Source: Bacteroidia bacterium (GTDB lineage Bacteria; Bacteroidota; Bacteroidia; M30B66). Taken from it: a DNA stretch of 64,000 bases. Under the pieces are notes generated by a model. That model ran no database searches. It had not been told where the DNA came from and worked only from the letters and a program-made list of their open reading frames with translations. Within the stretch, counting starts at the first letter, position 1, and the number at the start of each line of letters is the position of its first letter. Made by a program: the position numbers and the translations under genes. This document shows positions 1 through 64,000 of this stretch, piece by piece. The stretch spans positions 1-64,000 of the forward strand of contig JAGYKL010000014.1 in assembly GCA_018401705.1 (NCBI GenBank), in the 5' to 3' direction.

Positions 1-2
1 TC

Positions 3-50
3 AGCGGAAGGAAACAAGGTAGGACTCCATTCAATGAGTTGATTAAATAG
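3..50 (+). CDS. Possible 3' end of a CDS cut by the window edge
   Basis: An open frame runs from the left edge to a TAG at 48-50 and would encode a tail ending in PFNELIK. A perfect hairpin follows at 92-115, as expected after a gene end. Another frame also stops nearby (TGA at 40-42), so the assignment is weak and no product can be recognised. Confidence 0.2.
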   Translation, partial: SGRKQGRTPFNELIK

Positions 51-91
51 TAAAACAAACCACCTGTTTTAAATAACAAATTAATTAAAGA

Positions 92-115
92 TGTGCCACC
101 GCTTTTGGTGGCACA
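92..115 (+). terminator. Hairpin, probable terminator of the upstream gene
   Basis: A perfect 9-bp stem (TGTGCCACC pairing with GGTGGCACA) with a 6-base loop is followed by a T-rich stretch. A GTG codon inside the stem opens the following frame but is unlikely to be a real start. Confidence 0.5.
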
Positions 116-191
116 TTTGTATTTTACAACGCACAGTCCTACTCAAAAAATACAAAAAAGCCACCAAGTCAACGCAGACCACACCTCTCAA

Positions 192-644
192 ATGCTAACT
201 AGTGCTTCTTTAACTTTTGAGCAATGCACCTTTAAAGCATTTGAAACAGATGCAGCATATATGACTTATAATTTTAATGATGGTAGATGCATTTGTAAAG
301 ATTCCACAGCAACTTTAGTGGTGAGTACAGAATTGAGCACTGCATTTTCCAACCATTGTTACAGTGGAAGTCTTTCTAGAAGTACAATTGAATTGAACTA
401 TTCTAATCAGATTGTTATTTACCCAACTCCAACAAATTCATTATTAACGTTAGAAACTAGTGAAGTTTCATTTGGCAACCTATCAGATGTTAAAATAATT
501 TCAATTTTGGGCGAGCAACTCTATTCGTTTCCAATAAATTCGAAAACGACAACAATTGATTTGTCTAATTATGCAACAGGAACTTACATTCTTGTAACAA
601 GAATTGACAGAATAGAAAAAACATTTAAAATCTTGAAAGAATAA
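192..644 (+). CDS. T9SS C-terminal sorting-domain protein, probably an N-terminally incomplete remnant
   Basis: The last ~80 residues look like a type A T9SS sorting domain: a YPTPTNSLLTLE start, a central ISILGEQLYS strand and a LSNYATGTYILVTR segment ending in KTFKILKE. Such tails direct cargo across the outer membrane. The frame is open from a GTG at 93, but that codon lies in a terminator hairpin, so I placed the start at the ATG at 192. No signal peptide is visible at either start, and the ~70 residues before the tail show no recognisable domain. A secreted protein without a signal peptide would not be exported, so this is probably the 3' end of a larger gene left in an accessory region. 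Confidence 0.5.
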   Translation: MLTSASLTFEQCTFKAFETDAAYMTYNFNDGRCICKDSTATLVVSTELSTAFSNHCYSGSLSRSTIELNYSNQIVIYPTPTNSLLTLETSEVSFGNLSDVKIISILGEQLYSFPINSKTTTIDLSNYATGTYILVTRIDRIEKTFKILKE

Positions 645-800
645 AAAAACGGCATACAACAATACATGTAAATAATAGGCGAAATAGCAGTAATTACAGG
701 AGTTTAGGCTCGTATCAAACTTTGTCCTTAATCAAATGTTTTGTGCTTTGAAATCGCCAATTTTTCATATGCTAACCGTTGGCGGCAATGGCATTTTAAC
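645..800. repeat. Structured intergenic element, cassette-like spacer
   Basis: The segment between two accessory genes can fold on itself: AACG (648-651) pairs with CGTT (777-780), GCATA (652-656) with TATGC (768-772) leaving a bulge, and GGCGA (678-682) with TCGCC (754-758). The edges, ACGGCATACAAC and GCTAACCGTTGGCGGC, resemble extragenic repeats I associate with accessory genes in Bacteroidota genomes; that is from memory and unchecked. It holds no plausible gene. Confidence 0.4.
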
Positions 801-846
801 TATTAAGTATTATATTTATGGCAATAATATCAATTAAATCATCATC

Positions 847-1638
847 ATGAATAGACAGTTCGTTGGAGAAGTATGGAAAGAAATGAAGTTTGAACATGAT
901 TACATTAATAATATTAAAATTGAGATTTCAAACTTCGGACGACTAAGAAGTACAACACCGCAGAATGGAGAAACTATCCTTAAAGGAGCAATTTCAAACG
1001 GTTACAGAAGTATTCGACTAAAACTTTTCAGAGAAAGGGAACCAAAAGATCAAATGCGTATTGACTTTTTGCGTAAACAAATTGCAATACTTCTTCGAGA
1101 AATCGGAAAACTTAAAACAAGAAACAAAGCCAAAAGGGTAAAGGATAAATCCTATTACGATTTTGAGAAAAAAATTAGTGAGTTGACTGATTTAATGGAC
1201 GGTATGAAAATTAAATATCAGAAAGAGTATAAAGCAATTGAACTAAAACGAACAATTAATCTTGGTGGGCCTGTTCACAGAATGGTTGCTGAATATTTTC
1301 TTGAAAAGCCGACAGAGAAACATAATATAGTTGGTCATTTGAACCATATAAAACTTGATAACCGTGTTGTCAATCTTAAATGGATGACAAAAGAAGAGAA
1401 CGCTGCACACCAGAAGAAAAGTCCAAAAGTTATTGAAGCGAAAAAAAACAGATTCGGCAAGCGTTTTGAGGACACAAAAGTTTGCAAGTTGACTTCAACC
1501 AAAGTAATGCTGATTAAGAAAAAGTTGAATAAAGGAGCTAAATTAAAAACACTTGCAAAGATTTTTAAAGTATCGGAAATGCAAATTTCAAGAATCAAAA
1601 ACGGAGAAAATTGGGCAGAAATAGAAGCTGCAAAGTAA
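847..1638 (+). CDS. NUMOD4 / HNH endonuclease-like DNA-binding protein
   Basis: A 263-residue cytoplasmic protein. Residues ~5-60 match a NUMOD4 DNA-binding module (GEVWKEM, then EISNFGRLRS). Residues ~140-195 match an HNH_3-type nuclease core, with VHRMVAEYF, then GHLNHIKLDN and NLKWMTKEEN. The last ~55 residues look like a helix-turn-helix (LKTLAKIFKVSEMQISRIKNG). Between the first two modules lies an unusual lysine/glutamate-rich predicted coiled coil of about 75 residues. Proteins with NUMOD4 and HNH modules are typically mobile homing-type nucleases or phage-derived. No intron or intein is visible here, so it would be free-standing. The start is the ATG after a short AT-rich leader. It sits between two cassette-like spacers. 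Confidence 0.75.
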   Translation: MNRQFVGEVWKEMKFEHDYINNIKIEISNFGRLRSTTPQNGETILKGAISNGYRSIRLKLFREREPKDQMRIDFLRKQIAILLREIGKLKTRNKAKRVKDKSYYDFEKKISELTDLMDGMKIKYQKEYKAIELKRTINLGGPVHRMVAEYFLEKPTEKHNIVGHLNHIKLDNRVVNLKWMTKEENAAHQKKSPKVIEAKKNRFGKRFEDTKVCKLTSTKVMLIKKKLNKGAKLKTLAKIFKVSEMQISRIKNGENWAEIEAAK

Positions 1639-1993
1639 GAAACAAAAATTACCACAGCCACCTAAAACAGAGTAACCAGCACCTAACAGCGGCTTTGCGC
1701 AAGCAGCAACTAACAGCACCTACCCAAAAGGCGGGGCTTTGTGCTCTAAAGATACATTTGTGCTAACAGGAACTTTTGTACTTCTAATCAACATTTGTGG
1801 TGAATCGCCCGCCCTTCGGGTAGCTGCAAATTCGTGAAATGTGAGGCTGTAGTTTTCCAAAACCCAAACTGACGGCTGACACGCAGACCTTTATGGGCTA
1901 GTTTAAAAGACGACACAGCGGTCAAATAAAGGGCTGACCACCCAATAAAGTAAAAAACATTTTAGATACTGGAGTCAAAGACGGTAATAATCT
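1639..1993. other. Gene-free intergenic stretch with cassette-like repeats
   Basis: About 355 bases without a credible gene. The stretch contains motifs such as AACAGCGGCTTTGCGCAA and GGTGAATCGCCCGCCC, and several short GC-rich inverted segments in an otherwise AT-rich background. It resembles the spacer after the previous gene in position and style, supporting a tandem gene-plus-spacer arrangement. It ends in the promoter of the SLC13 permease. Confidence 0.4.
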
Positions 1994-2001
1994 TAATTTT
2001 G
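1994..2001 (+). promoter_or_regulatory. Candidate Bacteroidota -7 element for the SLC13 permease
   Basis: TAATTTTG fits the Bacteroidota consensus TAnnTTTG and lies 24 bases before the ATG at 2026, a typical spacing. No clear -33 TTG at the ideal distance. Confidence 0.45.
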
Positions 2002-2025
2002 TTGATTATCGAATTAACTATATAA

Positions 2026-3786
2026 ATGGAGTTATACATCACAGTTGCAATAATTGGTATTGGTATCTTTTTGTTCGTAAAAGATTACTTCAGCATTGAC
2101 ACAACATCAATTCTGATAATGGCTCTGTTTATAGTTTCAGGTGTGCTGAATCCCGAAGAAGGATTTTCAGGATTTAATCATCCTGCTACTATTACTTTGG
2201 GCTGTATGTTTGTTGTTAGTGCTGCTGTTTTTAAGTCTGGATTAATAGATGGGTTAAGTTCAACAATCGTAAAAGTTGCTAAAATTCATTACATTATTGC
2301 CTTAATTGTATTTTGTTTAATCTCTGCATTATTTTCAGCTTTTATAAATGATGCTGCGGTAGTAGCTATTTTGATACCAATGGCATTATCCGTTTGTAGA
2401 GATGCTAAAATTGCCCCTTCAAAATTACTCATTCCAATTTCATTCGCAGCTTTATTTGGCGGTACCTGTACCCTCATTGGAACATCTACAAATATCTTGG
2501 TAAGTAGTATTGCAGCAAAAAGTGGTCTAGAACCTTTTGGAATGTTTGAGTTTTCATTACCCGCTTTATATTTATTGGGAATTGGTTTTATCTATTTATT
2601 TGTGATTGCTCCATTTATACTTCCAAAAAGAAATAATGAAAACGAGAAAGAAATTACGTTAGAGCAATACACTGCTGAAATTATTCTTGGTAAAGGGAAT
2701 AAAGACATAAATAAAACCATTTTAAAATCGGCTTTATCTCAAAAATTTGCTGAAAATATTGTTTCTATAGTTCGACATGGCAGCTCTATTTCTATCTTTG
2801 ACAGGGATACCGTACTTGCTGAAAATGATATAATTAAAATAGTCATTAGCCCCAATAAACTGAGTGAATTAAAATCCGATATTACCTATAAGCTTTCTGG
2901 CGATAAGCAAATGCAAATTGAAGACGGTCATTCAAATAAACTTTACGAAACACTAATTCCCATTGGTTCTTCACTTGCTGGAAATAGTCTAAAAAAAGCA
3001 AGTTTTAGAAAATTGTATAATTGTTCTGTTTTGGCTATAAGACATAGAAATGAATTAGTTCAGGAAAATATTTCTGAAATCAACCTTAGAGAAGGTGATT
3101 TATTAATGATTGATGCCACCGAAGATGAGATTTCAGAATTGGTAAACCAAAAAGTAGTGATTGTATTATCAGAACATAAGGAGAAAAAAATAAATTACCA
3201 CAAAGCGATACCTGCACTTTTAATTGCTGTTGGGGTTGTTAGTGTAGCAGCTTTTGGATTAACTTCAATATTGATGAGTAGTATGATTGGATGTTTGCTA
3301 TTGGTAACGACATCCACTATAAAACCAAAAGAAGCGTATGACTCTATTGAATGGAAAGTTATTTTTATGTTGGCAGGAGTACTTTCTATGGGTACAGCTT
3401 TAGAAAAAACAGGTGGTGCAGAAATCATTTCTTCCTTTGTGTTTACACAGCTTGGCGACTTTGATCCAAGAATTACCTTGAGTTTGATTTTCTTAATCAC
3501 ATTCTTATCTACAAATGTTTTATCAAGCAAGGCAACAGCCGCTTTAATGGTTCCGATAGTAATAAGTCTTGCAGCAGCAATGCATATTAGCGAAAAACCA
3601 TTTTTAATTGCCGTTATGTTTGCTTGTTCGCTTACTTTTATGACCCCAGTAAGCTACCCAACTAACACTATGGTTTATTCCCCTGGAAACTATAAATTCA
3701 ACGATTTTCTCAAAGTAGGAACACCTTTAAATTTCATCATTTGGATAGCGGCTTCATTTATCATACCGTATTTTTTTCCGTTTTAA
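2026..3786 (+). CDS. SLC13/DASS-family anion permease with two RCK_C (TrkA-C) domains
   Basis: A 586-residue inner-membrane transporter. Hydrophobic segments occupy residues ~1-200 and ~390-586. The middle ~205-375 is soluble and reads as two TrkA-C-like regulatory domains (SIFDRDTVLAENDIIKIVI; INLREGDLLMIDATEDEI). The signature GGTCTLIGTSTNI at ~145-157 is the family's Na+/substrate hairpin, and the second, symmetry-related one is TPVSYPTNTMVYSPGNY near the C-terminus. Members of this group carry sulfate, dicarboxylates or other anions; the substrate cannot be told from sequence. Length and both halves look complete. An IS element is inserted only 11 bases after the stop, so the coding region is intact but its native downstream region is separated. 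Confidence 0.85.
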   Translation: MELYITVAIIGIGIFLFVKDYFSIDTTSILIMALFIVSGVLNPEEGFSGFNHPATITLGCMFVVSAAVFKSGLIDGLSSTIVKVAKIHYIIALIVFCLISALFSAFINDAAVVAILIPMALSVCRDAKIAPSKLLIPISFAALFGGTCTLIGTSTNILVSSIAAKSGLEPFGMFEFSLPALYLLGIGFIYLFVIAPFILPKRNNENEKEITLEQYTAEIILGKGNKDINKTILKSALSQKFAENIVSIVRHGSSISIFDRDTVLAENDIIKIVISPNKLSELKSDITYKLSGDKQMQIEDGHSNKLYETLIPIGSSLAGNSLKKASFRKLYNCSVLAIRHRNELVQENISEINLREGDLLMIDATEDEISELVNQKVVIVLSEHKEKKINYHKAIPALLIAVGVVSVAAFGLTSILMSSMIGCLLLVTTSTIKPKEAYDSIEWKVIFMLAGVLSMGTALEKTGGAEIISSFVFTQLGDFDPRITLSLIFLITFLSTNVLSSKATAALMVPIVISLAAAMHISEKPFLIAVMFACSLTFMTPVSYPTNTMVYSPGNYKFNDFLKVGTPLNFIIWIAASFIIPYFFPF

Positions 3787-3790
3787 ATAT

Positions 3791-3797
3791 TAAAATC
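3791..3797. repeat. Target-site duplication, left copy (TAAAATC)
   Basis: The 7 bases TAAAATC directly precede the left terminal repeat of the IS and recur exactly after the right terminal repeat at 4819-4825. Confidence 0.85.
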
Positions 3798-4818
3798 ACC
3801 CGTTGTGCGGTTGAATTTGTACATAAATAAATAGAAATAAGGTTGCGCATTAAACTGATATACAGTATATTAGAAGAGTTCTCACACAATTCCAATATGC
3901 ACAACCTCATTACGAATATAGCAAAGTTCCGTAACCTCTTAACTGATTGCTATGGTGTTGATAATCTGACAAATGGAAATTTCAGAAACTATTCTAACCA
4001 ACCTAAAGCATCTGATATTGAGATAATTGCACTTACATTGGCTGCTGAATCTCAAGGGATTATTTCGGAAAATAATCTGTTTCAGATTCTGGAATCAGAT
4101 TATAAAAGTTATCGCCAAACACTACCTGACCGCTCCAATTTCAATCGAAGAAAAAGAGCTTTACGACCATTTATTGATGAATTGAGCAGTAAGGTTTCAG
4201 ACGAATTAAATATTGGCCAAGAAACATATATTATTGATTCTATGCCTTTACCAATTGCTCGATATGCGAGAAAGAACAAAATTAAAATCATGATGGAAGA
4301 TTTGGATTTTAAACCTGCGATTGGGTATTCTGCCATCGACAAAACTAATTTTATAGGATATAAACTGAATCTAACTATAAGCTCAATTGGAGTTATAAAT
4401 AATCATGCAATGACCCAGGCAAATGTTCATGATGTTAAAACATTAGAAATGATGACTAAAGGATTTATTAACGACGTCAAATTGCTTGGAGACAAGGGTT
4501 ACATTGCTAAAGATGTGCAACTTAGTCTTTTTAAAGAATTTAATATTAGGGTGATCACACCACCTCGAAGCAATCAAATAGGGCCATCGATTTGGTCTCC
4601 GAAGGATCGGCGCCTTAGGAAGAGAATAGAAACTACATTCTCACAATTCTGCGATCAATTCAGAATAAAGATAAATTTTGCAAAGAGTTTTCATGGCTTC
4701 TACACACGAATCGTCACTAAAATAGCAGCATTTACATTTCTCCAATACTTGAATTATTTGAATGAGAAACCAATAAATAAGATTAAAAATGCGCTATCTT
4801 TCTAACCGCACAACGGGT
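3798..4818 (+). mobile_element. Complete IS982-family insertion sequence (1021 bp)
   Basis: Perfect 15-bp terminal inverted repeats (ACCCGTTGTGCGGTT at 3798-3812; its complement at 4804-4818) enclose one transposase gene, and 7-bp direct repeats flank the element. The size and ACCC ends fit the IS982 family. Perfect ends, an intact transposase and an exact target duplication indicate a recent, potentially active insertion. Confidence 0.92.
3897..4805 (+). CDS. IS982-family DDE transposase
   Basis: A protein of 302 residues if started at the ATG at 3897, whose N-terminus MHNLITN is typical of the family; an in-frame TTG at 3843 would add 18 residues. The DDE triad is visible: Asp in YIIDSMPLP, Asp in LLGDKGYI and Glu in RKRIETTFSQF. 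It catalyses cut-and-paste movement of its own element. The frame is complete and ends one base into the right terminal repeat region. Confidence 0.9.
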   Translation: MHNLITNIAKFRNLLTDCYGVDNLTNGNFRNYSNQPKASDIEIIALTLAAESQGIISENNLFQILESDYKSYRQTLPDRSNFNRRKRALRPFIDELSSKVSDELNIGQETYIIDSMPLPIARYARKNKIKIMMEDLDFKPAIGYSAIDKTNFIGYKLNLTISSIGVINNHAMTQANVHDVKTLEMMTKGFINDVKLLGDKGYIAKDVQLSLFKEFNIRVITPPRSNQIGPSIWSPKDRRLRKRIETTFSQFCDQFRIKINFAKSFHGFYTRIVTKIAAFTFLQYLNYLNEKPINKIKNALSF

Positions 4819-4825
4819 TAAAATC
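4819..4825. repeat. Target-site duplication, right copy (TAAAATC)
   Basis: Exact copy of the 7 bases left of the IS, adjoining the right terminal repeat. Confidence 0.85.
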
Positions 4826-5413
4826 AATTATGAATTTAAGAAATATATTCAGTTTTTCAAGCAAGTTTCAAAATCAAGACGAAATAATTTTGCGAGATTA
4901 CTTTAGCTCTTGAAAGGACAAAACTAATGAAAGAACTTTGTTGTCTTATATCAGATCTTCACTGTATCTATTTGCTTGGTGGCATAGCAATTATTCAATT
5001 AGATGGTTTTGAGAGTATTAAATTTTTAGTACGTTTCTCTAGGACTTACAATTTCTTTGGTCATAATAGGCGTTTATAGATTTCAAAAATTAAACAAACA
5101 ATTAAAGAACTATTATTTACAGATTGAGTCAATGATTGAGAAAACAAAAAGTGAATTTTGATACATATTTTTTCAGTCTTGTTACATAATCGCTAATCTT
5201 TAATTCATTCCCGTTTGTAAGATTGACTATCGGACTTGATGTGCAACCATCTTCAAACAAAGATACAGCTCTTAGCTGTGGTCGATGTTTTTGCGAACGA
5301 AGTACCATCGAGTATTGGAGGAAAAAATTAAGTAATTATGTATCTAAATCAAAAAGCATGAGCAGGGAATAAAGTCTAAAAAATAATGGGATGGAGCTTT
5401 GATGATAATATGA
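4826..5413. other. Decayed accessory DNA without an intact gene
   Basis: No long frame survives in any direction. The piece at 5030-5161 (plus strand) still reads like the C-terminus of a small membrane protein: a hydrophobic stretch LTISLVIIGVYRF and then a charged helix NKQLKNYYLQIESMIEKTK before a TGA. It looks like gene debris of a former island between the IS and tRNA-Asp. Confidence 0.4.
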
Positions 5414-5590
5414 AAGTGTCAACGCAGCCCAAAAGGTGTTGTTGAACAGTCCCTGGTAGAAAGAGAAAATTTAATTTCTGAATCGAATAAAAATGTAGAT
5501 GAGGTTTGGGTAGTATTTGATAAAGATGACGCCGATAAAGTAGATGCGACTTTGAAGAATTTTGAAGATGCTTTTGAAATGACTGTCTAA
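5414..5590 (+). pseudogene. Fragment of an RloB-like (phage-defence-associated) protein
   Basis: The frame opens just after a TGA and runs 58 codons to a TAA. It contains DEVWVVFDKDDADKV followed by a helix with FEDAF. The [DE]VWxVFDxDD signature is, from memory, the hallmark of the RloB family, which occurs with the ATPase RloA in restriction and abortive-infection loci. Intact RloB proteins are about 200 residues. Both the N-terminal and C-terminal parts are missing, there is no start codon, and no partner ATPase remains. I infer a relic of a defence island that once sat beside the tRNA-Asp gene. The family call rests on one motif. Confidence 0.5.
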
Positions 5591-5674
5591 TAAAATTACG
5601 TTAGTAAAGTAACTTTACCAAACCTATCTAAGACTAGATCACTATGTCCCCTTCTATGTCCCCCTAAAATAAAT

Positions 5675-5705
5675 AATCCCTGCAAGCATCTAACTTACAG
5701 GGATT
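5675..5705 (-). terminator. Probable terminator of tRNA-Asp
   Basis: A 12-bp stem with one mismatch (AATCCCTGCAAG at 5675-5686 against CTTACAGGGATT at 5694-5705) lies directly downstream of the tRNA on the minus strand and is followed there by a T-rich run. The same hairpin could be part of an integration site. Confidence 0.6.
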
Positions 5706-5720
5706 TCTACTTTTCAGTAG

Positions 5721-5794
5721 CGGACCGGACGGGACTCGAACCCGCGACCTCCGCCGTGACAGGGCGGCATTCTAACCAACTGAACTACCGATCC
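5721..5794 (-). tRNA. tRNA-Asp (GTC)
   Basis: 74 nt on the minus strand. The acceptor stem GGATCGG pairs with CCGGTCC with one G-T pair, the anticodon arm CCGCC-CTGTCAC-GGCGG shows anticodon GTC, and the T arm contains GGTTCGAGTCC. The discriminator base is G; the 3' CCA is not encoded. The gene borders decayed accessory DNA on its 3' side, a usual arrangement for integrase-targeted tRNA genes. Confidence 0.96.
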
Positions 5795-6013
5795 AATGGT
5801 AGTATTGTATTTACGAGAAAACAGAAAAGTTCCATCTTTCTCAATGCGGTTGGCAAAAGTAGATATTTTTTTGTTTTGTACAACATTGTTGTAAAAAAAA
5901 ATGCGGTAAATAGACTTTCTCATTGAAAACCAATGATTTTCATTTAGCAAGACCTGTGTATAAGTTTAGGATTTTAAGCAGTGTAAAAAGTTAGAACATG
6001 GTCTTTTGCTTGC

Positions 6014-6021
6014 TACTTTTG
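6014..6021 (+). promoter_or_regulatory. Candidate promoter element for thyA-folA
   Basis: TACTTTTG matches TAnnTTTG and lies 19 bases before the thyA ATG. The intervening leader is short and AT-rich. Confidence 0.5.
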
Positions 6022-6040
6022 TACCCAATAATAGTTAGAA

Positions 6041-6835
6041 ATGAAAGAGTATCACCAGCTATTAAACCACATACTAACAAATGGGGTTTACAAAGAAGAT
6101 AGAACGGGAACAGGGACGACTAGCTGTTTTGGCTATCAAATGCGATTTGATTTAGAAAAAGGTTTTCCTCTTGTAACGACTAAAAAAGTACACTTAAAGT
6201 CAATAATTCATGAATTGCTTTGGTTTTTAAAAGGAGATACAAATATTGCTTACTTAAAAGAAAATGGAGTTAGAATTTGGGATGAATGGGCTGATGAAAA
6301 TGGCAATTTAGGCCCTGTATATGGTCATCAATGGCGTTCATGGCCAAGCCCCGAAGGTGGGACCATAGATCAAATCAGCAATCTTATTGCAATGATTAAA
6401 AAGAACCCAGATTCACGTAGGTTGATTGTTAGTGCTTGGAATGTTGCCGAGGTAGAAAAAATGGCTCTTCCCCCCTGCCACAGCCTGTTCCAGTTTTATG
6501 TTTCAAACAATAAGTTGAGCTGTCAGCTTTATCAAAGAAGTGCAGATAGTTTTCTTGGAGTACCTTTTAATATTGCATCTTATGCACTTTTAACCATGAT
6601 GATCGCTCAAGTCTGCGACTTGGGATTAGGAGAGTTTGTACACACATTTGGTGATGCACATATTTATTCGAATCACATGGAACAAGTTCATCTTCAGCTA
6701 AGTAGAGAACCCACAAACCTACCTACGATGAAGATAAACCCTGGAGTAAAAGATATTTTTAATTTTAAGTTTGAGGACTTCAATTTGGAGAACTACCATC
6801 CTCATCCGGCCATTAAAGGAAACGTAGCCGTATGA
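6041..6835 (+). CDS. thyA: Thymidylate synthase (ThyA)
   Basis: 264 residues, the classical length. It converts dUMP to dTMP using methylene-tetrahydrofolate, which it oxidises to dihydrofolate. Visible landmarks are RTGTGT near the N-terminus, the catalytic Cys146 in [12 protein letters not shown], the [18 protein letters not shown] phosphate/folate-binding segment and the C-terminal [10 protein letters not shown]. Its last codons overlap the folA start by 4 bases (ATGA), so the pair is translationally coupled: folA regenerates the tetrahydrofolate that ThyA consumes. Confidence 0.98.
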
Positions 6836-7323
6836 TTTCAATAGTAGTAGCAACAGGAAAGAACTCAGCAATAGGAAAAGATAATAAACTTCTCTGGCAT
6901 CTTCCGGCCGATTTGAATTATTTTAAAAATCTAACAACAGGAAAGCCCATTATTATGGGTAGGAAAACCTATGAAAGCATAGGCAGGCCACTTCCCAATA
7001 GGAGGAACATCGTTATCACCAGGAATAAAAATTTAACAATTGAGGGATGCGAGGTGGTTTCTTCGCTTACAGAGGCTTTATCCATTTGTAAAGATGCTGC
7101 TGAGATTATGATAATTGGTGGAGAAGCGATTTATAAAGAGGCAATTTCTAAAACTCAAAGAATTTATAGAACATTGGTTAATGATGCTCCTGATGCGGAT
7201 AGATTCTTTCCAGAAATTGAAAATGAAATCTGGCATCAACAATTATCTTTAAGCCACCCTGCAGACGAAAAAAACAAATACAGTTTGACTTTTGAAATGT
7301 GGGACAGGAAAGTATCTGTTTAG
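6832..7323 (+). CDS. folA: Dihydrofolate reductase
   Basis: 163 residues. It reduces dihydrofolate to tetrahydrofolate with NADPH. Seen in the sequence: [27 protein letters not shown] with the catalytic Asp27, the NADPH-binding [18 protein letters not shown], and a conserved MIIGGEAIY motif. It overlaps thyA by 4 bases. It converges on the downstream regulator gene, and the two stop codons overlap at 7320-7323, leaving no intergenic terminator. Confidence 0.97.
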
Positions 7324-8042
7324 AATATTTCAAACTTATGTCCTTCAGCTTTCATGGCCTCATACAATTGCTTGTTTAACCTATATAGCATAGGAGCTTT
7401 GCCACTTTCGTCCCATGGAGAAAGCAATTCACCTGTTTCTTCAATAACAGTTTGAGAGACAATCTTTCGTCGAAAATTTCTTTTGTCAAGAGAATGTCCT
7501 AAAGCTGCTTCATACATTTCCTGAACCTGCTTAAGGGTGAATTTTTCCGATAGCAACTCAAATCCAGCTAATTGAGAACTCATCTTCGCCAGTAATCTGC
7601 GGTTCGCAGCCTGAACGATATCATTATGATCAAAGGCCAAACTTGGAAGAGATTTTAGATCCATCCAAATAATCTCTGATTCATCTTCTCCAGCTTTAAG
7701 TGTGCAATCAAGCATATTAAGAAAACTATAATAACCAATGCTAATCACTCTGCCAAGTGGATGTCTTGAAGTATCAGCGAAAGCTCTAATTTGCTTTTTG
7801 TAGAATTTTTCAGTGCCACTAACCTGTTCAATGATTGAGTCGACTCGTTTCTCAATAGAATCGTTAGGATAAACCATACCTGCAGGCAAGGCATATTGAT
7901 CCTTATATGGCTCTCTATTTCTTTTGACAAGAAGCACTTTCATGCTTTTTCCTTCAAGCCCAAAAATCACACAAGTCACTGAAAATGCCGAACGAAAATA
8001 ATAGTTCAAATCTTCTTTAGGCGACAAAGCTGAATTATGCAT
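7320..8042 (-). CDS. NrtR-type transcriptional regulator (Nudix-like domain plus winged helix)
   Basis: 240 residues. Residues ~15-150 form a Nudix-fold domain (VTCVIFGLEG, KVLLVKRNREPY, YALPAGMVYPNDS) and residues ~160-230 a winged helix (FTLKQVQEMYEAAL, RNFRRKIV). In this family the Nudix domain has become a ligand sensor, for example for ADP-ribose or sugars. The Nudix box here lacks the RExxEE catalytic core (it reads SIEKRVDSIIEQVSG), which supports a regulatory rather than hydrolytic role. The effector and target genes are not evident. It stands alone, convergent with folA. Confidence 0.8.
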   Translation of the reverse strand: MHNSALSPKEDLNYYFRSAFSVTCVIFGLEGKSMKVLLVKRNREPYKDQYALPAGMVYPNDSIEKRVDSIIEQVSGTEKFYKKQIRAFADTSRHPLGRVISIGYYSFLNMLDCTLKAGEDESEIIWMDLKSLPSLAFDHNDIVQAANRRLLAKMSSQLAGFELLSEKFTLKQVQEMYEAALGHSLDKRNFRRKIVSQTVIEETGELLSPWDESGKAPMLYRLNKQLYEAMKAEGHKFEIF

Positions 8043-8071
8043 TTCTATAAATTAGATCATTATTATTAATG

Positions 8072-8079
8072 CAAAGATA
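8072..8079 (-). promoter_or_regulatory. Candidate promoter element of the NrtR-type gene
   Basis: On the minus strand TATCTTTG fits TAnnTTTG and lies 29 bases before the ATG at 8042. Confidence 0.4.
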
Positions 8080-8162
8080 ATTCAATTTATTTTTCTATTT
8101 CATTAAACAATAATCAACAAATTATAACTACCGAAACAGATTATGCAATTTGTTAGTAAAAT

Positions 8163-8732
8163 CTAAATACTAAAATTAGCTTTGAATATTTTAACAGCTA
8201 TTGCCAAAAGGATCACACCAAAAAATTTACGAATCACGAATAGCCCACTCTTCCCAAGTTTATGTTCAATAAACTTGAGAGATTTCAGAACTATATAAAC
8301 AGCAATAAGATTAATTATTATTCCGATCAGAATGTTGTAAACACCATAATTGGCTCTCAAAGACATAACTGTAGTCAAGGTTCCAGAGCCAGCAATTATA
8401 GGGAAAGCTATTGGAATTACAGAACCTGAACTAACGTCAGGATCTGGCCGAAAGAGCTCGATTCCTAAAACCATTTCAAGACCCATTATAAAGATAACGA
8501 TTGAACCTGCTACGGCGAATGAAGAGATATCAACTCCAAGAGCTGCAAGCAAATCAGCTCCAAATACTAAAAAAAGTATCATTAACAGTCCAGAAGCTAA
8601 TGTGGCTTTTCCTGATTCTATCTCACCTATTTTGCTCTTCATGCTTAAAAGCACTGGAACAGCGCCAACAATATCAATAATAGCAAATAGAGTAAGGGTT
8701 ACTGTTAATATTTCATCTAAGCTAAGAAGCAT
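8163..8732 (-). CDS. MarC-family integral membrane protein
   Basis: 189 residues, almost wholly hydrophobic with about six membrane segments, the family's usual size and topology. Family features seen: LFAIIDIVGAVPVLLSM at the N-terminus, FIMGLEMVLGIELF in the middle and PIAFPIIAGSGTLTTVMSLR. The physiological role of MarC proteins is not settled; a link to multiple antibiotic resistance has been withdrawn in E. coli. It lies 33 bases after the glycosyltransferase gene on the same strand but has its own promoter-like element and a palindrome directly before the ATG. Confidence 0.9.
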   Translation of the reverse strand: MLLSLDEILTVTLTLFAIIDIVGAVPVLLSMKSKIGEIESGKATLASGLLMILFLVFGADLLAALGVDISSFAVAGSIVIFIMGLEMVLGIELFRPDPDVSSGSVIPIAFPIIAGSGTLTTVMSLRANYGVYNILIGIIINLIAVYIVLKSLKFIEHKLGKSGLFVIRKFFGVILLAIAVKIFKANFSI

Positions 8733-8734
8733 AT

Positions 8735-8748
8735 CCCCAAATTTGGGG
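8735..8748. promoter_or_regulatory. Perfect 14-bp palindrome before marC-like gene
   Basis: CCCCAAATTTGGGG is fully self-complementary. It lies between a TAnnTTTG-like element and the start codon at 8732, where a repressor would block early transcription. Protein partner unknown. Confidence 0.45.
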
Positions 8749-8756
8749 CAAAGCTA
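8749..8756 (-). promoter_or_regulatory. Candidate promoter element of the marC-like gene
   Basis: On the minus strand TAGCTTTG fits TAnnTTTG, adjacent to the palindrome and 16 bases before the start codon. Confidence 0.4.
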
Positions 8757-8765
8757 CCAATAACA

Positions 8766-9782
8766 TCAAGAAATATCCAGATCTGAGAACTTTTTCTTGC
8801 CTCTTAAAAAGTAATCTGCGACAATTGATCCCATGTAAACGCCACTTGTATTTCTTATGCTTTCAACCTTTTTAAGTTTCCTCCTCTTTTGCCTAATTGA
8901 TGGCAGAAGTCTATAAAAATGTAAATGCGCTCTTAGAATAGCATAGAAGTGGCTAAATCCATTGGTAAAAAGAAATTTAAATGCGGCAACACCATCTAAC
9001 AACATCCTTTTTAACAAGCTCCTTATCAAATACTTATCCTCAATATTCTTATAAATCAATTCTAAATTATTTCTAAAATTAAGATAGGTCTTCCTCCAGT
9101 TTGATTTGGACAATGTTCCGCCACCAATATGGAAAACAACAGATTCGGGTTGTACCAAAATTTTATATCCACGATTTTTCATGCGCCAGCATAAATCTAT
9201 TTCTTCCATATGCGCAAAAAAGCTTTCATCGAATCCTTGGCAATCATGAAAAACGCTTGATCGAATAAACATACAAGCACCTGATGCCCAGAAAACCTCT
9301 CGAATATCGTCGTACTGACCTGTGTCAATTTCTGTTTCTTCAAAAATTCTTCCACGACAAAAAGGATAGCCCATTCGGTCGAGATAACCTCCTGCAGCAC
9401 CTGCATATTCGAATCTGTCTCTTTGCTTAAATGCCCTTATCTTTGGCTGAATAGCAGCTATCTGAGAATCTGAATCAAATAGTTTCTCAATTGGCTTTAT
9501 CCAATTTTCGGTAACTTCAATATCAGAGTTTAAAAGCACATAAAATTCTGCATCCACTTGCCTAAGGGCTTCATTATAACCGCCAGCATAGCCATTATTA
9601 GTAGGATTAACGATCAGCTGCACTTGTGGGAAGTTCTCCTGAAGCCATTTTACAGAGTTGTCAGTAGAATTATTGTCAGCGACAACAACCTTAGCATCTT
9701 CGGAGAACTGAATGACTTTAGGTAAAAATTGCTCTAAGAGGTGACATCCATTCCAATTTAATATAACGATAGCAGTTCTCAT
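8766..9782 (-). CDS. Family 2 glycosyltransferase
   Basis: 338 residues. The GT-A fold occupies the first ~250: TAIVILNWNG, VVADNNSTDNSVKWL, FYVLLNSDIEV (the metal/nucleotide-binding Asp) and ASGACMFIRSSVF followed by GFDESFFAHMEEIDLCWRM. This subgroup resembles rhamnosyl- or other deoxyhexose transferases that act on polysaccharides. The C-terminal ~90 residues are basic and could touch the membrane. It overlaps the LpxL-like gene by 4 bases, so the two are co-translated; together they point to cell-envelope glycolipid or lipopolysaccharide assembly. The donor sugar cannot be read from sequence. Confidence 0.88.
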   Translation of the reverse strand: MRTAIVILNWNGCHLLEQFLPKVIQFSEDAKVVVADNNSTDNSVKWLQENFPQVQLIVNPTNNGYAGGYNEALRQVDAEFYVLLNSDIEVTENWIKPIEKLFDSDSQIAAIQPKIRAFKQRDRFEYAGAAGGYLDRMGYPFCRGRIFEETEIDTGQYDDIREVFWASGACMFIRSSVFHDCQGFDESFFAHMEEIDLCWRMKNRGYKILVQPESVVFHIGGGTLSKSNWRKTYLNFRNNLELIYKNIEDKYLIRSLLKRMLLDGVAAFKFLFTNGFSHFYAILRAHLHFYRLLPSIRQKRRKLKKVESIRNTSGVYMGSIVADYFLRGKKKFSDLDIS

Positions 9783-10570
9783 TCAAGACGTTTATGTTTC
9801 CATCTTTTATGAGACCAAAGCCAAGCTGGAGGATATTCCATGATTAATTTTTCTAATGCTTTTGCATGAAGCCGAGTTATTTCGCCATCACTGCTTTCAG
9901 CAGGATTCTCGTGCAATATCTCAAATTCTACTGAATAATGCCCTCGTTTTTCTCTTCGCATAGCCAAGAAAACAAGTGGATTATTCTTAGCCTTAGCAAT
10001 TCTTTCAGGCCCGGTAAAGCAAGGAGTGTCTTGATTTAGAAAAAGTAGCCAGTTTGCATGTCTAGGGTCAGGCGCCTGATCTGCTACAAGTAATGTTGCC
10101 AAAGGCTCTTTCGATTGCATAACAGATCTATAGGTATTATTCATTGTTACAAGCTCGGTACCGAGCGATTCTCTGACATTCTTCATAACCTTATCCATGA
10201 GCTTACTACTTAATGGTTTGTAGGTTACCATACTTTTCATATTAAATAGTCCAGCCATTGAAACTCCCAGCCATTCCCAATTATTGTAATGACCTGAAAC
10301 AGCTATAAAACCTTCATTATTTTCCTTTAGTCTATCAAGTACTTCAGGATTTTTCAAATACACTCTTTTAAGAAGTAATTTTTTATTTAGAAGGTATTTC
10401 AGGAGACAGGAAAAAGAGTTTCTGTAAAAATTCTTGGTAATTTGTTTGTATATTTTTCGGACTTTGGGAAAAGCATTTTTTAGATTTTCCAAAATAACAT
10501 CCTTTCTATAAGCTATAATATTATTGGCAAACCAAGCTAAAAAGTCTGAAAGACTATATAGTATTCTCAA
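9779..10570 (-). CDS. LpxL/HtrB-like lysophospholipid (lipid A) acyltransferase; 5' end frameshifted
   Basis: 263 residues from a TTG at 10570. The acyltransferase motif SGHYNNWEW and later LVADQAPDPRHANWLLFLNQ with GPERIAKA match the LpxL/HtrB family, which transfers an acyl chain to lipid A at the inner membrane. The family normally has an N-terminal anchor of about 20-30 more residues. Those are still readable upstream of the TTG (RRRFLLAQVPLRILYSLSDF), but no start codon exists in that frame, while an ATG at 10661, just after the preceding gene, is in another frame. The true gene is therefore probably 9779-10661 with an indel near 10.6 kb. Its 3' end is coupled to the GT2 gene. Confidence 0.82.
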   Translation of the reverse strand: MRILYSLSDFLAWFANNIIAYRKDVILENLKNAFPKVRKIYKQITKNFYRNSFSCLLKYLLNKKLLLKRVYLKNPEVLDRLKENNEGFIAVSGHYNNWEWLGVSMAGLFNMKSMVTYKPLSSKLMDKVMKNVRESLGTELVTMNNTYRSVMQSKEPLATLLVADQAPDPRHANWLLFLNQDTPCFTGPERIAKAKNNPLVFLAMRREKRGHYSVEFEILHENPAESSDGEITRLHAKALEKLIMEYPPAWLWSHKRWKHKRLE

Positions 10571-10681
10571 AGGAACTTGAGCAAGCAGAAACCTCCGCCT
10601 CGAATAAGGTAATACAGAATAACTGTCTTGAGTATCGAATTTTGTTGGATTTGGCGTTCATGATGAGGGAGTAACTCTATC

Positions 10682-12085
10682 CTATTTAATATCATTTGTT
10701 TGTGTGTCTCTCTTCAGAATAAGAAACTGCCATTGGTCATTCATTATTTCACCAAGAGCATCTGAATGAATAAGGGTATAATCATTTGTGACTAAGTCTA
10801 AGAGAATACGAAACGTCTATTGCTTTGATTGTTAATTTTATAGTACTGCCATTTCATAGGGATATGCAGAAGGCTCATATGTACTGGGATAGTTCTATTA
10901 TCGGGTGGACCATACTGTAGGTAAACTCTACCTCTATCAGTATTATATCCTCGTTTTATGGATGAGGCGAATTCTGTTTGCACCTTAATAACTTCTGAAC
11001 GATATTTCTCCCAAGCTTCTTTGAGGATTTGCCGATGAGCGATTTAACTAAAAAGACAAGAAGTACTGTTTCATGAGTTCAAAATCTCCCTCTTTAATTA
11101 CATTCTCTGAATACTGTTTTTCTCTTTCTGCTGATATTGGTCTTAAAGCTCTGATATGTTCGGTAAGGCTATCTTTGTTCTTATATCCTTGGGTAAAGGT
11201 CCCTTCGGTGACCAAAAGGTCAATGTTGTTTAAGTTGACTGCCAACCCTGGATTAGCGCGAATAAATTCTTGAGACTTAGTACCAAGTAAATTGTTTTCT
11301 CGGTCTCTAGCCTCAATAACAAGTCTGTAAGCTCCGTTTGGCAACTCAGAAATATCTATTTCTTTCATGAAGACATTTACCATTGCGGAGTTAGCCTTCT
11401 CGAATCCGGTAAATTGTGCTATCGTTCTAAACGAATTGAGTTCCTCAATATGAAACTTAATTAAGTACTTTTCTCCTTCTCCTAATACACCGAGGGAGTT
11501 ATACGACTCGTTATAAAAAATAAGTTTGTTCTCATCACTGCCAAAAAACTCGCTAATATGAGGAACCAAATCATATCCTCCTTTAGACAAAGGTCCTGGT
11601 TTAATGGTTTTTGTATAAGATTCAACCAACTGAATATCAGAAAGCCAAACTGAGTCGGTAGGGATATCTATAATTAATTCTGAAGTAGCCTTTACCGGCT
11701 CTGCATTGGTAAGCACATCTCTAACTTCTAAACCAAGCTCATAACTACCTTCAGACAAGGGAATTCTTTGCTGATCGATAAAATTAAATCCGATATTTAA
11801 TGAATCATCAGCCTCTGGGCTGGAAAGAATATATTTATCGGCATATCTTATTTTATCACCTTGTGAAGCTATGAGGGTAACCTCAACTTTACCTTGATAC
11901 TTTCCTGATTCATTCTTTATAAAGTTTACACTTGAACCTCTAACCATTAGGTAAGTTTCTACATAAGGTGTTTTTCCACCCATTAAAAACACACCTCTGG
12001 AAAAAAGAGCTTGCACTTGCTGTGCAGAAACCTGACAGAAAGGATTTAATAATAAAATGCTTAAAGCTGCAAAGAATTTAACCAT
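10682..12085 (-). pseudogene. GWxTD-domain protein, interrupted by nonsense and frameshift changes
   Basis: The intact first part (11048-12085, 345 residues) has a signal peptide ending in VSAQQ, followed by beta-rich extracellular-type domains. The family's C-terminal GWxTD domain follows but is broken. A stop (TAG at 11048-11050) stands where the context YFLSF-x-LNRSSANP suggests Trp; one extra A is needed near 11020 to read EAWEKYRSEV; then RGYNTDRGRVYLQYGPPDN is intact. Two single-base losses near 10.87 kb garble the expected YPYEMWQYY, and a last shift near 10800 separates FVF from LDLVTNDYTLIHSDALGEI. With these repaired, the frame ends at 10682, 21 bases before the acyltransferase ATG. 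GWxTD proteins are envelope proteins of unclear function in Bacteroidota. Confidence 0.75.
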
Positions 12086-12131
12086 AGATTACAAATGTAC
12101 CTGAAAATGCAAATAGGTTCAACTACAATTT

Positions 12132-13625
12132 CTAGCTTTCCTCGTCTTGTTCTTTAAATAAGCGAGCTGCCTTAACTGCATTTAACCACCCTTTGTATGC
12201 ATCATCAGCATTAAGATGGATAATATTTGGCACAAAAACCGTTTCGCTTTTTCTCAACAAAGCTAATTCATCAAAGCTTTGCCAAATGCCATTAGCAAGA
12301 CCAGCCATTAAAGCTACACCAAAAGCAGTTGTTTCAATATTCTTCGGTCTATCTACATTTACATCAAGCAAATCGCATTGAAACTGCATCATTAAATTGT
12401 TTGCAGAAGCCCCACCATCAACACGCAGTGTTTTTAAAGGAATTCCTGCTTCTTTCTGCATTAAATCAAAAACATCTTTAGTTTGAAATGCAATAGCCTC
12501 CAACGCAGCTCTAATCATATGCTGTCGTTTGGTTCCTCTCGTGATTCCGAAAAATGCAGCTCTAACATTTGAATCCCAATGAGGAGCTCCCAAGCCGACA
12601 AAAGCAGGCACAAAATACACTCCTTCAGTGCTTTGCACGGAAGAAGCCAAAGGTTCGATTTCCTGATTATCCTTTATAATTCCAATTCCGTCCCGCAACC
12701 ATTGGATTGCAGAGCCGGCAGCAAATACACTTCCTTCTAGAGCGTAGCTAGTGATTCCTTTGTATTTCCAGGCGATTGTACTTAACAAACCTGATTTTGA
12801 ATAAGGCCTCGTTGTTCCAGTTTGCATTAACATAAAACAACCTGTACCATAGGTGTTTTTTGCCATTCCGCCCTCAAAACAAGCTTGTCCAAAAAGCGCT
12901 GCTTGCTGATCTCCGGCCACACCTGATATTGGAATAGTTGCACCCAAAACCTCAGAAGCTGTATTCGCGAAAAATCCAATATTCTCTTTTACATCAGGCA
13001 AGATAGATGGAGGGACTCCAAAAATAGAGAGCAATTCTTTATCCCAATCGCAAGTATTGATATTAAAAAGCATCGTTCTTGAAGCATTACTAACATCAGT
13101 AACATGAGTTTTACCCCCACTTAGTTTCCAGATTAACCAGCTATCAATGGTTCCGAAAGCCAAGTTTTCTGAATTGGTAATCAAGCTCACATCCTGCTCA
13201 AAGAGCCAAGTTAATTTTGAAGCAGAAAAGTAAGAGTCGAGAAGCAATCCAGTCTTTTGATAAATTTCCTCACTAAATCCTTGTTGAACAAGTCTTTCAC
13301 AAATATTAGCAGATTGTCGACTTTGCCAAACAATAGCAGGTGCCACAGGTTCTCCGGTTGTTTTGTCCCAAAGTACTGTGGTTTCGCGTTGATTAGTTAT
13401 GCCTACGCAATTAATGTCACTTGATAGAATTCCAGCCTTTCTAATTACTTCATTAAAGCAAAAAATAACAGAATCAAATATCTCCGATGCATCGTGCTCT
13501 ACCCAACCGGGGTTTCTATAAATCTGCCGAATTTCTTTTGAACTTTGAGCTAATGCTACCGCATTTTGATTGTATAGTATGCAACGTGAAGAAGTTGTTC
13601 CTTGGTCGATGGCAAGTATGTACAT
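12132..13625 (-). CDS. glpK: Glycerol kinase
   Basis: 497 residues, the usual length for GlpK. It phosphorylates glycerol to sn-glycerol-3-phosphate with ATP. Seen: the N-terminal phosphate loop AIDQGTTSSRCILY, VGITNQRETTVLWD, SGVAGDQQAALFGQACF with the catalytic Asp, GTGCFML, the FVPAFVGLGAPHWD segment and the C-terminal ATP site RVDGGASANNLMMQFQ. No glycerol facilitator or glycerol-3-phosphate dehydrogenase is adjacent, so the enzyme is encoded alone. It lies 46 bases before the envelope cluster on the same strand but is not clearly part of it. Confidence 0.97.
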   Translation of the reverse strand: MYILAIDQGTTSSRCILYNQNAVALAQSSKEIRQIYRNPGWVEHDASEIFDSVIFCFNEVIRKAGILSSDINCVGITNQRETTVLWDKTTGEPVAPAIVWQSRQSANICERLVQQGFSEEIYQKTGLLLDSYFSASKLTWLFEQDVSLITNSENLAFGTIDSWLIWKLSGGKTHVTDVSNASRTMLFNINTCDWDKELLSIFGVPPSILPDVKENIGFFANTASEVLGATIPISGVAGDQQAALFGQACFEGGMAKNTYGTGCFMLMQTGTTRPYSKSGLLSTIAWKYKGITSYALEGSVFAAGSAIQWLRDGIGIIKDNQEIEPLASSVQSTEGVYFVPAFVGLGAPHWDSNVRAAFFGITRGTKRQHMIRAALEAIAFQTKDVFDLMQKEAGIPLKTLRVDGGASANNLMMQFQCDLLDVNVDRPKNIETTAFGVALMAGLANGIWQSFDELALLRKSETVFVPNIIHLNADDAYKGWLNAVKAARLFKEQDEES

Positions 13626-13694
13626 AATTGAAAATGAATATTATTCAAATTAATAGAAAATACAATTATGTTAAACGTGTAGAAAACAAGCCAC

Positions 13695-13702
13695 TATATT
13701 TG
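13695..13702 (+). promoter_or_regulatory. Candidate promoter element for the zinc-ribbon gene
   Basis: TATATTTG fits TAnnTTTG and ends 15 bases before the ATG at 13718. Confidence 0.45.
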
Positions 13703-13717
13703 TAAAAAATAAGAGAC

Positions 13718-13990
13718 ATGCAGATTAGATGTAAAAACTGCGGTTTTGGAATACCACTGGAAAGCTATGAAAGCAATTGCACTTCTTGTGGCGAACCTCT
13801 TAGGAAAATAGAACAAGCTGAGCTTGATAGTATTGAAAGAAGAAAGACTACTGGAGAACTAAGAATTCCCATTTATCCAAATGATTCGATACTTTTAAAA
13901 ATCGGAAAACACATATATAACATAGTAACTCTTGTATTCATAGGCATCATTAGCTTCTTTTTATGGATTTTCGCAGCTGGCCCGGGTTAG
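13718..13990 (+). CDS. Small zinc-ribbon protein with one membrane segment
   Basis: 90 residues. The N-terminus has two CxxC knuckles (CKNC and CTSC, ~15 residues apart) as in a zinc ribbon, then a charged linker, then one transmembrane helix (YNIVTLVFIGIISFFLWIF) near the C-terminus. The family is not recognisable and no function can be stated. The next gene starts inside its last codons, overlapping by 28 bases, so the two are likely co-expressed. Confidence 0.65.
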   Translation: MQIRCKNCGFGIPLESYESNCTSCGEPLRKIEQAELDSIERRKTTGELRIPIYPNDSILLKIGKHIYNIVTLVFIGIISFFLWIFAAGPG

Positions 13991-14331
13991 ATCTTAAAAA
14001 ATTATTGCCTTTACATTTTGTGATTCTTGTTTTAGTCCTAATTATAAATAGGTACTTTTTAAGATTTTCAATTTGCTCTTTTTTTGATAATTATTTTAAT
14101 GATTTACTGTGTATTCCAGTCATGTTATTTAGCACATCGATATTCATGGGCTTGATTTACGGACAGATTCCATTTAAAATATCGAATACAATGATATTTC
14201 TGGCGGTGTTTGCAACAAGCTTAGTTTTCGAGTTTATACTCCCTTCTTTTTCAACGAAATACACCTATGACTTGTTAGATATTCTAATGTATACTTTAGG
14301 TGCTTTTTATTACAAATTCTTCTTTCAATAG
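13963..14331 (+). CDS. Small integral membrane protein of unknown function
   Basis: 122 residues with four predicted membrane helices. The arrangement NDLLCIPVMLF, then FEFILPSF and YDLLDILMYTLGAFYY recalls the VanZ-like and related small membrane families of Bacteroidota, but the match is too weak for a name. The ATG at 13963 lies within the preceding gene. It may be slightly shorter if a later start is used. Confidence 0.55.
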   Translation: MDFRSWPGLDLKKLLPLHFVILVLVLIINRYFLRFSICSFFDNYFNDLLCIPVMLFSTSIFMGLIYGQIPFKISNTMIFLAVFATSLVFEFILPSFSTKYTYDLLDILMYTLGAFYYKFFFQ

Positions 14332-14457
14332 ATTTTGCTTTGAAGTATTGGGAATAATCATGTATTAATGAGAATACAGTCCTCCTTGCTTAAGGATGTC
14401 ATGCTCAAACGATGGGCTGATTCATTCTTCACTTCTTTTGTCAGGAAAAGAAGTTTC

Positions 14458-14685
14458 ATGCAACAAGAAGAAAAACACCTAAAATTAACTGACTATGAAA
14501 AGCTTAATGCTCACCCTAGCTTTAGTAGAGGGAACCGTCATGACCACGAAATGAAAATGGAAAGTAAACCTCATACGTGCGCAGATGCTTGTAAAGATGG
14601 CTCTCACACATATTTGCATGGTGAAGCAGGACATACATGCACAGCAGCTTGCAAAATGGACATGAAAGAAGAGGATAAGAAGTAA
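14458..14685 (+). CDS. Small Cys/His-rich putative metal-binding protein
   Basis: 75 residues from the ATG at 14458. The frame stays open to an ATG at 14368, giving 105 residues, but the extra part shows no conserved-looking pattern. The C-terminal half repeats HTCxDACKDG and HTCTAACK with a linking GSHTYLHGEAG, a spacing of Cys and His that suggests metal binding. Proteins with this motif are common and uncharacterised in Bacteroidota as far as I recall. No signal peptide. Confidence 0.55.
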   Translation: MQQEEKHLKLTDYEKLNAHPSFSRGNRHDHEMKMESKPHTCADACKDGSHTYLHGEAGHTCTAACKMDMKEEDKK

Positions 14686-14780
14686 AACAATTCCTCTTTT
14701 TAAATATTGAAAGACAAGTGATATAATATAAGCAATGCTATTTTACAATTTACTTAGAAGTAAATTTCTAACTTTCAGGC

Positions 14781-16871
14781 ATGAAAAACTTATGGCTCAT
14801 CACTTGTCTTTATTTTTTAATCCCAATTAATTCTTATGGTCAAAACTATGTCGACTTTGACTGGCTTCGTCCTGAATATGGCGGGCATTCATTAAACAAG
14901 GTTGCATGGATTTCAGGAGACCGCTTTATTGCTGTTGGCGATGAAGGCATGATATTACTAAGCTTCGATGGAGGAGCAACTTGGAACATCCGTCAAATTC
15001 AAACCCAGATTGACATGAAAGGAATTTGGGTGAAGGATGAATTGACCATGTATGTCGTTGGAAGTTTTGACAATTCAGGATCGGCACTTTATAAAACTGA
15101 TGATGGAGGAGACACCTGGGCTATTGATTTTGAATATACTGGTATTGGAGGCCTAAGGGATATTTATTATACCAACGAAAACGTTGGATATATGATTGGT
15201 TCAATTGGACGCGTTTTTAAAACAACAGACGGAGGTGTAAACTGGGTTGACATGAGCAATTCTTCTATTTCAGGAGATTTAACATGTGTATGGTTTATTT
15301 CACCAGACACAGGCTACGTAGGAAAAACAAGTGGATTCGGAATGTATAAAACCACGGATGGGGGAAACATATGGTCTCAGAATTTCGGCTACTTTCCATC
15401 TACCTGCTACAGCATGCATTTTATTAATGACTCTGTTGGTTGGGCTGGAGCTTATGGAAATGCAATTTTCAGAACAACTAATGGGGGTCAACTTTGGCAG
15501 CAGCAACAGAACCCGAATCTTTCAAGTCCAATTAAAGCCATTGCATTTGCAGATTCTCTGAAAGGTATTGCAATTTCTACATATTACGTTTACAAAACTT
15601 CAAATGGTGGTACCACTTGGAGTTCAACCTTTACAACTGGTAATTTAAATGCAGCTGATATATCATCCGAAGGAGTTGCTATAATTGGTAATATTACGGG
15701 CGGCATTAAACAAAGCATGAACTATGGATCTAGTTTTACAGAAATTAATCCCGAGGCCGGCACTTCAGCATATAGAAGAATCAAATTCATAACAAATCAA
15801 ATTGGTTGGGTAGCAGGCGATGATGGCAAAATTTTAAGAACTACTAATAGTGGGACTGATTGGACCTTGCTTAATAATCCTCATTATTACAGTTTTGCAT
15901 ATGATATGGCAGCAATTAGTTCTTCAAAAGCAGTAATTGTTAACAACGAAGGAACTGTAATAACAACAAGCAATTCGGGAAGTACTTTTACAAAGCAGAC
16001 ACTGTTAGCTGGCGAATGGTTAAAAGCCGTAACATTTCCAACCAGCAGCATCGGGTATATTGCAGGAGAGCTTGGAAGGATTTATAAAACCACAAATGGT
16101 GGAACAAGTTACACAGCTTCTCAGACCACCGGCGACGATGAGGATATTATAGAGCTGTTTTTTACATCAGCAACAAATGGTTATTTAGCAGATGAATTCT
16201 CAAGAATAAAAAGAACTAACAATGGAGGAAGTAGTTGGCAACTGTTAAATACTTCGGGGATAGGTGCAGTAAGTCAATTATATTTTCTGAACGACACTTT
16301 GGGCTATTTTGTGAATGAAAATGGAGGTGTTTCAAGAACACTTAACGGACAGGATATAGAATTCCTTGGAGAATCGTGCATTGACTCTCCTTTTGATATT
16401 CATTTTGCCAATGACAGCACTGGATTTATTGTGGGTAGTTTTACGAATAATTCATGTGATATTTCATACACCAGCGATTCGGGCATGACCTGGAATTCTA
16501 TATTGTTACCATTCGCTTACGCGGGATGGGGAGTATTTGGTTTTGATACAAGCAATGTGTTTTTAGTTGGACAAAATCAAAGCGTTTTAAGAACAGGAAC
16601 AGGAGACATTGTTACGGCAGTTGAGGAAAATCAGAAGTTAGATGACAAAAATTCACTTACAACATACCCTAATCCAGGAAAAGATCAAATCAACATATCT
16701 GGAGTTGCAGATATTCATCAATGGCAATTGTATAATCTTGAAGGAATGGAAATTCTTTCAGGAAGCACTAAATCTATAAACTCGAGTGGCCTTGCAGCAG
16801 GATTTTATTTATTGAGAGTGCTTAGCAAAGCGGGCGAGTTTCAATCAACTAAACTCACAATTATAGAATAA
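14781..16871 (+). CDS. Secreted Ycf48/BNR-type beta-propeller protein with T9SS sorting domain
   Basis: 696 residues. A signal peptide (LWLITCLYFLIPINSYGQ) is followed by at least nine Ycf48-like blades marked by (D/N)GGxxW: FDGGATW, DDGGDTW, TDGGVNW, TDGGNIW, TNGGQLW, SNGGTTW and so on. The last ~75 residues form a T9SS tail (TTYPNPGKDQINISG, LYNLEGMEILS, GLAAGFYLLRV). Exported to the cell surface or medium; binding partner unknown. The Ycf48 fold is named after a photosystem II factor, but nothing photosynthetic is implied here. Its stop is 3 bases from the convergent AcpH-like gene. Confidence 0.88.
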   Translation: MKNLWLITCLYFLIPINSYGQNYVDFDWLRPEYGGHSLNKVAWISGDRFIAVGDEGMILLSFDGGATWNIRQIQTQIDMKGIWVKDELTMYVVGSFDNSGSALYKTDDGGDTWAIDFEYTGIGGLRDIYYTNENVGYMIGSIGRVFKTTDGGVNWVDMSNSSISGDLTCVWFISPDTGYVGKTSGFGMYKTTDGGNIWSQNFGYFPSTCYSMHFINDSVGWAGAYGNAIFRTTNGGQLWQQQQNPNLSSPIKAIAFADSLKGIAISTYYVYKTSNGGTTWSSTFTTGNLNAADISSEGVAIIGNITGGIKQSMNYGSSFTEINPEAGTSAYRRIKFITNQIGWVAGDDGKILRTTNSGTDWTLLNNPHYYSFAYDMAAISSSKAVIVNNEGTVITTSNSGSTFTKQTLLAGEWLKAVTFPTSSIGYIAGELGRIYKTTNGGTSYTASQTTGDDEDIIELFFTSATNGYLADEFSRIKRTNNGGSSWQLLNTSGIGAVSQLYFLNDTLGYFVNENGGVSRTLNGQDIEFLGESCIDSPFDIHFANDSTGFIVGSFTNNSCDISYTSDSGMTWNSILLPFAYAGWGVFGFDTSNVFLVGQNQSVLRTGTGDIVTAVEENQKLDDKNSLTTYPNPGKDQINISGVADIHQWQLYNLEGMEILSGSTKSINSSGLAAGFYLLRVLSKAGEFQSTKLTIIE

Positions 16872-16874
16872 CTA

Positions 16875-17480
16875 TTAGCCTATTAATAAACCTTTTAGAT
16901 TTACTTCGTGATCAGTATCAACAAAGCGAATCAAATCCGGAAGAAATTCATGAAATATTGTCTGGTAGAAAAGGTAATGCCTTTCTAATTCTTTATGAGC
17001 ATTTTCCATTCCTGAAGCAAAAGTAGTTCTGCGGGAAAGACCAGACAAAGCTCTTTGAACTCCTTCAATATGTCGATAATTGGTTAACCAATCCTGCATA
17101 CTCATGTAATGCAGTGTATATCTGGCTTTTTCAGGAAATAATTCTTTATGTTTATGAAGGAAAGAATACATGTGTTCAGCATATTCTCTCAAGTCGGTTT
17201 TTGAATAATCATGCCAGTTTTTCGCCAGAAAATGGTCGCCGAAAACATCCATAACAACCCCAGCATATTTTCTAAATTTGGGTCTGAGGGCTTCCTTCCC
17301 CCGTTCTAGAACGGGGTGAGAATCAGTAAACATATCTATTTGGCGATGGAGTTTAATTCCCTTGATAATTTCTTCACTAAAATTCTCTATTTGTTTGCCC
17401 TTTACTGAGTCGGCAATGAAATTCCCAATAATTAAATTAGGGTCGCTTCCTGACAAATAAAGATGAGCCAGGTAATTCAT
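16875..17480 (-). CDS. Acyl carrier protein phosphodiesterase (AcpH-like)
   Basis: 201 residues, the usual size. It starts MNYLAHLYLSG and has GNFIADSVKG, then GIKLHRQIDMFTDSHP and VVMDVFGDHFLA. The conserved His and Asp residues are those of the HD-like AcpH fold, which removes the 4'-phosphopantetheine arm from acyl carrier protein. Whether this homologue is catalytically identical to E. coli AcpH cannot be read from the sequence. Convergent with the preceding secreted protein and divergent from the next gene. Confidence 0.88.
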   Translation of the reverse strand: MNYLAHLYLSGSDPNLIIGNFIADSVKGKQIENFSEEIIKGIKLHRQIDMFTDSHPVLERGKEALRPKFRKYAGVVMDVFGDHFLAKNWHDYSKTDLREYAEHMYSFLHKHKELFPEKARYTLHYMSMQDWLTNYRHIEGVQRALSGLSRRTTFASGMENAHKELERHYLFYQTIFHEFLPDLIRFVDTDHEVNLKGLLIG

Positions 17481-17608
17481 TTGAATTTTATTAAGCTTCT
17501 GTGCACGTTGCTAATTTAGGTAAATGTAAATTAAACACTTAGAAAAATTTCACTAAGATTAGTTATAGCCTAACACTAGGCTGAAGTCTAGCTTTGAAAA
17601 TAAAAATT

Positions 17609-18571
17609 ATGAGCAAGATTTTCAATTATTTATTGAGTTTTATTCTTTGCCTTTCTTCCATTTCTGTTTCATATGCTGAACAATTAGAAATATCTGGTGG
17701 AGAAGCCAACTGGAATATCCAGTTGTTACCCGATATGGAATTTACCGGCTATTGGTATCTATGGTCCAATGGAGGTGCTACTTTGACTTTTGATCCTCAG
17801 TTAAGCGATAGTCCAAGCTGGCTTTCGTCATTAACAGTTGACAACCCAGTCTCTGCTAATTGCGCTGAAATTAGCATAATTCAAGTAAACATTGTTGCAC
17901 CAGCACAAACAGGAATGTATAGCATTACCATTACAGATTTAAACGGAATTTACGTTCCAATAAATTTAAATCTGATGGTTACTGAAACACTTTTTCATCT
18001 TGATTCTCTATTTATCCCAGGTTTTGTAAATCAAGCTATTGAAGTGCCGCAAACCGAAATAAATGATGGCTTATCAAATATCGGCTGCCTGGAGCAATTT
18101 TTTCCTGGCGAAAGTCAAACATTCTCATATGAATGGCTAATGGGCAATGCACCAGGAACTGCTTCTACAACTCCAAGTGAGATTACTTTAAACAATGGAG
18201 AATCGGGAAACATCCTTAACTCAGCGATTTTTAGTGCAGCCGGAGTTTATACAACTTATCGAATATCTAAAGCTCAATATGGATCTTATCTATTGGTAGG
18301 AAAGGTTGTATTTTCTATCTCTGAAGTTACAGCTATTGCTGATGATAAGTTGTCTGCTCAAAACTACCCGTTCCCAAATCCGGCGATTAGCAAAATAACC
18401 TTCTTTACAAAAGAGTCATTTGAACTCACGAACCAATTAGGGAAACGAGTTATGGTGCCTCATACAAGTAATAATGAAGGTAGAACAGAATTAGACTTGA
18501 GTAGTCTCGAGACTGGAATTTACAACCTAAAGCTAGGAAGTAAATTTCACAAAATTGTGAAGACAGATTAA
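17609..18571 (+). CDS. Secreted protein with T9SS sorting domain
   Basis: 320 residues from the ATG at 17609; an in-frame TTG at 17594 would add five. A signal peptide (LLSFILCLSSISVSYAEQ) is followed by ~230 residues of beta-rich sequence with no domain I can name. The T9SS tail starts at AQNYPFPNPAISKITFF and ends with LETGIYNLKLGSKFHKIVK. Expected at the cell surface. It stands alone between divergent and convergent neighbours. Confidence 0.75.
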   Translation: MSKIFNYLLSFILCLSSISVSYAEQLEISGGEANWNIQLLPDMEFTGYWYLWSNGGATLTFDPQLSDSPSWLSSLTVDNPVSANCAEISIIQVNIVAPAQTGMYSITITDLNGIYVPINLNLMVTETLFHLDSLFIPGFVNQAIEVPQTEINDGLSNIGCLEQFFPGESQTFSYEWLMGNAPGTASTTPSEITLNNGESGNILNSAIFSAAGVYTTYRISKAQYGSYLLVGKVVFSISEVTAIADDKLSAQNYPFPNPAISKITFFTKESFELTNQLGKRVMVPHTSNNEGRTELDLSSLETGIYNLKLGSKFHKIVKTD

Positions 18572-18655
18572 TAATCTGCGTTCAATTTGATGAAGTTAAG
18601 TTAATCTTCTAAAAATTAACAAGTTCAAGCATTGAGAACAAGAGCGAAATAACTT

Positions 18656-19099
18656 TTAGTAGTTAAGAAGAATAGCTTCGCAACTATTCGCTCTTATCAT
18701 AAAAGTACCTGCGTCCAGTAAAGTGCCATCGGGTTCCTCTACCCTGTAATTGAACTGCTTAGACTTTTGATAAGCCAGTCCATAATTTTGTATAGTTATA
18801 GCATCCTCAGAGCTGCATGATGGAATAAACGACCAATGAACGTTAGCTGATAAGATTCCATGAGAAACATTATCAATTAAAACTCTTGCGTATGGTATGT
18901 CATTATCGAGAAGGTATTGAGATCCGGCAAGGTTATGATAGAATACAGCACCTCCTGAAAAATAGCAGGTGCCATTGTCTTCTTCAGCTAATGCTTCAAA
19001 ATTATCAGCATCTATATCGGTGCAACCTTCAACAGGCTTTTTGCAAGAACTAGACAAACTGATTGTAATTGCTATAAAAAGATAGAATATTGATTTCAT
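18656..19099 (-). CDS. Lipoprotein with a GCTDxxADNF motif
   Basis: 147 residues. A lipoprotein signal (YLFIAITISLSSSC) is followed at once by GCTDIDADNFEALAEEDNGTC, a Cys-flanked Asp-rich motif that recurs in Bacteroidota surface proteins and probably binds calcium. The rest has no recognised domain. Likely an outer- or inner-membrane-anchored protein facing the periplasm or surface. Function unknown. Confidence 0.7.
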   Translation of the reverse strand: MKSIFYLFIAITISLSSSCKKPVEGCTDIDADNFEALAEEDNGTCYFSGGAVFYHNLAGSQYLLDNDIPYARVLIDNVSHGILSANVHWSFIPSCSSEDAITIQNYGLAYQKSKQFNYRVEEPDGTLLDAGTFMIRANSCEAILLNY

Positions 19100-19139
19100 T
19101 TTCAGGATAGATTTGTGGATTGTGAAAGTAGCATTTTTC

Positions 19140-20138
19140 TCACCATTTAATTAAAGCTGAGGCCCAGGTAAATCCGCTGCCAAAAGCAGCTAAACAAACC
19201 AAATCTCCGGGCTTGATTTTGCCTTCTGCCCAAGCTTCAGACATAGCTATTGGAATGGATGCAGTTGTTGTGTTACCAAAGCGCATGATGTTATTAAACA
19301 CCTTATCTTCATGCATTTCGAGTTTGGCTCTGATGTATTCTGAGATTCTCAAGTTTGCTTGATGAGGAATGAGCAAATCGATATCTTCCTTGGAGTAATT
19401 ATTCGCTTCAAGAGCTTCTGAAATTACCTCCATAAAACGAACAATAGCGTTTTTAAAGACCAGTTGACCATTCATATGCGGAAGAACCTCTCCATTTGTA
19501 ATCATTTCCGCCGTGAGGCGCTTTTTCAAAAGACTACCAGGATGCCTCATGTACAACTCTTCTGCAAATGTGCCATCTGAATGCAAGTGTGTAGAAAGAA
19601 TTGAATGTTCTTTATTTTGAGTTTGTTGAAGTACTGCAGCTCCTGCTCCATCCGCAAAAATAACTGCCATATTTCGACCTCTCTCGCTTAGCTCAATTGC
19701 ATTTGACTGAATCTCCGAGCCCACAACCAAAGCAGTTTTATACATTCCCGATTTAATAAATTGATCGGCAACGCTTAAAGCGTAAATAAATCCTGAGCAC
19801 TGCATTTTGATATCCATTGCTGGGATTCCGGGCAAACCAAGCTCCCGTTGAAGCAAGACACCCGAACCAGGGAAATAATATTCAGAAGTTGTAGTAGCAA
19901 AAACGATAAGCTCCACTTCAGAAACATCAATACCAGCTCTTTGCAAAGCCATTCTGGAGGCGTTTGCTCCCATGGAAGCCACAGTATCTTTTCCTTCGGT
20001 AAAATATCTTCGTTCCTTGATACCTGTTCTTTCAGTAATCCACTCGTCGGAAGTGGGCATTAGCTTAGACAAATCATCGTTAGTGACAATATTTTCGGGC
20101 ACATAATGGCCAACACCTGCAATGCGGCTTAAATTCAT
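19140..20138 (-). CDS. 3-oxoacyl-ACP synthase III (FabH-like ketosynthase)
   Basis: 332 residues. The catalytic triad is complete: Cys114 in MQCSGFIYA, His259 in LIPHQANLR and Asn289 in RFGNTTTASIP. It condenses an acyl-CoA starter with malonyl-ACP at the start of fatty acid synthesis. No other fab or acpP genes are adjacent, so it may be an additional copy with its own starter preference; FabH-like paralogues are frequent in Bacteroidota. A 12-bp palindrome TTTGCCGGCAAA lies at 20148-20159, just before the start. Confidence 0.9.
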   Translation of the reverse strand: MNLSRIAGVGHYVPENIVTNDDLSKLMPTSDEWITERTGIKERRYFTEGKDTVASMGANASRMALQRAGIDVSEVELIVFATTTSEYYFPGSGVLLQRELGLPGIPAMDIKMQCSGFIYALSVADQFIKSGMYKTALVVGSEIQSNAIELSERGRNMAVIFADGAGAAVLQQTQNKEHSILSTHLHSDGTFAEELYMRHPGSLLKKRLTAEMITNGEVLPHMNGQLVFKNAIVRFMEVISEALEANNYSKEDIDLLIPHQANLRISEYIRAKLEMHEDKVFNNIMRFGNTTTASIPIAMSEAWAEGKIKPGDLVCLAAFGSGFTWASALIKW

Positions 20139-20229
20139 GACTTTGGGTTTGCCGGCAAATTAGTTAAATGCTTGTTTACAACAGCCATTTTGATGAAGTT
20201 TTAGGTTCTTTGTCTTTCAAACTAAGAAT

Positions 20230-20613
20230 ATGATTGAAGCCATACACCATGTTGCCATCATTTGTTCTGATTATGAAAAGTCTAAGTTATTTTACACAGC
20301 AGTTTTGGGTTTAGAAGCCAGGAATGAGATTTACCGCGAAAATAGAAAGTCGATGAAGCTTGACTTATATCTTAACGACAATTATGTTGTTGAACTATTT
20401 TCATTTCCGGAGCCGCCAAGCAGGCCTAGTTATCCTGAAGCATGTGGCTTGAGACATCTAGCTTTTGCGGTAAAAGACTTAGAGGATGTTATGGCTCGAT
20501 TAGAAAGATACAGAGTTAATTTTGAGCCTATTCGGCGCGATGAATTTACTTCGAAACGCTTTCTGTTTGCTGAAGACCCAGATGGCTTGCCTATAGAGTT
20601 TTATGAAGTCTAA
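20230..20613 (+). CDS. VOC-superfamily protein (GloA2/YaeR-like)
   Basis: 127 residues, a single vicinal-oxygen-chelate unit pair. Probable metal ligands are His in AIHHVAI, Glu in YVVELFSF, His in GLRHLAFAV and Glu in LPIEFYEV, the usual H/E/H/E set. It resembles the YaeR/GloA2 subgroup, whose substrate is uncertain; true glyoxalase activity cannot be claimed. It is divergently transcribed from the FabH-like gene and precedes the M3 peptidase by 67 bases. Confidence 0.82.
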   Translation: MIEAIHHVAIICSDYEKSKLFYTAVLGLEARNEIYRENRKSMKLDLYLNDNYVVELFSFPEPPSRPSYPEACGLRHLAFAVKDLEDVMARLERYRVNFEPIRRDEFTSKRFLFAEDPDGLPIEFYEV

Positions 20614-20680
20614 TTTGATTTTACCCATATTGCTTTTGTTCATTTCTAAATTCGGATATTGCAGCTCCTAAAATAAAATT

Positions 20681-22846
20681 ATGATGAATAAATATTGGAA
20701 TTCAGGAATCATTCTGCTTGCTATGCTTTTTGCTCAGTGTGCTGGAGGTGATTCAAATAAATCAAACGAAAAAGATGCTTTAAATATGGAAGAAATTCTT
20801 GCCAACAATGCACTTATTCAGGAATGGAAAGGAGAATTTGGAGGTTTACCACCTTTTGATCAAGCGAAAATTGAAGATTTTGAGCCTGCAATGCGAGCTG
20901 CCATGCAATTAAAACTGGATGAAATTGATGCAATTGCCAATTCAAAAGAAGCTGCCACATTCAAAAATACTATTGAAGCAATGGAATTATCGGGCTCAGC
21001 ATTTGACCGGGTGTTAACAGTTTATGGCATTTGGAGCTCAAGTATGAGTACCAAAGAATTTCAGGAAATTGAAAATGTAATGGAGCCTGAATTGGCTGGA
21101 TTCTCAGATAAAATTGTTCAAAACTCAAACTTGTTCAAGAGAATTGAAGCAGTTCATGAATCTGAAGAGTTTAAAAGTTTAACACCTGAGCAGCAGCGCT
21201 TAACTGACGATTATTATAAAAGTTTTATCCGCTCAGGAGCTAAGCTTGATGACGCATCGAAGAAGCGCTTGGCAGAAATCAATGCTGAATTAGCCGGTCT
21301 ATTCACGAAATTTAGTCAGAATTTATTGTCAGATGAGAATGACATAATCGTTGAATTAAGTTCAGAAGATGATCTTAAAGGTTTACCACAATCGTTGATT
21401 GATGCAAGTGCAAATGCAGCAAAAGCTAAAAGCTTGGAAGGAAAATGGGTGATTAACAATACTCGCTCATCGGTTGATCCATTTTTAACCTATTCGACTC
21501 AGCGTGATTTAAGAGAGAAAGTGTGGAGAATGTTTGTAAACAGAGGAGATAATGGTGGCGAAAAAGACAATAATGCTACGATAACCCAGATATTAAAATT
21601 AAGAGCAGAACGAGCTAAGACGCTCGGATTTGAAAGCCATGCGCATTGGAGATTACAGAACACTATGGCCAAAACCCCAGAAAAGGCAATAGAGTTAATG
21701 GAATCTGTTTGGTCACCTGCTGTAGAAAGAGTGCATGAGGAAGTTAAAGACATGCAAGCGCTTGCCGATAAAGAAGGAGATAAAATCACCATTGAGCCTT
21801 GGGATTATCGTTATTATGCCGAAAAGGTGAGAAAAGCCAAATATGATTTAGATCAGAACGAAGTGAAGCCTTATTTACAATTAGAGAAATTGAGAGAAGG
21901 TATGTTTTGGGTAGCCGGAGAAATATTCAATTTTAGTTTTTCCCCATTAGAAAATATCCCAGTTTACCATGCTGATGTAAGAGTTTGGGAAGTAAAAAAT
22001 AAAACTAACGGAGAACATGTTGGCTTGTGGTACTTCGATGCTTATGCAAGAGAAGGCAAGAGATCCGGAGCCTGGATGAACAATTACAGAGACCAATCTC
22101 GCATGAATAAGGAAGTAACTACAATCGTATCTAACAACTCAAACTTCGTGAAAGGTAATCCGGGAGAGCCGGTTTTAATTTCTTGGGACGATGCCTCTAC
22201 CCTCTTTCATGAATTCGGTCATGCTTTGCATGGATTAAGTTCTAATGTGACTTATAAATCGCTTTCGGGTACTGCTGTTGTTAGAGATTATGTTGAGTTC
22301 CCATCTCAATTACTTGAGCACTGGCTTTCGACTCCAGAAGTTCTTCAAAAGTTTGCTCTTCATTATGAAACAGGCAAGCCAATTCCACAGAATTTGGTTG
22401 ATAGAATCAACAAAGCATCAACCTTCAATGAAGGTTTTGAAACGACTGAATATTTGTCAAGTGCATTAATTGACATGAAAATTCACCTAAGTCAGGATGC
22501 AGAAATAGACCCTGATGCTTTTGAGAAAAAGACTCTTGATGAGTTGGGAATGCCTAAAGAATTAGTGATGCGACACAGAACACCGCAGTTTGCACATATC
22601 TTTTCAAGCGATAGCTATTCAGCTGGATATTACAGCTATTTATGGTCGGATGTATTAACTGCTGATGCTTATGAAGCATTTACTGAAGCTGGCGGACCAT
22701 ATGATAAAGCTGTTGCACAGCGTCTTATTGATAATGTTTTTTCAATTGGAAATACAATAGATCCGGCAGAAGGATATAGAGCATTTAGAGGTAAAGACCC
22801 TGATACAAAAGCTTTGATGCGGAAGCGAGGGTTTCCTGTAAAATAA
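20681..22846 (+). CDS. M3-family zinc metallopeptidase (peptidyl-dipeptidase Dcp-like), lipoprotein
   Basis: 721 residues. The N-terminus has a lipobox (AMLFAQC), so the enzyme should be membrane-anchored on the periplasmic side. The thermolysin-like zinc site is HEFGH at residues 510-514, with the third ligand expected in NEGFETTEYLSSALID. The helical N-terminal half and the RHRTPQFAHIFSSDSYSAGYYSYLWSDV segment match the M3A Dcp/oligopeptidase A group, which cleaves short peptides, Dcp removing C-terminal dipeptides. Full length, no sign of damage. A strong hairpin terminator follows. Confidence 0.93.
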   Translation: MMNKYWNSGIILLAMLFAQCAGGDSNKSNEKDALNMEEILANNALIQEWKGEFGGLPPFDQAKIEDFEPAMRAAMQLKLDEIDAIANSKEAATFKNTIEAMELSGSAFDRVLTVYGIWSSSMSTKEFQEIENVMEPELAGFSDKIVQNSNLFKRIEAVHESEEFKSLTPEQQRLTDDYYKSFIRSGAKLDDASKKRLAEINAELAGLFTKFSQNLLSDENDIIVELSSEDDLKGLPQSLIDASANAAKAKSLEGKWVINNTRSSVDPFLTYSTQRDLREKVWRMFVNRGDNGGEKDNNATITQILKLRAERAKTLGFESHAHWRLQNTMAKTPEKAIELMESVWSPAVERVHEEVKDMQALADKEGDKITIEPWDYRYYAEKVRKAKYDLDQNEVKPYLQLEKLREGMFWVAGEIFNFSFSPLENIPVYHADVRVWEVKNKTNGEHVGLWYFDAYAREGKRSGAWMNNYRDQSRMNKEVTTIVSNNSNFVKGNPGEPVLISWDDASTLFHEFGHALHGLSSNVTYKSLSGTAVVRDYVEFPSQLLEHWLSTPEVLQKFALHYETGKPIPQNLVDRINKASTFNEGFETTEYLSSALIDMKIHLSQDAEIDPDAFEKKTLDELGMPKELVMRHRTPQFAHIFSSDSYSAGYYSYLWSDVLTADAYEAFTEAGGPYDKAVAQRLIDNVFSIGNTIDPAEGYRAFRGKDPDTKALMRKRGFPVK

Positions 22847-22851
22847 AAACG

Positions 22852-22880
22852 AAGAGGCTATCTAATTTAGATAGCCTCTT
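22852..22880. terminator. Bidirectional rho-independent terminator
   Basis: A perfect 12-bp stem (AAGAGGCTATCT with AGATAGCCTCTT) and 5-base loop lie between the convergent M3 peptidase and a small membrane-protein gene. T-rich stretches follow on both strands. Confidence 0.9.
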
Positions 22881-22929
22881 TTGTTTTATGAGACTATTAA
22901 AGTGGAAATAAATTACCAATATAATTTGC

Positions 22930-23298
22930 TTAAGACATATCTTTCAGGTAGTAAACACCTATAGCCACAACAATTGCAGGAATTGCAAGTGATGAGATTG
23001 TCCAAAGACCTATAGTAATTAGAGTAATTTGATTAACAACAACAAACAAAGCGTAGGTATAAACTCCCCAAGCTTTCATTTTCCATAAGGCGATAAAACA
23101 AATTATGCCTACAATACTAGCAAAGATTAGATAAGGAGGATACCAATTGGCAATTGCTGATGCTTGAGCAGAAAGTGCAATGGGAACGACAAAAAGAACG
23201 CCAATAAAACCCAAGACGCAAATAACAGTTATGGCAATCGGTCTACTTTTATTCACCTCAGTAATTCCCTGATCATCAATAATCAAGTCTTCATCCAT
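22930..23298 (-). CDS. Small integral membrane protein
   Basis: 122 residues with four hydrophobic segments after a short charged N-terminus (MDEDLIIDDQGITEVNKSRP). It contains ITVICVLGFIGVLFVVP and LWKMKAWGVYTYALFVVV, a pattern seen in small unnamed Bacteroidota membrane proteins. No function can be assigned. It lies 33 bases after the giant T9SS protein gene on the same strand. Confidence 0.65.
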   Translation of the reverse strand: MDEDLIIDDQGITEVNKSRPIAITVICVLGFIGVLFVVPIALSAQASAIANWYPPYLIFASIVGIICFIALWKMKAWGVYTYALFVVVNQITLITIGLWTISSLAIPAIVVAIGVYYLKDMS

Positions 23299-23331
23299 GT
23301 TTAATTTAGATTTAATTTCTAAAAATTTGAG

Positions 23332-26300
23332 CTAGTCTAAAAGTACCTTTTTAATAAATACATTGCCTTTGTTTCCGTGAGCTCTTAAAAGATAAACCCC
23401 TGCTTTTAAACCTGGGTGATTGAGAATAGATAAATCGTAGTCTTTTGAAACGTTTACAGATTGCGTGAGGACTAAACTTCCTCGAGCATCAAAAACATCA
23501 ACCACAAAATCTTCCTGACTTGGAAGCAACCATTCAAGTCTAATTGCTGTATTATTAGATCTACTGATATTTAATTCAGAAGCCTCTTGTTTAATATTCA
23601 CAGCTACTAGCGGTGAATAAGAAAACTTACCATCAAAATCAGTTTGTTTAAGTCTGTAATACGAAATTCCAGCTAAAGGCTTTGAGTCTATTCCAGAATA
23701 ATCGATAACCGTGTTACTGTTACCAGCTCCGGTTCTTCTAAGTACCTCAACAAAATTAACAGCATCTGCACTTCTCTCTATGGTGAAATAATCATTGTTT
23801 ATTTCAGATGACGTAACCCAAGTTAAATAGACTATTCCGGCATTTTCAACAGCTTGAAAATCAAGCAATGAAATTGGCAGTGGCTCTGTTAGCCAATCAC
23901 TTAAAGTCCATCGAGAAAAAGCTGGGATACCATTTAACTCAACCCAATTCGAGGCCACATCCCGCGAAATTTGAGCGGGAATAAATTGACCCTCCCAACT
24001 TAAACCAGCATCTTCAGAACGCCATGGAATTAAGTCAGCTTCGTTTGGATTAACTGCATCTATATCATTTAGTTCATCATCAAAGTAGTTTAATCTTAAT
24101 GTAGCATCTAAAGCGGTATTGACTGCTGGACTGATATCGAAATACCGTTGAATGCTATTATTTTGTACACCTGCCTGCTGAGATTGATGGCCTCTTTCGA
24201 TAAAAGTGGCGCCTGGAGAAACGCTTCCTGTTGTAATAGAAACACCTATTCCGGCGATATCGTTGTAAGTTGAATTTGCTGCCAAAACGCGTTGAGATCT
24301 TAACTCACCACTTGCGCCAAAAATCCTTGCAGAATTACTTTCATTTGTAACAACACCGGTTGCCCCCATTTCGACCGAATAATTATCAAGATTAAATTTG
24401 CCCTGAATCATGTTCAAGGTGCCTGTAAGAATAATATTTTGTTCAAGTTTTAAAGCTTCAGTGCTTATTCCGCTTTCAATACTTAAGTTATTGAAGGCGC
24501 ATGGAGTAATTCCGCTAATAGATTGGGTAACAGAGCCTGCGATTTTCACTGTTCCTTGCCATGCTGTAGCAGTGCCAGAATTTAACAAATCACCATGAAT
24601 TTCAAGGTCTGAGCCAGGCAAGATATTTACTTTTGCAGCGCTTGCAATAGTTAGGTTTCTTGAAAAAGCTACGCCAACAGAATTAATATCAGGGAAACTT
24701 CCACCTGAGGGTACCGAAGGAATTAAGACATCTGTATTTATGTCAGGTAATACACCACATGCCCAATTTGAAGGCGTTTCCCATGATGAAGTAAGTCCTA
24801 ACCACTCACCTGGAGTTTGATTTAAGATTGTTAATGAAAATGGCAAGGCTGATGAGCTGCATCCTGCGGAAGAAACCGTTAGTGTAAATCCATAATTTCC
24901 GGCACTTAAAGCCCCTGGCAGTGAAATAGCAACACTACTTGGTGCTGCAGGTAAAGCCTGATTTGAAACTGGAACAAATCCCGGTAATGCTGGTGCAACT
25001 GAAACTACAGAATAAGTAATTGGATTGTTTTGGGTTGCCGAATAATCAATTATAAATTCAGAAGCATCGGGGCAGATATCTGCAACGCTAAATGAAATAT
25101 CCGGCAAAGGACAAGTAACAGAAATTTCATGAGCACCCATGCTAGGTGGATTAGGCCTAACATTACCATCGATATCTGTTGTAACGCTAGCTTGACTCTG
25201 ACCAACACCTACGATGCCTGCTGCTCCGGCTTTCCAACCAACGCCTGCAACGAATGTCATTTCGGGATCAATATTAATTGAGTTAGTTTCTCCTGTTGCA
25301 GCTATGTAAGTGGCGAAAGTCGTGTATGAATTAACATAATCGCCTCTGAATGGAGTTCCTTGATTTACTGTCCAATAGCAATTGTAATCAAGCTCCGTAA
25401 ATGAATTTGCATTATTAATTTGAACAGTTTGATTACCTGTGGCTGTCGTATTTGAAGATTCGTTAATGAAAATGTTATTTAACAAACGACTTTGGTCAGT
25501 AGATAAGCCAAAAGTTCTAAAGGCGTAAGTTCCAGAACTAGTGCCACCTGAAACATACACTGTATTGTGAATTATGTCCCAAAAAGCTCCAGTTGTTGAA
25601 GGTTGATCAATTCCATATGCAACGCTGGTGGTATTGGTAATTTGAATTGAATTATTTGCACAAAGTGAATTATTGCCAACTGTTGAAGGACTTCCTAAGT
25701 ATATTCCATAACCCAAACGACCTGAGCCGGTAGTAAATATGTAATTACCTACAATGGTATGTGGACCTGCTCCACCGCCGAAATAAATTCCATAAGCAGA
25801 AGCTCCCGAAGTTTGGTTGTTGGATATAGTATTATTAGAAACTATAGCAGAAGTGTAGTCGGTAATTGAAACTCCTCGACCTCTGTTAAAATTCTCGATT
25901 GTATTTCCAATAATCTGCGCTCCAACAGGATCAGAAGTGCTCATATCAAGGAAAACTCCATGAGTACCACCGCTAATTTGATTATTTTCAATGACGATAT
26001 TTTCACAATCATTAGCAGCAAGAGTCTCAGCTGCATAAATTACAGCGCCGGCAAAAACGGTAGAAGTTGTTGAAGCGATTCCAGAAAGCACACTGTTTCT
26101 AATTGTATTATTGTCGGCATTGGTTCTAAAGCGAACAGCTCCGTAGGAAGCCGAAGTTCCTGTGTATCTTATAGTAACATTCTCAAAAATTACAAACTGA
26201 GCAGATTGAAGGTCAATGGTATAAGTCAATCCTGCTTGTTGTATTACCGCGTTCGCGGGATTTGAATCTGCCGATCGGAAAGTAACGGTATTAATTGCAC

Positions 26301-29300
26301 TTACACCTGTTAAATTAGTGATTAAAGCAGACTCATTAAAGATTCCGGTGATATTGAAAATAACAGGACCACAAACCCCTTGAGAATTTAAATCTGCAAC
26401 AGCAGATGCAATTGTGGTGTAATCGCCTGCGGCTTGAATGGTATATGTTCCGGAAAGGCCATTCGAAATGACGACAGAATTATCGCTTAAACAGTTATTA
26501 CTTTCATTGCCTTCGGCAATGGAATTTAAAGCATCAACTTGAAAGGAAACATCTCCGTTACCAGATAGCGGCAATGTGAAGCTAAATGTAGTTGAAGCTC
26601 CAGCTGCAAGACCGGCTGAGAAAGATTGTGTTTGAGTATTTACAGCACAGAGTAAATTTCCTGCACTAGCTTGGACGTCGAAAGAAGAGCCGCTATTAAC
26701 ATCTACAGTCCCTGTGTTTCTAACTATAACATCATATGACATTGAGCCGCTGCCACAAAGTGTTGTAGAAGCTGGTGTGATTGATTCAATAACCAAATCA
26801 GGAAAAGGAGCTGCGGTGGTACTTAAACAAGTTCCGGGAGAGCCTTCAAGGATAGAGATATTATCAAACCTAACCGAAAAAACATTTGAATTATTATAGG
26901 CACATGAAGCGTTGAGATAGAATAAAATAGCTGATTTGTCGGTTACAGTGCTCAAATCGAATTCAACCTCAACATTCTCACAATTCCTTAGTTGAGAAAA
27001 GAAAAGTTCATCTGTTGGAGAGCCGTTAACAGCACTGGCCGCGATATAAGTCCCGCCAGGACTTGCAGAAGTGGGTGCCCACATGTTAAAGTACACCCTA
27101 TCATTCGGTTGAGTAGCAAAATAAGAGTTACTCAAATCAAACGTCATGATGACAGAATTTAAACCTGTACAATTTTGAGCAGGCGATCTAAGAAAACAGC
27201 CATAAAAGCTATTAAAACTTCCATCAAAGCCAACATTTCCGCCAGGGCATCCGCCTGAGGCGAAATAAATCATTCCACCGGTGGTGCAGGAACTTGGGCT
27301 CCACCACACATTAGTTGGACCGCTTCCTCCAACAGTATTTAGCACATTGGTAGTAAAGGTTTCCAAGCCAGAAACAGAATTTTGCCCACCACGAATATCA
27401 CCATCCTGATTTCTTGCTTTAGCAAGGAAGCAATATTCAGTTTCAGTATTCAGGCCAATCACTGTTGTTGTTCCCCAGGCTGCAGCAGTTTGAAATATTT
27501 CGGTAATTCCAAGAGAACCATCACTTTGCAAATACTCGCCAGTTGTAGAGCAAAGAATAGAATAAGTTGTAATTGAAGGATTTGCAACTGGTGTTTCGGC
27601 ACTCAATGTTAGGTCCATGCTATTTGCGCTGGCATTATTCACCAAAGGAGCAGCAGGAACGTCGCACGCAGTGTAAACAGGCGCAGCGATGTTAGTCCAA
27701 GCACATGTTTGAGAAGCGTCCCTCGCCCTAACCCTAAACCAATATGGAGTATTTGGTTGATCTCCCGCATCAAAATCGAATGTTGATGAAAGCACGTTTT
27801 GCAATCCACCGTAGGTGATACCATCTGTTGACACCTCAACATCATAATTTGTAGCACCCGAAAGAGGAGTCCAGTTCACATCTAGGTGATGGTTTAAGCC
27901 ATTAGCCGGAGCACCAATTGCGGCAGTAAGATTAGAAACCTGATCACAAACTAACGTTGGAGAAAGAAGGAGTGCGCGATAATCTTCTACTTCTGAATAC
28001 AAACCAAGACCATCGGAAATGTTATTACAAGCATTAATAACACCACCGAGATTGGCCGAAGCATCATATCTTAAACGAACTCGCATTGCAACTTGCTGTC
28101 CATCTGTAACACCAGCTGGCACCGTAAAATTAAATATAAATGGGTTTGCAAGCGGGTCGGAAAGCCTACCAACGAGTTCGTTAGCATCGTTAAAATCACC
28201 ATCACCGTTATAATCGATAAACAATCCGGCTGCGCAGGTATATCCTGAATGTTCAATAGTAACCGTATAATTTTGTCCGGCTTCAAACTGAAGGCCGTTA
28301 GAAAAGGCTCCCATCATGTTGGAGTAATTATACATGGTGATAACAGAGCCAGCCTGAACTCCGAAAAACTGACCATTATTATCAATTAAAGTTCCGAGAG
28401 GTCCTTCAACGAGCACTCTTGAAATATAAACTTTATCGGCAGTATTGTTAGTAAGAACAACATCTGCATTACCATTAACGGTGTTGCACACCTGATTTCC
28501 AATAGAAGGTAAAACCCTGATAGTAAAATCTTTAGTTTGGGAATTCGTATAATTTCCGCATGGGTCAATGGAAGCAAAGTTTCCTCTTAGAGCTCTTAGT
28601 CTGATGCGTTTAAGTCCGCTGATAGCAGCGGGAACAGTAAAATATGCTGCATAAGTATTTCCGACGGAGGAGCTAAAATTTACGATATCAAGCAATTCGC
28701 CACCTGAAGAAAAAGGAGTGTTATCGAAGACTCCATCCCCGTTAAAATCAATCCACGCAGCAACAGTTGTGCTGGCAGTTCCGGTGCCATTTGCACGGAT
28801 AGTTGAATTAAAATGATGGTACTGCCCTGCAACAACAGTAGCGTATCCATAAGTTGTGGTATCAGTGTAGTCGAGATAATTGCTAGCTAAATAACCTGGA
28901 TTTGGGTCGCCCCACTCGTGAAAGCCAATATCTTCGATATGATTATTGAGGAAACTATTACCAACACCTGCTCCAGAGCAATAAACCGGTTCAGCAGCTA
29001 CAAAAACCTCTGCTGTTGTTGAAACTTCAGAGCAAGAAACATCAGAAATAACAGCACGATAATAATAGCTGCCATTGCTTAATGCTGAAGTTGTATAAGT
29101 GTCGGTGTTTGCTCCTGAGCCCCCAGAAACATTAGTCCAGCCGGTACTTCCGTTTGGAGAAACCTGCCATTGAATGTTAGCGCCAGAATATCCAGCAACA
29201 GTTATTGTTGCTGAATTTGCTGTTTCAACAAACTGATAAGCAGGAGAAGCTGTTCCACCGGCGCATCCTCCAATAGGAGTTCCCCGAACAATTATATCAT

Positions 29301-30006
29301 CCACGATGAATCCTCCACCTGTTCCATAACATTCGTCAACTACCATTCTAAATGCTAGAGCAAAATTGGCTTGATTATCTCTAGAAGCAGGAAGATTAAT
29401 TATTTGAGTTTGCACACCGGAGTTATTAAAATACAAACCACCGGCATATGTACCATTAGCACCAGTGGTTCCCCCAGCACCTCCTGTTTCATCTAACAAA
29501 TAAGTTGAGCCTCCGTCTATAGAAGTATTAACGGTTCCATAGTCATAAACTACACCTGCGTCCACCTCACCAGCGCAGCGCCATTTAAATTCAACTTGAA
29601 TATTTTCAAAGCCCACAGTAGAAACTGGCACGTAAGCCCACCTGTAGGTAATTGGAATTACAGTACAATTTGTGCCATTCCACGTTTGAAAAGGGTTGTT
29701 TGCGGTAAAAGGAGTATTTGCATTAAAAAAGCCCATTCCGAGTGAGCGACCAGATATTGGTTGATTAGATCCTGCGCCAAGGTTGGAGACATTCCACATG
29801 TGGCGGTAGTTTACATACTGAGGAGCCGTTGAGCTAGCCAGCCAGCCATTGTTAGGAGTAATCTCTGATAGCAAGGCATTTGCAAAAGAGCCGTTATTTC
29901 CATCAAAATTCTGCTGGTAAATAACCACTTGAGTAATTCCAACAGAACGAATTAGAAAAACAGAAATGACAATGAATAGTAATTTGAGGTAGAAGTTCTT
30001 CATCAT
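23332..30006 (-). CDS. Giant multidomain adhesin-like protein (2224 aa) with T9SS sorting domain
   Basis: A signal peptide (FIVISVFLIRSVGITQ) starts the protein. Order of visible modules: a jelly-roll-like region (~30-245), an Ig-like repeat (SYYYRAVISDVSCS), two GEVED-type calcium-binding domains (AAWIDFNGDGVFD and FIDYNGDGDFNDANELVG), fibronectin III (WTPLSGATNYDVEVS), another lectin-like region, a CARDB domain (PDLVIESITP, VRNTGTVDV), a right-handed beta-helix with NNTI and NTI rungs, and finally a T9SS tail ending in GVYLLRAHGNKGNVFIKKVLL. Such proteins sit at the cell surface in adhesion or polysaccharide contact. The frame is intact over 6.7 kb. Ligand unknown. Confidence 0.85.
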   Translation of the reverse strand: MMKNFYLKLLFIVISVFLIRSVGITQVVIYQQNFDGNNGSFANALLSEITPNNGWLASSTAPQYVNYRHMWNVSNLGAGSNQPISGRSLGMGFFNANTPFTANNPFQTWNGTNCTVIPITYRWAYVPVSTVGFENIQVEFKWRCAGEVDAGVVYDYGTVNTSIDGGSTYLLDETGGAGGTTGANGTYAGGLYFNNSGVQTQIINLPASRDNQANFALAFRMVVDECYGTGGGFIVDDIIVRGTPIGGCAGGTASPAYQFVETANSATITVAGYSGANIQWQVSPNGSTGWTNVSGGSGANTDTYTTSALSNGSYYYRAVISDVSCSEVSTTAEVFVAAEPVYCSGAGVGNSFLNNHIEDIGFHEWGDPNPGYLASNYLDYTDTTTYGYATVVAGQYHHFNSTIRANGTGTASTTVAAWIDFNGDGVFDNTPFSSGGELLDIVNFSSSVGNTYAAYFTVPAAISGLKRIRLRALRGNFASIDPCGNYTNSQTKDFTIRVLPSIGNQVCNTVNGNADVVLTNNTADKVYISRVLVEGPLGTLIDNNGQFFGVQAGSVITMYNYSNMMGAFSNGLQFEAGQNYTVTIEHSGYTCAAGLFIDYNGDGDFNDANELVGRLSDPLANPFIFNFTVPAGVTDGQQVAMRVRLRYDASANLGGVINACNNISDGLGLYSEVEDYRALLLSPTLVCDQVSNLTAAIGAPANGLNHHLDVNWTPLSGATNYDVEVSTDGITYGGLQNVLSSTFDFDAGDQPNTPYWFRVRARDASQTCAWTNIAAPVYTACDVPAAPLVNNASANSMDLTLSAETPVANPSITTYSILCSTTGEYLQSDGSLGITEIFQTAAAWGTTTVIGLNTETEYCFLAKARNQDGDIRGGQNSVSGLETFTTNVLNTVGGSGPTNVWWSPSSCTTGGMIYFASGGCPGGNVGFDGSFNSFYGCFLRSPAQNCTGLNSVIMTFDLSNSYFATQPNDRVYFNMWAPTSASPGGTYIAASAVNGSPTDELFFSQLRNCENVEVEFDLSTVTDKSAILFYLNASCAYNNSNVFSVRFDNISILEGSPGTCLSTTAAPFPDLVIESITPASTTLCGSGSMSYDVIVRNTGTVDVNSGSSFDVQASAGNLLCAVNTQTQSFSAGLAAGASTTFSFTLPLSGNGDVSFQVDALNSIAEGNESNNCLSDNSVVISNGLSGTYTIQAAGDYTTIASAVADLNSQGVCGPVIFNITGIFNESALITNLTGVSAINTVTFRSADSNPANAVIQQAGLTYTIDLQSAQFVIFENVTIRYTGTSASYGAVRFRTNADNNTIRNSVLSGIASTTSTVFAGAVIYAAETLAANDCENIVIENNQISGGTHGVFLDMSTSDPVGAQIIGNTIENFNRGRGVSITDYTSAIVSNNTISNNQTSGASAYGIYFGGGAGPHTIVGNYIFTTGSGRLGYGIYLGSPSTVGNNSLCANNSIQITNTTSVAYGIDQPSTTGAFWDIIHNTVYVSGGTSSGTYAFRTFGLSTDQSRLLNNIFINESSNTTATGNQTVQINNANSFTELDYNCYWTVNQGTPFRGDYVNSYTTFATYIAATGETNSINIDPEMTFVAGVGWKAGAAGIVGVGQSQASVTTDIDGNVRPNPPSMGAHEISVTCPLPDISFSVADICPDASEFIIDYSATQNNPITYSVVSVAPALPGFVPVSNQALPAAPSSVAISLPGALSAGNYGFTLTVSSAGCSSSALPFSLTILNQTPGEWLGLTSSWETPSNWACGVLPDINTDVLIPSVPSGGSFPDINSVGVAFSRNLTIASAAKVNILPGSDLEIHGDLLNSGTATAWQGTVKIAGSVTQSISGITPCAFNNLSIESGISTEALKLEQNIILTGTLNMIQGKFNLDNYSVEMGATGVVTNESNSARIFGASGELRSQRVLAANSTYNDIAGIGVSITTGSVSPGATFIERGHQSQQAGVQNNSIQRYFDISPAVNTALDATLRLNYFDDELNDIDAVNPNEADLIPWRSEDAGLSWEGQFIPAQISRDVASNWVELNGIPAFSRWTLSDWLTEPLPISLLDFQAVENAGIVYLTWVTSSEINNDYFTIERSADAVNFVEVLRRTGAGNSNTVIDYSGIDSKPLAGISYYRLKQTDFDGKFSYSPLVAVNIKQEASELNISRSNNTAIRLEWLLPSQEDFVVDVFDARGSLVLTQSVNVSKDYDLSILNHPGLKAGVYLLRAHGNKGNVFIKKVLLD

Positions 30007-30261
30007 AAAATCTCAGGCTGGGTACTTTAGTAATAAGCTAATTAACTCTCATGTGGTAAGAATTATTCAATTTGGCTTAATCTCAAATCTACATAAAAAA
30101 TAGCATTCTTTAATTTCTACCCACTAACAATAACCATGGAGACACAAATAAACCCTATTAAACAGAGGATTTCAAAAAAAACAACTCATCAATTTGCCAA
30201 AATAATATAGGCTTAAAACCGATAAAAATTGAATTAAAATCAGAATGAAATGAGTAGAATA

Positions 30262-30630
30262 TTATTTAGAGAATTTACTTGCAAATTCGTTTTCCAAATA
30301 ATAGCCTTCTAAAAGATACTTTGCCCATGAATGAGGTTTTTTCTTAAACTTTCTTTTTAGCTGCAAAAAGCCAAATAAGAGGATTGGTGAAAAGGCAAAA
30401 TAATTTAGATGATTCTGGTTACAGCCTATTTCGAAAACTAATAATCCGCCTTGGTGAGATTCCTTAACAAAGCTCTTGAAGCCAACTCGTTTTTCGATCT
30501 TATAATGAATGGGGTAATCCTTGTAATATGTAGTGCAAGAATATACACCATCAAAAAACAATAACTCTTTGAATCCCTTGGCTTTAAGCCATGAAGCAGC
30601 CATATCACATTTATTTTCAGACAATTGCAA
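30262..30630 (-). CDS. Hypothetical protein
   Basis: 122 residues, not recognised. Aromatic-rich and basic, with a short hydrophobic stretch NYFAFSPILLFGFLQL and a C-terminus of LLEGYYLENEFASKF. No signal peptide. It lies alone between the giant T9SS gene and dnaE, both oriented away from or toward it with >180 bp gaps. Codon use looks ordinary, so I regard it as probably real. Confidence 0.45.
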   Translation of the reverse strand: MQLSENKCDMAASWLKAKGFKELLFFDGVYSCTTYYKDYPIHYKIEKRVGFKSFVKESHQGGLLVFEIGCNQNHLNYFAFSPILLFGFLQLKRKFKKKPHSWAKYLLEGYYLENEFASKFSK

Positions 30631-30813
30631 GATCTTATTTGTAAGAATTCATTTCGGTTTACACTTGAAATAATAGATAAACTATCTAGTAAAATTTAAA
30701 AATAGAGTTTATTCATGACCTAAGCACTGATTAACAAAGACTTCATTATTGATTAACCAAGAGTGTTCAAAACTCTTCAGAAGTCCAAATTGCTTTTTCA
30801 TCATCTTTGTGAT

Positions 30814-33800
30814 ATGCCTGTTTTTTCACATTTACACGTCCACACACAATTTTCATTGCTCGATGGAGCAGCTGATATCAAGAAGCTTTACAAGAAAGCC
30901 ATTGAAGATAAAATGCCAGCTATTGCTATAACTGATCATGGCAATATGTTTGGGGCGTTTGCCTTTGTAGCAGAAGCTTATAAAAACAAGGGCAGTGATG
31001 GCAAACCATTGGTAAAACCAATTGTAGGATGTGAGTTTTACATGGTAGCTGATAGGCATAAGAAGACGTTTTCTAGAGACGATCGTGATGTTAGATTTCA
31101 TCAATTGCTTCTGGCTAAGAATGAAACAGGTTATAAAAATCTGATTAAATTATGCTCACTTGGATATCTTGAAGGACTTTACAGTAAATATCCAAGAATT
31201 GACAAAGAGCTAATTCTAAAACATCACGATGGCTTAATTGCAACAACTTGCTGCTTGGGAGCAGAAATCCCACGTGCCATTATTAAGTATGGACCAGAAA
31301 AAGCTGAGGAGCTTTTTAAGTGGTGGCTGGATTTGTTTGGTGAAGATTATTACATTGAGCTACAGCGCCACCATATACCTGAGCAAGAGGAAGTTAACAA
31401 CATTCTGCTAGGCTGGTCTAAAAAGTACAATGTTAAAGTTATTGCCACTAACGATTCTCACTACATTGACCAGGAAAATTCAAATGCACATGATATTCTT
31501 CTGTGTATAAACACAGGAGCAAAGCAAAGTACACCAACCAATAAAGAGTTTAATGATGAGGAAGGCGCTGCCAAAGGGACAAGGTTTGCATTCTATAACG
31601 ACCAGTTCTATTTTAAGAAGCAGGCAGAAATGAATAAGCTTTTTGCCGACATTCCAGAGGCAATAGATTATACCAATGAGATTGTAGACAAGGTTGACTT
31701 GCTAAGTCTCAATAAAAGCATTGCGCTTCCAAACTTCCCCTTCCCTGCTGAGTTCCACACTGAGATGGAATATTTGAGGCATTTAACCATGCAAGGTGCT
31801 TACGAGCGCTATGGCACTCTTGATGCTAAATCAGAAGAAAGGTTGAATTTTGAGTTGGGAGTAATTGAAAGAATGGGATTTGCTGGCTACTTTCTCATTG
31901 TAGCAGATTTCATTAAGGCTGGAAGAGATTTGGGAGTATTTATTGGTCCCGGCCGAGGTTCTGCAGCAGGCTCGGCTGTGGCATATTGCATTGGGATAAC
32001 GAATATTGACCCCATTAAATACGACTTGCTATTTGAGCGTTTTCTAAATCCTGAGAGAGCGTCAATGCCCGATATCGACACTGATTTTGATGATGAAGGC
32101 AGACAGAAAGTAATTGACTACGTTGTTGAGAAATATGGTAAAAATCAAGTAGCTCAAATTATAACCTACGGTTCGATGGCGGCGAAATCTTCCATCAAAG
32201 ACGTTGCGCGAGTGATGGACCTGGATTTGAACGAGTCGAACATGTTAGCCAAACTTGTCCCTGATAAGCCCGGAACAGTTTTAAACCGAGTTGTTCTGGC
32301 TCCTCTTGATGGAAAAGGAAGTTTGAAAGAAAAAGAAGGGTATAATAGCGACGACATGGAGAATATCAAAAAGCTCCGTGAGATTTATGAAAATAAGAAC
32401 TCCCTTCATAGTCAAGTTATTAAGGAAGCTTTAACTCTTGAAGGTTCTGTTAGAAATGTTGGAGTTCACGCAGCAGGAATCATCATTGCACCAACTGATT
32501 TAACCGATTTAATCCCAGTAGCGCTTTCAAAAGATTCAGAACTATTAGTCACTCAATTCGAAGGTAAAGTAATTGAAGATGCAGGAGTTATCAAGATGGA
32601 CTTTCTTGGTCTTAAAACCTTGACTATCATCAGAGATGCGCTTCAAATGATTAAGGAAAATCATGGAGTTGATATCGAAATTGATAATATTCCATTAGAT
32701 GATGCAAAGACTTTTGAGTTGTATCAAAGAGCCGAAACTAACGGAACGTTCCAGTTTGAAAGTGCTGGAATGCAAAAGCATTTGAGAGACTTAAAGCCCG
32801 ATAAGTTTGAAGATTTAATTGCCATGAATGCATTGTACCGCCCCGGTCCAATGGATTACATTCCAAATTTCATTAAAAGGAAACATGGGCTTGAGGCAGT
32901 AAGTTATGACCTTCCAGAATTAGAAGAATACCTCAAGGAAACTTATGGCATTACAGTATACCAAGAACAGGTGATGCTTCTTTCTCAAAAGATTGGTGGC
33001 TTTTCTAAAGGTCAAGCCGACAAGCTTAGAAAGGCAATGGGTAAAAAAGACAGAAAAACTCTAGATGAATTAAAACCTAAGTTTATTGCTGGAGCTACTG
33101 AAAAGGGACTTGATGCTAAAAAGCTTGAGAAAATCTGGACCGATTGGGAAGCGTTTGCATCATATGCATTCAACAAATCACATTCGACTTGTTATGCTTT
33201 TGTGGCTTATCAAACAGCTTATTTAAAAGCGCATTATCCTGCCGAGTTTATGGCAGCAAACCTTACAAATAACTTAAGCTCTATGGATAAGATTACATTC
33301 TTTATGGAAGAGTGTAAAAGAATGGGCATTGAGGTATTGGGACCTGAGGTAAATGAATCTAAACTTAAATTTTCAGTTAATAAGATAGGTCAAGTAAGAT
33401 TTGGCTTAGCTGCAATTAAGGGTGTTGGTGAAAGTGCAGTAGACGCTATCATCGAAGAGAGGAAAGCGAATGGTAATTATACCGACATTTATGATTTTGT
33501 GAAGCGGGTTAATTTAAGAGCTGTAAACAAGAGAACCATTGAAAGTTTAGCATTAGCAGGTGCTTTTGATAATCTTGAAATCAGCGATAGATCTATTTTC
33601 TTCCATTCAGAAGGAATGGGAAAACCTTCCTTTTTGGATGTCCTAGTTAAATTCGGACAAAGCATTCAAGAAGGAAAAGAAAGTGCGCAAAGCAGTTTAT
33701 TTGGTGACCAAGCTGAAGAAATTGAAATTCCGCCACCAGCAATTCCTAACTCTGAGAAGTGGCATATTTTGGAAGCACTTGAAAAAGAAAGAGAAGTTGT

Positions 33801-34410
33801 AGGAATCTACATTTCGGGTCACCCACTCGACGATTACAAAATGGAGATAAACAATTTCAAATTTGTTAGCCTAAATCAGTTTCATGATTTGAAGCAATTG
33901 CAAAATGGCACTGATCAAAAAAGTGGTGGAATTATAACTTCTGCAGCTCATAAGATGGGCAAAACCGGAAAGCCTTATGGATCTTTCACTATCGAAGACT
34001 TTAGCGGGAGCTACGAGTTTAGGATTTTTACCGAAACCTATCTTAAATGCAAGCATTTTCTTGAAAAAGGGAACATTGTTTACTTCAACTGGAAGGTTCA
34101 AGGCAGGTTTCACAACGAAAATGACTTAGAAGTCAAAATTGGCAAAATGGCATTACTATCAGAGCTAAAGGAAGCATACTCAATGCTAACTATGCTTATA
34201 ACTGAAAGTCATGTGGATGATGTTTTTGTAAAAAACCTCACTGAGATTATTAAGGCAAATCCTGGAAAGTGTAAATTAAAAATCAGGATTGAATCGGCAG
34301 ACCCTACATTAAGTATTAATTTGATTTCTTCAAATGTTCGTGTTGATACAAATCCCCAATTCCTCAGAGATATTGAGAGGATGATTGGCAAGTCGTATTT
34401 TCTTAATTGA
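30814..34410 (+). CDS. dnaE: DNA polymerase III alpha subunit
   Basis: 1198 residues from the ATG at 30814 (MPVFSHLHVHT); a GTG at 30763 opens the frame earlier but the PHP domain begins at this ATG. Replicative polymerase. Seen: the PHP domain (HLHVHTQFSLLDGA, ITDHGNMFGAF), GPGRGSAAGSAVAY, the catalytic Asp pair in MPDIDTDFDDEGR (~419-428), ALYRPGPMDYIP, the NKSHSTCYAFVAYQTAYLKAH finger segment and C-terminal OB-fold/tau-binding regions including YISGHPLDDYK. Slightly longer than E. coli DnaE (1160). Not in an obvious operon. Confidence 0.97.
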   Translation: MPVFSHLHVHTQFSLLDGAADIKKLYKKAIEDKMPAIAITDHGNMFGAFAFVAEAYKNKGSDGKPLVKPIVGCEFYMVADRHKKTFSRDDRDVRFHQLLLAKNETGYKNLIKLCSLGYLEGLYSKYPRIDKELILKHHDGLIATTCCLGAEIPRAIIKYGPEKAEELFKWWLDLFGEDYYIELQRHHIPEQEEVNNILLGWSKKYNVKVIATNDSHYIDQENSNAHDILLCINTGAKQSTPTNKEFNDEEGAAKGTRFAFYNDQFYFKKQAEMNKLFADIPEAIDYTNEIVDKVDLLSLNKSIALPNFPFPAEFHTEMEYLRHLTMQGAYERYGTLDAKSEERLNFELGVIERMGFAGYFLIVADFIKAGRDLGVFIGPGRGSAAGSAVAYCIGITNIDPIKYDLLFERFLNPERASMPDIDTDFDDEGRQKVIDYVVEKYGKNQVAQIITYGSMAAKSSIKDVARVMDLDLNESNMLAKLVPDKPGTVLNRVVLAPLDGKGSLKEKEGYNSDDMENIKKLREIYENKNSLHSQVIKEALTLEGSVRNVGVHAAGIIIAPTDLTDLIPVALSKDSELLVTQFEGKVIEDAGVIKMDFLGLKTLTIIRDALQMIKENHGVDIEIDNIPLDDAKTFELYQRAETNGTFQFESAGMQKHLRDLKPDKFEDLIAMNALYRPGPMDYIPNFIKRKHGLEAVSYDLPELEEYLKETYGITVYQEQVMLLSQKIGGFSKGQADKLRKAMGKKDRKTLDELKPKFIAGATEKGLDAKKLEKIWTDWEAFASYAFNKSHSTCYAFVAYQTAYLKAHYPAEFMAANLTNNLSSMDKITFFMEECKRMGIEVLGPEVNESKLKFSVNKIGQVRFGLAAIKGVGESAVDAIIEERKANGNYTDIYDFVKRVNLRAVNKRTIESLALAGAFDNLEISDRSIFFHSEGMGKPSFLDVLVKFGQSIQEGKESAQSSLFGDQAEEIEIPPPAIPNSEKWHILEALEKEREVVGIYISGHPLDDYKMEINNFKFVSLNQFHDLKQLQNGTDQKSGGIITSAAHKMGKTGKPYGSFTIEDFSGSYEFRIFTETYLKCKHFLEKGNIVYFNWKVQGRFHNENDLEVKIGKMALLSELKEAYSMLTMLITESHVDDVFVKNLTEIIKANPGKCKLKIRIESADPTLSINLISSNVRVDTNPQFLRDIERMIGKSYFLN

Positions 34411-34454
34411 GTTATTCAAATTACATCAAGGCAGAATAGAATACTATTGAGCTG

Positions 34455-34886
34455 TTAGATTTTGATTTTTTCTGGGATACAATTATCAAAGAATTTAATG
34501 ATCCGTTCAAGTCCATACCCAAAAAGGGCCCAAAGCGGAAAGTAATCAAATCTGATATAACCCATTAAATGAAGGCCCGTTTTATATTCCCATGGACAAC
34601 TGCCTGTGATTAGGTCCAGAATTGCGCCTGCGATAAATTCAACAAGTAAAATTCCAATGCCATAAGCAATAAGCCTTAAGGCTAAATGATAATTCTTCAC
34701 CATTCTCATCAAAATGGGAAATAACAGAGAAGCCGATCCATAAATGGGGAACATCCAAATGTATGAATGTCCTTCTAAGGCCCAATTTGTTTCTTCTGAA
34801 GCAATATTTATGTTAACTGCTGTGAAGAAGATTTCGGTGGTAACACCAATACAACCTAACAATAAAAACATGATTATCCTTTTCAT
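34455..34886 (-). CDS. CmpB-type putative ABC-transporter (type IV) membrane protein
   Basis: 144 residues from the ATG at 34886; the frame extends to 34940 but the first ~18 residues are not hydrophobic. Four membrane helices. Motifs HSYIWMFPIYG, EFIAGAILDLITGSCPWEY and GYIRFDYFPLWALFGYG match the small CmpB-like family annotated as putative ABC transporter permease; no ATPase is nearby, so transport is unproven. Convergent with dnaE. Confidence 0.65.
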   Translation of the reverse strand: MKRIIMFLLLGCIGVTTEIFFTAVNINIASEETNWALEGHSYIWMFPIYGSASLLFPILMRMVKNYHLALRLIAYGIGILLVEFIAGAILDLITGSCPWEYKTGLHLMGYIRFDYFPLWALFGYGLERIIKFFDNCIPEKIKI

Positions 34887-35043
34887 AAGTCTTCCTATTG
34901 GGATCTGAAATTCAATATCAACATATGTTAATAATTGCAAAAAACGAGATTTCTTATTTTTAAAACACTAACTTTCTTCTCGTTAATGGAATGCTTAATA
35001 AAATCAACGTTCCTTTATTTTAAACCTTTTAATTACTACAATT

Positions 35044-35451
35044 ATGAATCAAAAAATCGGAATTTGGATTGATCAATCCAAGGCTTCATTAGTTTCTGTA
35101 ATAGAAAAAGATGCATCAATGAGAACTATCCCATCTCAAATTTCAATGAAAATTAGAGAAGACGGTGAAGGTAAAGATTTCGGAAGGTTTGGCCATCAAT
35201 ACTTAGATCAACAAAAGAAAGTTGAGAATAAACGTATGCAGCAGAAGCATGATTTCATAAAGAATGTGCTTGAGGAGCTTAAAGATGCTCAAGAATTCGT
35301 TGTTCTTGGTCCAGCAGAAATGAAAACAGAATTAAGGAAAACAATTGAGAAGGATAAAAACTTGCTATCTAAATTAAAATCGGTAGAAAACGCAGAAAAA
35401 ATGACTGACAATCAGCTAGTAGCTTGGGTCAAGGACTATTTTAAGGAATAA
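35044..35451 (+). CDS. Hypothetical eRF1/host-attachment-like protein
   Basis: 135 residues, soluble. It begins KIGIWIDQSKASLVSV and later has FIKNVLEELKDAQEFVVLGPAEMKTELRKTI, the pattern of small proteins distantly related to the eRF1 domain-1 or host-attachment family, in which the GPAxxK motif is conserved. Their role is not known to me. Single gene, followed by a hairpin terminator. Confident it is real; function open. Confidence 0.6.
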   Translation: MNQKIGIWIDQSKASLVSVIEKDASMRTIPSQISMKIREDGEGKDFGRFGHQYLDQQKKVENKRMQQKHDFIKNVLEELKDAQEFVVLGPAEMKTELRKTIEKDKNLLSKLKSVENAEKMTDNQLVAWVKDYFKE

Positions 35452-35470
35452 AATTATTTCAATTAACATA

Positions 35471-35501
35471 AAAAGCATTCTCAATTTATGAGGATGCTTT
35501 T
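35471..35501 (+). terminator. Rho-independent terminator
   Basis: AAAAGCATTCTCA pairs with TGAGGATGCTTTT over 13 bp with one G-T pair; a T run follows on the plus strand. Confidence 0.85.
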
Positions 35502-35593
35502 TTCATTTATAGACCTGAACAAAATGTAAATTCAAAGAAATGATCATTTTAATTCGGCCGAATAAAATAAAATTATATCAAGCTTTTGTTATT

Positions 35594-35601
35594 TAAATTT
35601 G
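35594..35601 (+). promoter_or_regulatory. Candidate promoter element for the RluA-type gene
   Basis: TAAATTTG fits TAnnTTTG and lies 25 bases before the ATG at 35627. Confidence 0.45.
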
Positions 35602-35626
35602 CGTTGGCTAGACCTAAACAGGAAAA

Positions 35627-37312
35627 ATGCAAAGTGCTCATAATATAGAAAAGTATATTCACAGGTTTAGTAAGCCAATAGAAACAGCACTTCTAAATAA
35701 AAAACTAAACAGTCCTTTTAATTACACTCCTGATTCGCTTGCATTAGCAGCTGTTGAACAAGTTCAAGAATATCTCGAAAGACAAAACGATTGGCTTCAT
35801 GACTTCGGCTTAGCAGAACCTAAAGCTAGTTCAATGGGAAAGATGTTTGGGGTCTTAGTTGTCTTAGACGAAAATAATGTTCCTGGCTTTTTGGCAGCAT
35901 TCTCTGGTAAGCTAGCCGGAAAAGTAAAACTGGGAAATTTTGTTCCTCCCATTTATGATATGCTAGATGAAGATGGCTTTTATAGAAAAGGTGAAGAAAT
36001 GCTTAATCAACTCAATTTAAAAATTGAGGAATTGGAAAATGATTCTAACCTACTAAAGTTTAAGCTTGAACATAAAGCATTAATCTCATCTGCTGAAGAA
36101 GAAATTGAAAAAGTAAAGAATGACTTTAAATCTTCAAAAATCAAAAGAAAAGAGCAAAGAGATAATTTGACTGATGTTTTAAGTGATGAACAGAAACAAG
36201 AAATACTTGAAAATCTTAATAATCAAAGTAGAGAAGCACATCGGATTTACAAAAGACTTACTGCTCATTGGAAAGAAGAGATTAGAAAGCATAGAAAGCT
36301 TTACGATGCAGCTTCGGATGAAATTAATAATTTAAAGCAAATTAGAAGAGAAAAGTCAATATCACTGCAAGACGAACTGTTTTCTCAGTATCATTTTGTA
36401 AATTCTCAACTTGAGCAAAAGGGAGTGTTTGAACTATTTCAACATGTGGAAAAACCTCCTTCAGGAGCAGGTGATTGTACAGCTCCTAAATTATTTCAAT
36501 TTGCATTTCAAAATAAATTACGCCCCCTGAGTGTTGCAGAGTTCTGGTGGGGTAAATCTCCAAGTTCTGAAATCAGAAAACACAAGAATTTCTATCCTGC
36601 CTGCAAAGGCAAATGCGAACCTATTTTAAACCACATGCTTCAGGGCTTCGATTTAGTAAAACCCTCGAAACTTCCTCAAAAAAGTGAAGACGTTTCTTTG
36701 GAAATAATTTTCGAAGACGAAAATATTCTTGTTATAAACAAACCTGAAAACCTCCTCTCAGTTCCAGGAAAAATCGTAGCTGATTCTGTGTACTCGATTT
36801 TAAAAGAGAAATACCCCTACTCTACTGGACCTTTACTTGTGCACCGACTTGATATGGCTACCTCTGGCATTCTGCTTATTGCCAAATCAATGGAAATCTA
36901 TCAATTGTTGCAACAGCAATTCATCAACCGACAGGTTAAAAAATCATATGTAGCTGTTCTCGACGGAAGAATCAAAGACTCCAAAGGCGAAATTAATCTT
37001 CCTTTAAAGGTCGATCATTACGACAGGCCAAGGCAGATGGTAGATTTTGAACATGGAAAACAGGCAATCACCAAATGGGAATTAATTGAGCAAGTTGGAA
37101 ACTCAGCTCGAATCAGATTTTTTCCAATAACGGGAAGGACTCATCAATTAAGAGTACACGCTGCTCATCATCTAGGACTAAACACCCCAATAAAAGGAGA
37201 TGACATTTATGGTCATGAAGCAAGTCGTTTGCATTTACATGCCGAGAGCTTAGAAATTATCCACCCGGTAACGGGTGAACATCTTACTTACTATTCGCAT
37301 TGCCCTTTCTAG
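35627..37312 (+). CDS. RluA-family pseudouridine synthase with long N-terminal extension
   Basis: 561 residues, about twice the size of ordinary RluA enzymes. Residues ~365-561 are the catalytic domain: LVINKPENLLSVPGK, the motif II HRLDMATSG with catalytic Asp409, and RTHQLRVHAAHHLG. It isomerises uridine in rRNA or tRNA. The first ~350 residues contain a long charged coiled coil (~120-260) and a Cys-containing segment with GAGDCTAPKLFQFAF and FYPACKGKCEPILNHML. Such extended versions are known in several Gram-negative groups; the RNA target is not evident. Confidence 0.88.
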   Translation: MQSAHNIEKYIHRFSKPIETALLNKKLNSPFNYTPDSLALAAVEQVQEYLERQNDWLHDFGLAEPKASSMGKMFGVLVVLDENNVPGFLAAFSGKLAGKVKLGNFVPPIYDMLDEDGFYRKGEEMLNQLNLKIEELENDSNLLKFKLEHKALISSAEEEIEKVKNDFKSSKIKRKEQRDNLTDVLSDEQKQEILENLNNQSREAHRIYKRLTAHWKEEIRKHRKLYDAASDEINNLKQIRREKSISLQDELFSQYHFVNSQLEQKGVFELFQHVEKPPSGAGDCTAPKLFQFAFQNKLRPLSVAEFWWGKSPSSEIRKHKNFYPACKGKCEPILNHMLQGFDLVKPSKLPQKSEDVSLEIIFEDENILVINKPENLLSVPGKIVADSVYSILKEKYPYSTGPLLVHRLDMATSGILLIAKSMEIYQLLQQQFINRQVKKSYVAVLDGRIKDSKGEINLPLKVDHYDRPRQMVDFEHGKQAITKWELIEQVGNSARIRFFPITGRTHQLRVHAAHHLGLNTPIKGDDIYGHEASRLHLHAESLEIIHPVTGEHLTYYSHCPF

Positions 37313-37420
37313 AAAAGTATCTTTTCATCATGATTTGAAGGGACGGTTAATTTCACTTACATCAGGCTTATAATACAAAATTGAAATTATATTGTATTTT
37401 CAACCAATTAAAGTCTATGT

Positions 37421-39349
37421 ATGAAAAAGTTATTCCTTGTTATTATTGTATTTATTCAGGTATTAAATTCTCAAGCTCAAACTGACTACAATAGTGATTC
37501 ATTGTGGAATATTTGGCAGGATAAAAGCCAACAGGATTCGACGCGCTCAATGTCGCTGCTGCTTTATACAGCTAACGAATATCTATTCTCTGATCCTGAC
37601 TCCGCATTAATCTTTTTAGACATGGTCGAAGATTTATCTGAGGATATTTCTTTTGACAGAGGTTTATCACGTTCATTAAAATACAAAGGTGTAGCATACT
37701 TTATTCTAAGCGATTACTCTAAGGCACTGGATTATAGCCTTCAGGCTTACAAGATTTTTGAAAAACATAATGAAGAAAGAGAAATGGCATCTGTATCTTC
37801 TAACATAGGAGCTATGTATGCCACAACAGGTTTACGGATAAAAGCACTCGAAGCTTTTGAAAAAAGCCTAAAATTATCGCAAGCCATAAACTCAGCTGAT
37901 GGTATTGCAACAGCTTCTGACAATATAGCCTCACTTTATTTTCAACAAGGCAATTATGAAGCGGCTTTAAAGGGATATCAGCAAGCTTATGAAGTTTACA
38001 AAGATGACCCTGAAAGTCAAAATGTTGCAGTAACACTTAACAATATAGCAAATGTTTATTCTCAACAAGAGAACTATGCTGATGCAATAACTTATTATAA
38101 AAACAGTATCGAGTTGCACACAAAAAACCAAGATTTAAGAGGATTAATTTATCCTTTAAGAGGCTTAGGTGTAGCATACCAAGGTGAAGGCAAATTTGAG
38201 GATGCCTTATTTTACCTTAAACGAAGTTTAGAAGTAAGTGAAGAAGTTAAATATCAGAATGGAGTAAGCGTAGCACTGCATGATATAGGTGCGTTATATT
38301 ATGATCAAAAAAAATTCAAAGATGCAATCAACTACTGTCACAAAGCTTACAAGCTTTCTCAAGAAATAGGAGACTTGAATAATGAGTCAAGTTCTTGCGA
38401 CTGTTTATATAAATCATATAAAGGAGATGGCAATGCAACTAAAGCCCTTGAATATCATGAAAAGCATTCGATACTACTTGATTCAATAAATGAAAACTCA
38501 ACTGCAATGAAATTACAGGAAGTTGAATTTTCAAAAGAAATCTATGCCGATAGCTTGTCTTATGCCAAGAAAGAAGCTATAAAGGATATTGAGATTTTAA
38601 AACAAGGTGCTGAACTTTCCAAGCAAAGAGTTGCACTTGGAGCTACTGGCGGCGGCATAATATTGCTTATATCGCTGATTTATTCTGTAAGAAAAGGCAA
38701 GAAACGCTCTGATGAATTGCTTCATAATATTCTTCCTGAAGAGGTTGCCACTGAACTCAAGCAAAATGGAAAAGTAGGTTCTAAACGAATAGACCATGTA
38801 ACAGTACTTTTCACTGATTTTAAAGGGTTTACTGCTATGGCCGAAAATATGAGTGCCAATGATTTAGTAGAAGATCTAAATGTTTGTTTCTCTGAATTTG
38901 ATAGAATTATGGAAAAATATGGAATTGAGAAAATCAAGACCATTGGAGATTCATACATGGCAGCAGGGGGCTTACCTGTTCCTAACTCGACTCATGCAAT
39001 GGATGTAGTAAATGCTGCCTTTGAATTGGTCGAATTTGTCAGATTAGGAAAAGAAAAGAAAATAGCTAGTAACCAGCCTTTCTTTGAAATACGTGTAGGA
39101 GTGCATACAGGTCCTGTTGTTGCAGGAATTGTTGGAGTTAAAAAATTCCAATATGACATTTGGGGTGACACTGTTAACACAGCCAGTCGTATGGAATCTT
39201 CAGGCGAGGTTGGAAAAGTAAACATTAGCCAAACTACATACGAGCTTATAAATGAGTCGCCCAATCTAGTTTTTGAAAACAGAGGTGAGATTCAAGCTAA
39301 AGGAAAAGGTGAAATGCAAATGTATTTTGTAGAGAAGAAAAGCGCTTAA
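37421..39349 (+). CDS. Class III adenylate/guanylate cyclase with extracytoplasmic TPR sensor
   Basis: 642 residues. A signal peptide (KLFLVIIVFIQVLNSQAQ) is followed by about seven TPR repeats (~70-340; for example NNIANVYSQQENYADAITYY), a short coiled coil, one transmembrane helix (~405-422, GGGIILLISLIYSV) and a class III cyclase domain (~455-640). Metal-binding Asp residues are in VLFTDFKGF (~466) and IGDSYMA (~510); the transition-state Asn/Arg lie in DTVNTASRME. The layout places TPRs in the periplasm and the cyclase in the cytoplasm, making cyclic nucleotide in response to a signal. Base specificity (ATP or GTP) is not resolved. Confidence 0.88.
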   Translation: MKKLFLVIIVFIQVLNSQAQTDYNSDSLWNIWQDKSQQDSTRSMSLLLYTANEYLFSDPDSALIFLDMVEDLSEDISFDRGLSRSLKYKGVAYFILSDYSKALDYSLQAYKIFEKHNEEREMASVSSNIGAMYATTGLRIKALEAFEKSLKLSQAINSADGIATASDNIASLYFQQGNYEAALKGYQQAYEVYKDDPESQNVAVTLNNIANVYSQQENYADAITYYKNSIELHTKNQDLRGLIYPLRGLGVAYQGEGKFEDALFYLKRSLEVSEEVKYQNGVSVALHDIGALYYDQKKFKDAINYCHKAYKLSQEIGDLNNESSSCDCLYKSYKGDGNATKALEYHEKHSILLDSINENSTAMKLQEVEFSKEIYADSLSYAKKEAIKDIEILKQGAELSKQRVALGATGGGIILLISLIYSVRKGKKRSDELLHNILPEEVATELKQNGKVGSKRIDHVTVLFTDFKGFTAMAENMSANDLVEDLNVCFSEFDRIMEKYGIEKIKTIGDSYMAAGGLPVPNSTHAMDVVNAAFELVEFVRLGKEKKIASNQPFFEIRVGVHTGPVVAGIVGVKKFQYDIWGDTVNTASRMESSGEVGKVNISQTTYELINESPNLVFENRGEIQAKGKGEMQMYFVEKKSA

Positions 39350-39770
39350 GAACTTAGCTACGAACTATTACATCGCATAAACGCTGCATTATTAATTCGT
39401 GCTCTTTGTTACGAATCCTAATAAATCGAAACTGATTTGTTCAAATCAATTTTGAAAGAAGCTTCCGATGGAAAGACTAAAATGCAACTTGGCACCCATT
39501 CAATTATGCGATTTAAACTATTGACCTAAAATGTAATCTTTTTGAAACAATTAATTAAACTAAAGTATAGCAAGCTGATACTCACAATCATGTATCAGAT
39601 TTACTAATCTGAAACAAACTTTTCAATAGGATAAATTTCCAAAAGCACTGCTTTTATTAATAAAAGAGCAGGTGCGGTTTCAATTGTAAATTGCTGTGTG
39701 TAAGTTTCCAAAAATCTTAGTGTTAAATTATTTACATTAACACCTTACAAATCCACATACAATTAAATCA
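39350..39770. other. Gene-free leader of the S8 protease gene
   Basis: About 420 AT-rich bases with no credible gene. It contains an imperfect, nearly loopless hairpin: GCACTGCTTTTATT (39645-39658) against AATAAAAGAGCAGGTGC (39659-39675) with two bulges. This could end the cyclase transcript or fold in the leader of the downstream protease mRNA. A long leader before a large T9SS cargo gene is noted, nothing more can be said. Confidence 0.4.
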
Positions 39771-42700
39771 ATGAAGAAAAATCTACTAAAATGGCTTTTT
39801 ACTTTATGCGTTTTCTCCCTTTTTTCGGTGCTAAATGCAGGTGAAGTTGAATCTTACGGGCCTCATGGCAAAAACCAATTCAAAGAGGCATCGGATAGAA
39901 TACTTGTTAAATTCAACTCAGGTATCAGTTTTGAAACAAAGCTCCAAATTCTGTCCAAAGAATCAAATATCCTACCTCTATCAAAAGATGATGTGTTACC
40001 AGCTCCAGATGTGAGCATTGTAAGGACTAAAAACCTCAGTGATTCTGAAAGAACAGCCTTACTTGAAAGATTGCAGCAGGTTCCTTCTGTTGAATATGCA
40101 AATCCGTTTGTTATATATAGTGACGGAACCTATCAGGGAATACAAGACCGAATTATTATCCGTCTAAAGAGTCAGAAAGACCTCATTAAGATTTCAGACA
40201 TGGCGGTGGAATTCAACTTAACTATTCAAGAAAAGAATGAATTCGACTCCTTTGTTTACGTTCTAAAAACTTCAAAACAAACAGGAGCTAATGCACTTGA
40301 AATTGCCAATAAAATTCATGAAAAAGGAGTTTTTGAGTATGCAGAACCTGACTTTTTGCTTTTGCTGAATCGTTTTTCTACAAACGACCCTTTGCTTCCT
40401 AATCAATGGTCATTAAATAATACAGGATCTTCAGCTCAGTATAATGGAACAGCTGGTGCCGATATGGATATTTTCAACGCTTGGGGGATTACAAGTGGAA
40501 GTTCAACCATTAAAGTTGCTATTATTGATGAAGGAGTTGATTTAAATCACCCTGATTTACAGGCAAATTTACTACCAGGCTATGATGCTACTGGGCTGGG
40601 AAGCAATGGCGGCCCATCTGGCGATGATGCTCATGGTACTGCATGCGCAGGGATAGTGGCAGCAGTTGGAAATAATAATTTAGGAGTTTCAGGGGTTGCC
40701 TACAATTGCAAAATTATTCCGGTGCGTATTGCCTATAGCAATACTTCTGGTAATTGGGTAACATCTAATACCTGGATTGGAAACTCTCTTAACTGGGCAT
40801 GGCAAAATGGAGAAGCGGATGTTCTTAGCAATTCTTGGGGAGGAGGTAGTTCTTCATCTACAATTAATAATGCTATAACTGGAGCCGTAAACAACGGACG
40901 AGGTGGTTTAGGCTCTCCTGTTCTATTTGCAGCGGGAAATAGCAATGGGGCTAATAGTTATCCTGCAACAGAAGTGAATACAATTTCTGTAATTGCAATG
41001 AGCATGTGCTACCAAAGAAAGAGTCCATCATCTTGTGATGGCGAAACATTCTGGGGTTCAAATTATGGTAATGGAGCTGATGTGGCAGCACCAGGAGTTA
41101 AAATTGCAACAACAGATATATCAGGTACTTCAGGTTATTCTTCAGGAGATTACACAGGGACCTTCAATGGAACTTCGAGTGCTTGCCCTAACGCAGCTGG
41201 AGTAATGGCACTAATTCTTTCAGCTAGCCCAACTCTTAGTCAAACTCAAGCAAGGTTCACTTTAGAATCTACTTGCGAAAAAGTTGGCGGATATACTTAC
41301 AACTCGAATGTATCTGGTCAACCAAACGGAACTTGGTCTAATGATTTAGGATATGGTTTGGTAAATGCTTTTCAAGCTCTTCAATCCATTACTCCTCAAG
41401 CACAAACAGATGCAGGAATTTCATTGATTAATGCTCCTGATGGTTCATATTGCATTAGCACCCTAAGCCCTTCTGTAACTTTAAAAAACTATGGAACTAA
41501 TGCTTTAACGAGTGTTATAATTAACTATCAGATTGGCAGTAATCCAGTTCAAACATATCAATGGTCCGGAAATCTTGCAAGTACGAATAGCACTGTTGTA
41601 ACACTGCCAAGTCAGAATTTCCAGAACGGTAGTTTCTCATTCTTGGCCTACACTTCGAGTCCTAATGGCACTTCTGATGAGTTGACTACAAATGACAGTA
41701 GAACTTCATCATTTACTATTGCAAATAATCCACTTACACTCACAATAGTTCTGGATAATTATCCGAGTGAAACGAGTTGGTCTATTTTGGATGGAAGTTC
41801 AAATATTGTTGCCTCTGGAGGCACATACAGTGGCAGTGCTCAAGGCTCGACGGTTATTGAGAATCTTTGCCTTTCTGATGGATGTTATACTTTTATCATG
41901 AACGATTCCTATGGCGATGGTATATGCTGCGCATATGGAAATGGAAGCTACACTTTAACTAAAGACTCTGATGGAAGTGTTCTTGCATCAGGAGGAGCAT
42001 TCACTTTCTCTGAAAGCACAGGATTCTGCGTTCAGGAATCTAGTCCTCTATCAGGAAATGTTGTTTCCACTACAAATGTTAGCTGTTTTAATGGAAATAA
42101 TGGCTCTGCTGAAGTTGAAGCTCAAGGAGGAACTTCTCCTTATTTCTACTCATGGAGCTCCGGGCAAAATACAGCTGCGGTGAGTAATCTTGCTGCAGGC
42201 ACTTACACTGTCTCAATCACAGATAATGCTGGCTCACAAGTCAACGTACAAGTAACAATTACTCAACCAAGCCTTCTATCTGCAAATGCAAGCTCACAAT
42301 CGGCAACTTGTTTTGGCAGTAGCAATGGTTCAGTTTCTTTGAGTGTTTCAGGAGGAACTGCTCCATACTCCTATAGTTGGTCAAATGGAAGTAGTTCTCA
42401 AAACTTAAATGGTGTTGGATCCGGTTCATACTCTATAGTTGTTTCCGATGCTAATGGTTGTTCTACAAATGCTTCTGCAAATGTTAGTCAGCCTGCGAAT
42501 ATATCTGCTTCAGCTTCCTCAACAGATGCTAGCTGTAACGGAGCAAACGACGGTTCTGTTTCTCTTAGTGTTTCTGGAGGAACAACCCCATATTCATATA
42601 GCTGGTCAAACGGAGCAAGTTCTCAAAACCTAAGCAATGTAGGAGGAGGTTCTTATTCTGTTGTAGTTACAGATGCAAATGGATGTAATGCTAATACTTC

Positions 42701-42995
42701 AGTAAATGTTAATACAGGAGATACACCTGTACAACCTGAACTCGCTTGCTACGAAACAGCATCGTTCAATACGACAACTTGCTCTTGGGAAGTAAGCGGA
42801 GATATGCCGGCTCAACCAGCAATTGCTTGTTATGAAACAGCATCGTTCAATACGACAACTTGTTCTTGGGAAGTAAGAGGCGATATGCCAACTCAACCGC
42901 AGATTGCTTGTTATGAAACAGCTTCTTCAATACGACAACTTGCTCTTGGGAAATGGCAGAGTATGCCCGACCAAGCCAGCAATTGCTTGTTATGA
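39771..42995 (+). CDS. Secreted S8 (subtilisin-like) serine protease, N-terminal part of a repeat-interrupted gene
   Basis: Signal peptide (LFTLCVFSLFSVLNAG), an N-terminal inhibitor-like prodomain (~40-200), then the subtilase domain with Asp253 (VAIIDEGVDLNHPDL), His288 (GDDAHGTACAG), oxyanion Asn390 (AAGNSNG) and Ser469 (FNGTSSACPNAAG): a complete triad. Next come a CARDB-like domain, a DSYGDGICCAYGNGSY domain, and three SprB-type repeats (SVSGGTAPYSYSWSNGSS). From ~residue 985 the 27-residue CYETASFN repeats begin. The frame breaks in the third repeat and stops at 42995. The C-terminal part in the same frame resumes later and ends at 47012, so I read 39771-47012 as one gene, 7242 bases or exactly 2414 codons including stop. 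Confidence 0.88.
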   Translation: MKKNLLKWLFTLCVFSLFSVLNAGEVESYGPHGKNQFKEASDRILVKFNSGISFETKLQILSKESNILPLSKDDVLPAPDVSIVRTKNLSDSERTALLERLQQVPSVEYANPFVIYSDGTYQGIQDRIIIRLKSQKDLIKISDMAVEFNLTIQEKNEFDSFVYVLKTSKQTGANALEIANKIHEKGVFEYAEPDFLLLLNRFSTNDPLLPNQWSLNNTGSSAQYNGTAGADMDIFNAWGITSGSSTIKVAIIDEGVDLNHPDLQANLLPGYDATGLGSNGGPSGDDAHGTACAGIVAAVGNNNLGVSGVAYNCKIIPVRIAYSNTSGNWVTSNTWIGNSLNWAWQNGEADVLSNSWGGGSSSSTINNAITGAVNNGRGGLGSPVLFAAGNSNGANSYPATEVNTISVIAMSMCYQRKSPSSCDGETFWGSNYGNGADVAAPGVKIATTDISGTSGYSSGDYTGTFNGTSSACPNAAGVMALILSASPTLSQTQARFTLESTCEKVGGYTYNSNVSGQPNGTWSNDLGYGLVNAFQALQSITPQAQTDAGISLINAPDGSYCISTLSPSVTLKNYGTNALTSVIINYQIGSNPVQTYQWSGNLASTNSTVVTLPSQNFQNGSFSFLAYTSSPNGTSDELTTNDSRTSSFTIANNPLTLTIVLDNYPSETSWSILDGSSNIVASGGTYSGSAQGSTVIENLCLSDGCYTFIMNDSYGDGICCAYGNGSYTLTKDSDGSVLASGGAFTFSESTGFCVQESSPLSGNVVSTTNVSCFNGNNGSAEVEAQGGTSPYFYSWSSGQNTAAVSNLAAGTYTVSITDNAGSQVNVQVTITQPSLLSANASSQSATCFGSSNGSVSLSVSGGTAPYSYSWSNGSSSQNLNGVGSGSYSIVVSDANGCSTNASANVSQPANISASASSTDASCNGANDGSVSLSVSGGTTPYSYSWSNGASSQNLSNVGGGSYSVVVTDANGCNANTSVNVNTGDTPVQPELACYETASFNTTTCSWEVSGDMPAQPAIACYETASFNTTTCSWEVRGDMPTQPQIACYETASSIRQLALGKWQSMPDQASNCLL

Positions 42996-45203
42996 AACTG
43001 CATCGTTCAATACGACAACTTGTTCTTGGGAAGTAAGAGGCGATATGCCAACTCAACCGCAGATTGCTTGTTATGAAACAGCTTCTTTCAACACAGCTTC
43101 TTGTTCTTGGGAAGTAAGTGGCGAAATGCCAGCTCAACCGCAAATTGCTTGTTATGAAACAGCATCGTTCAATACGACAACTTGTTCTTGGGAAGTGTCG
43201 GGAGAAATGCCGGCTCAACCAGCAATTGCTTGTTATGAAACAGCATCGTTCAATACGACAACTTGCTCTTGGGAAGTAAGCGGAGATATGCCGGATCAAC
43301 CAGCAATTGCTTGTTATGAAACAGCATCGTTCAATACGACAACGGGAAGTAAGCGGAGATATGCCGGATCAACCAGCAATTGCTTGTTATGAAACAGCAT
43401 CGTTCAATACGACAACTTGCTCTTGGGAAGTAAGCGGAGATATGCCGGCTCAACCAGCAATTGCTTGTTATGAAACAGCTTCTTTCAATACTATCTCTTG
43501 TTCTTGGGAAGTAAGTGGAGAAATGCCGGCTCAACCAGCAATTGCTTGCTACGAAACAGCTTCTTTCAATACTGCTTCTTGTTCTTGGGAAGTAAACGGC
43601 GATATGCCAGCTCAACCGCAGATTGCTTGCTACGAAACAGCTAACACTATCTCTTGTTCTTGGAGGTTACTGGTGAAATGCCGGCTCAGCCAGCAATTGC
43701 TTGTTATGAAACAGCTTCTTTCAATACTATCTCTTGTTCTTGGGAAGTGTCGGGAGATATGCCAGCTCAACCAGCAATTGCTTGTTATGAAACAGCATCG
43801 TTCAATACGACAACTTGCTCTTGGGAAGTGTCGGGAGAAATGCCGGCTCAACCAGCAATTGCTTGCTACGAAACAGCTTCTTTCAATACTGCTTCTTGTT
43901 CTTGGGAAGTGTCGGGAGACATGCCAGCTCAACCGCAGATTGAATGTTATGAAGTTGCGAACTTCAATACCATTTCATGTGCATGGGAAGTAAGTGGATC
44001 GGCCACTGAGCCACCGAATATAGCTTGTTATGAAACGGCTACTTTCAATTCTGAATTGTGTCAGTGGGATATTACAGGTGAAATGCCGGCTCAACCAGCA
44101 ATTGCCTGCTACGAAACAGCTTCTTTCAACACTATCTCTTGTTCTTGGGAAGTAAGCGGTGATATGCCGGCTCAACCGCAAATTGCTTGCTACGAAATAG
44201 CTTCTTTCAACACTATCTCTTGTTCTTGGGAGGTTACTGGTGAAATGCCGGCTCAACCAGCAATTGCCTGCTACGAAACGGCTACTTTCAACACAGCATC
44301 TTGCTCTTGGGAAGTTACTGGCGAAATGCCAGTTCAACCAGAACTTGCATGTTATGAAACAGCTACTTTCAACACAGCATCTTGCTCTTGGGAAGTTACT
44401 GGCGAAATGCCAGTTCAATAACTTGCATGTTATGAAGCAACTACTTTCAACACAGCATCTTGCTCTTACAGGAGTTACTGGCGAAATGCTACAGTTCAAC
44501 CTGGAGTACCTGCTACAGTAGCTTCTTTGTAACACTATCTCTTGTTCTTGGGAAGTGTCGGGAGACATGCCGGCTCAACCAGCAATTGCCTGCTACGAAA
44601 CGGCTACTTTCAACACAGCATCTTGCTCTTGGGAAGTTACTGGCGAAATGCCAGTTCAACCAAGGCTGCATGTTATGAAACGGCTGCTTTCAACACAGTA
44701 TCTTGCTCTTGGGAAGTTACTGGCGAAATGCCAGTTCAACCACTTGCATGTTATGGCGCAACTACTTTCAACACAGCATCTTGCTCTTGGGAAGTTACTG
44801 GCGAAATGCCAGTTCAACCGCAGATTGCCTGCTACGAAACAGCTTCTTTCAACACTATCTCTTGTTCTTGGGAAGTGTCGGGAACATGCCAGTTCAACCA
44901 GAACTTGCATGTTTACATAGAGCGGCTACTTTCAACACAGCATCTTGCTCTTGGGAAGTTACTGGCGAAATGCCAGTTCAACCGCAGATTGCCTGCTACG
45001 AGCAGCTTCTTCAACACTATCTCTTGTTAGGAGTGTCGGGAGACATGCCAGTTCAACCAGAACTTGCATGTTATGAAACGGCTACTTTCAACACAGCATC
45101 TTGCTCTTGGGAAGTTACTGGCGAAATGCCAGTTCAACCAGAACTTGCATGTTATGAAACAGCTACTTTCAACACAGCATCTTGCTCTTGGGATGTAAGC
45201 GGT
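42723..45203 (+). repeat. Tandem array of ~31 81-bp units encoding a 27-residue repeat
   Basis: Each unit encodes CYETA(S/T)FN-xxx-C-S-W-E-V-(S/T)-G-(D/E)-M-P-x-Q-P-x-(I/L)-A. Counting the CYE codons gives 31 units starting at 42747 and ending with the one at 45150. Nineteen of 30 spacings are exactly 81 bp. The others deviate (79, 73, 74, 78, 83, 80, 80, 78, 80, 84, 75), a net loss of 27 bp, divisible by three. An in-frame TAA appears near 44418. Units 16 and 17 (43945, 44026) are clearly diverged. The two Cys per unit could form disulfides in a surface stalk. Reverse-strand frames here are shadows. Confidence 0.92.
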
Positions 45204-47012
45204 TCCAACATTACAACTTCTATTTCGACACAAGACGTAAGCTGTAATGGCGGTAACGATGGTTCAGTTTCCTTAAGTGTCTCTGGAGGAAATGCACCTT
45301 ATTTATTTAGCTGGTCTAATGGAAGCAGTTCAGCAAATCTAAGCGGTTTGGGAGCTGGATCTTATTCTGTTGTTATTACTGATGCTAACGGTTGTTCTGC
45401 AAATGCTTCTGCAAGTGTTTCTCAGCCTGATGCAATTGCTATTTCATTAACATCTGCAAGTGTAACTTGCGATGGAAATGATGGAGGGGTTTCTTCATCT
45501 GTGAGCGGAGGAATATCTCCTTACTTATATTCTTGGTCTAACGGATCATCATCATCAAGCATAAATGGCTTGGCAGAAGGAAGCTATACCTTAACTGTAA
45601 CTGACGCGAATAATTGTGAAAGTAGCAGCTCTATTAATGTAATAACTGATTGTGATCCAGGAGGATGTACTTATGTAACCATTGACTCTAATGATTTTGA
45701 AAGTGGGTTCGGTATCTGGAATGATGGTGGAGTTGATTGCGCTAGAATAAACAATGCCACTTACGCTTCCAGCGGAAACTTCACTGTGAGATTACAAGAT
45801 GATACCGAGGAGTCTGTTGTTACAACCAACGAACTAAACCTTTTAGGCTTCACAGAACTTACAGTTGCATTTAACTATGTTCCAGTTAGCATGGATAATG
45901 CTAATGAAGATTTTTGGCTTCAAGTATCATATAACGGAGGTGCTACATTCTCAACAATTGAAGAATGGAATCTAAATGATGAATTTGTAAACAATCAAAA
46001 TTATTCTGAATCTGTAACATTCCAGGGTCCATTTAATGCCAACACAATGTTAAGATTTAGATGCGATGCATCAGGAAATGCTGACTGGGTTTATATAGAT
46101 GACATTGTAATTACAGGTTGTCAAGGTGAAATTATCCCGAGTTGCACTGATGGTGTCCAGAATGGAGATGAAACTGGCATTGACTGTGGAGGAGCTAATT
46201 GTGTTCCTTGTGCAACGGGTTGCGTTTACTCTGATATTAATTCAAATAATTTTGAAGGAGGTCTTGGTATATGGAATGATGGTGGTGGAGATGCTGCTTT
46301 AGTTTCTAACTCGAATTACGCAACTAGCGGATCTATTTCTATGCAACTCAGAGATAACTCAGGAATTCAATCTTCTATGACAACTGATGATATTGACTTA
46401 ACGGGTTATTCTGAACTAACCGTTAGCTTTAATTTTGTTACTGTTAGTTTCGAAACTAATGAGGATTTTTTCCTTGAATATTCTCTAGATGGAGGAGTTT
46501 ACTCTAATCTTGCTACTTACCAGCAAGGAAACAACACGCAAAACGGTATTGCCTACACTGATGCAGTTGTTATTCCTGGTCCTTTTACTGCTACAACATC
46601 TATCCGTTTTAGATGCGACGCATCTGGCAACAACGATTGGGTATATATTGATGATGTGGTGATTTCAGGTTGCTATAACGGAGTTGGCAACAGAGTTGCA
46701 ATTGAGAGCCCTGCTTCAACGTCTCAAACTAGTAAAAGCCTGACACGCAATGCGGCTAAGTTTGACTTTGATTTATTCCCTAATCCGGTATCTGGCTTGA
46801 TGAACGTAAGATTGATTAATTTGAATGACGTTGATTATCAAGTAAAGATTACTGATATGTCAGGCAAACTAATCGAAATCAGCAATCTTAGCATTCAGAG
46901 AAATGGAGATAGAATTACATTAGATTCTGATAAGCTTGCTTCAGGTTTATACAATATTTCAGTTCATACTCAAACTGAGGTTTTAAGTAAACGATTTATT
47001 GTTCAACATTAA
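44703..47012 (+). CDS. C-terminal part of the S8 protease gene: last repeats, SprB repeats, T9SS sorting domain
   Basis: The frame is the same as that of 39771. It is open from inside the array, first garbled, then clean from about 45036. After the last CYETATFN units come two SprB-type repeats (SVSGGNAPYLFSWSNGSS; SVSGGISPYLYSWSNGSS), two jelly-roll/MAM-like modules of similar sequence (SNDFESGFGIWNDGG and SNNFEGGLGIWNDGG, each ending WVYIDDIVI or WVYIDDVVI) separated by a Cys-rich linker CTDGVQNGDETGIDCGG, and a T9SS tail (DFDLFPNPVSGLMNVRL, LASGLYNISVHTQTEV). Not an independent gene: it has no signal peptide or start. Confidence 0.85.
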   Translation: MLLGSYWRNASSTTCMLWRNYFQHSILLLGSYWRNASSTADCLLRNSFFQHYLLFLGSVGNMPVQPELACLHRAATFNTASCSWEVTGEMPVQPQIACYEQLLQHYLLLGVSGDMPVQPELACYETATFNTASCSWEVTGEMPVQPELACYETATFNTASCSWDVSGSNITTSISTQDVSCNGGNDGSVSLSVSGGNAPYLFSWSNGSSSANLSGLGAGSYSVVITDANGCSANASASVSQPDAIAISLTSASVTCDGNDGGVSSSVSGGISPYLYSWSNGSSSSSINGLAEGSYTLTVTDANNCESSSSINVITDCDPGGCTYVTIDSNDFESGFGIWNDGGVDCARINNATYASSGNFTVRLQDDTEESVVTTNELNLLGFTELTVAFNYVPVSMDNANEDFWLQVSYNGGATFSTIEEWNLNDEFVNNQNYSESVTFQGPFNANTMLRFRCDASGNADWVYIDDIVITGCQGEIIPSCTDGVQNGDETGIDCGGANCVPCATGCVYSDINSNNFEGGLGIWNDGGGDAALVSNSNYATSGSISMQLRDNSGIQSSMTTDDIDLTGYSELTVSFNFVTVSFETNEDFFLEYSLDGGVYSNLATYQQGNNTQNGIAYTDAVVIPGPFTATTSIRFRCDASGNNDWVYIDDVVISGCYNGVGNRVAIESPASTSQTSKSLTRNAAKFDFDLFPNPVSGLMNVRLINLNDVDYQVKITDMSGKLIEISNLSIQRNGDRITLDSDKLASGLYNISVHTQTEVLSKRFIVQH

Positions 47013-47027
47013 TTGCAATAACAATGA

Positions 47028-47053
47028 AAGCCTCCCTTAACAAAGGGAGGCTT
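47028..47053 (+). terminator. Strong rho-independent terminator
   Basis: A perfect 11-bp stem (AAGCCTCCCTT with AAGGGAGGCTT), 4-base loop and a T run end the S8 protease gene. Confidence 0.92.
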
Positions 47054-47101
47054 TTTTATTTGTAGACCACCTTTAAAATCAATTGGCTATATCCATTTTC
47101 C

Positions 47102-48202
47102 ATGAAATTAACTCTAAGTGCATTGTTACTTGCTCATTTGAATGCATTTTGTCAGACAATCGAAACTATAGGTTTTTTACCCAGCGAACTTCAAGAGTCT
47201 TCAGGCCTAATTTACATTAACAACTCCCTTTTTTCTCACAATGATTCAGGAGGTAATTCTACAATTTATGAGCTAAATCAAAATTCAATGTTTGTAGAAC
47301 GCAGCATTTTTGTAGAAAATGCAAGCAATATAGATTGGGAAGATTTAGCTGCCGACGAAAGCTACCTGTATATAGGTGATTTTGGAAATAATAACGGCAA
47401 TCGAGATAATCTCAGAATACTACGTATTCAGATTGATGAAATACTGAATAACGATACCGTTTTAGCAGAAATAATTGAGTTCAGCTATGAAGACCAAGGC
47501 AATTTTGAGAGTCAGCCTTTGAATACTAATTTTGATTGCGAAGCAATGATTGCATTGAATGATTCACTTATACTTTTCACTAAAAACTGGCTTGACCTAA
47601 ATACCAATATTTATACTTTACCAAAAGACTTAGGGTCATGGGTTGCTAAGAGAAAAGGAACATTAAATGTGTCTACCTTAATTTCAGGTGCCGATTACAA
47701 TCCAAACACAAATGAATTAACCCTAATCGGATATCAATTTGGTCAAGCCTCATTAATAAAAGGCTCAGTTTCTGAAAATCAAATCTGGGACGATTTGTCT
47801 TTTGTTTCAGAAGAACTTGTGCTTTCTAATTCATATCAAGTTGAAGGAGTAGCTTACATAAACGACACATGTTTAGCCTTAAGTTCAGAAGGTGGTTTTT
47901 CAGGCGAATCGGCATTATTTCGCTATTGTAACGAAGTGCCTAATTACACGATGAATAAACACTGGAATGAAATAACAATCTTTCCTAATCCTGCCCATGA
48001 GTTTTTACATGTTGAATTAAAGCAAAGTGCAAGCCCTTGCATTATTAATATTCAGAATCAGTTTGGGCAAATTGTTTTAGGCCCAATGAAGCACATTGAC
48101 ATAAAAACCAGAATAGATGTATCCCATCTTTCTTCAGGTGTTTATTTTGTGAGTTTAATTTTTGAAAATGAATTAATAAAAACAAGATTGATTATTCAAT
48201 AA
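47102..48202 (+). CDS. Secreted beta-propeller-like protein with T9SS sorting domain
   Basis: 366 residues. Short signal peptide (LTLSALLLAHLNAFCQ). The body (~20-285) has repeated strands such as ESSGLIYINNSLFSHNDSGG, WEDLAADESYLYIGDFGNN and VEGVAYINDTCLALSSEGG, a layout common in Bacteroidota propeller proteins; no enzyme motif. The tail (TIFPNPAHEFLHVELK, IQNQFGQIVLG, LSSGVYFVSLIFE) is a T9SS sorting domain. It follows the protease gene after a terminator, so it is a separate unit. Confidence 0.78.
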   Translation: MKLTLSALLLAHLNAFCQTIETIGFLPSELQESSGLIYINNSLFSHNDSGGNSTIYELNQNSMFVERSIFVENASNIDWEDLAADESYLYIGDFGNNNGNRDNLRILRIQIDEILNNDTVLAEIIEFSYEDQGNFESQPLNTNFDCEAMIALNDSLILFTKNWLDLNTNIYTLPKDLGSWVAKRKGTLNVSTLISGADYNPNTNELTLIGYQFGQASLIKGSVSENQIWDDLSFVSEELVLSNSYQVEGVAYINDTCLALSSEGGFSGESALFRYCNEVPNYTMNKHWNEITIFPNPAHEFLHVELKQSASPCIINIQNQFGQIVLGPMKHIDIKTRIDVSHLSSGVYFVSLIFENELIKTRLIIQ

Positions 48203-48350
48203 GTTAAGCGCTATTTTCATTTCCGAAACCTGAATAGCTCATGTTAAGGAAAGCACACAAAATGGCATTAAATAATTGTACTTTCGTTAATTAAATGAAT
48301 GGTTATATGCGCACAAAGAGATCAGAAAACATATTAATTTATTGCTATTT

Positions 48351-49100
48351 ATGAAAGATAAATTCATCCATGGTATGGACTGGACTTTCGAACATGAGAA
48401 AGGCTTAGGCACTTTAGCAAACTATCGCGATTATCAATACAATCTCATATCAGAACATATTGGGAATAAAATACTGGAGGTGGGAAGCGGCGACAGAGGG
48501 TTTACGGCAGAAATATTCAAGAATAAAGCTTCATGGGAAAAATTCATATCAATAGAGCCATCTGAAGGACTTTATAATCAGCATTTAAATACCTACAATT
48601 TCGGTGAGAGTATAAAATTCTTCAACGAAGATTTATTCAACATTAGACCTGACTCTTTTGGTAAGTTTGATACAATCATTTTCATCCATGTGCTAGAGCA
48701 CATTGAGGATGACTTAAAAGCACTGAATCATTCAGCCGAGTTATTGGAAACCGGAGGAAAAGTTCTTATAGAAGTTCCTGCACTACCTTTTCTATTTTCA
48801 GAACACGATAAAATGCTTGGGCATTATAGGAGGTACACCAAAAGAATTCTCAAGAGCGCAATTGATAGCAATAAATACAAGATTGAAAAACTATGGTATA
48901 GTGATCCAATTGGTGTGGCAGGATCTTTTCTCTACTTTAAGCTATTAAAGAAGAAACTAAACACAGATGAAGGCTCTGACTTAATTAAGAATCAAGGTGG
49001 GGTTTATGACAAATACATTATCCCGTTTGAAAAACGAATTGAAAAGCATATAAGATTTCCTTTCGGACTTAGCTTAAATGCAGTTCTGCATAAGAAATGA
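48351..49100 (+). CDS. Class I SAM-dependent methyltransferase
   Basis: 249 residues from the ATG at 48351; a TTG three codons earlier also opens the frame. Motif I ILEVGSGDRGFTAEIF binds S-adenosylmethionine, then EPSEGLYNQ and FDTIIFIHVLEHIEDD, the motif-IV region of small-molecule methyltransferases of the UbiE/COQ5-like group. Late HYRRYTKRIL is typical of sugar or polysaccharide-locus enzymes. Substrate unknown. It is followed convergently by the Kazal lipoprotein gene. Confidence 0.82.
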   Translation: MKDKFIHGMDWTFEHEKGLGTLANYRDYQYNLISEHIGNKILEVGSGDRGFTAEIFKNKASWEKFISIEPSEGLYNQHLNTYNFGESIKFFNEDLFNIRPDSFGKFDTIIFIHVLEHIEDDLKALNHSAELLETGGKVLIEVPALPFLFSEHDKMLGHYRRYTKRILKSAIDSNKYKIEKLWYSDPIGVAGSFLYFKLLKKKLNTDEGSDLIKNQGGVYDKYIIPFEKRIEKHIRFPFGLSLNAVLHKK

Positions 49101-49113
49101 TGAGTGCTTTCAA

Positions 49114-49317
49114 TTAATTGTCAACAGCAACTCCAAGTTTGTTCGCTTCACATTCATTACAATAAGAATTGCCATCACATCCAATTACACCCGGGCAATC
49201 GGTTGGACAAACAACTCCTTCATTTGCCTTTTCAATACTTGGGTTATAACAGCCTTTATCACAAGAACCTAGTGTTAGCAGTAAAATACCGAAGGCTAAG
49301 TTAAATATGTTTTTCAT
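49114..49317 (-). CDS. Kazal-type inhibitor-like lipoprotein
   Basis: 67 residues from the ATG at 49317 (MKNIFNLAFGILLLTLGSC). The lipobox LGSC gives a 50-residue mature lipoprotein. It contains a Kazal-like Cys pattern: CYNPS, VCPTDCPGVIGCDGNSYCNECEA. The Cys spacing and GCDGNSY core are those of Kazal serine-protease inhibitors. The start lies 10 bases after the stop of the HEAT-cyclophilin gene, so they should share a transcript. Periplasmic or surface inhibition of a serine protease is a reasonable inference but not shown. Small, but well supported. Confidence 0.78.
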   Translation of the reverse strand: MKNIFNLAFGILLLTLGSCDKGCYNPSIEKANEGVVCPTDCPGVIGCDGNSYCNECEANKLGVAVDN

Positions 49318-49327
49318 AGAGCTCAAA

Positions 49328-51361
49328 TTAATCAAAAATTGGTTTGGGAAGTATTTTAATTCTGAAGATTCTATCACCCAAACTTAGTTGATGAACAACC
49401 TTCATTCCATTAACAACCTTACCAAAAGCAGTATATCTTCCATTTAGGTGAGGTGTGTTAACATGAGTTATAAACCATTGGCAACTCTCTGTGTCTTCAC
49501 CAGCACTTGCCATTCCAATAGTTCCAGCTTCAAACATGGCATCAGGTGCAAATTCTGAACGTATAGTATTCATTATACTGCCGTATCCATCGCCCCTGGG
49601 GCAACCATCTTGAATTACAAAACCGGGAACAACTCTATGAAGCCTCTTATTCACAAAAAAGCTATCCTGAATCAAAGACACAAAATTGGTCACTGTTCCT
49701 GGAGCTTTATCAACCCATAACTCAACAATAATATTTCCTCTTTCAGTTTGAATTTCAACTTGCAAATCATCGGCAATGCGACCAGCTAATTGCCAATCGA
49801 TTGGATGATTGAATTCCGGTTTTAATGGACTAGTTAAATCATTACCCATAAACTTCTGCATGGTAATGAATAAATCAGAATATGTTTCCATATCCCTCGG
49901 CAAGCGCATTCTGGACAAAACGTCCTGCAACATAGCTATATCATCTTGTTTGCTTAGACTTACATATTTTGTGGTATCTCTCATTCCAAGAGCTGCCATA
50001 GAACATAAGGCAACATCATAAGTGAGTAAAGACTTCCTCAATAATTCAGAATATGACTTCTGATTAAAACTCCTGGTATTTGGCATACTTTGAATCAAAG
50101 CATCTACACCAGCTCCCCTAACAATAATACTTTCAGTTGAAAAGGATTTATTATCTACAAAGTCAAAATTTAATTCACTTCCACATAAGGCTTTTAAAAT
50201 AAATCCTTGAGAGTATTCATCTTTAATTCTGGCATAATCCATAGCAAGCTGCTCACTAATTCTTTGAATTTCAACTTCACTCCTACTATTCCTTAAACAA
50301 GCCTCAAATAATAAATATTTAATTCGGCTATATTTCTCCGAATTAGCTGCCTTCAATAATAAATCAACATCTTTAAAACCTCTTGAATTATTTAGTAATA
50401 CAGCCATTTCCTCTCTCACATGATGCACAGAATCAGCCAAAAACGGAAATAATAAATTATAATTCAAAGAGTCAGAAAACAGTTGAAGTCCTCTTAAAAA
50501 GCCAACTTTAGCCAAATAACTTTCATGAGCTCTAAAAGTCTCAACGAGACTAAGATTTTTAGCACAAGCTCTTCCAATTAAAATTGACAAATTATATTGC
50601 AAATCTGAATTTTTGGAATTCTTAAATGCCTTTAAAAGATCTTCAACATTACTATTTAAATTCAACTTAGACCTCACCAAGGCAGCAGAAGCATAAAAGG
50701 CATTTTTCTCATCTTTATTACTTAATCCTTCTACCAAAAACTGTTTAGATTTATCTAAATCAGCACCAACAACTGAAGCGTAAAACAAGCCTTCGTAAAC
50801 ATTTGAAGATTTCGATTTACTCTCTGTGATTTTAATCAATTCATCTGTGGCACTGCTTTTCCCAGCCGCTATAATAAGCTGATGAATTACCTCATCGTTT
50901 TCTTCATTTTTCAAAAGTCTTAATAGTAAGTTTTTTAATCCTGATGTCCTGAATTGCCCTAAAGAAAAAGCAGCTGCAGCTCTTACCGTTGCTTCTTCAT
51001 CGAATTCTGCAAGTTTTAACAAAGGAGCAATGGCAGTACTATCATGAAAACTGCTAAATTCTAAAGCTGCCTGAGCACGAAGCTCTGCAGACGAATTCTC
51101 AAAGTAGGATAAAACTCCTCCCAAATCTCTTTGATCGCCAAAACTTCGAATCTGAATTAAGTCATTGTTTTCGAAACGGTTAATCTCGTTACACGAGGAA
51201 AAAAGCAGAGCTACTTGAACAAACAATAGTGCATAAACTATTTGCTTAACAATTTCTTTACACCACTTATTTTCAAAAGCATAGCGAAACCGCAACTTTC
51301 CAAGAAACTGTGGAGTTGCTTCTTTAAAAGTATTCATATTGAGGTAAACTGCAGATTTCAT
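49328..51361 (-). CDS. HEAT-repeat / cyclophilin-type peptidyl-prolyl isomerase lipoprotein
   Basis: 677 residues as drawn. A lipoprotein signal (YALLFVQVALLFSSC) lies at ~43-57, so the true start is probably later than the ATG at 51361 or uses a rare codon; no ATG/GTG is placed ideally. Residues ~75-500 are helical HEAT-like repeats (VRAAAAFSLGQFRTSGLKNLL). Residues ~530-672 form a cyclophilin: ELWVDKAPGTVTNFVSL, RLHRVVPGFVIQDGCPRGDG and QWFITHVNTPHLNGRYTAFGKV. It should fold proteins in the periplasm or on the surface, with the repeats as a binding platform. Co-transcribed with the Kazal lipoprotein. Confidence 0.85.
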   Translation of the reverse strand: MKSAVYLNMNTFKEATPQFLGKLRFRYAFENKWCKEIVKQIVYALLFVQVALLFSSCNEINRFENNDLIQIRSFGDQRDLGGVLSYFENSSAELRAQAALEFSSFHDSTAIAPLLKLAEFDEEATVRAAAAFSLGQFRTSGLKNLLLRLLKNEENDEVIHQLIIAAGKSSATDELIKITESKSKSSNVYEGLFYASVVGADLDKSKQFLVEGLSNKDEKNAFYASAALVRSKLNLNSNVEDLLKAFKNSKNSDLQYNLSILIGRACAKNLSLVETFRAHESYLAKVGFLRGLQLFSDSLNYNLLFPFLADSVHHVREEMAVLLNNSRGFKDVDLLLKAANSEKYSRIKYLLFEACLRNSRSEVEIQRISEQLAMDYARIKDEYSQGFILKALCGSELNFDFVDNKSFSTESIIVRGAGVDALIQSMPNTRSFNQKSYSELLRKSLLTYDVALCSMAALGMRDTTKYVSLSKQDDIAMLQDVLSRMRLPRDMETYSDLFITMQKFMGNDLTSPLKPEFNHPIDWQLAGRIADDLQVEIQTERGNIIVELWVDKAPGTVTNFVSLIQDSFFVNKRLHRVVPGFVIQDGCPRGDGYGSIMNTIRSEFAPDAMFEAGTIGMASAGEDTESCQWFITHVNTPHLNGRYTAFGKVVNGMKVVHQLSLGDRIFRIKILPKPIFD

Positions 51362-51431
51362 AAGGCTAACTTCATTTTCACAATGAGATTACAAAGAGAC
51401 TTGAAATTTACAGAAACACAAAGACAAATAA

Positions 51432-52304
51432 ATGAATACGTCAAAAAGTAATGCTAGAAAAGTTGATCTCGTAGTAATTTCAGATGTACATCTTGGAACA
51501 TACGGTTGTCACGCAACTGAGCTTGTTAGTTATTTAAGAAGTATTAAGCCTGATGTATTAATACTGAATGGAGATATCATTGATGGCTGGGCGTTTTCAA
51601 AAACTTACTTTCCTAAATCTCATCATCAAGTGCTTTTAGAAATCATGCGCTTGCTTTCAAAAGGTACTAAGGTTTATTACTTAACTGGCAATCACGACGA
51701 AATGCTGAGGAGATTCACCGATTTAGATTTAGGTGAATTCCATTTAGTAGATAAACTAGTGCTTGAACTTGATGGAAGAAAAGCCTGGATTTTCCATGGT
51801 GATGTTTTCGATTTATCTGTAAATACGGGTAAATGGCTGGCAAAAATTGCCGGCAAAAGTTATGACTACCTTATCCTCTTTAACAGAGCTATTAACTGGA
51901 TTTTGGAGAAGTTTGGGCAAGAGAAAGTATCAATATCAAAAAAGATAAAGGCAAGTGTTAAGAAAGCAGTGAAATATGTTGGCGACTTCGAAGAAATCGC
52001 TGCGCAGCATGCAATTGAGCAAGGTTATGATTTTGTTATTTGCGGACATATTCACCAGCCTCAACATCGAATTATTGAGCAAAATGGTAAAAAGGTAACT
52101 TATTTAAATAGTGGTGATTGGATAGAGAATCTCACTTCCCTGGAATATAATCATGGCGAATGGACTGTATATAGATATGATGAAGAAATGCAGGTCTTAT
52201 TAAATCAATTATTGCCATCAATTCCATCTCAGCCTGCAAAAGAGCATATCACATTTTCCCTTCATCAGCCGCAGGTTACATTAAAACTTAACACAATCAT
52301 ATGA
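51432..52304 (+). CDS. LpxH-like metallophosphoesterase
   Basis: 290 residues. The calcineurin-like metal site is complete: DVHLGTYG, LNGDIIDGW, TGNHDEML, FHGDVFD and CGHIHQPQH. It belongs to the UDP-2,3-diacylglucosamine hydrolase (LpxH)-like group widespread in Bacteroidota, which acts in lipid A or related envelope pathways; the exact substrate is not certain. It overlaps the following glycosyltransferase by 4 bases, indicating coupled expression. Divergent from the HEAT-cyclophilin gene. Confidence 0.82.
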   Translation: MNTSKSNARKVDLVVISDVHLGTYGCHATELVSYLRSIKPDVLILNGDIIDGWAFSKTYFPKSHHQVLLEIMRLLSKGTKVYYLTGNHDEMLRRFTDLDLGEFHLVDKLVLELDGRKAWIFHGDVFDLSVNTGKWLAKIAGKSYDYLILFNRAINWILEKFGQEKVSISKKIKASVKKAVKYVGDFEEIAAQHAIEQGYDFVICGHIHQPQHRIIEQNGKKVTYLNSGDWIENLTSLEYNHGEWTVYRYDEEMQVLLNQLLPSIPSQPAKEHITFSLHQPQVTLKLNTII

Positions 52305-53317
52305 AAGTATTATATGCTGTGCAAGGAACCGGAAATGGTCATGTAAGCCGGGCTAGAGAGGTAATTCCGTATTTAAAAAAAATGTGCGACGTAGATATTT
52401 TTCTTAGTGGAATGAATGCAAATATCCCGCTCCCATTTGAAGTTAAATACAAAAGTAAGGGTGTGAGCTTTGAATATAATAAAAAAGGAGGGCTTGACTA
52501 TTTTGCAAGTATTAAAAGGGCTAACCCGCTGCGCGTGTGGAAGGAAATAAAAGATTTTCCAGTGGAAAACTATGATTTAATTATCAATGATTTTGAATGT
52601 ATCACTGCCTACGCAGCAAGAAGAAAGCAAATTCCAGTGATGGCTTTTTCGCATCAGGCTGCCTTATTAAGTGAATTTACTCCCAAACCGCAGGGTTTAA
52701 ACATCTTAGGTGACTTTGTACTCGAAAGGTATGCCCCTACTCAATATGCAGTAGGATTGCATTTCAGAGCATATGATGATTATATTTTCACCCCAATTAT
52801 CAGGAAAGAAGTACGACAATTACAACCATACAATGCAGATCATTATACAGTTTATTTACCTGCGGTAGGAGAACAAAAAATGTTAGAAGTCTTGCAGCAA
52901 TTACCAGAGGTTCGCTGGGATGTGTTTTCAAGAACAATCAAAAACCCACTCATAGATAAAAATGTCAGTATCAGACCTGTTCAAAACGAGCATTTTTTAA
53001 ATAGTCTTGAATCTTGCACTGGAATTTTAACCGGAGCAGGATTTGAATCGCCTTCAGAAGCATTGTTCTTAAAAAAGAAGCTATTTGTAATTCCTATTCA
53101 AGGTCAATTTGAACAATCATGCAATGCCGAAGCCCTTTCCCATTTTGGAGTTCCAACAGCCAAGAAATTTGGGCAGGAGATTATTCCCTCACTTAAGAGA
53201 TGGGTTGAAAGACCACAAACTATTCATGTTCACTTTCCAGATATAACCGAACAGCTTGTTGAACAGATGTTATTTGATCAGGATCCTTTTTTTGTCCCAA
53301 CTCTTGCAGTTGGATAA
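52301..53317 (+). CDS. GT-B glycosyltransferase family protein
   Basis: 338 residues. The N-terminus VLYAVQGTGNGHVSRA is a glycine-rich loop typical of MurG-like/GT28 enzymes; the C-terminal domain has GILTGAGFESPSEALFLKKKLFVIPI and EQSCNAEALSHFG, the donor-binding half. It probably transfers a sugar to a lipid or polysaccharide acceptor. Coupled by a 4-base overlap to the LpxH-like hydrolase; the shared unit suggests a joint envelope-glycolipid task. Its stop abuts the stop of the convergent peroxidase gene. Confidence 0.78.
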   Translation: MKVLYAVQGTGNGHVSRAREVIPYLKKMCDVDIFLSGMNANIPLPFEVKYKSKGVSFEYNKKGGLDYFASIKRANPLRVWKEIKDFPVENYDLIINDFECITAYAARRKQIPVMAFSHQAALLSEFTPKPQGLNILGDFVLERYAPTQYAVGLHFRAYDDYIFTPIIRKEVRQLQPYNADHYTVYLPAVGEQKMLEVLQQLPEVRWDVFSRTIKNPLIDKNVSIRPVQNEHFLNSLESCTGILTGAGFESPSEALFLKKKLFVIPIQGQFEQSCNAEALSHFGVPTAKKFGQEIIPSLKRWVERPQTIHVHFPDITEQLVEQMLFDQDPFFVPTLAVG

Positions 53318-54385
53318 TTACTGATTTACTGCCAAAGGATTTTGCTTAACACTTTCAGGCACATCAGCCGTTAAGGCTTTAAGAAATATCTCAATAGAAG
53401 TAACTTCCTCATCACTAAGGTTTTTGTTAAGTTGAACTTCTCCCATGATTCTGATCACTTTATTAAGCTCTGCGATACTGCCATCATGAAAATAAGGAAA
53501 AGTCTTTTCGATGTTGCGCAAAGAAGGGACTTTAAACATGTCTTTATCAATCTCACTTTTAGTAAAATCCATTCTGCCAGCATCATCATTTTCAGAACCT
53601 GTTAACGGATGATAATCCTTGAATAAACCAAATTTCTGAAACATATTCCCTCCTAAGACAGGACCAATATGACAGTTAGTGCATCCAACCTGCATAAATA
53701 CTTTTAAACCATGTTGTTCTTCAGCAGACAAGGCTGCTAAATCGCCTTTTAAAAAATCATCAAATTTTGAAGGCGTAATAAGCGTTCTTTCAAATGCTCC
53801 AATTGCATTAGCCATGTTAACAAAAGTAATTGGGTTCTCTTGCTCAGGAAAAGCAGCTTTAAAGCCCTCTTGATATTCAATGATATTAGCAAGACGCTTC
53901 ACCATAAAACCTTCATGAGGAATAGCCATTTCAACAGGATTCATAACTGGCATTCCTGCCTGCTCTTCAACATCTTTTGCCCTACCATCCCAAAACTGAG
54001 TGGAATGAAGTGCTGCATTTAAAACTGTTGGAGAATTCCTGGTGCCTCTCTTTCCTGCATCACCCAAGGAAGTTTTTTCATTATCAACACCATAAGTATT
54101 GAGATTATGGCAAGAATTGCAACTGTTTTTACCCGTCATTGACAAGCGAGTATCGTAATAAAGCATTTTGCCCAGAGAAACTTTTGCATCTGTAATCGGA
54201 TGAGTCTCATCTGCAGCATTATCGGGCAAAGGTTGAAAGAACTGTGAGGCTTTATCTAAAAGTGCTTGAGCTTTAATACTTGTTGAATCCACAGGTGTTT
54301 GAGTAGCTTCTTCACCACTTCCACAAGATGTTGAAATGAAAATAAAAGCTGAGAATATAATAAGTAGGGTAAAATAATTTTTCAC
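53318..54385 (-). CDS. MauG/CcpA-type di-heme cytochrome c peroxidase, lipoprotein
   Basis: 355 residues from a GTG at 54385 (VKNYFTLLIIFSAFIFISTSC, a lipobox). An earlier ATG at 54457 would give 379 residues with an unconvincing leader. Two heme c sites are visible: CNSCH with LGKMLYYDTRLSMTGKN before it, and CTNCH with GPVLGGN after it, plus the conserved RNSPTVLNAALHSTQFWDGRA segment. It reduces hydrogen peroxide in the periplasm. Domain order and length are normal. Stands alone. Confidence 0.92.
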   Translation of the reverse strand: MKNYFTLLIIFSAFIFISTSCGSGEEATQTPVDSTSIKAQALLDKASQFFQPLPDNAADETHPITDAKVSLGKMLYYDTRLSMTGKNSCNSCHNLNTYGVDNEKTSLGDAGKRGTRNSPTVLNAALHSTQFWDGRAKDVEEQAGMPVMNPVEMAIPHEGFMVKRLANIIEYQEGFKAAFPEQENPITFVNMANAIGAFERTLITPSKFDDFLKGDLAALSAEEQHGLKVFMQVGCTNCHIGPVLGGNMFQKFGLFKDYHPLTGSENDDAGRMDFTKSEIDKDMFKVPSLRNIEKTFPYFHDGSIAELNKVIRIMGEVQLNKNLSDEEVTSIEIFLKALTADVPESVKQNPLAVNQ

Positions 54386-54508
54386 GAATTCTTTGTATTT
54401 ATTATTAATCAACAAATGTAACTGTTCATTTACTGTTAATTGAATTATAATTTTCAATTTAAATTGCTAGAACATCCCTCCACTTCAACTGTTTACTAAA
54501 TTTACCAA

Positions 54509-55603
54509 ATGATAGAGGGATTTAGATTTTCGAAGTACGACCCTGACGATAACCGAACTCCATTCGATAAGCTTTTTGATTTATTCAAAGAAGTTCTTTT
54601 GCATACATCAGGTGAAGTTGCCGAAGCTTTGAGTTGGATGAACGAACTTGATCGTCAATACGGGCTCACAACCGACGATTACGGCATGGGTGATTTCATA
54701 GAAGACCTTAAGAAGAAAGGGTATTTGAAAGAAGGCGAGGATCAGGAATTACAGATGACTCCAAAAACAGAGCAGAATATTCGCAAAGATGCCCTAGATC
54801 AGATTTTCGGAAAACTAAAAAAAGGGAAACAGGGCAATCATTCTACACGTTTCGGTGGACAAGGTGACGAGACAGGACATGATAAACGGCCTTATGAGTT
54901 CGGCGATCCACCGGAAAGCATTTCGCTTACTGATTCTATAAGAAACGCACAAGTAAATCATGGAGCTGGTGAATTTAGACTGGAAGAAGGTGATTTAGAG
55001 GTTAATGAGCGAGAATATCGAACACAAACCTCTACAGTGCTGATGATTGACATCTCCCATTCAATGATTTTATATGGGGAAGACAGAATCACCCCGGCCA
55101 AAAAAGTAGCGTTGGCATTAGCTGAAATGCTCAGAATTAAATATCCAAAAGACACTTTAGATGTGATTGTATTTGGAAATGATGCCTGGCAAATTCAGGT
55201 CAAGGATATTCCTTATTTGCAAGTTGGACCTTATCACACAAATACCGTTGCGGGATTAGAACTAGCAATGGATTTACTTCGCAGAAGGAAAAATCCAAAT
55301 AAGCAGATTTTTATGATAACCGACGGAAAGCCAACGTGCTTAAAAGAAGGTGATGGTTATTATAAAAATTCGATGGGTCTGGACAGAAAAATAATTAATA
55401 AAACCCTCGGTCTGGCAGCTCAGTGCCGGAGATTGCATATACCAGTTACAACGTTTATGGTTGCAACTGATTCATGGCTCCAAGATTTTGTCAAGGAATT
55501 TACTGAAACCAATGGAGGAAGGGCATTTTACACTGGCCTAAAAGGCTTAGGAGATTTAGTATTTGCGGATTACGAAAGAAATAGAACAAGGAAACTACGT
55601 TAA
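54509..55603 (+). CDS. VWA-domain protein of a chelatase-type pair
   Basis: 364 residues, cytoplasmic. N-terminal helices (~1-120) with FDKLFDLFKEVLLHTSGEVAEALSWM, a linker, and a von Willebrand A domain (~165-355) with the complete MIDAS: DISHS in MLIDISHSMI-type context, then TDGKP. VWA/AAA pairs act as metal-dependent remodelling machines, with Mg-chelatase and MoxR systems as examples. The gene for the partner AAA ATPase starts 7 bases downstream. The client is unknown. Confidence 0.85.
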   Translation: MIEGFRFSKYDPDDNRTPFDKLFDLFKEVLLHTSGEVAEALSWMNELDRQYGLTTDDYGMGDFIEDLKKKGYLKEGEDQELQMTPKTEQNIRKDALDQIFGKLKKGKQGNHSTRFGGQGDETGHDKRPYEFGDPPESISLTDSIRNAQVNHGAGEFRLEEGDLEVNEREYRTQTSTVLMIDISHSMILYGEDRITPAKKVALALAEMLRIKYPKDTLDVIVFGNDAWQIQVKDIPYLQVGPYHTNTVAGLELAMDLLRRRKNPNKQIFMITDGKPTCLKEGDGYYKNSMGLDRKIINKTLGLAAQCRRLHIPVTTFMVATDSWLQDFVKEFTETNGGRAFYTGLKGLGDLVFADYERNRTRKLR

Positions 55604-55610
55604 TAAACGA

Positions 55611-57104
55611 ATGAAAAACTTAACTCAGATCAGAACTTTCGGCGAGCTAAAAGCCGCCGGATACAAAAGCAAATCAATAAAACTTGAACTTAGAGACAAT
55701 CTCATTAAAGCACTTAAAAGTGGAGATGAGGTCTTTAAAGGAATTCTAGGTTATACAAATACAGTTATCCCTGAAATACAGAGAGCCATTTTATCTCGTC
55801 ACCATATCAACCTTTTAGGTTTAAGAGGTCAGGCAAAAACTCGTATAGCAAGACAAATGACAGCTTTGCTGGATGAATACATCCCGGTGATAGCCGGCTC
55901 AGAAATAAACGATGATCCATTCGCACCTCTTTCATATTTTGGAAGAGAAGCAATTGCCCTAAAGGGCGATGACACTCAAATTGAGTGGATGCATCGAGAT
56001 GAACGATTTGTGGAGAAGTTGGCTACGCCCGATGTTACGGTAGCCGATTTGATTGGTGATATTGATCCGATTAAGGCAGCGAATCTGAAAATTTCATATT
56101 CGGATGAAAGAGCTATCCATTTTGGTTTAATTCCACGTTCGAATAGGTGTATTTTCGTTATTAACGAATTACCCGATTTACAAGCCAGAATTCAAGTTGC
56201 ATTATTTAATATCCTTCAGGAAGGTGATATTCAAATAAGAGGTTTCAGAATGAGATTACCTCTTGATTTACAATTTGTATTTACTGCCAACCCCGAAGAT
56301 TATACGAATAGAGGAAGTATTGTTACTCCTTTAAAAGACAGAATTCAGAGTCAAATTGTAACACACTACCCGAAAGATATTTCAACTTCTAGAACTATAA
56401 CGGAGCAAGAAGCTCGTTTAGTAAAAGCACAAACCGATAGGGTTAGCGTTCCAGAATTAATTAGAAACCTCATAGAACAAGTTAGTTTCGAAGCTCGTGA
56501 TTCTGAATATGTAGATGCAAAAAGTGGGGTTTCGGCACGTTTAAGTATTTCTGCTTTAGAAAACCTTGTAAGCACCGCCGAAAGAAGAGCTATTTTAAAT
56601 AGAGAAGTTAAAACCATTGCACGTGTTTCTGATTTATGGGGGACTATTTCTGCCATCAACGGAAAAATTGAACTCGTTTATGAAGGTGAGCAGGAAGGCC
56701 CTGTAAACGTTGCTCAATTTTTAATTAGCCAAGCAATTCGATCGCAATTCATAAATTACTTCCCAGACCCAGAAAGATTTAAAAGAAAGAAAGAGGAAAA
56801 TCCTTATGCCAAAGTCCTTGAATGGTTTAATAACAATGGTGAGGTTGATTTGCTTTTGGAAGAGTCGCAACAGAGCTTCGATAAGAAACTAGGTTCTGTA
56901 AAAGGGCTTGATGAGCTTGTAGATCTCTATTACAAAAAGGCAGGCAAAGAAGAAAAACTACTTCTTAAGGAATTAGTTCTTTATGGATTAGCAGCTTTTT
57001 CTCAATTGAATCGCCTGGCGCTCGACAATAGTGTTTTGTTCAAAGACTTATTCAGTTCGGTATTTAGTTCAGATGACCCTACGGATGATTTGAATTTTAA
57101 TTAA
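55611..57104 (+). CDS. MoxR/chelatase-like AAA+ ATPase
   Basis: 497 residues from the ATG at 55611. Walker A is GLRGQAKTRIA; the Walker B position reads IFVINELPDL, with Asn where Asp is usual before Glu. A sensor-type FTANPEDYTNRGSIV and an arginine in PLKDRIQSQI follow. Resembles the magnesium chelatase subunit I / MoxR group. With the VWA partner it probably remodels or metallates a protein. No chlorophyll, cobalamin or other chelatase pathway genes lie nearby. C-terminal ~120 residues are helical. Confidence 0.85.
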   Translation: MKNLTQIRTFGELKAAGYKSKSIKLELRDNLIKALKSGDEVFKGILGYTNTVIPEIQRAILSRHHINLLGLRGQAKTRIARQMTALLDEYIPVIAGSEINDDPFAPLSYFGREAIALKGDDTQIEWMHRDERFVEKLATPDVTVADLIGDIDPIKAANLKISYSDERAIHFGLIPRSNRCIFVINELPDLQARIQVALFNILQEGDIQIRGFRMRLPLDLQFVFTANPEDYTNRGSIVTPLKDRIQSQIVTHYPKDISTSRTITEQEARLVKAQTDRVSVPELIRNLIEQVSFEARDSEYVDAKSGVSARLSISALENLVSTAERRAILNREVKTIARVSDLWGTISAINGKIELVYEGEQEGPVNVAQFLISQAIRSQFINYFPDPERFKRKKEENPYAKVLEWFNNNGEVDLLLEESQQSFDKKLGSVKGLDELVDLYYKKAGKEEKLLLKELVLYGLAAFSQLNRLALDNSVLFKDLFSSVFSSDDPTDDLNFN

Positions 57105-57108
57105 AAAG

Positions 57109-57280
57109 TATTACGTATTACGTATTGCGATGTATGTACGATTCTCGTTGTACGTTATACATTGTACGTTATACGTTGTACGTTATACGTTGTACGTTAT
57201 ACATTGTACGTTATACATTGTACGTTATACATTGTACGTTATACGTTATACGTTGTACGCTGTACGTATTACGTTGTACG
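57109..57280. repeat. Heptamer tandem array (TTGTACG / TTATACR)
   Basis: From 57148 to 57280 the sequence is exactly 19 contiguous heptamers, mostly alternating TTGTACG and TTATAC(A/G). A looser leader of TATTACG-like heptamers starts at 57109, with one 4-base irregularity at 57130-57133. Non-coding by my reading: the frames inside it are low-complexity artefacts. Confidence 0.9.
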
Positions 57281-57364
57281 ATGATTGTAAGTCTCAGAAA
57301 AAGGTTAATTACTTCAATGAATTTAAAGCATTTCAAAAGTCAAATTAATTAACGCCAAAATTTT

Positions 57365-57793
57365 TCAATATTCAATTTTCAAGATATTCTCTTCAATGAA
57401 CTTTTTAGAATAAGTTTTAATCATTTGTCGCACTGATCTAAACAATTCTAATTTTACTTCATGACTACCTTGAGCTTTCGCTGGATCAGGAAAATTCTGA
57501 TGAAAAGTCCTTGCTGATGAAGGAAAAACCGGGCAGCTTTCTTTAGCGCTATCACACACCGTAATTACATAATCGAATTTCAAATTGTCAAGCTCATCAA
57601 TTCGATTTGATGTATGATTTGATATATCAACACCATCTTCCTGCATCACCTTTATAGCCAAAGGATTAAGTCCGTGACTTTCTATTCCTGCGCTAAAAAT
57701 TTCGGCTTTACCATCAGAAAACATTCTCAGGTACCCTTCTGCCATTTGACTTCTGCAACTATTTCCAGTGCATAGCACTAAAATCTTTTTCAT
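57365..57793 (-). CDS. arsC: Arsenate reductase, low-molecular-weight phosphatase type
   Basis: 142 residues. The P-loop CTGNSCR (Cys8, C-x5-R) and the DPAK loop (NFPDPAKAQG) define the LMW-PTPase fold; the Cys in KESCPVFP is placed like the second redox Cys of thioredoxin-coupled ArsC. It reduces arsenate to arsenite in the cytoplasm. Downstream in a presumed unit with arsR and a DUF6428 gene, after a 158-base gap. No arsenite efflux gene (acr3, arsB) is present in the window. Confidence 0.9.
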   Translation of the reverse strand: MKKILVLCTGNSCRSQMAEGYLRMFSDGKAEIFSAGIESHGLNPLAIKVMQEDGVDISNHTSNRIDELDNLKFDYVITVCDSAKESCPVFPSSARTFHQNFPDPAKAQGSHEVKLELFRSVRQMIKTYSKKFIEENILKIEY

Positions 57794-57951
57794 TATTCAA
57801 TTATTTTCTAAACAAAAAGCCAGATAATATTTATAATGCAAAACTTAGGATCAAAACCCCAGATGAGTTGGAGTATGACTAGCGACAAAGTAATTACTAT
57901 AGGTCGCTTGTATTTTCTAAAAAACGGTTTTGCTTTCACTTAGCTAAATTT

Positions 57952-58401
57952 TTAGCAGCATCCACCTCCGGGAGTGCACGAGTTCTGATTTGACACTATG
58001 AGTTCTTCAGGAATTCCACATTTGTCTTTAGCAAGACAGTCGGTGATTTTATTAGTTAGGATAAATGTGCCATCTTGAAAATCTAATCCATATTTCCCAA
58101 TGGTCTCTCCTTGAAATTCAACTTCAATTTCAAGGTCTTCGAGTCCTAATTTATTTTCCGAGAGTTTAATAATGTTGAGCAACTTCATTGGCTTTAGCCT
58201 GTGGTCGAAATCGTTGGCATTCCATAGTTGAAAGTTGGCCATTTTTTCATCCCTGACTACTCCACCGCAATCGATAAAATGCTTTGATATGACACCAACT
58301 TCGGTAACATGAAAGTGTTCTGGAACCATTGTTCCATTTTCTAATTTAAAGCTCACCTGATCGAGCTGAGGTAGTACATTTTTAACTTCTGAGATTGTCA
58401 T
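57952..58401 (-). CDS. DUF6428-type protein of ars clusters
   Basis: 149 residues, soluble. PEHFHVTEVG, FIDCGGVVRDEKMANFQLW and ANDFDHRLKPMKLLNII are the conserved blocks of a Bacteroidota family I recall as DUF6428, usually encoded beside arsR. The tail NSCTPGGGCC has paired Cys that could bind thiophilic metal(loid)s. It lies 10 bases after arsR, so it is co-transcribed. Function unknown, presumably in arsenic sensing or handling. Confidence 0.7.
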   Translation of the reverse strand: MTISEVKNVLPQLDQVSFKLENGTMVPEHFHVTEVGVISKHFIDCGGVVRDEKMANFQLWNANDFDHRLKPMKLLNIIKLSENKLGLEDLEIEVEFQGETIGKYGLDFQDGTFILTNKITDCLAKDKCGIPEELIVSNQNSCTPGGGCC

Positions 58402-58411
58402 GATATATAAT

Positions 58412-58744
58412 TTAGCAACAGTTAGAATTTTTCAATTGAATTTGGTCAATCAAACTCCCAAAATAGTCTTTCAGCAGTTTGACTGTTTTATCATTTAGGC
58501 AGTAACAAATGGCATTTCCTTCAACATTTCCCTGGATGATTCCTGCAGATTTAAGCTCCTTTAAATGCTGAGATACCGTAGGTTGAGAAAGAGGCAACTC
58601 ATTGACAATATCCCCGCAAATACATGATTCAGCTTTTAAAATGAATTGTATTATAGCTACTCGAGCTGGATGTCCGAGAGCTTTAAACATAGCTGCCAGT
58701 GATATTTGTTGTTGAGAATACTCATCTGTTTTTGAAGCTCCCAT
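58412..58744 (-). CDS. ArsR/SmtB-family metalloregulator
   Basis: 110 residues. Winged helix with LGHPARVAIIQFIL, ESCICGDIVNELPLSQPTVSQHLKELKSAGI and CYCLND. The CxC pair in the recognition region (SCICG) is the arsenite-type sensing site, and the C-terminus ends NSNCC. It should repress its own operon and release DNA on arsenite binding. First gene of the cluster; an operator-like palindrome precedes it. Confidence 0.9.
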   Translation of the reverse strand: MGASKTDEYSQQQISLAAMFKALGHPARVAIIQFILKAESCICGDIVNELPLSQPTVSQHLKELKSAGIIQGNVEGNAICYCLNDKTVKLLKDYFGSLIDQIQLKNSNCC

Positions 58745-58758
58745 ATTTTTATATTTCT

Positions 58759-58779
58759 ATATTGCAATATTACGATATT
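58759..58779. promoter_or_regulatory. Putative ArsR operator
   Basis: Two overlapping inverted repeats, ATATTGCAATAT (58759-58770, perfect) and AATAT-TACG-ATATT (58766-58779), lie 14-35 bases before the arsR start, where an autorepressor would bind. Confidence 0.55.
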
Positions 58780-59049
58780 ATTTGATTGAAGAAAAAAAAG
58801 CAAAAATAAAAATTGATGATGCAGAAAACATCAATTCTAGCGAGCCGTTTTCCCCGTCGAAGCAGTACTCGTACTAACCAAGAATTCTTCTCTCCTTCTT
58901 TCGAGAGTAATACTTTAAACAAATGGACATTGATTTAAATGTCCGCTTTATCAGCAAAGCAAGCAATATATTAGCCTTAAGAACAAATAATATTTTTCCC
59001 TTTCTACGATATGAGAGATTTTAAAATATATTCTTATAAAATAAATAGC
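58780..59049. other. Intergenic stretch, no gene seen
   Basis: AT-rich with stop codons in all frames. One 7-bp hairpin GGACATT/AATGTCC lies at 58925-58944. Nothing else recognisable. Confidence 0.4.
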
Positions 59050-60774
59050 ATGATAAAACTACAATACTAATCATATGCTTTATTCTTTTATCAGAATAGC
59101 CAAGCTTAGCAAACATCATTTCAATTTGGAGAAACCTATTCGATTAAAGAATTCCTGCCATATGAAATCATAGGCGAGAACAAAACAGATTATATTGTGA
59201 CTTGTAAAAATAAAAAATGGCTTTTTAAGGACAACAACAACTTAGAGGTATAAAATATTATGCAGGAATAAGCATTGCATTTGTTGACAAATCCACACTG
59301 TCAATAACCAAAATATTAGCTCTTCCTAAGTTCCAGGCAGAGTCAATCAAGAAAAAGGCTTATCCCTTTACTCACGGAGTGATTTTAGTGGAGATACAAT
59401 ACATGTTATAACGTCAATTTGGGACAAATCGGAAAAAAATTATGCAGTACATGTTTGGCCCATAAATTTAAATTCACTTGAACCCTATACACCAAGTCCA
59501 AAGCTACTTGCCAGAATACCAGATAATGGCAAATATATTTATACACAAATTCAATTAAAACATTTTGAAAAATCGCGTGAAAGGGTTCTATTATATACCG
59601 AAACCAATAAAAAACAAAATCAAAATTTCTTAATATTCTTCATTTAAACAATGAGTTTGCGTTACTTAAAAAAGATAGCATTACTTACTTAGAAAATCAA
59701 CATTGGCAGGGTTTGAAGCATATTGATTCAGATTCAGTAGGTAACATTTTCATTTTAAGTGGCTTTGCAGAAGTTTCCTCACCTGATTGGCAAGATTCTC
59801 GCTGGTTAGAACTTCAAATGATTCCAGCAAATGGAGGTGTAATAACTTCCACAAAAATAAACACTACTGAGGGAAACGCATTTAATGGCAATATTTGTCA
59901 GAATTCCTCAGGAGATTTATTTGTGTGTGGATACTATTCGTCTTATTCAGAACCCAAGGCTGGCGAAAAAGAAGTTTTTGGAGGCTCGTTTATAGCTCAG
60001 ATCTCATCTTTTTCAGGTGAAATGCAGAAAATAGAAGAAAAGGAGCTTAGCGATAATCAGAAAAAAGCATTATACCCTTCGAATTTAAATCCTAATTCAA
60101 TTATCTCTATTTACGGAACCATTAATAATCTAAAAGTTAAAGAGTTAGATGTTGACCAGAATGGAAATATCACAATGGTAGGAGCGGTTGAAAGCTCATC
60201 TACTTATACCACTCAGCGTACGAATTACGAATATAGTACAACTTATTACGAGTCAAACTCAGTATTTATTTCCAGATTTAGTCCCTCATTAACAGTATTG
60301 TGGCAAACTATAGTTCCGAAAAATGCTTCTATAACTGATTTTAACGGCATTTTAGAACCACTAATTTATTTCGATAAAGGAACCACGACTTTATTATTTA
60401 ATGATCATTCAAAAAATATTTCTGTAATGAATCATTTGGCAAATGGCACTGTTCCAGATTTAGATTCTTTGGATACATCTTTTAACGCTACCACGCCTGT
60501 TGATTTACCTCCTAGCAGTTCTGATGAAATATTAACCATAAAAGGTTGGCAGCAAGATCATACAACTCTAAGAAAAACAACAATTGACTCCAGCGGTAAA
60601 TGGAAGGTCTCCTGGATTAATTTGGAAAAATCAAAAGAATCTGATAAAAATGCAATACTGGAAACTTCATTGCTTTATATAGATGAAGAAGGCAATATCA
60701 TTTCATGCGTTTACCCTAAATATGGCGCGTTAACTAATATGCAATCAGCAGCTGTAGTCAAGATTCTAAAATAG
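59050..60774 (+). pseudogene. Frame-broken secreted protein, probable propeller-like family
   Basis: From the ATG at 59050 the frame can be followed through two in-frame stops (TAA 59068-59070, TAG 59107-59109) to FGETYSIKEFLPYEIIGE and CKNKKWLFKDNNN, stopping at 59251. The reading then shifts (KYYAGISIAFVDKS), shifts again (GDTIHVITSIWDKS to RVLLYTETNKK), and finally continues as a clean 353-residue frame from 59713. SQA just before the TAG looks like a signal-peptidase site, with CAG changed to TAG. The C-terminal part has repeated strands such as DVDQNGNITMVGAVE and TIDSSGKWKVSWI, as in Bacteroidota beta-propeller secreted proteins. No T9SS tail. The exact family is not recognised. Confidence 0.6.
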
Positions 60775-61166
60775 AATTAAGGACAAAGGGGGATTCTAAC
60801 TTAGTTGAAACTATAAAAATGTATTTTCTTCATTTTCCTTCGTAGGGAGAATAGTCAAGGCTTTGAATTTCGAAAACTGGAAGCTAAATTTGAACTACCA
60901 TAGGAAACAAATTAAATACCTAAACTTAGGAACATGCCCTAAAACAAGTAATTCGTTATTGCGAGAAAATGGTTTTAAATGAAGTATTCCTCCTAAAATC
61001 AAATTGAATCAAGAATTATTATTTTGCACCGCATATACATATTCTCATAAATTTTCAACCTCAATCTATATATTTGAAAATGGACTACCTCTTTTACCTA
61101 TTAAAAATAAGATATGGAACAATCTGTTAGTTTTTAGCTAACATTAAAAAGTGAAACATTAATAAT
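60775..61166. other. Intergenic stretch, no gene seen
   Basis: 392 AT-rich bases between the broken secreted gene and the immunity-type gene. No frame longer than a few dozen codons has a credible protein composition, and I see no repeat or RNA structure to report. Confidence 0.4.
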
Positions 61167-61736
61167 ATGCTAGAAAAATTCAATAAACACTTTCAACCAG
61201 GATCAGATAATATAACTGCTTCTGATGAGTTAATAAACGAATACAAGGCGAAAGTCCCATCATTACTTATTAATATTTGGCAAACTACCGGTTTCGGTAA
61301 ATACAACAATGGACTTATAGAAATCATTAATCCTAAAGACTTCGAAGCGAACCTTTGGACTTGGCTTGGGAGAGAAGTTGCAAATTACACGCCTTTTGCA
61401 ATAACTGGATTTGGAGAGTTATTTTACTATCGCAAATTAACAGAAACAGATGAGGATGTATGTATGATAGATATTCAATATAGAAGAATAGAAACCCTTG
61501 TTTGGAGTATGGAATCTTTTTTTGAGGATTTCCTAATCAATGACAAAAACAGAGTGGTTTGGCTAAGGGAAGGCCTATTTATTAAAGCGAGCTCTGAAAA
61601 GGGGAAATTGCAAAAGGGTGAAATATTCACATTTGTGCCTGTTCTTGCTATTGGAGGAGCCGAAGAAATAAATTATTTACAAAAAGGGAATGCCAATATT
61701 TATCAGAATCTAGTATTTCAAATGACTAGTTATTAA
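61167..61736 (+). CDS. Tdi1/GAD-like (DUF1851) immunity-type protein
   Basis: 189 residues, soluble, no signal peptide. The N-terminal half has NEYKAKVPSLLINIWQTTGFGKYNNGLIEIINPKDF, split here as a GAD-like domain, then ITGFGELFYYRKL. The C-terminal half has EGLFIKASSEKGKLQKGEIFTFVPVLAIGGA, as in the Tdi1 C-terminal domain of type VI secretion immunity proteins. Such proteins neutralise DNase-type toxins such as Tde1. No toxin, VgrG or other secretion component is visible, so this is an orphan. Flanked on both sides by decayed DNA. Confidence 0.72.
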   Translation: MLEKFNKHFQPGSDNITASDELINEYKAKVPSLLINIWQTTGFGKYNNGLIEIINPKDFEANLWTWLGREVANYTPFAITGFGELFYYRKLTETDEDVCMIDIQYRRIETLVWSMESFFEDFLINDKNRVVWLREGLFIKASSEKGKLQKGEIFTFVPVLAIGGAEEINYLQKGNANIYQNLVFQMTSY

Positions 61737-62400
61737 TCAGAAAAATAATAAAATGTTATTTTATAATTGGCATTAAAGTAATAGAGCCATTAAGTAAATT
61801 AGTAACATATCAAATTTAGACCATGAGTGCAATTTCAGAAGCTTTTTTAAGTACTGTAGGCAAACCAAATTTGCGGATGGTCAGTGAATAATGGATAATT
61901 TTCAAATTGAAAATATATTTGAACATCATGCTTCGATCTCTACTATTTACGAAAAATCAATGAATGAATAATTAGCTTCAACAATTTAACAAGCTCTTTA
62001 AACTACGAGTTTAACAACTATCAGAATCAAGTATTGGAATTTAGACCTTAATTAATTCCAAAAGACATAATCCAATTTTATCTTTTAAGATTCAGTTTTA
62101 TCTCAGAGCTCTTTACCTCACAATTCTTTCTCAAACTGGATTAGGCAATCCATGTAGATTTCGGTTTGATTTAGCATTTGGGGAAAACGAAGGAGTATTA
62201 GTTACTAAGAATGAAGTTAAAACTTGCGCCATATTATTATGTAACACAGAGCTTCCGAATCAAGCAAAAAGCCCAATTAGTGATTATTAGGTATAGTCCA
62301 ATTGCATTACTGATTAGGTTATTGCCATAAGTATTTGACAATTTAGTATCCACCTAATGACAAAATGATATTGTTCAAGATTTCATTCATAAGGATACAT
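61737..62400. other. Gene-free, possibly decayed coding DNA
   Basis: 664 bases with only short open pieces: MSAISEAFLSTVGK near 61823, and a stretch ending GENEGVLVTKNEVKTC before a TAG near 62290. Several neighbouring pieces in alternating frames have protein-like composition, suggesting one or two broken genes, but no family can be named. Confidence 0.35.
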
Positions 62401-63762
62401 TTAGTTTTTAATAAATCTATAAGAATTTGAAGTGCTTGGGATTACTACAAGCAAATAAATCCCATTAGATAATCCTGAAAGATTCAACGTATTATTTTGC
62501 CCAGCTGAATTAGTTTGTCGAATTAGTCTTTTCTGACAATCATAAATTTTAAATATGACTTTCTCAAAGTCTGACTCATTATTGAGATTTACATTTAAAT
62601 TATTTGAAGCAGGGTTTGGAAATACAGATACTGAATTAAAAATCAAATCTTTAGAAATCGACAATGGAACCTCCTCTAAATAAAGAGCAAAGGCATTTAA
62701 GTTTGCGTCTTGTCCAACAGCAATTAAGCCATTACCTGTTCTTTTAATATCTTTAATTGAGCCTCCAATTGAACTCATCACGGTTGTTGGCTTTGTCCAA
62801 TTCGTACCGTTGTAAAAGGTAAAATCTCCAAAGGCACCCGACCAAACATTCTGGCTATTCAATTCGCATATTGCATCTCGCTGATTTTGACTTATTGAAG
62901 AACTGCTTATGGTATTCCAGGCTGCACCATCAAAATGCATATATAATGGAGTTATTTCTGCTTGGCTTGGAGCATAATCGCCCGATATCCAAATATTATT
63001 CTCGGACACAACATCAACATCTCGCATATCTGTTGTTCCTGCAGCATTAACTAAGATATTTTCAAGACTCCAACTAGATCCGTTATAATGATATACTCCA
63101 CACTTTGTCGTTCCATCACCTTGGGCTAATCCACGACCAACTGCCCAAATATCGTTGGCGCTAGATCCATCAACAGCTTCTAAATAATTAAAATCTCCAC
63201 TCCCTCCTATTTGTGGAATTGGTGTTTCCGTCCATTCATTCCCATCCCAGTGAACAGCATACGTGTCAAGGGTTTGACCTGAACCACTTATGGAACCATC
63301 TATACCGCCTATAATCCAAACATCATTCTGACCAAAGCTTATCATTTTCTTTAAAGTGCGTGGATCGAAATTAGGGTTGGAATTGTAATGTGGCAATGAA
63401 TTAGTTAAATCAACCCAATCGGCTCCATCAAAGTGCCATAATTCATTACCCGCTAGAACATAAACATCATTCTGACTTATAACTTCGAAACTTGAAGGAA
63501 TTGAGCTTATAGGCGTTAAAATTTCAGTCCAAACAGCACCGTCCCATCTTAATAGGTAACATACCTTAGTAGAAAAAGGATCGTCGCCTTTAAAGCCTAC
63601 TGCATAAATTTCTGTTTGAGAAATAACTTGAATTTCAGATAAACCACTAATTGGCTCATCAATAATTGGCAAAGTCATTTCAGTCCAAGTTTGTGCTTGA
63701 GAATCAAATGCATAAAACAAAGACATAATAAAAATGAATGGATAGAGAATCTTTTTATTCAT
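62401..63762 (-). CDS. Secreted WDG-repeat propeller-like protein with T9SS sorting domain
   Basis: 453 residues. Signal peptide (YPFIFIMSLFYAFDSQAQ). At least six short repeats of the form (W/Y/F)-(D/N)-G-x-x-W, e.g. WDGAVWTEI, FDGADWVDL, WDGNEWTET, YNGSSWSLE, FDGAAWNTI and YNGTNWTKP, alternate with NDVWIIGG/NDIWAVG strands, as in a beta-propeller. The tail (SVSVFPNPASNNLNVNL, IYDCQKRLIRQ, LSNGIYLLVVIP) is a T9SS sorting domain. Surface or secreted; ligand unknown. Its upstream 240 bases to the window edge hold no gene that I can see. Confidence 0.85.
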   Translation of the reverse strand: MNKKILYPFIFIMSLFYAFDSQAQTWTEMTLPIIDEPISGLSEIQVISQTEIYAVGFKGDDPFSTKVCYLLRWDGAVWTEILTPISSIPSSFEVISQNDVYVLAGNELWHFDGADWVDLTNSLPHYNSNPNFDPRTLKKMISFGQNDVWIIGGIDGSISGSGQTLDTYAVHWDGNEWTETPIPQIGGSGDFNYLEAVDGSSANDIWAVGRGLAQGDGTTKCGVYHYNGSSWSLENILVNAAGTTDMRDVDVVSENNIWISGDYAPSQAEITPLYMHFDGAAWNTISSSSISQNQRDAICELNSQNVWSGAFGDFTFYNGTNWTKPTTVMSSIGGSIKDIKRTGNGLIAVGQDANLNAFALYLEEVPLSISKDLIFNSVSVFPNPASNNLNVNLNNESDFEKVIFKIYDCQKRLIRQTNSAGQNNTLNLSGLSNGIYLLVVIPSTSNSYRFIKN

Positions 63763-64000
63763 ACAGTGTATTACTAAAAATTGAGGATTAGGAATTAAAT
63801 TGAGTCGTTGGTTTATATTTAGTATTGACTAAGATTCAATTTGAAATGTATTTTGATAATGTTGTCTATAAGAACAGTAGGCCTGTGGCAAAACTACCCG
63901 TCAATAAATACCAACAACCATCTCACAACCTCGTTTTACCGACTGACATCAAGCCTCCATTTGCTAACTTCTAGCAACATTCACTCGACTAAATTCTATC

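Follow-up and report, generated by a model that had tools for sequence, protein, structure and literature searches.

Dense frame-breaking lesions across a GWxTD-domain gene and an acyltransferase gene in a Bacteroidia assembly, very probably a patch of uncorrected long-read sequence

The window analysed here is a 64,000-nucleotide stretch of a Bacteroidia genome assembly (GCA_018401705.1, contig JAGYKL010000014.1, positions 1 to 64,000), in which two neighbouring genes are broken within a short patch (Table 1). The first encodes a protein of the GWxTD-domain type and the second an acyltransferase of the kind used in lipid A biosynthesis. The C-terminal domain after which the first gene is named is present, but it is found solely within a piece that is out of frame with the rest of the gene. 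The phrase “GWxTD domain” was not found in the literature searched.

Table 1. Coordinates of the genes and damaged stretches within the window
Feature	Positions	Strand	Evidence
GWxTD-domain gene, intact N-terminal part (345 codons, stops at TAG)	11048..12085	-	Open frame; 29 longer uninterrupted orthologues
Out-of-frame piece with most of the GWxTD domain	10798..11043	-	PF20094 E 2.4e-7; TIGR04514 E 8.2e-10
Lipid A biosynthesis-type acyltransferase gene, intact part	9779..10586	-	PF03279 E 3e-31
Damaged patch, GWxTD gene end and acyltransferase gene start	10587..11050	-	Frameshift-aware alignments to relatives
Second damaged stretch, indels breaking the frame of an 81-nt tandem-repeat array inside a secreted subtilase-type gene	42906..45065	+	Array; unit rows; broken frames; domains
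Third damaged stretch, early part of a gene running to ~60,772, with at least three frame changes	59068..59630	+	Two homologues
Possible fourth stretch, RloB-like fragment (5,396-5,596) with stops	4806..5610	+	ORF desert; partial RloB match; weak alignments

Matches to the GWxTD gene were found in 31 of the 39 other genomes searched. The 29 that had been given a locus were translated, leaving out the two weakest matches (G024 and G036), and each of the 29 occupies one uninterrupted frame from stop to stop, 489–735 codons long. These frames extend approximately 140–150 residues past the point at which the frame in the window stops, and the part that the window frame lacks is the GWxTD domain. 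An earlier, sequence-only reading of this DNA had proposed checking whether orthologues read through the damaged part; every translated orthologue does, and because of this the lesion cluster is more than chance. The acyltransferase gene directly follows the GWxTD gene in eight of eight family genomes (G002–G009), and in one of these, G009, it was matched across a TAA.

The lesions were called by frameshift-aware alignment against the proteins of nine relatives, and a second set of alignments used four references for the end of the GWxTD gene and four for the start of the acyltransferase gene. The sequence-only reading had listed at least five lesions, and each was recovered. Its stop in place of tryptophan is the TAG at 11,048–11,050, called with all nine references and aligned with Trp in all nine relatives; its one surplus A near 11,020 corresponds to a net gain of one nucleotide at 11,020–11,023; around 10.87 kb, where it had wanted bases added, lie two frame changes, a net gain of two (equivalent to a loss of one) at 10,881–10,893 and a net loss of two at 10,852; and its shift at about 10,800 is a loss of approximately 4 nt. 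These four frame changes were again called with nine of nine references. The sixth in the series, a shift within 10,662–10,699 whose position varies with the reference in the nine-relative alignment, was placed at 10,687 by all four references of the second set. Three of those four add a frame change at about 10,638. At the start of the acyltransferase gene, where a shift near 10.6 kb had been claimed, a frame change was called at 10,587–10,590 with four of four references, the fourth of which puts an additional shift at 10,618. The earlier list was therefore slightly short: the 464 bases contain a single nonsense codon together with six or seven frame changes, or 15 to 17 lesions per kb. These indels are dense, confined to one block and extend across the gene boundary, as would be expected of a long-read patch that escaped correction.

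Genes released from selection are expected to accumulate more substitutions than indels. Taken together, the pieces of window protein that the first six lesions delimit (112 residues) show 72–79% identity to the eight family orthologues, which over the same part are 67–95% identical among themselves (28 pairs), the values for the pieces being biased slightly upward by the exclusion of the lesion codons. In the preceding part of the gene the window protein is 46–56% identical to the eight orthologues, and these are 44–93% identical to each other. Because the identity between lesions lies within the range found among relatives, the damage in the patch is, judged by this protein comparison, one of indels without a visible excess of substitutions. 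The same comparison gives no sign of relaxed selection on the remaining sequence.

In the patch itself we found no notable repeat, merely short two-copy families (74–92% identity) and short inverted pairs, and no structured RNA or tRNA at gathering thresholds. A change in base composition was considered and rejected, the GC content in 250-base steps (0.30–0.38) being inside the range of the surroundings. A search for a second copy in the same genome found none, the sole DNA match being the region itself. A contig scan for further assemblies from the same species or genus, which reaches close relatives only and may omit the genome itself, gave no relative, and one other genome of the genus (73% complete) contained no match to the region.

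The statement of the sequence-only reading that everything on either side of the patch is intact holds for 11,051–12,085 and for approximately 9,779–10,586; it fails for the window as a whole, which has further clusters at 42.9–45.1 kb and 59.1–59.6 kb. A large secreted subtilase-type gene at 39,741–47,012 carries SprB repeats, a sorting tail and approximately 30 copies of a 27-residue repeat, and its domains are of the subtilase, SprB-repeat and Por secretion-tail types. The corresponding 81-nt tandem array extends over 42,714–45,198; the net indel is not a multiple of three in 7 of 32 unit rows, and the frame in this region is broken into overlapping pieces. Frame breaks aside, the array resembles a repeat that has expanded naturally. 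In the gene that ends at about 60,772, comparison with one homologue gave three frame changes in 59,236–59,627 and comparison with a second gave four over roughly that interval, both homologues being merely 29–30% identical overall. The RloB-like fragments at 4.8–5.6 kb give a partial RloB match, with alignments too weak to separate a patch from a true remnant. An intergenic tandem array with a 14-nt unit (9.6 copies, 90% matches) lies at 57,146–57,280.

Together with the window, 20 other stretches of the same genome provided a sample of 453,512 of 3,744,417 bases (approximately 12%), most of which is readable. ORF deserts of at least 600 nt occupy 25,652 bases of this sample at 17 places, and 5,184 of 392,023 bases at 6 places in the relative G003. 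Some deserts are ordinary, such as that of stretch L069, which contains two intact short frames. Ribosomal RNA as a cause was not found in the window or in eight of the ten other desert-bearing stretches, the remaining two being L053 and L057. An ab initio frame-switch scan scores dense patches as non-coding and was excluded from the evidence. Comparison with homologues, which covered approximately 50 kb, gave six frameshift junctions, five of them within the blocks described here and one isolated, a count of low sensitivity that is an underestimate, as one junction was detected in the known patch. The isolated junction is a frame change relative to G003 at approximately 8,170 of L068, in a gene that is presumably helix-hairpin-helix-like.

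A 3.6-kb block on contig C4 (L060, 3,180–6,754) lies between two long intact frames; dense frame changes hit at least four neighbouring genes in it, and four neighbouring genes of G003 match it solely in switching frames. The 7.5-kb block on contig C7 (L064, 7,854–15,364) consists of three successive deserts that contain pieces of MeaB, UPF0758_N (RadC type) and PurL-type domains (AIRS_C, FGAR-AT_linker), and dense indels in it break meaB, a radC-type gene, purL, a purB-like gene and sucD. The purB-like gene is so named because it belongs to the Lyase_1 family and sits next to sucD, and it would be purB; the two stand side by side in four of four genomes (G003, G005, G006 and G008). Lesions number 13 over 859 nt for sucD (15.1 per kb) and 18 over 1,088 nt for the purB-like gene (16.5 per kb), densities close to that of the patch, and a single intact sucD aligned as a control showed 0 lesions in 867 nt. 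The type of lesion varies between genes, being mostly loss in sucD (11 of 13) and about balanced in the purB-like gene. Of the aligned residues of sucD, 231 of 293 are identical to G003. Additional ORF deserts lie in L061 (13,982–17,277), L067 (17,671–19,641), L063 (4,255–5,910) and L058 (17,191–18,377); they contain fragments that look coding but switch frame, and are probably further patches.

When the whole genome was searched with TIGR01019, sucD was found as four broken pieces on C7 and nothing else. Four of five other genomes have an intact sucD that scores above the TIGR01019 cut-off; none was found in the fifth, G002, which is 80% complete. The Lyase_1 family gave a weak piece at the C7 place and two partial frames above the cut-off, one at the end of contig C12 and one on C51; these match different parts of the domain and would represent another lyase. 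Genes that a living cell should keep, sucD and the purB-like gene, are damaged alike, as expected of an artefact.

Because adjacent core genes are hit together without decay of the protein, we regard the patch with high confidence as an artefact of sequencing or assembly. The lesions are a genuine observation on the deposited letters, but the patch is almost certainly not a real biological feature. Approximately 460 bases of error-prone long-read sequence would have entered the contig and been left uncorrected next to accurate sequence, and the other stretches of the assembly, of approximately 0.5 to 7.5 kb, would be artefacts of the same kind. We infer both the long-read origin and gap filling as the route: accurate contigs may have been bridged or filled with raw long reads, the likeliest course together with a long-read assembly in which polishing failed locally. 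Hybrid tools that begin from short reads may leave raw long-read fill. In the organism both genes are most likely intact and would encode a GWxTD-domain protein of approximately 490 residues followed by the acyltransferase. A point against an artefact is that the patch lies in no notable repeat, so there is no evident reason for a gap there. The differences in lesion type and the ordinary nature of some ORF deserts also weigh against it.

The sequence-only reading had set an uncorrected long-read patch beside fresh pseudogenisation, in which a recent burst of small indels truly broke the GWxTD gene and the acyltransferase start in this strain. The latter is very unlikely. It would agree with the broken frames of the deposited sequence and with a genome that has no second intact copy, but the protein between the lesions is not decayed, the damage has sharp limits on both sides, and like damage is found in the adjacent core genes of C7 and in the sole sucD found. 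The predominance of indels, the lack of excess amino-acid change and the crossing of a gene boundary strongly favour the long-read patch, as does the recurrence of blocks of such density across adjacent core genes. It is implausible as biology that adjacent core genes would be lost jointly without protein decay, and loss of sucD, purL and the purB-like gene in one block is not expected while sucD stays 79% identical to another genus. Misassembly of several strains, or a chimeric contig, could also have scrambled the consensus of a genome that is divided into 95 contigs and may come from a metagenome bin. This too is highly improbable, as most differences between strains with functional genes should be in-frame substitutions and not indels that break the frame once per 60 bases, and a 7.5-kb block over several genes would be unexpected. 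That the lesions are real and belong to a lineage with blockwise indel mutagenesis, acting on stretches of 0.5 to 7.5 kb with approximately 15 indels per kb and few substitutions, is barely conceivable.

If the patch and the related blocks are artefacts of uncorrected long-read sequence, their value is as a quality warning for this genome and they have no biological significance. The genome is rated 98.5% complete, yet several blocks are unreadable as genes in the 12% sampled. Automatic annotation would probably call sucD, purL and the purB-like gene missing or pseudogenes, and through the C7 block the annotated genome would appear auxotrophic or TCA-deficient. Metabolic models or claims of gene loss built on this assembly would be wrong.

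Passages of PMC12007338 and PMC8575027 describe how indels in long-read assemblies split genes, giving frameshifts and premature stops that mimic pseudogenes, and PMC8575027 shows a case in which an indel divides a gene and transcription continues through the break. The gene-splitting, pseudogene-mimicking frameshifts and stops found here are the same as in the long-read bacterial assemblies of those passages; the errors described there are spread throughout, whereas here they come in blocks and most of the sampled sequence can be read. The benchmark figures in PMC8157722 are approximately 1–2 indels per 100 kb for short-read-first assemblies and 265–481 per 100 kb for long-read-only assemblies. 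The hybrids of that benchmark thus carry few indels, in contrast to the 15–17 per kb of the patch and the C7 genes, and the greater density of the blocks tells against a simple fit. Because this density is far above the benchmark rates, the blocks look like single raw reads rather than the usual consensus. According to the descriptions in PMC11261854 and PMC8157722, the hybrid metagenome assemblers OPERA-MS and hybridSPAdes start from short reads and then add long reads, and a run of OPERA-MS described in PMC11261854 had polishing disabled. Tools of this kind would yield accurate contigs joined by long-read sequence, as is proposed for this assembly.

Follow-up and report, generated by a model that had tools for sequence, protein, structure and literature searches.

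In the 64,000-nucleotide stretch of DNA analysed here (the window), a gene predicted to encode a T9SS-secreted S8 peptidase was found to carry a long tandem array of a short, Cys-containing unit. We infer, with a probability of roughly 0.6, that the units are strung as hairpin beads into an acidic stalk, which would act as a spacer between the subtilase and the surface-attachment end of the protein and the length of which would be set by the gain and loss of units. The original prediction, which had drawn attention to the array, missed both the breaks in its reading frame and the subtilase host gene, whose orthologues are without the array.

The subtilase gene and its repeat array

The host gene (39771-47012, forward strand, as are all of its features) is open from 39771 to 42995 and again from about 45033 to 47012, in one and the same frame. 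Its product begins with a signal-peptide-like N-terminus, judged by eye from the sequence (MKKNLLKWLFTLCVFSLFSVLNA; 39771-39839), followed by a subtilase catalytic domain (PF00082; 40503-41354, residues 245-528; E 7.9e-42), which at 144 bits is a member of the Peptidase_S8 family. Three stretches of SprB repeats (PF13573, assigned by Pfam; approximate limits 42042-42722) precede the array and two more follow it (45207-45647). Further downstream lie a Reelin-subrepeat-B-like beta domain (PF21471; 46368-46667; E 9.5e-9) and a T9SS type A C-terminal sorting domain (PF18962/TIGR04183; 46773-47003), the latter scoring 53.2 and 39 bits against cut-offs of 27 and 23, respectively. The source genome (3.74 Mb in 95 contigs, 98.5% complete) encodes the SprA translocon (SprA_N, PF14349; E 1e-168) and at least 150 T9SS sorting domains. 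As judged from its domains, the host protein has the layout of a T9SS cargo, its expression as a whole protein being putative. The same genome contains one DsbA-like protein, while VKOR was not found there, as well as an intact paralogue on contig 5 comprising vWA and DUF11 domains, five units and a T9SS tail.

The array itself was delineated both by TRF, which reported a period of 81 bp, 30.6 copies and 79% matches over 42744-45198, and by wrap-around alignment, which yielded 31 units at 42744-45206, the last of these being partial. The two methods thus agree that the tandem array of some 31 units described earlier is real. When translated, the unit of 27 residues reads ACYETASFNTTTCSWEVSGDMPAQPAI, together with variants, and is acidic, with a mean net charge of about -2.6. 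Throughout the clean units of the window, two Cys and one Trp occupy fixed positions; the earlier statement that each unit contains these residues holds for the 19 full clean units and fails for units bearing indels or stops. Nor are the units near-identical at the DNA level over long runs, as had been proposed, given that clean units share about 79% nucleotide identity at neighbouring lags, with just two exact repeats of more than 90 bp (maximum 119 bp). The differences among clean units are mainly synonymous (pS 0.52, pN 0.13), and purifying selection acts on these units, with a dN/dS of about 0.16.

Examination of the surroundings of the gene revealed a TPR protein with a C-terminal adenylate/guanylate cyclase domain encoded directly upstream (37421-39349, forward strand) and, on the reverse strand, a 677-residue protein with HEAT repeats and a C-terminal cyclophilin-type peptidyl-prolyl isomerase (49328-51361). 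Elsewhere in the window, an intergenic 14-bp tandem repeat (CGTTGTACGTTATA; 57146-57280; 9.6 copies, 90% matches) is situated between an ORF ending at 57104 and another at 57365-57793.

Frame breaks within the array

In the assembled sequence, the repeat is not the single open one that the original prediction implied, as no uninterrupted frame leads from the signal peptide to the sorting domain. The first break falls in unit 3 (42906-42984), after which the frame opened at 39771 ends at 42995, within the array, and three-frame translation revealed that the repeat shifts frame many times along its length. While 19 of the 31 units are clean and full, 11 (units 3, 8, 12, 21-25 and 27-29) carry indels or stops, with the densest cluster of lesions spanning units 21-29 (44347-45065), eight of these nine units being affected. 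The longest in-frame stretch comprises about nine units (43681-44421). When counted against the most favourable template assembled from clean units, the lesions of the 11 broken units amount to approximately 26 indel events and 32 substitutions. These broken units sum to a net loss of 27 nt and the frames on either side of the array therefore match, such that the open frame resuming at about 45033 is that of 39771.

It could be argued that the breaks are genuine, reflecting either a decaying pseudogene or a truncated secreted form of the peptidase without the T9SS tail. That 11 of the 31 units are broken, that the ORF beginning at 39771 ends at 42995 and that orthologues in two sister genera are without the array would be in agreement with such a scenario. 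We nonetheless consider it distinctly improbable, since about 4.8 kb of coding sequence flanking the array is open in one frame, with the breaks being confined to the array; since the clean units are under purifying selection; and since the lesions, a mixture of indels and substitutions, occur in patches between undamaged units. Assemblies of other arrays are, moreover, also broken. In the circular metagenome-assembled genome (MAG) CP058707, several arrays are in pieces with a broken frame, while in a single-contig genome (G172), an array of 103 copies carries four breaks, namely, three 1-nt deletions and one 2-nt deletion, a simple deletion type from which the lesions in the window differ. 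By contrast, in seven other genomes checked, five of which are single contigs (G485, G683, G768, G607 and G610) and two of which are drafts (G574 and G718), arrays of 5-36 units lie in one open frame per protein. Given the open flanks, the selection acting on clean units and the open arrays found elsewhere, the frame breaks seen in the assembled window are most likely, for the most part, errors of assembly or consensus. Because arrays often lie at contig ends and are broken in frame in some assemblies, many genomes probably contain truncated or wrongly annotated versions of array-bearing proteins, be they peptidases or adhesin-like.

Distribution of the unit and turnover of copies

A profile scan of genome contigs yielded 325 confirmed stretches containing the 27-residue unit, and the array, as judged by this recurrence of the same unit in other genomes, is far beyond chance. 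CYETATFN/CWETATFN repeats do, as stated earlier, occur in other Bacteroidota. The best 80 of the 325 stretches come from Flavobacteriaceae, Chitinophagaceae, Saprospiraceae, Sphingobacteriales and other Bacteroidota, together with one MAG labelled Bacteriovorax. In the array contig of this MAG (L082; JAURXW010000533.1), the N-terminal flank of the array shares about 47% identity with Bacteroidota proteins, and its presence under that label may reflect misbinning or transfer. Among 60 relatives, matches were obtained, besides the source genome itself, only in six (G003 to G008), all of the same family. In an even sample of the phylum, 10 of 395 genomes matched, as did 45 of 399 in an even sample of one family and 31 of 350 in one of its genera. 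This family is probably Flavobacteriaceae, as a Mariniflexile array is among its matches. On the strength of these matches, the repeat, of 27 or 28 residues, is widespread in Bacteroidota, being found in 9-11% of the sampled Flavobacteriaceae-like genomes.

In the relatives, the spacing of units is nearly always 27 or 28 residues and their number ranges from two to over 100 per protein, with many arrays ending at contig ends. The host proteins contain M14 peptidase, vWA/DUF11, SprB or fn3 domains and mostly end in a T9SS type A tail or a CHU_C domain. Two Saprospiraceae MAGs carry one long array each, of 113 units in one (L112) and 85 in the other (L114), and both arrays run off the contig and are broken at intervals by an insert that stretches the spacing to 96 residues.

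The homogenisation previously ascribed to the array was not apparent in the window, where units are about 79% identical, but was found in one relative. In the 103-copy array of the single-contig genome considered above (L141; G172:C1:272000-291500, locus positions 3304-11954), 98 of 100 counted 84-bp units are identical at the DNA level, reflecting extreme homogenisation. The GC content of this array at fourfold sites, based on few independent sites, is about 0.62, as compared to 0.23 in the flank. That arrays in general have elevated GC content, as foreign origin or biased conversion would produce, was, however, rejected, as fourfold-site GC across 61 loci is lower in arrays (mean 0.185) than in flanks (0.230), rendering L141 an outlier.

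The variable length proposed earlier is supported between species, with orthologues whose N-terminal flanks are 71-84% identical containing 5, 4 and 8 units. In a closer pair (L125 and L135), seven units are found in each protein, most of which match by position. Unit turnover is thus real, yet not always fast. Orthologues of the window gene in two sister genera (G003 and G006) are full-length subtilases, with open frames of 1998 and 1941 residues, that contain other repeats but not the 27-residue array. The array is therefore an accessory module of the subtilase gene.

Such variation raises the possibility that the array arose simply through DNA slippage or unequal crossing-over and persists because a linker tolerates it, with no selection on its length. 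The range from two to over 100 units, the differing numbers in orthologues and the existence of orthologous peptidases without an array would all be compatible with this explanation. On the other hand, Cys and Trp are essentially invariant across 817 distinct units, a set selected using a Cys-based pattern, and synonymous changes dominate. These two observations point to selection on the fold of the unit, from which selection on length does not follow, and we deem the by-product explanation unlikely.

Predicted fold, probable role and nearest known systems

Beyond Cys and Trp, the conserved columns of the unit correspond to F, N, G and Pro, with the remaining positions being variable. AlphaFold2 was supplied with five units of the window (43681-44085) together with 54 relatives. 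Two of the five models obtained were of high pLDDT (94.1 and 90.5), with the other three having failed (33-37), and contained one hairpin per unit, comprising strands at residues 11-15 and 20-24. In a second prediction, with a Mariniflexile protein as the lead sequence, all five models reached pLDDT values of 94.5-96.6 and presented the same strands. Structure prediction of tandem units, which had been proposed as a check, thus returned one beta-hairpin per unit in both instances. Across the two predictions, pTM was 0.57-0.67, moderate values such as would be expected of an extended chain. The predicted hairpin register is supported by the fact that F14 and W21, which face each other in this register, covary well beyond expectation, with the W/Y combination occurring in 7 of the 9 units with W14, as compared to Y21 in 11 of the 789 units with F14 (Fisher p 3e-11, a value inflated by relatedness).

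Simple hairpin geometry places Cys8 and Cys19 at opposite ends of the hairpin, an arrangement that would also suit a bond from Cys19 to the Cys8 that follows in the neighbouring unit. Such inter-unit pairing is possible given that, in most proteins, the nearest flanking Cys is 16-22 residues away. However, in about one-third of the arrays, no Cys is found within 30 residues past the last unit, which argues against pairing between neighbours. Co-loss of Cys residues offered no guide to connectivity, as internal units of the relatives practically never lose a Cys. If disulfides do form, we would slightly prefer pairing within the unit over pairing between neighbours. A bolder proposal would have this widespread, uncatalogued Bacteroidota family form a disulfide between Cys19 and the next Cys8, so that the hairpins are covalently stapled into a fibre whose length can be adjusted, a portable stalk shared by many different secreted enzymes and adhesins; it can be offered only tentatively and is more doubtful than probable.

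How, then, might the array act? Each 27-residue unit, with its two invariant Cys, its F/W cross-strand pair and its Pro-containing linkers, would fold as a beta-hairpin, and the resulting string would serve as an acidic spacer extending from the catalytic subtilase domain to the cell-surface attachment end of the T9SS-exported protein. Recombination or slippage would alter the number of units in 81-bp steps and so keep the frame, and unit number would set the reach of the enzyme, with length presumably being a selected property. In an alternative scenario, the hairpins would be adhesive modules with a surface, a glycan or another unit as their ligand, such that the number of copies would tune avidity rather than length. 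In support of adhesion, the units adjoin SprB repeats, named for a gliding adhesin, are found in CHU_C proteins and each contain aromatic residues. Yet F14 and W21, the aromatics that are invariant, form the predicted hairpin pair, conservation is otherwise limited to Cys, Gly, Asn and Pro, with the remaining positions varying, and the unit accompanies peptidases of different classes, making an adhesive role rather unlikely in our estimation. A spacer stalk is instead the simplest and most likely reading, since the conserved positions are those of the predicted fold, the units are acidic, and varied N-terminal domains are joined to T9SS tails or CHU_C. The surface stalk originally envisaged is hence favoured by its position, following enzyme or adhesin domains and preceding a T9SS sorting domain, by conservation that is structural only and by the hairpin prediction, while the role as such is putative.

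In agreement with the earlier view that no characterised family contains the repeat, no family in Pfam, NCBIfam or PHROGs covers the 27-residue unit, and searches of the PDB returned no match by sequence up to E 10 and no significant match by fold using two models. Likewise, in the open full text searched, the motif letters appeared in no paper and nothing relevant was found on 27-residue or 81-bp repeats. With no such model and no solved relative, a repeat present in about one-tenth of the sampled Flavobacteriaceae-like genomes stays unannotated, even though its short unit and invariant Cys pair make it convenient for studying how the reach of enzymes on the bacterial surface is tuned. Pfam matches of the array to Kelch_6, fn3_4 and Kelch_4 were rejected, as permuted units repeated nine times match equally strongly (for Kelch_6, E 6e-11 for the array versus down to 5e-13 in the permuted controls). 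Among 62 three-unit relatives, at most 9 are matched by any one Pfam family, and matches to PHROG head-decoration and Pfam HDPD families, being weak and limited to a minority of relatives, were also discarded.

In terms of fold, the top match of both models was the Entamoeba histolytica Gal/GalNAc lectin heavy chain (PDB 9gjb, 9gjc and 9gjf), although this match is not significant (best E 0.053, TM 0.22-0.33) and involves no sequence relation. Closer in setting is the GCTxxxACNYDPxAxxDDGSC motif of Bacteroidota proteins, a short Cys-to-Cys motif found beside or among 27-residue units in three loci (L102, L122 and L123). The ACNYDPxATxDDGSC portion resembles ACYETATFNDGTC, by eye only, whereas the Cys spacing is 13, as opposed to 11 in the 27-residue unit. 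The SprB repeat (PF13573) of the Bacteroidota gliding adhesin is likewise tandem, occurs in T9SS-exported proteins and, in the present gene, flanks the array at either end; it differs in that its profile is of 37 positions and matches neither the array nor any of the 62 three-unit relatives. Finally, and likened here by description rather than by repeat sequence, a Flavobacterium psychrophilum 'gliding motility-associated protein' is also T9SS-linked and strain-variable in repeat number, with hybrid assemblies revealing 35-88 repeat units between strains (PMC8400371).
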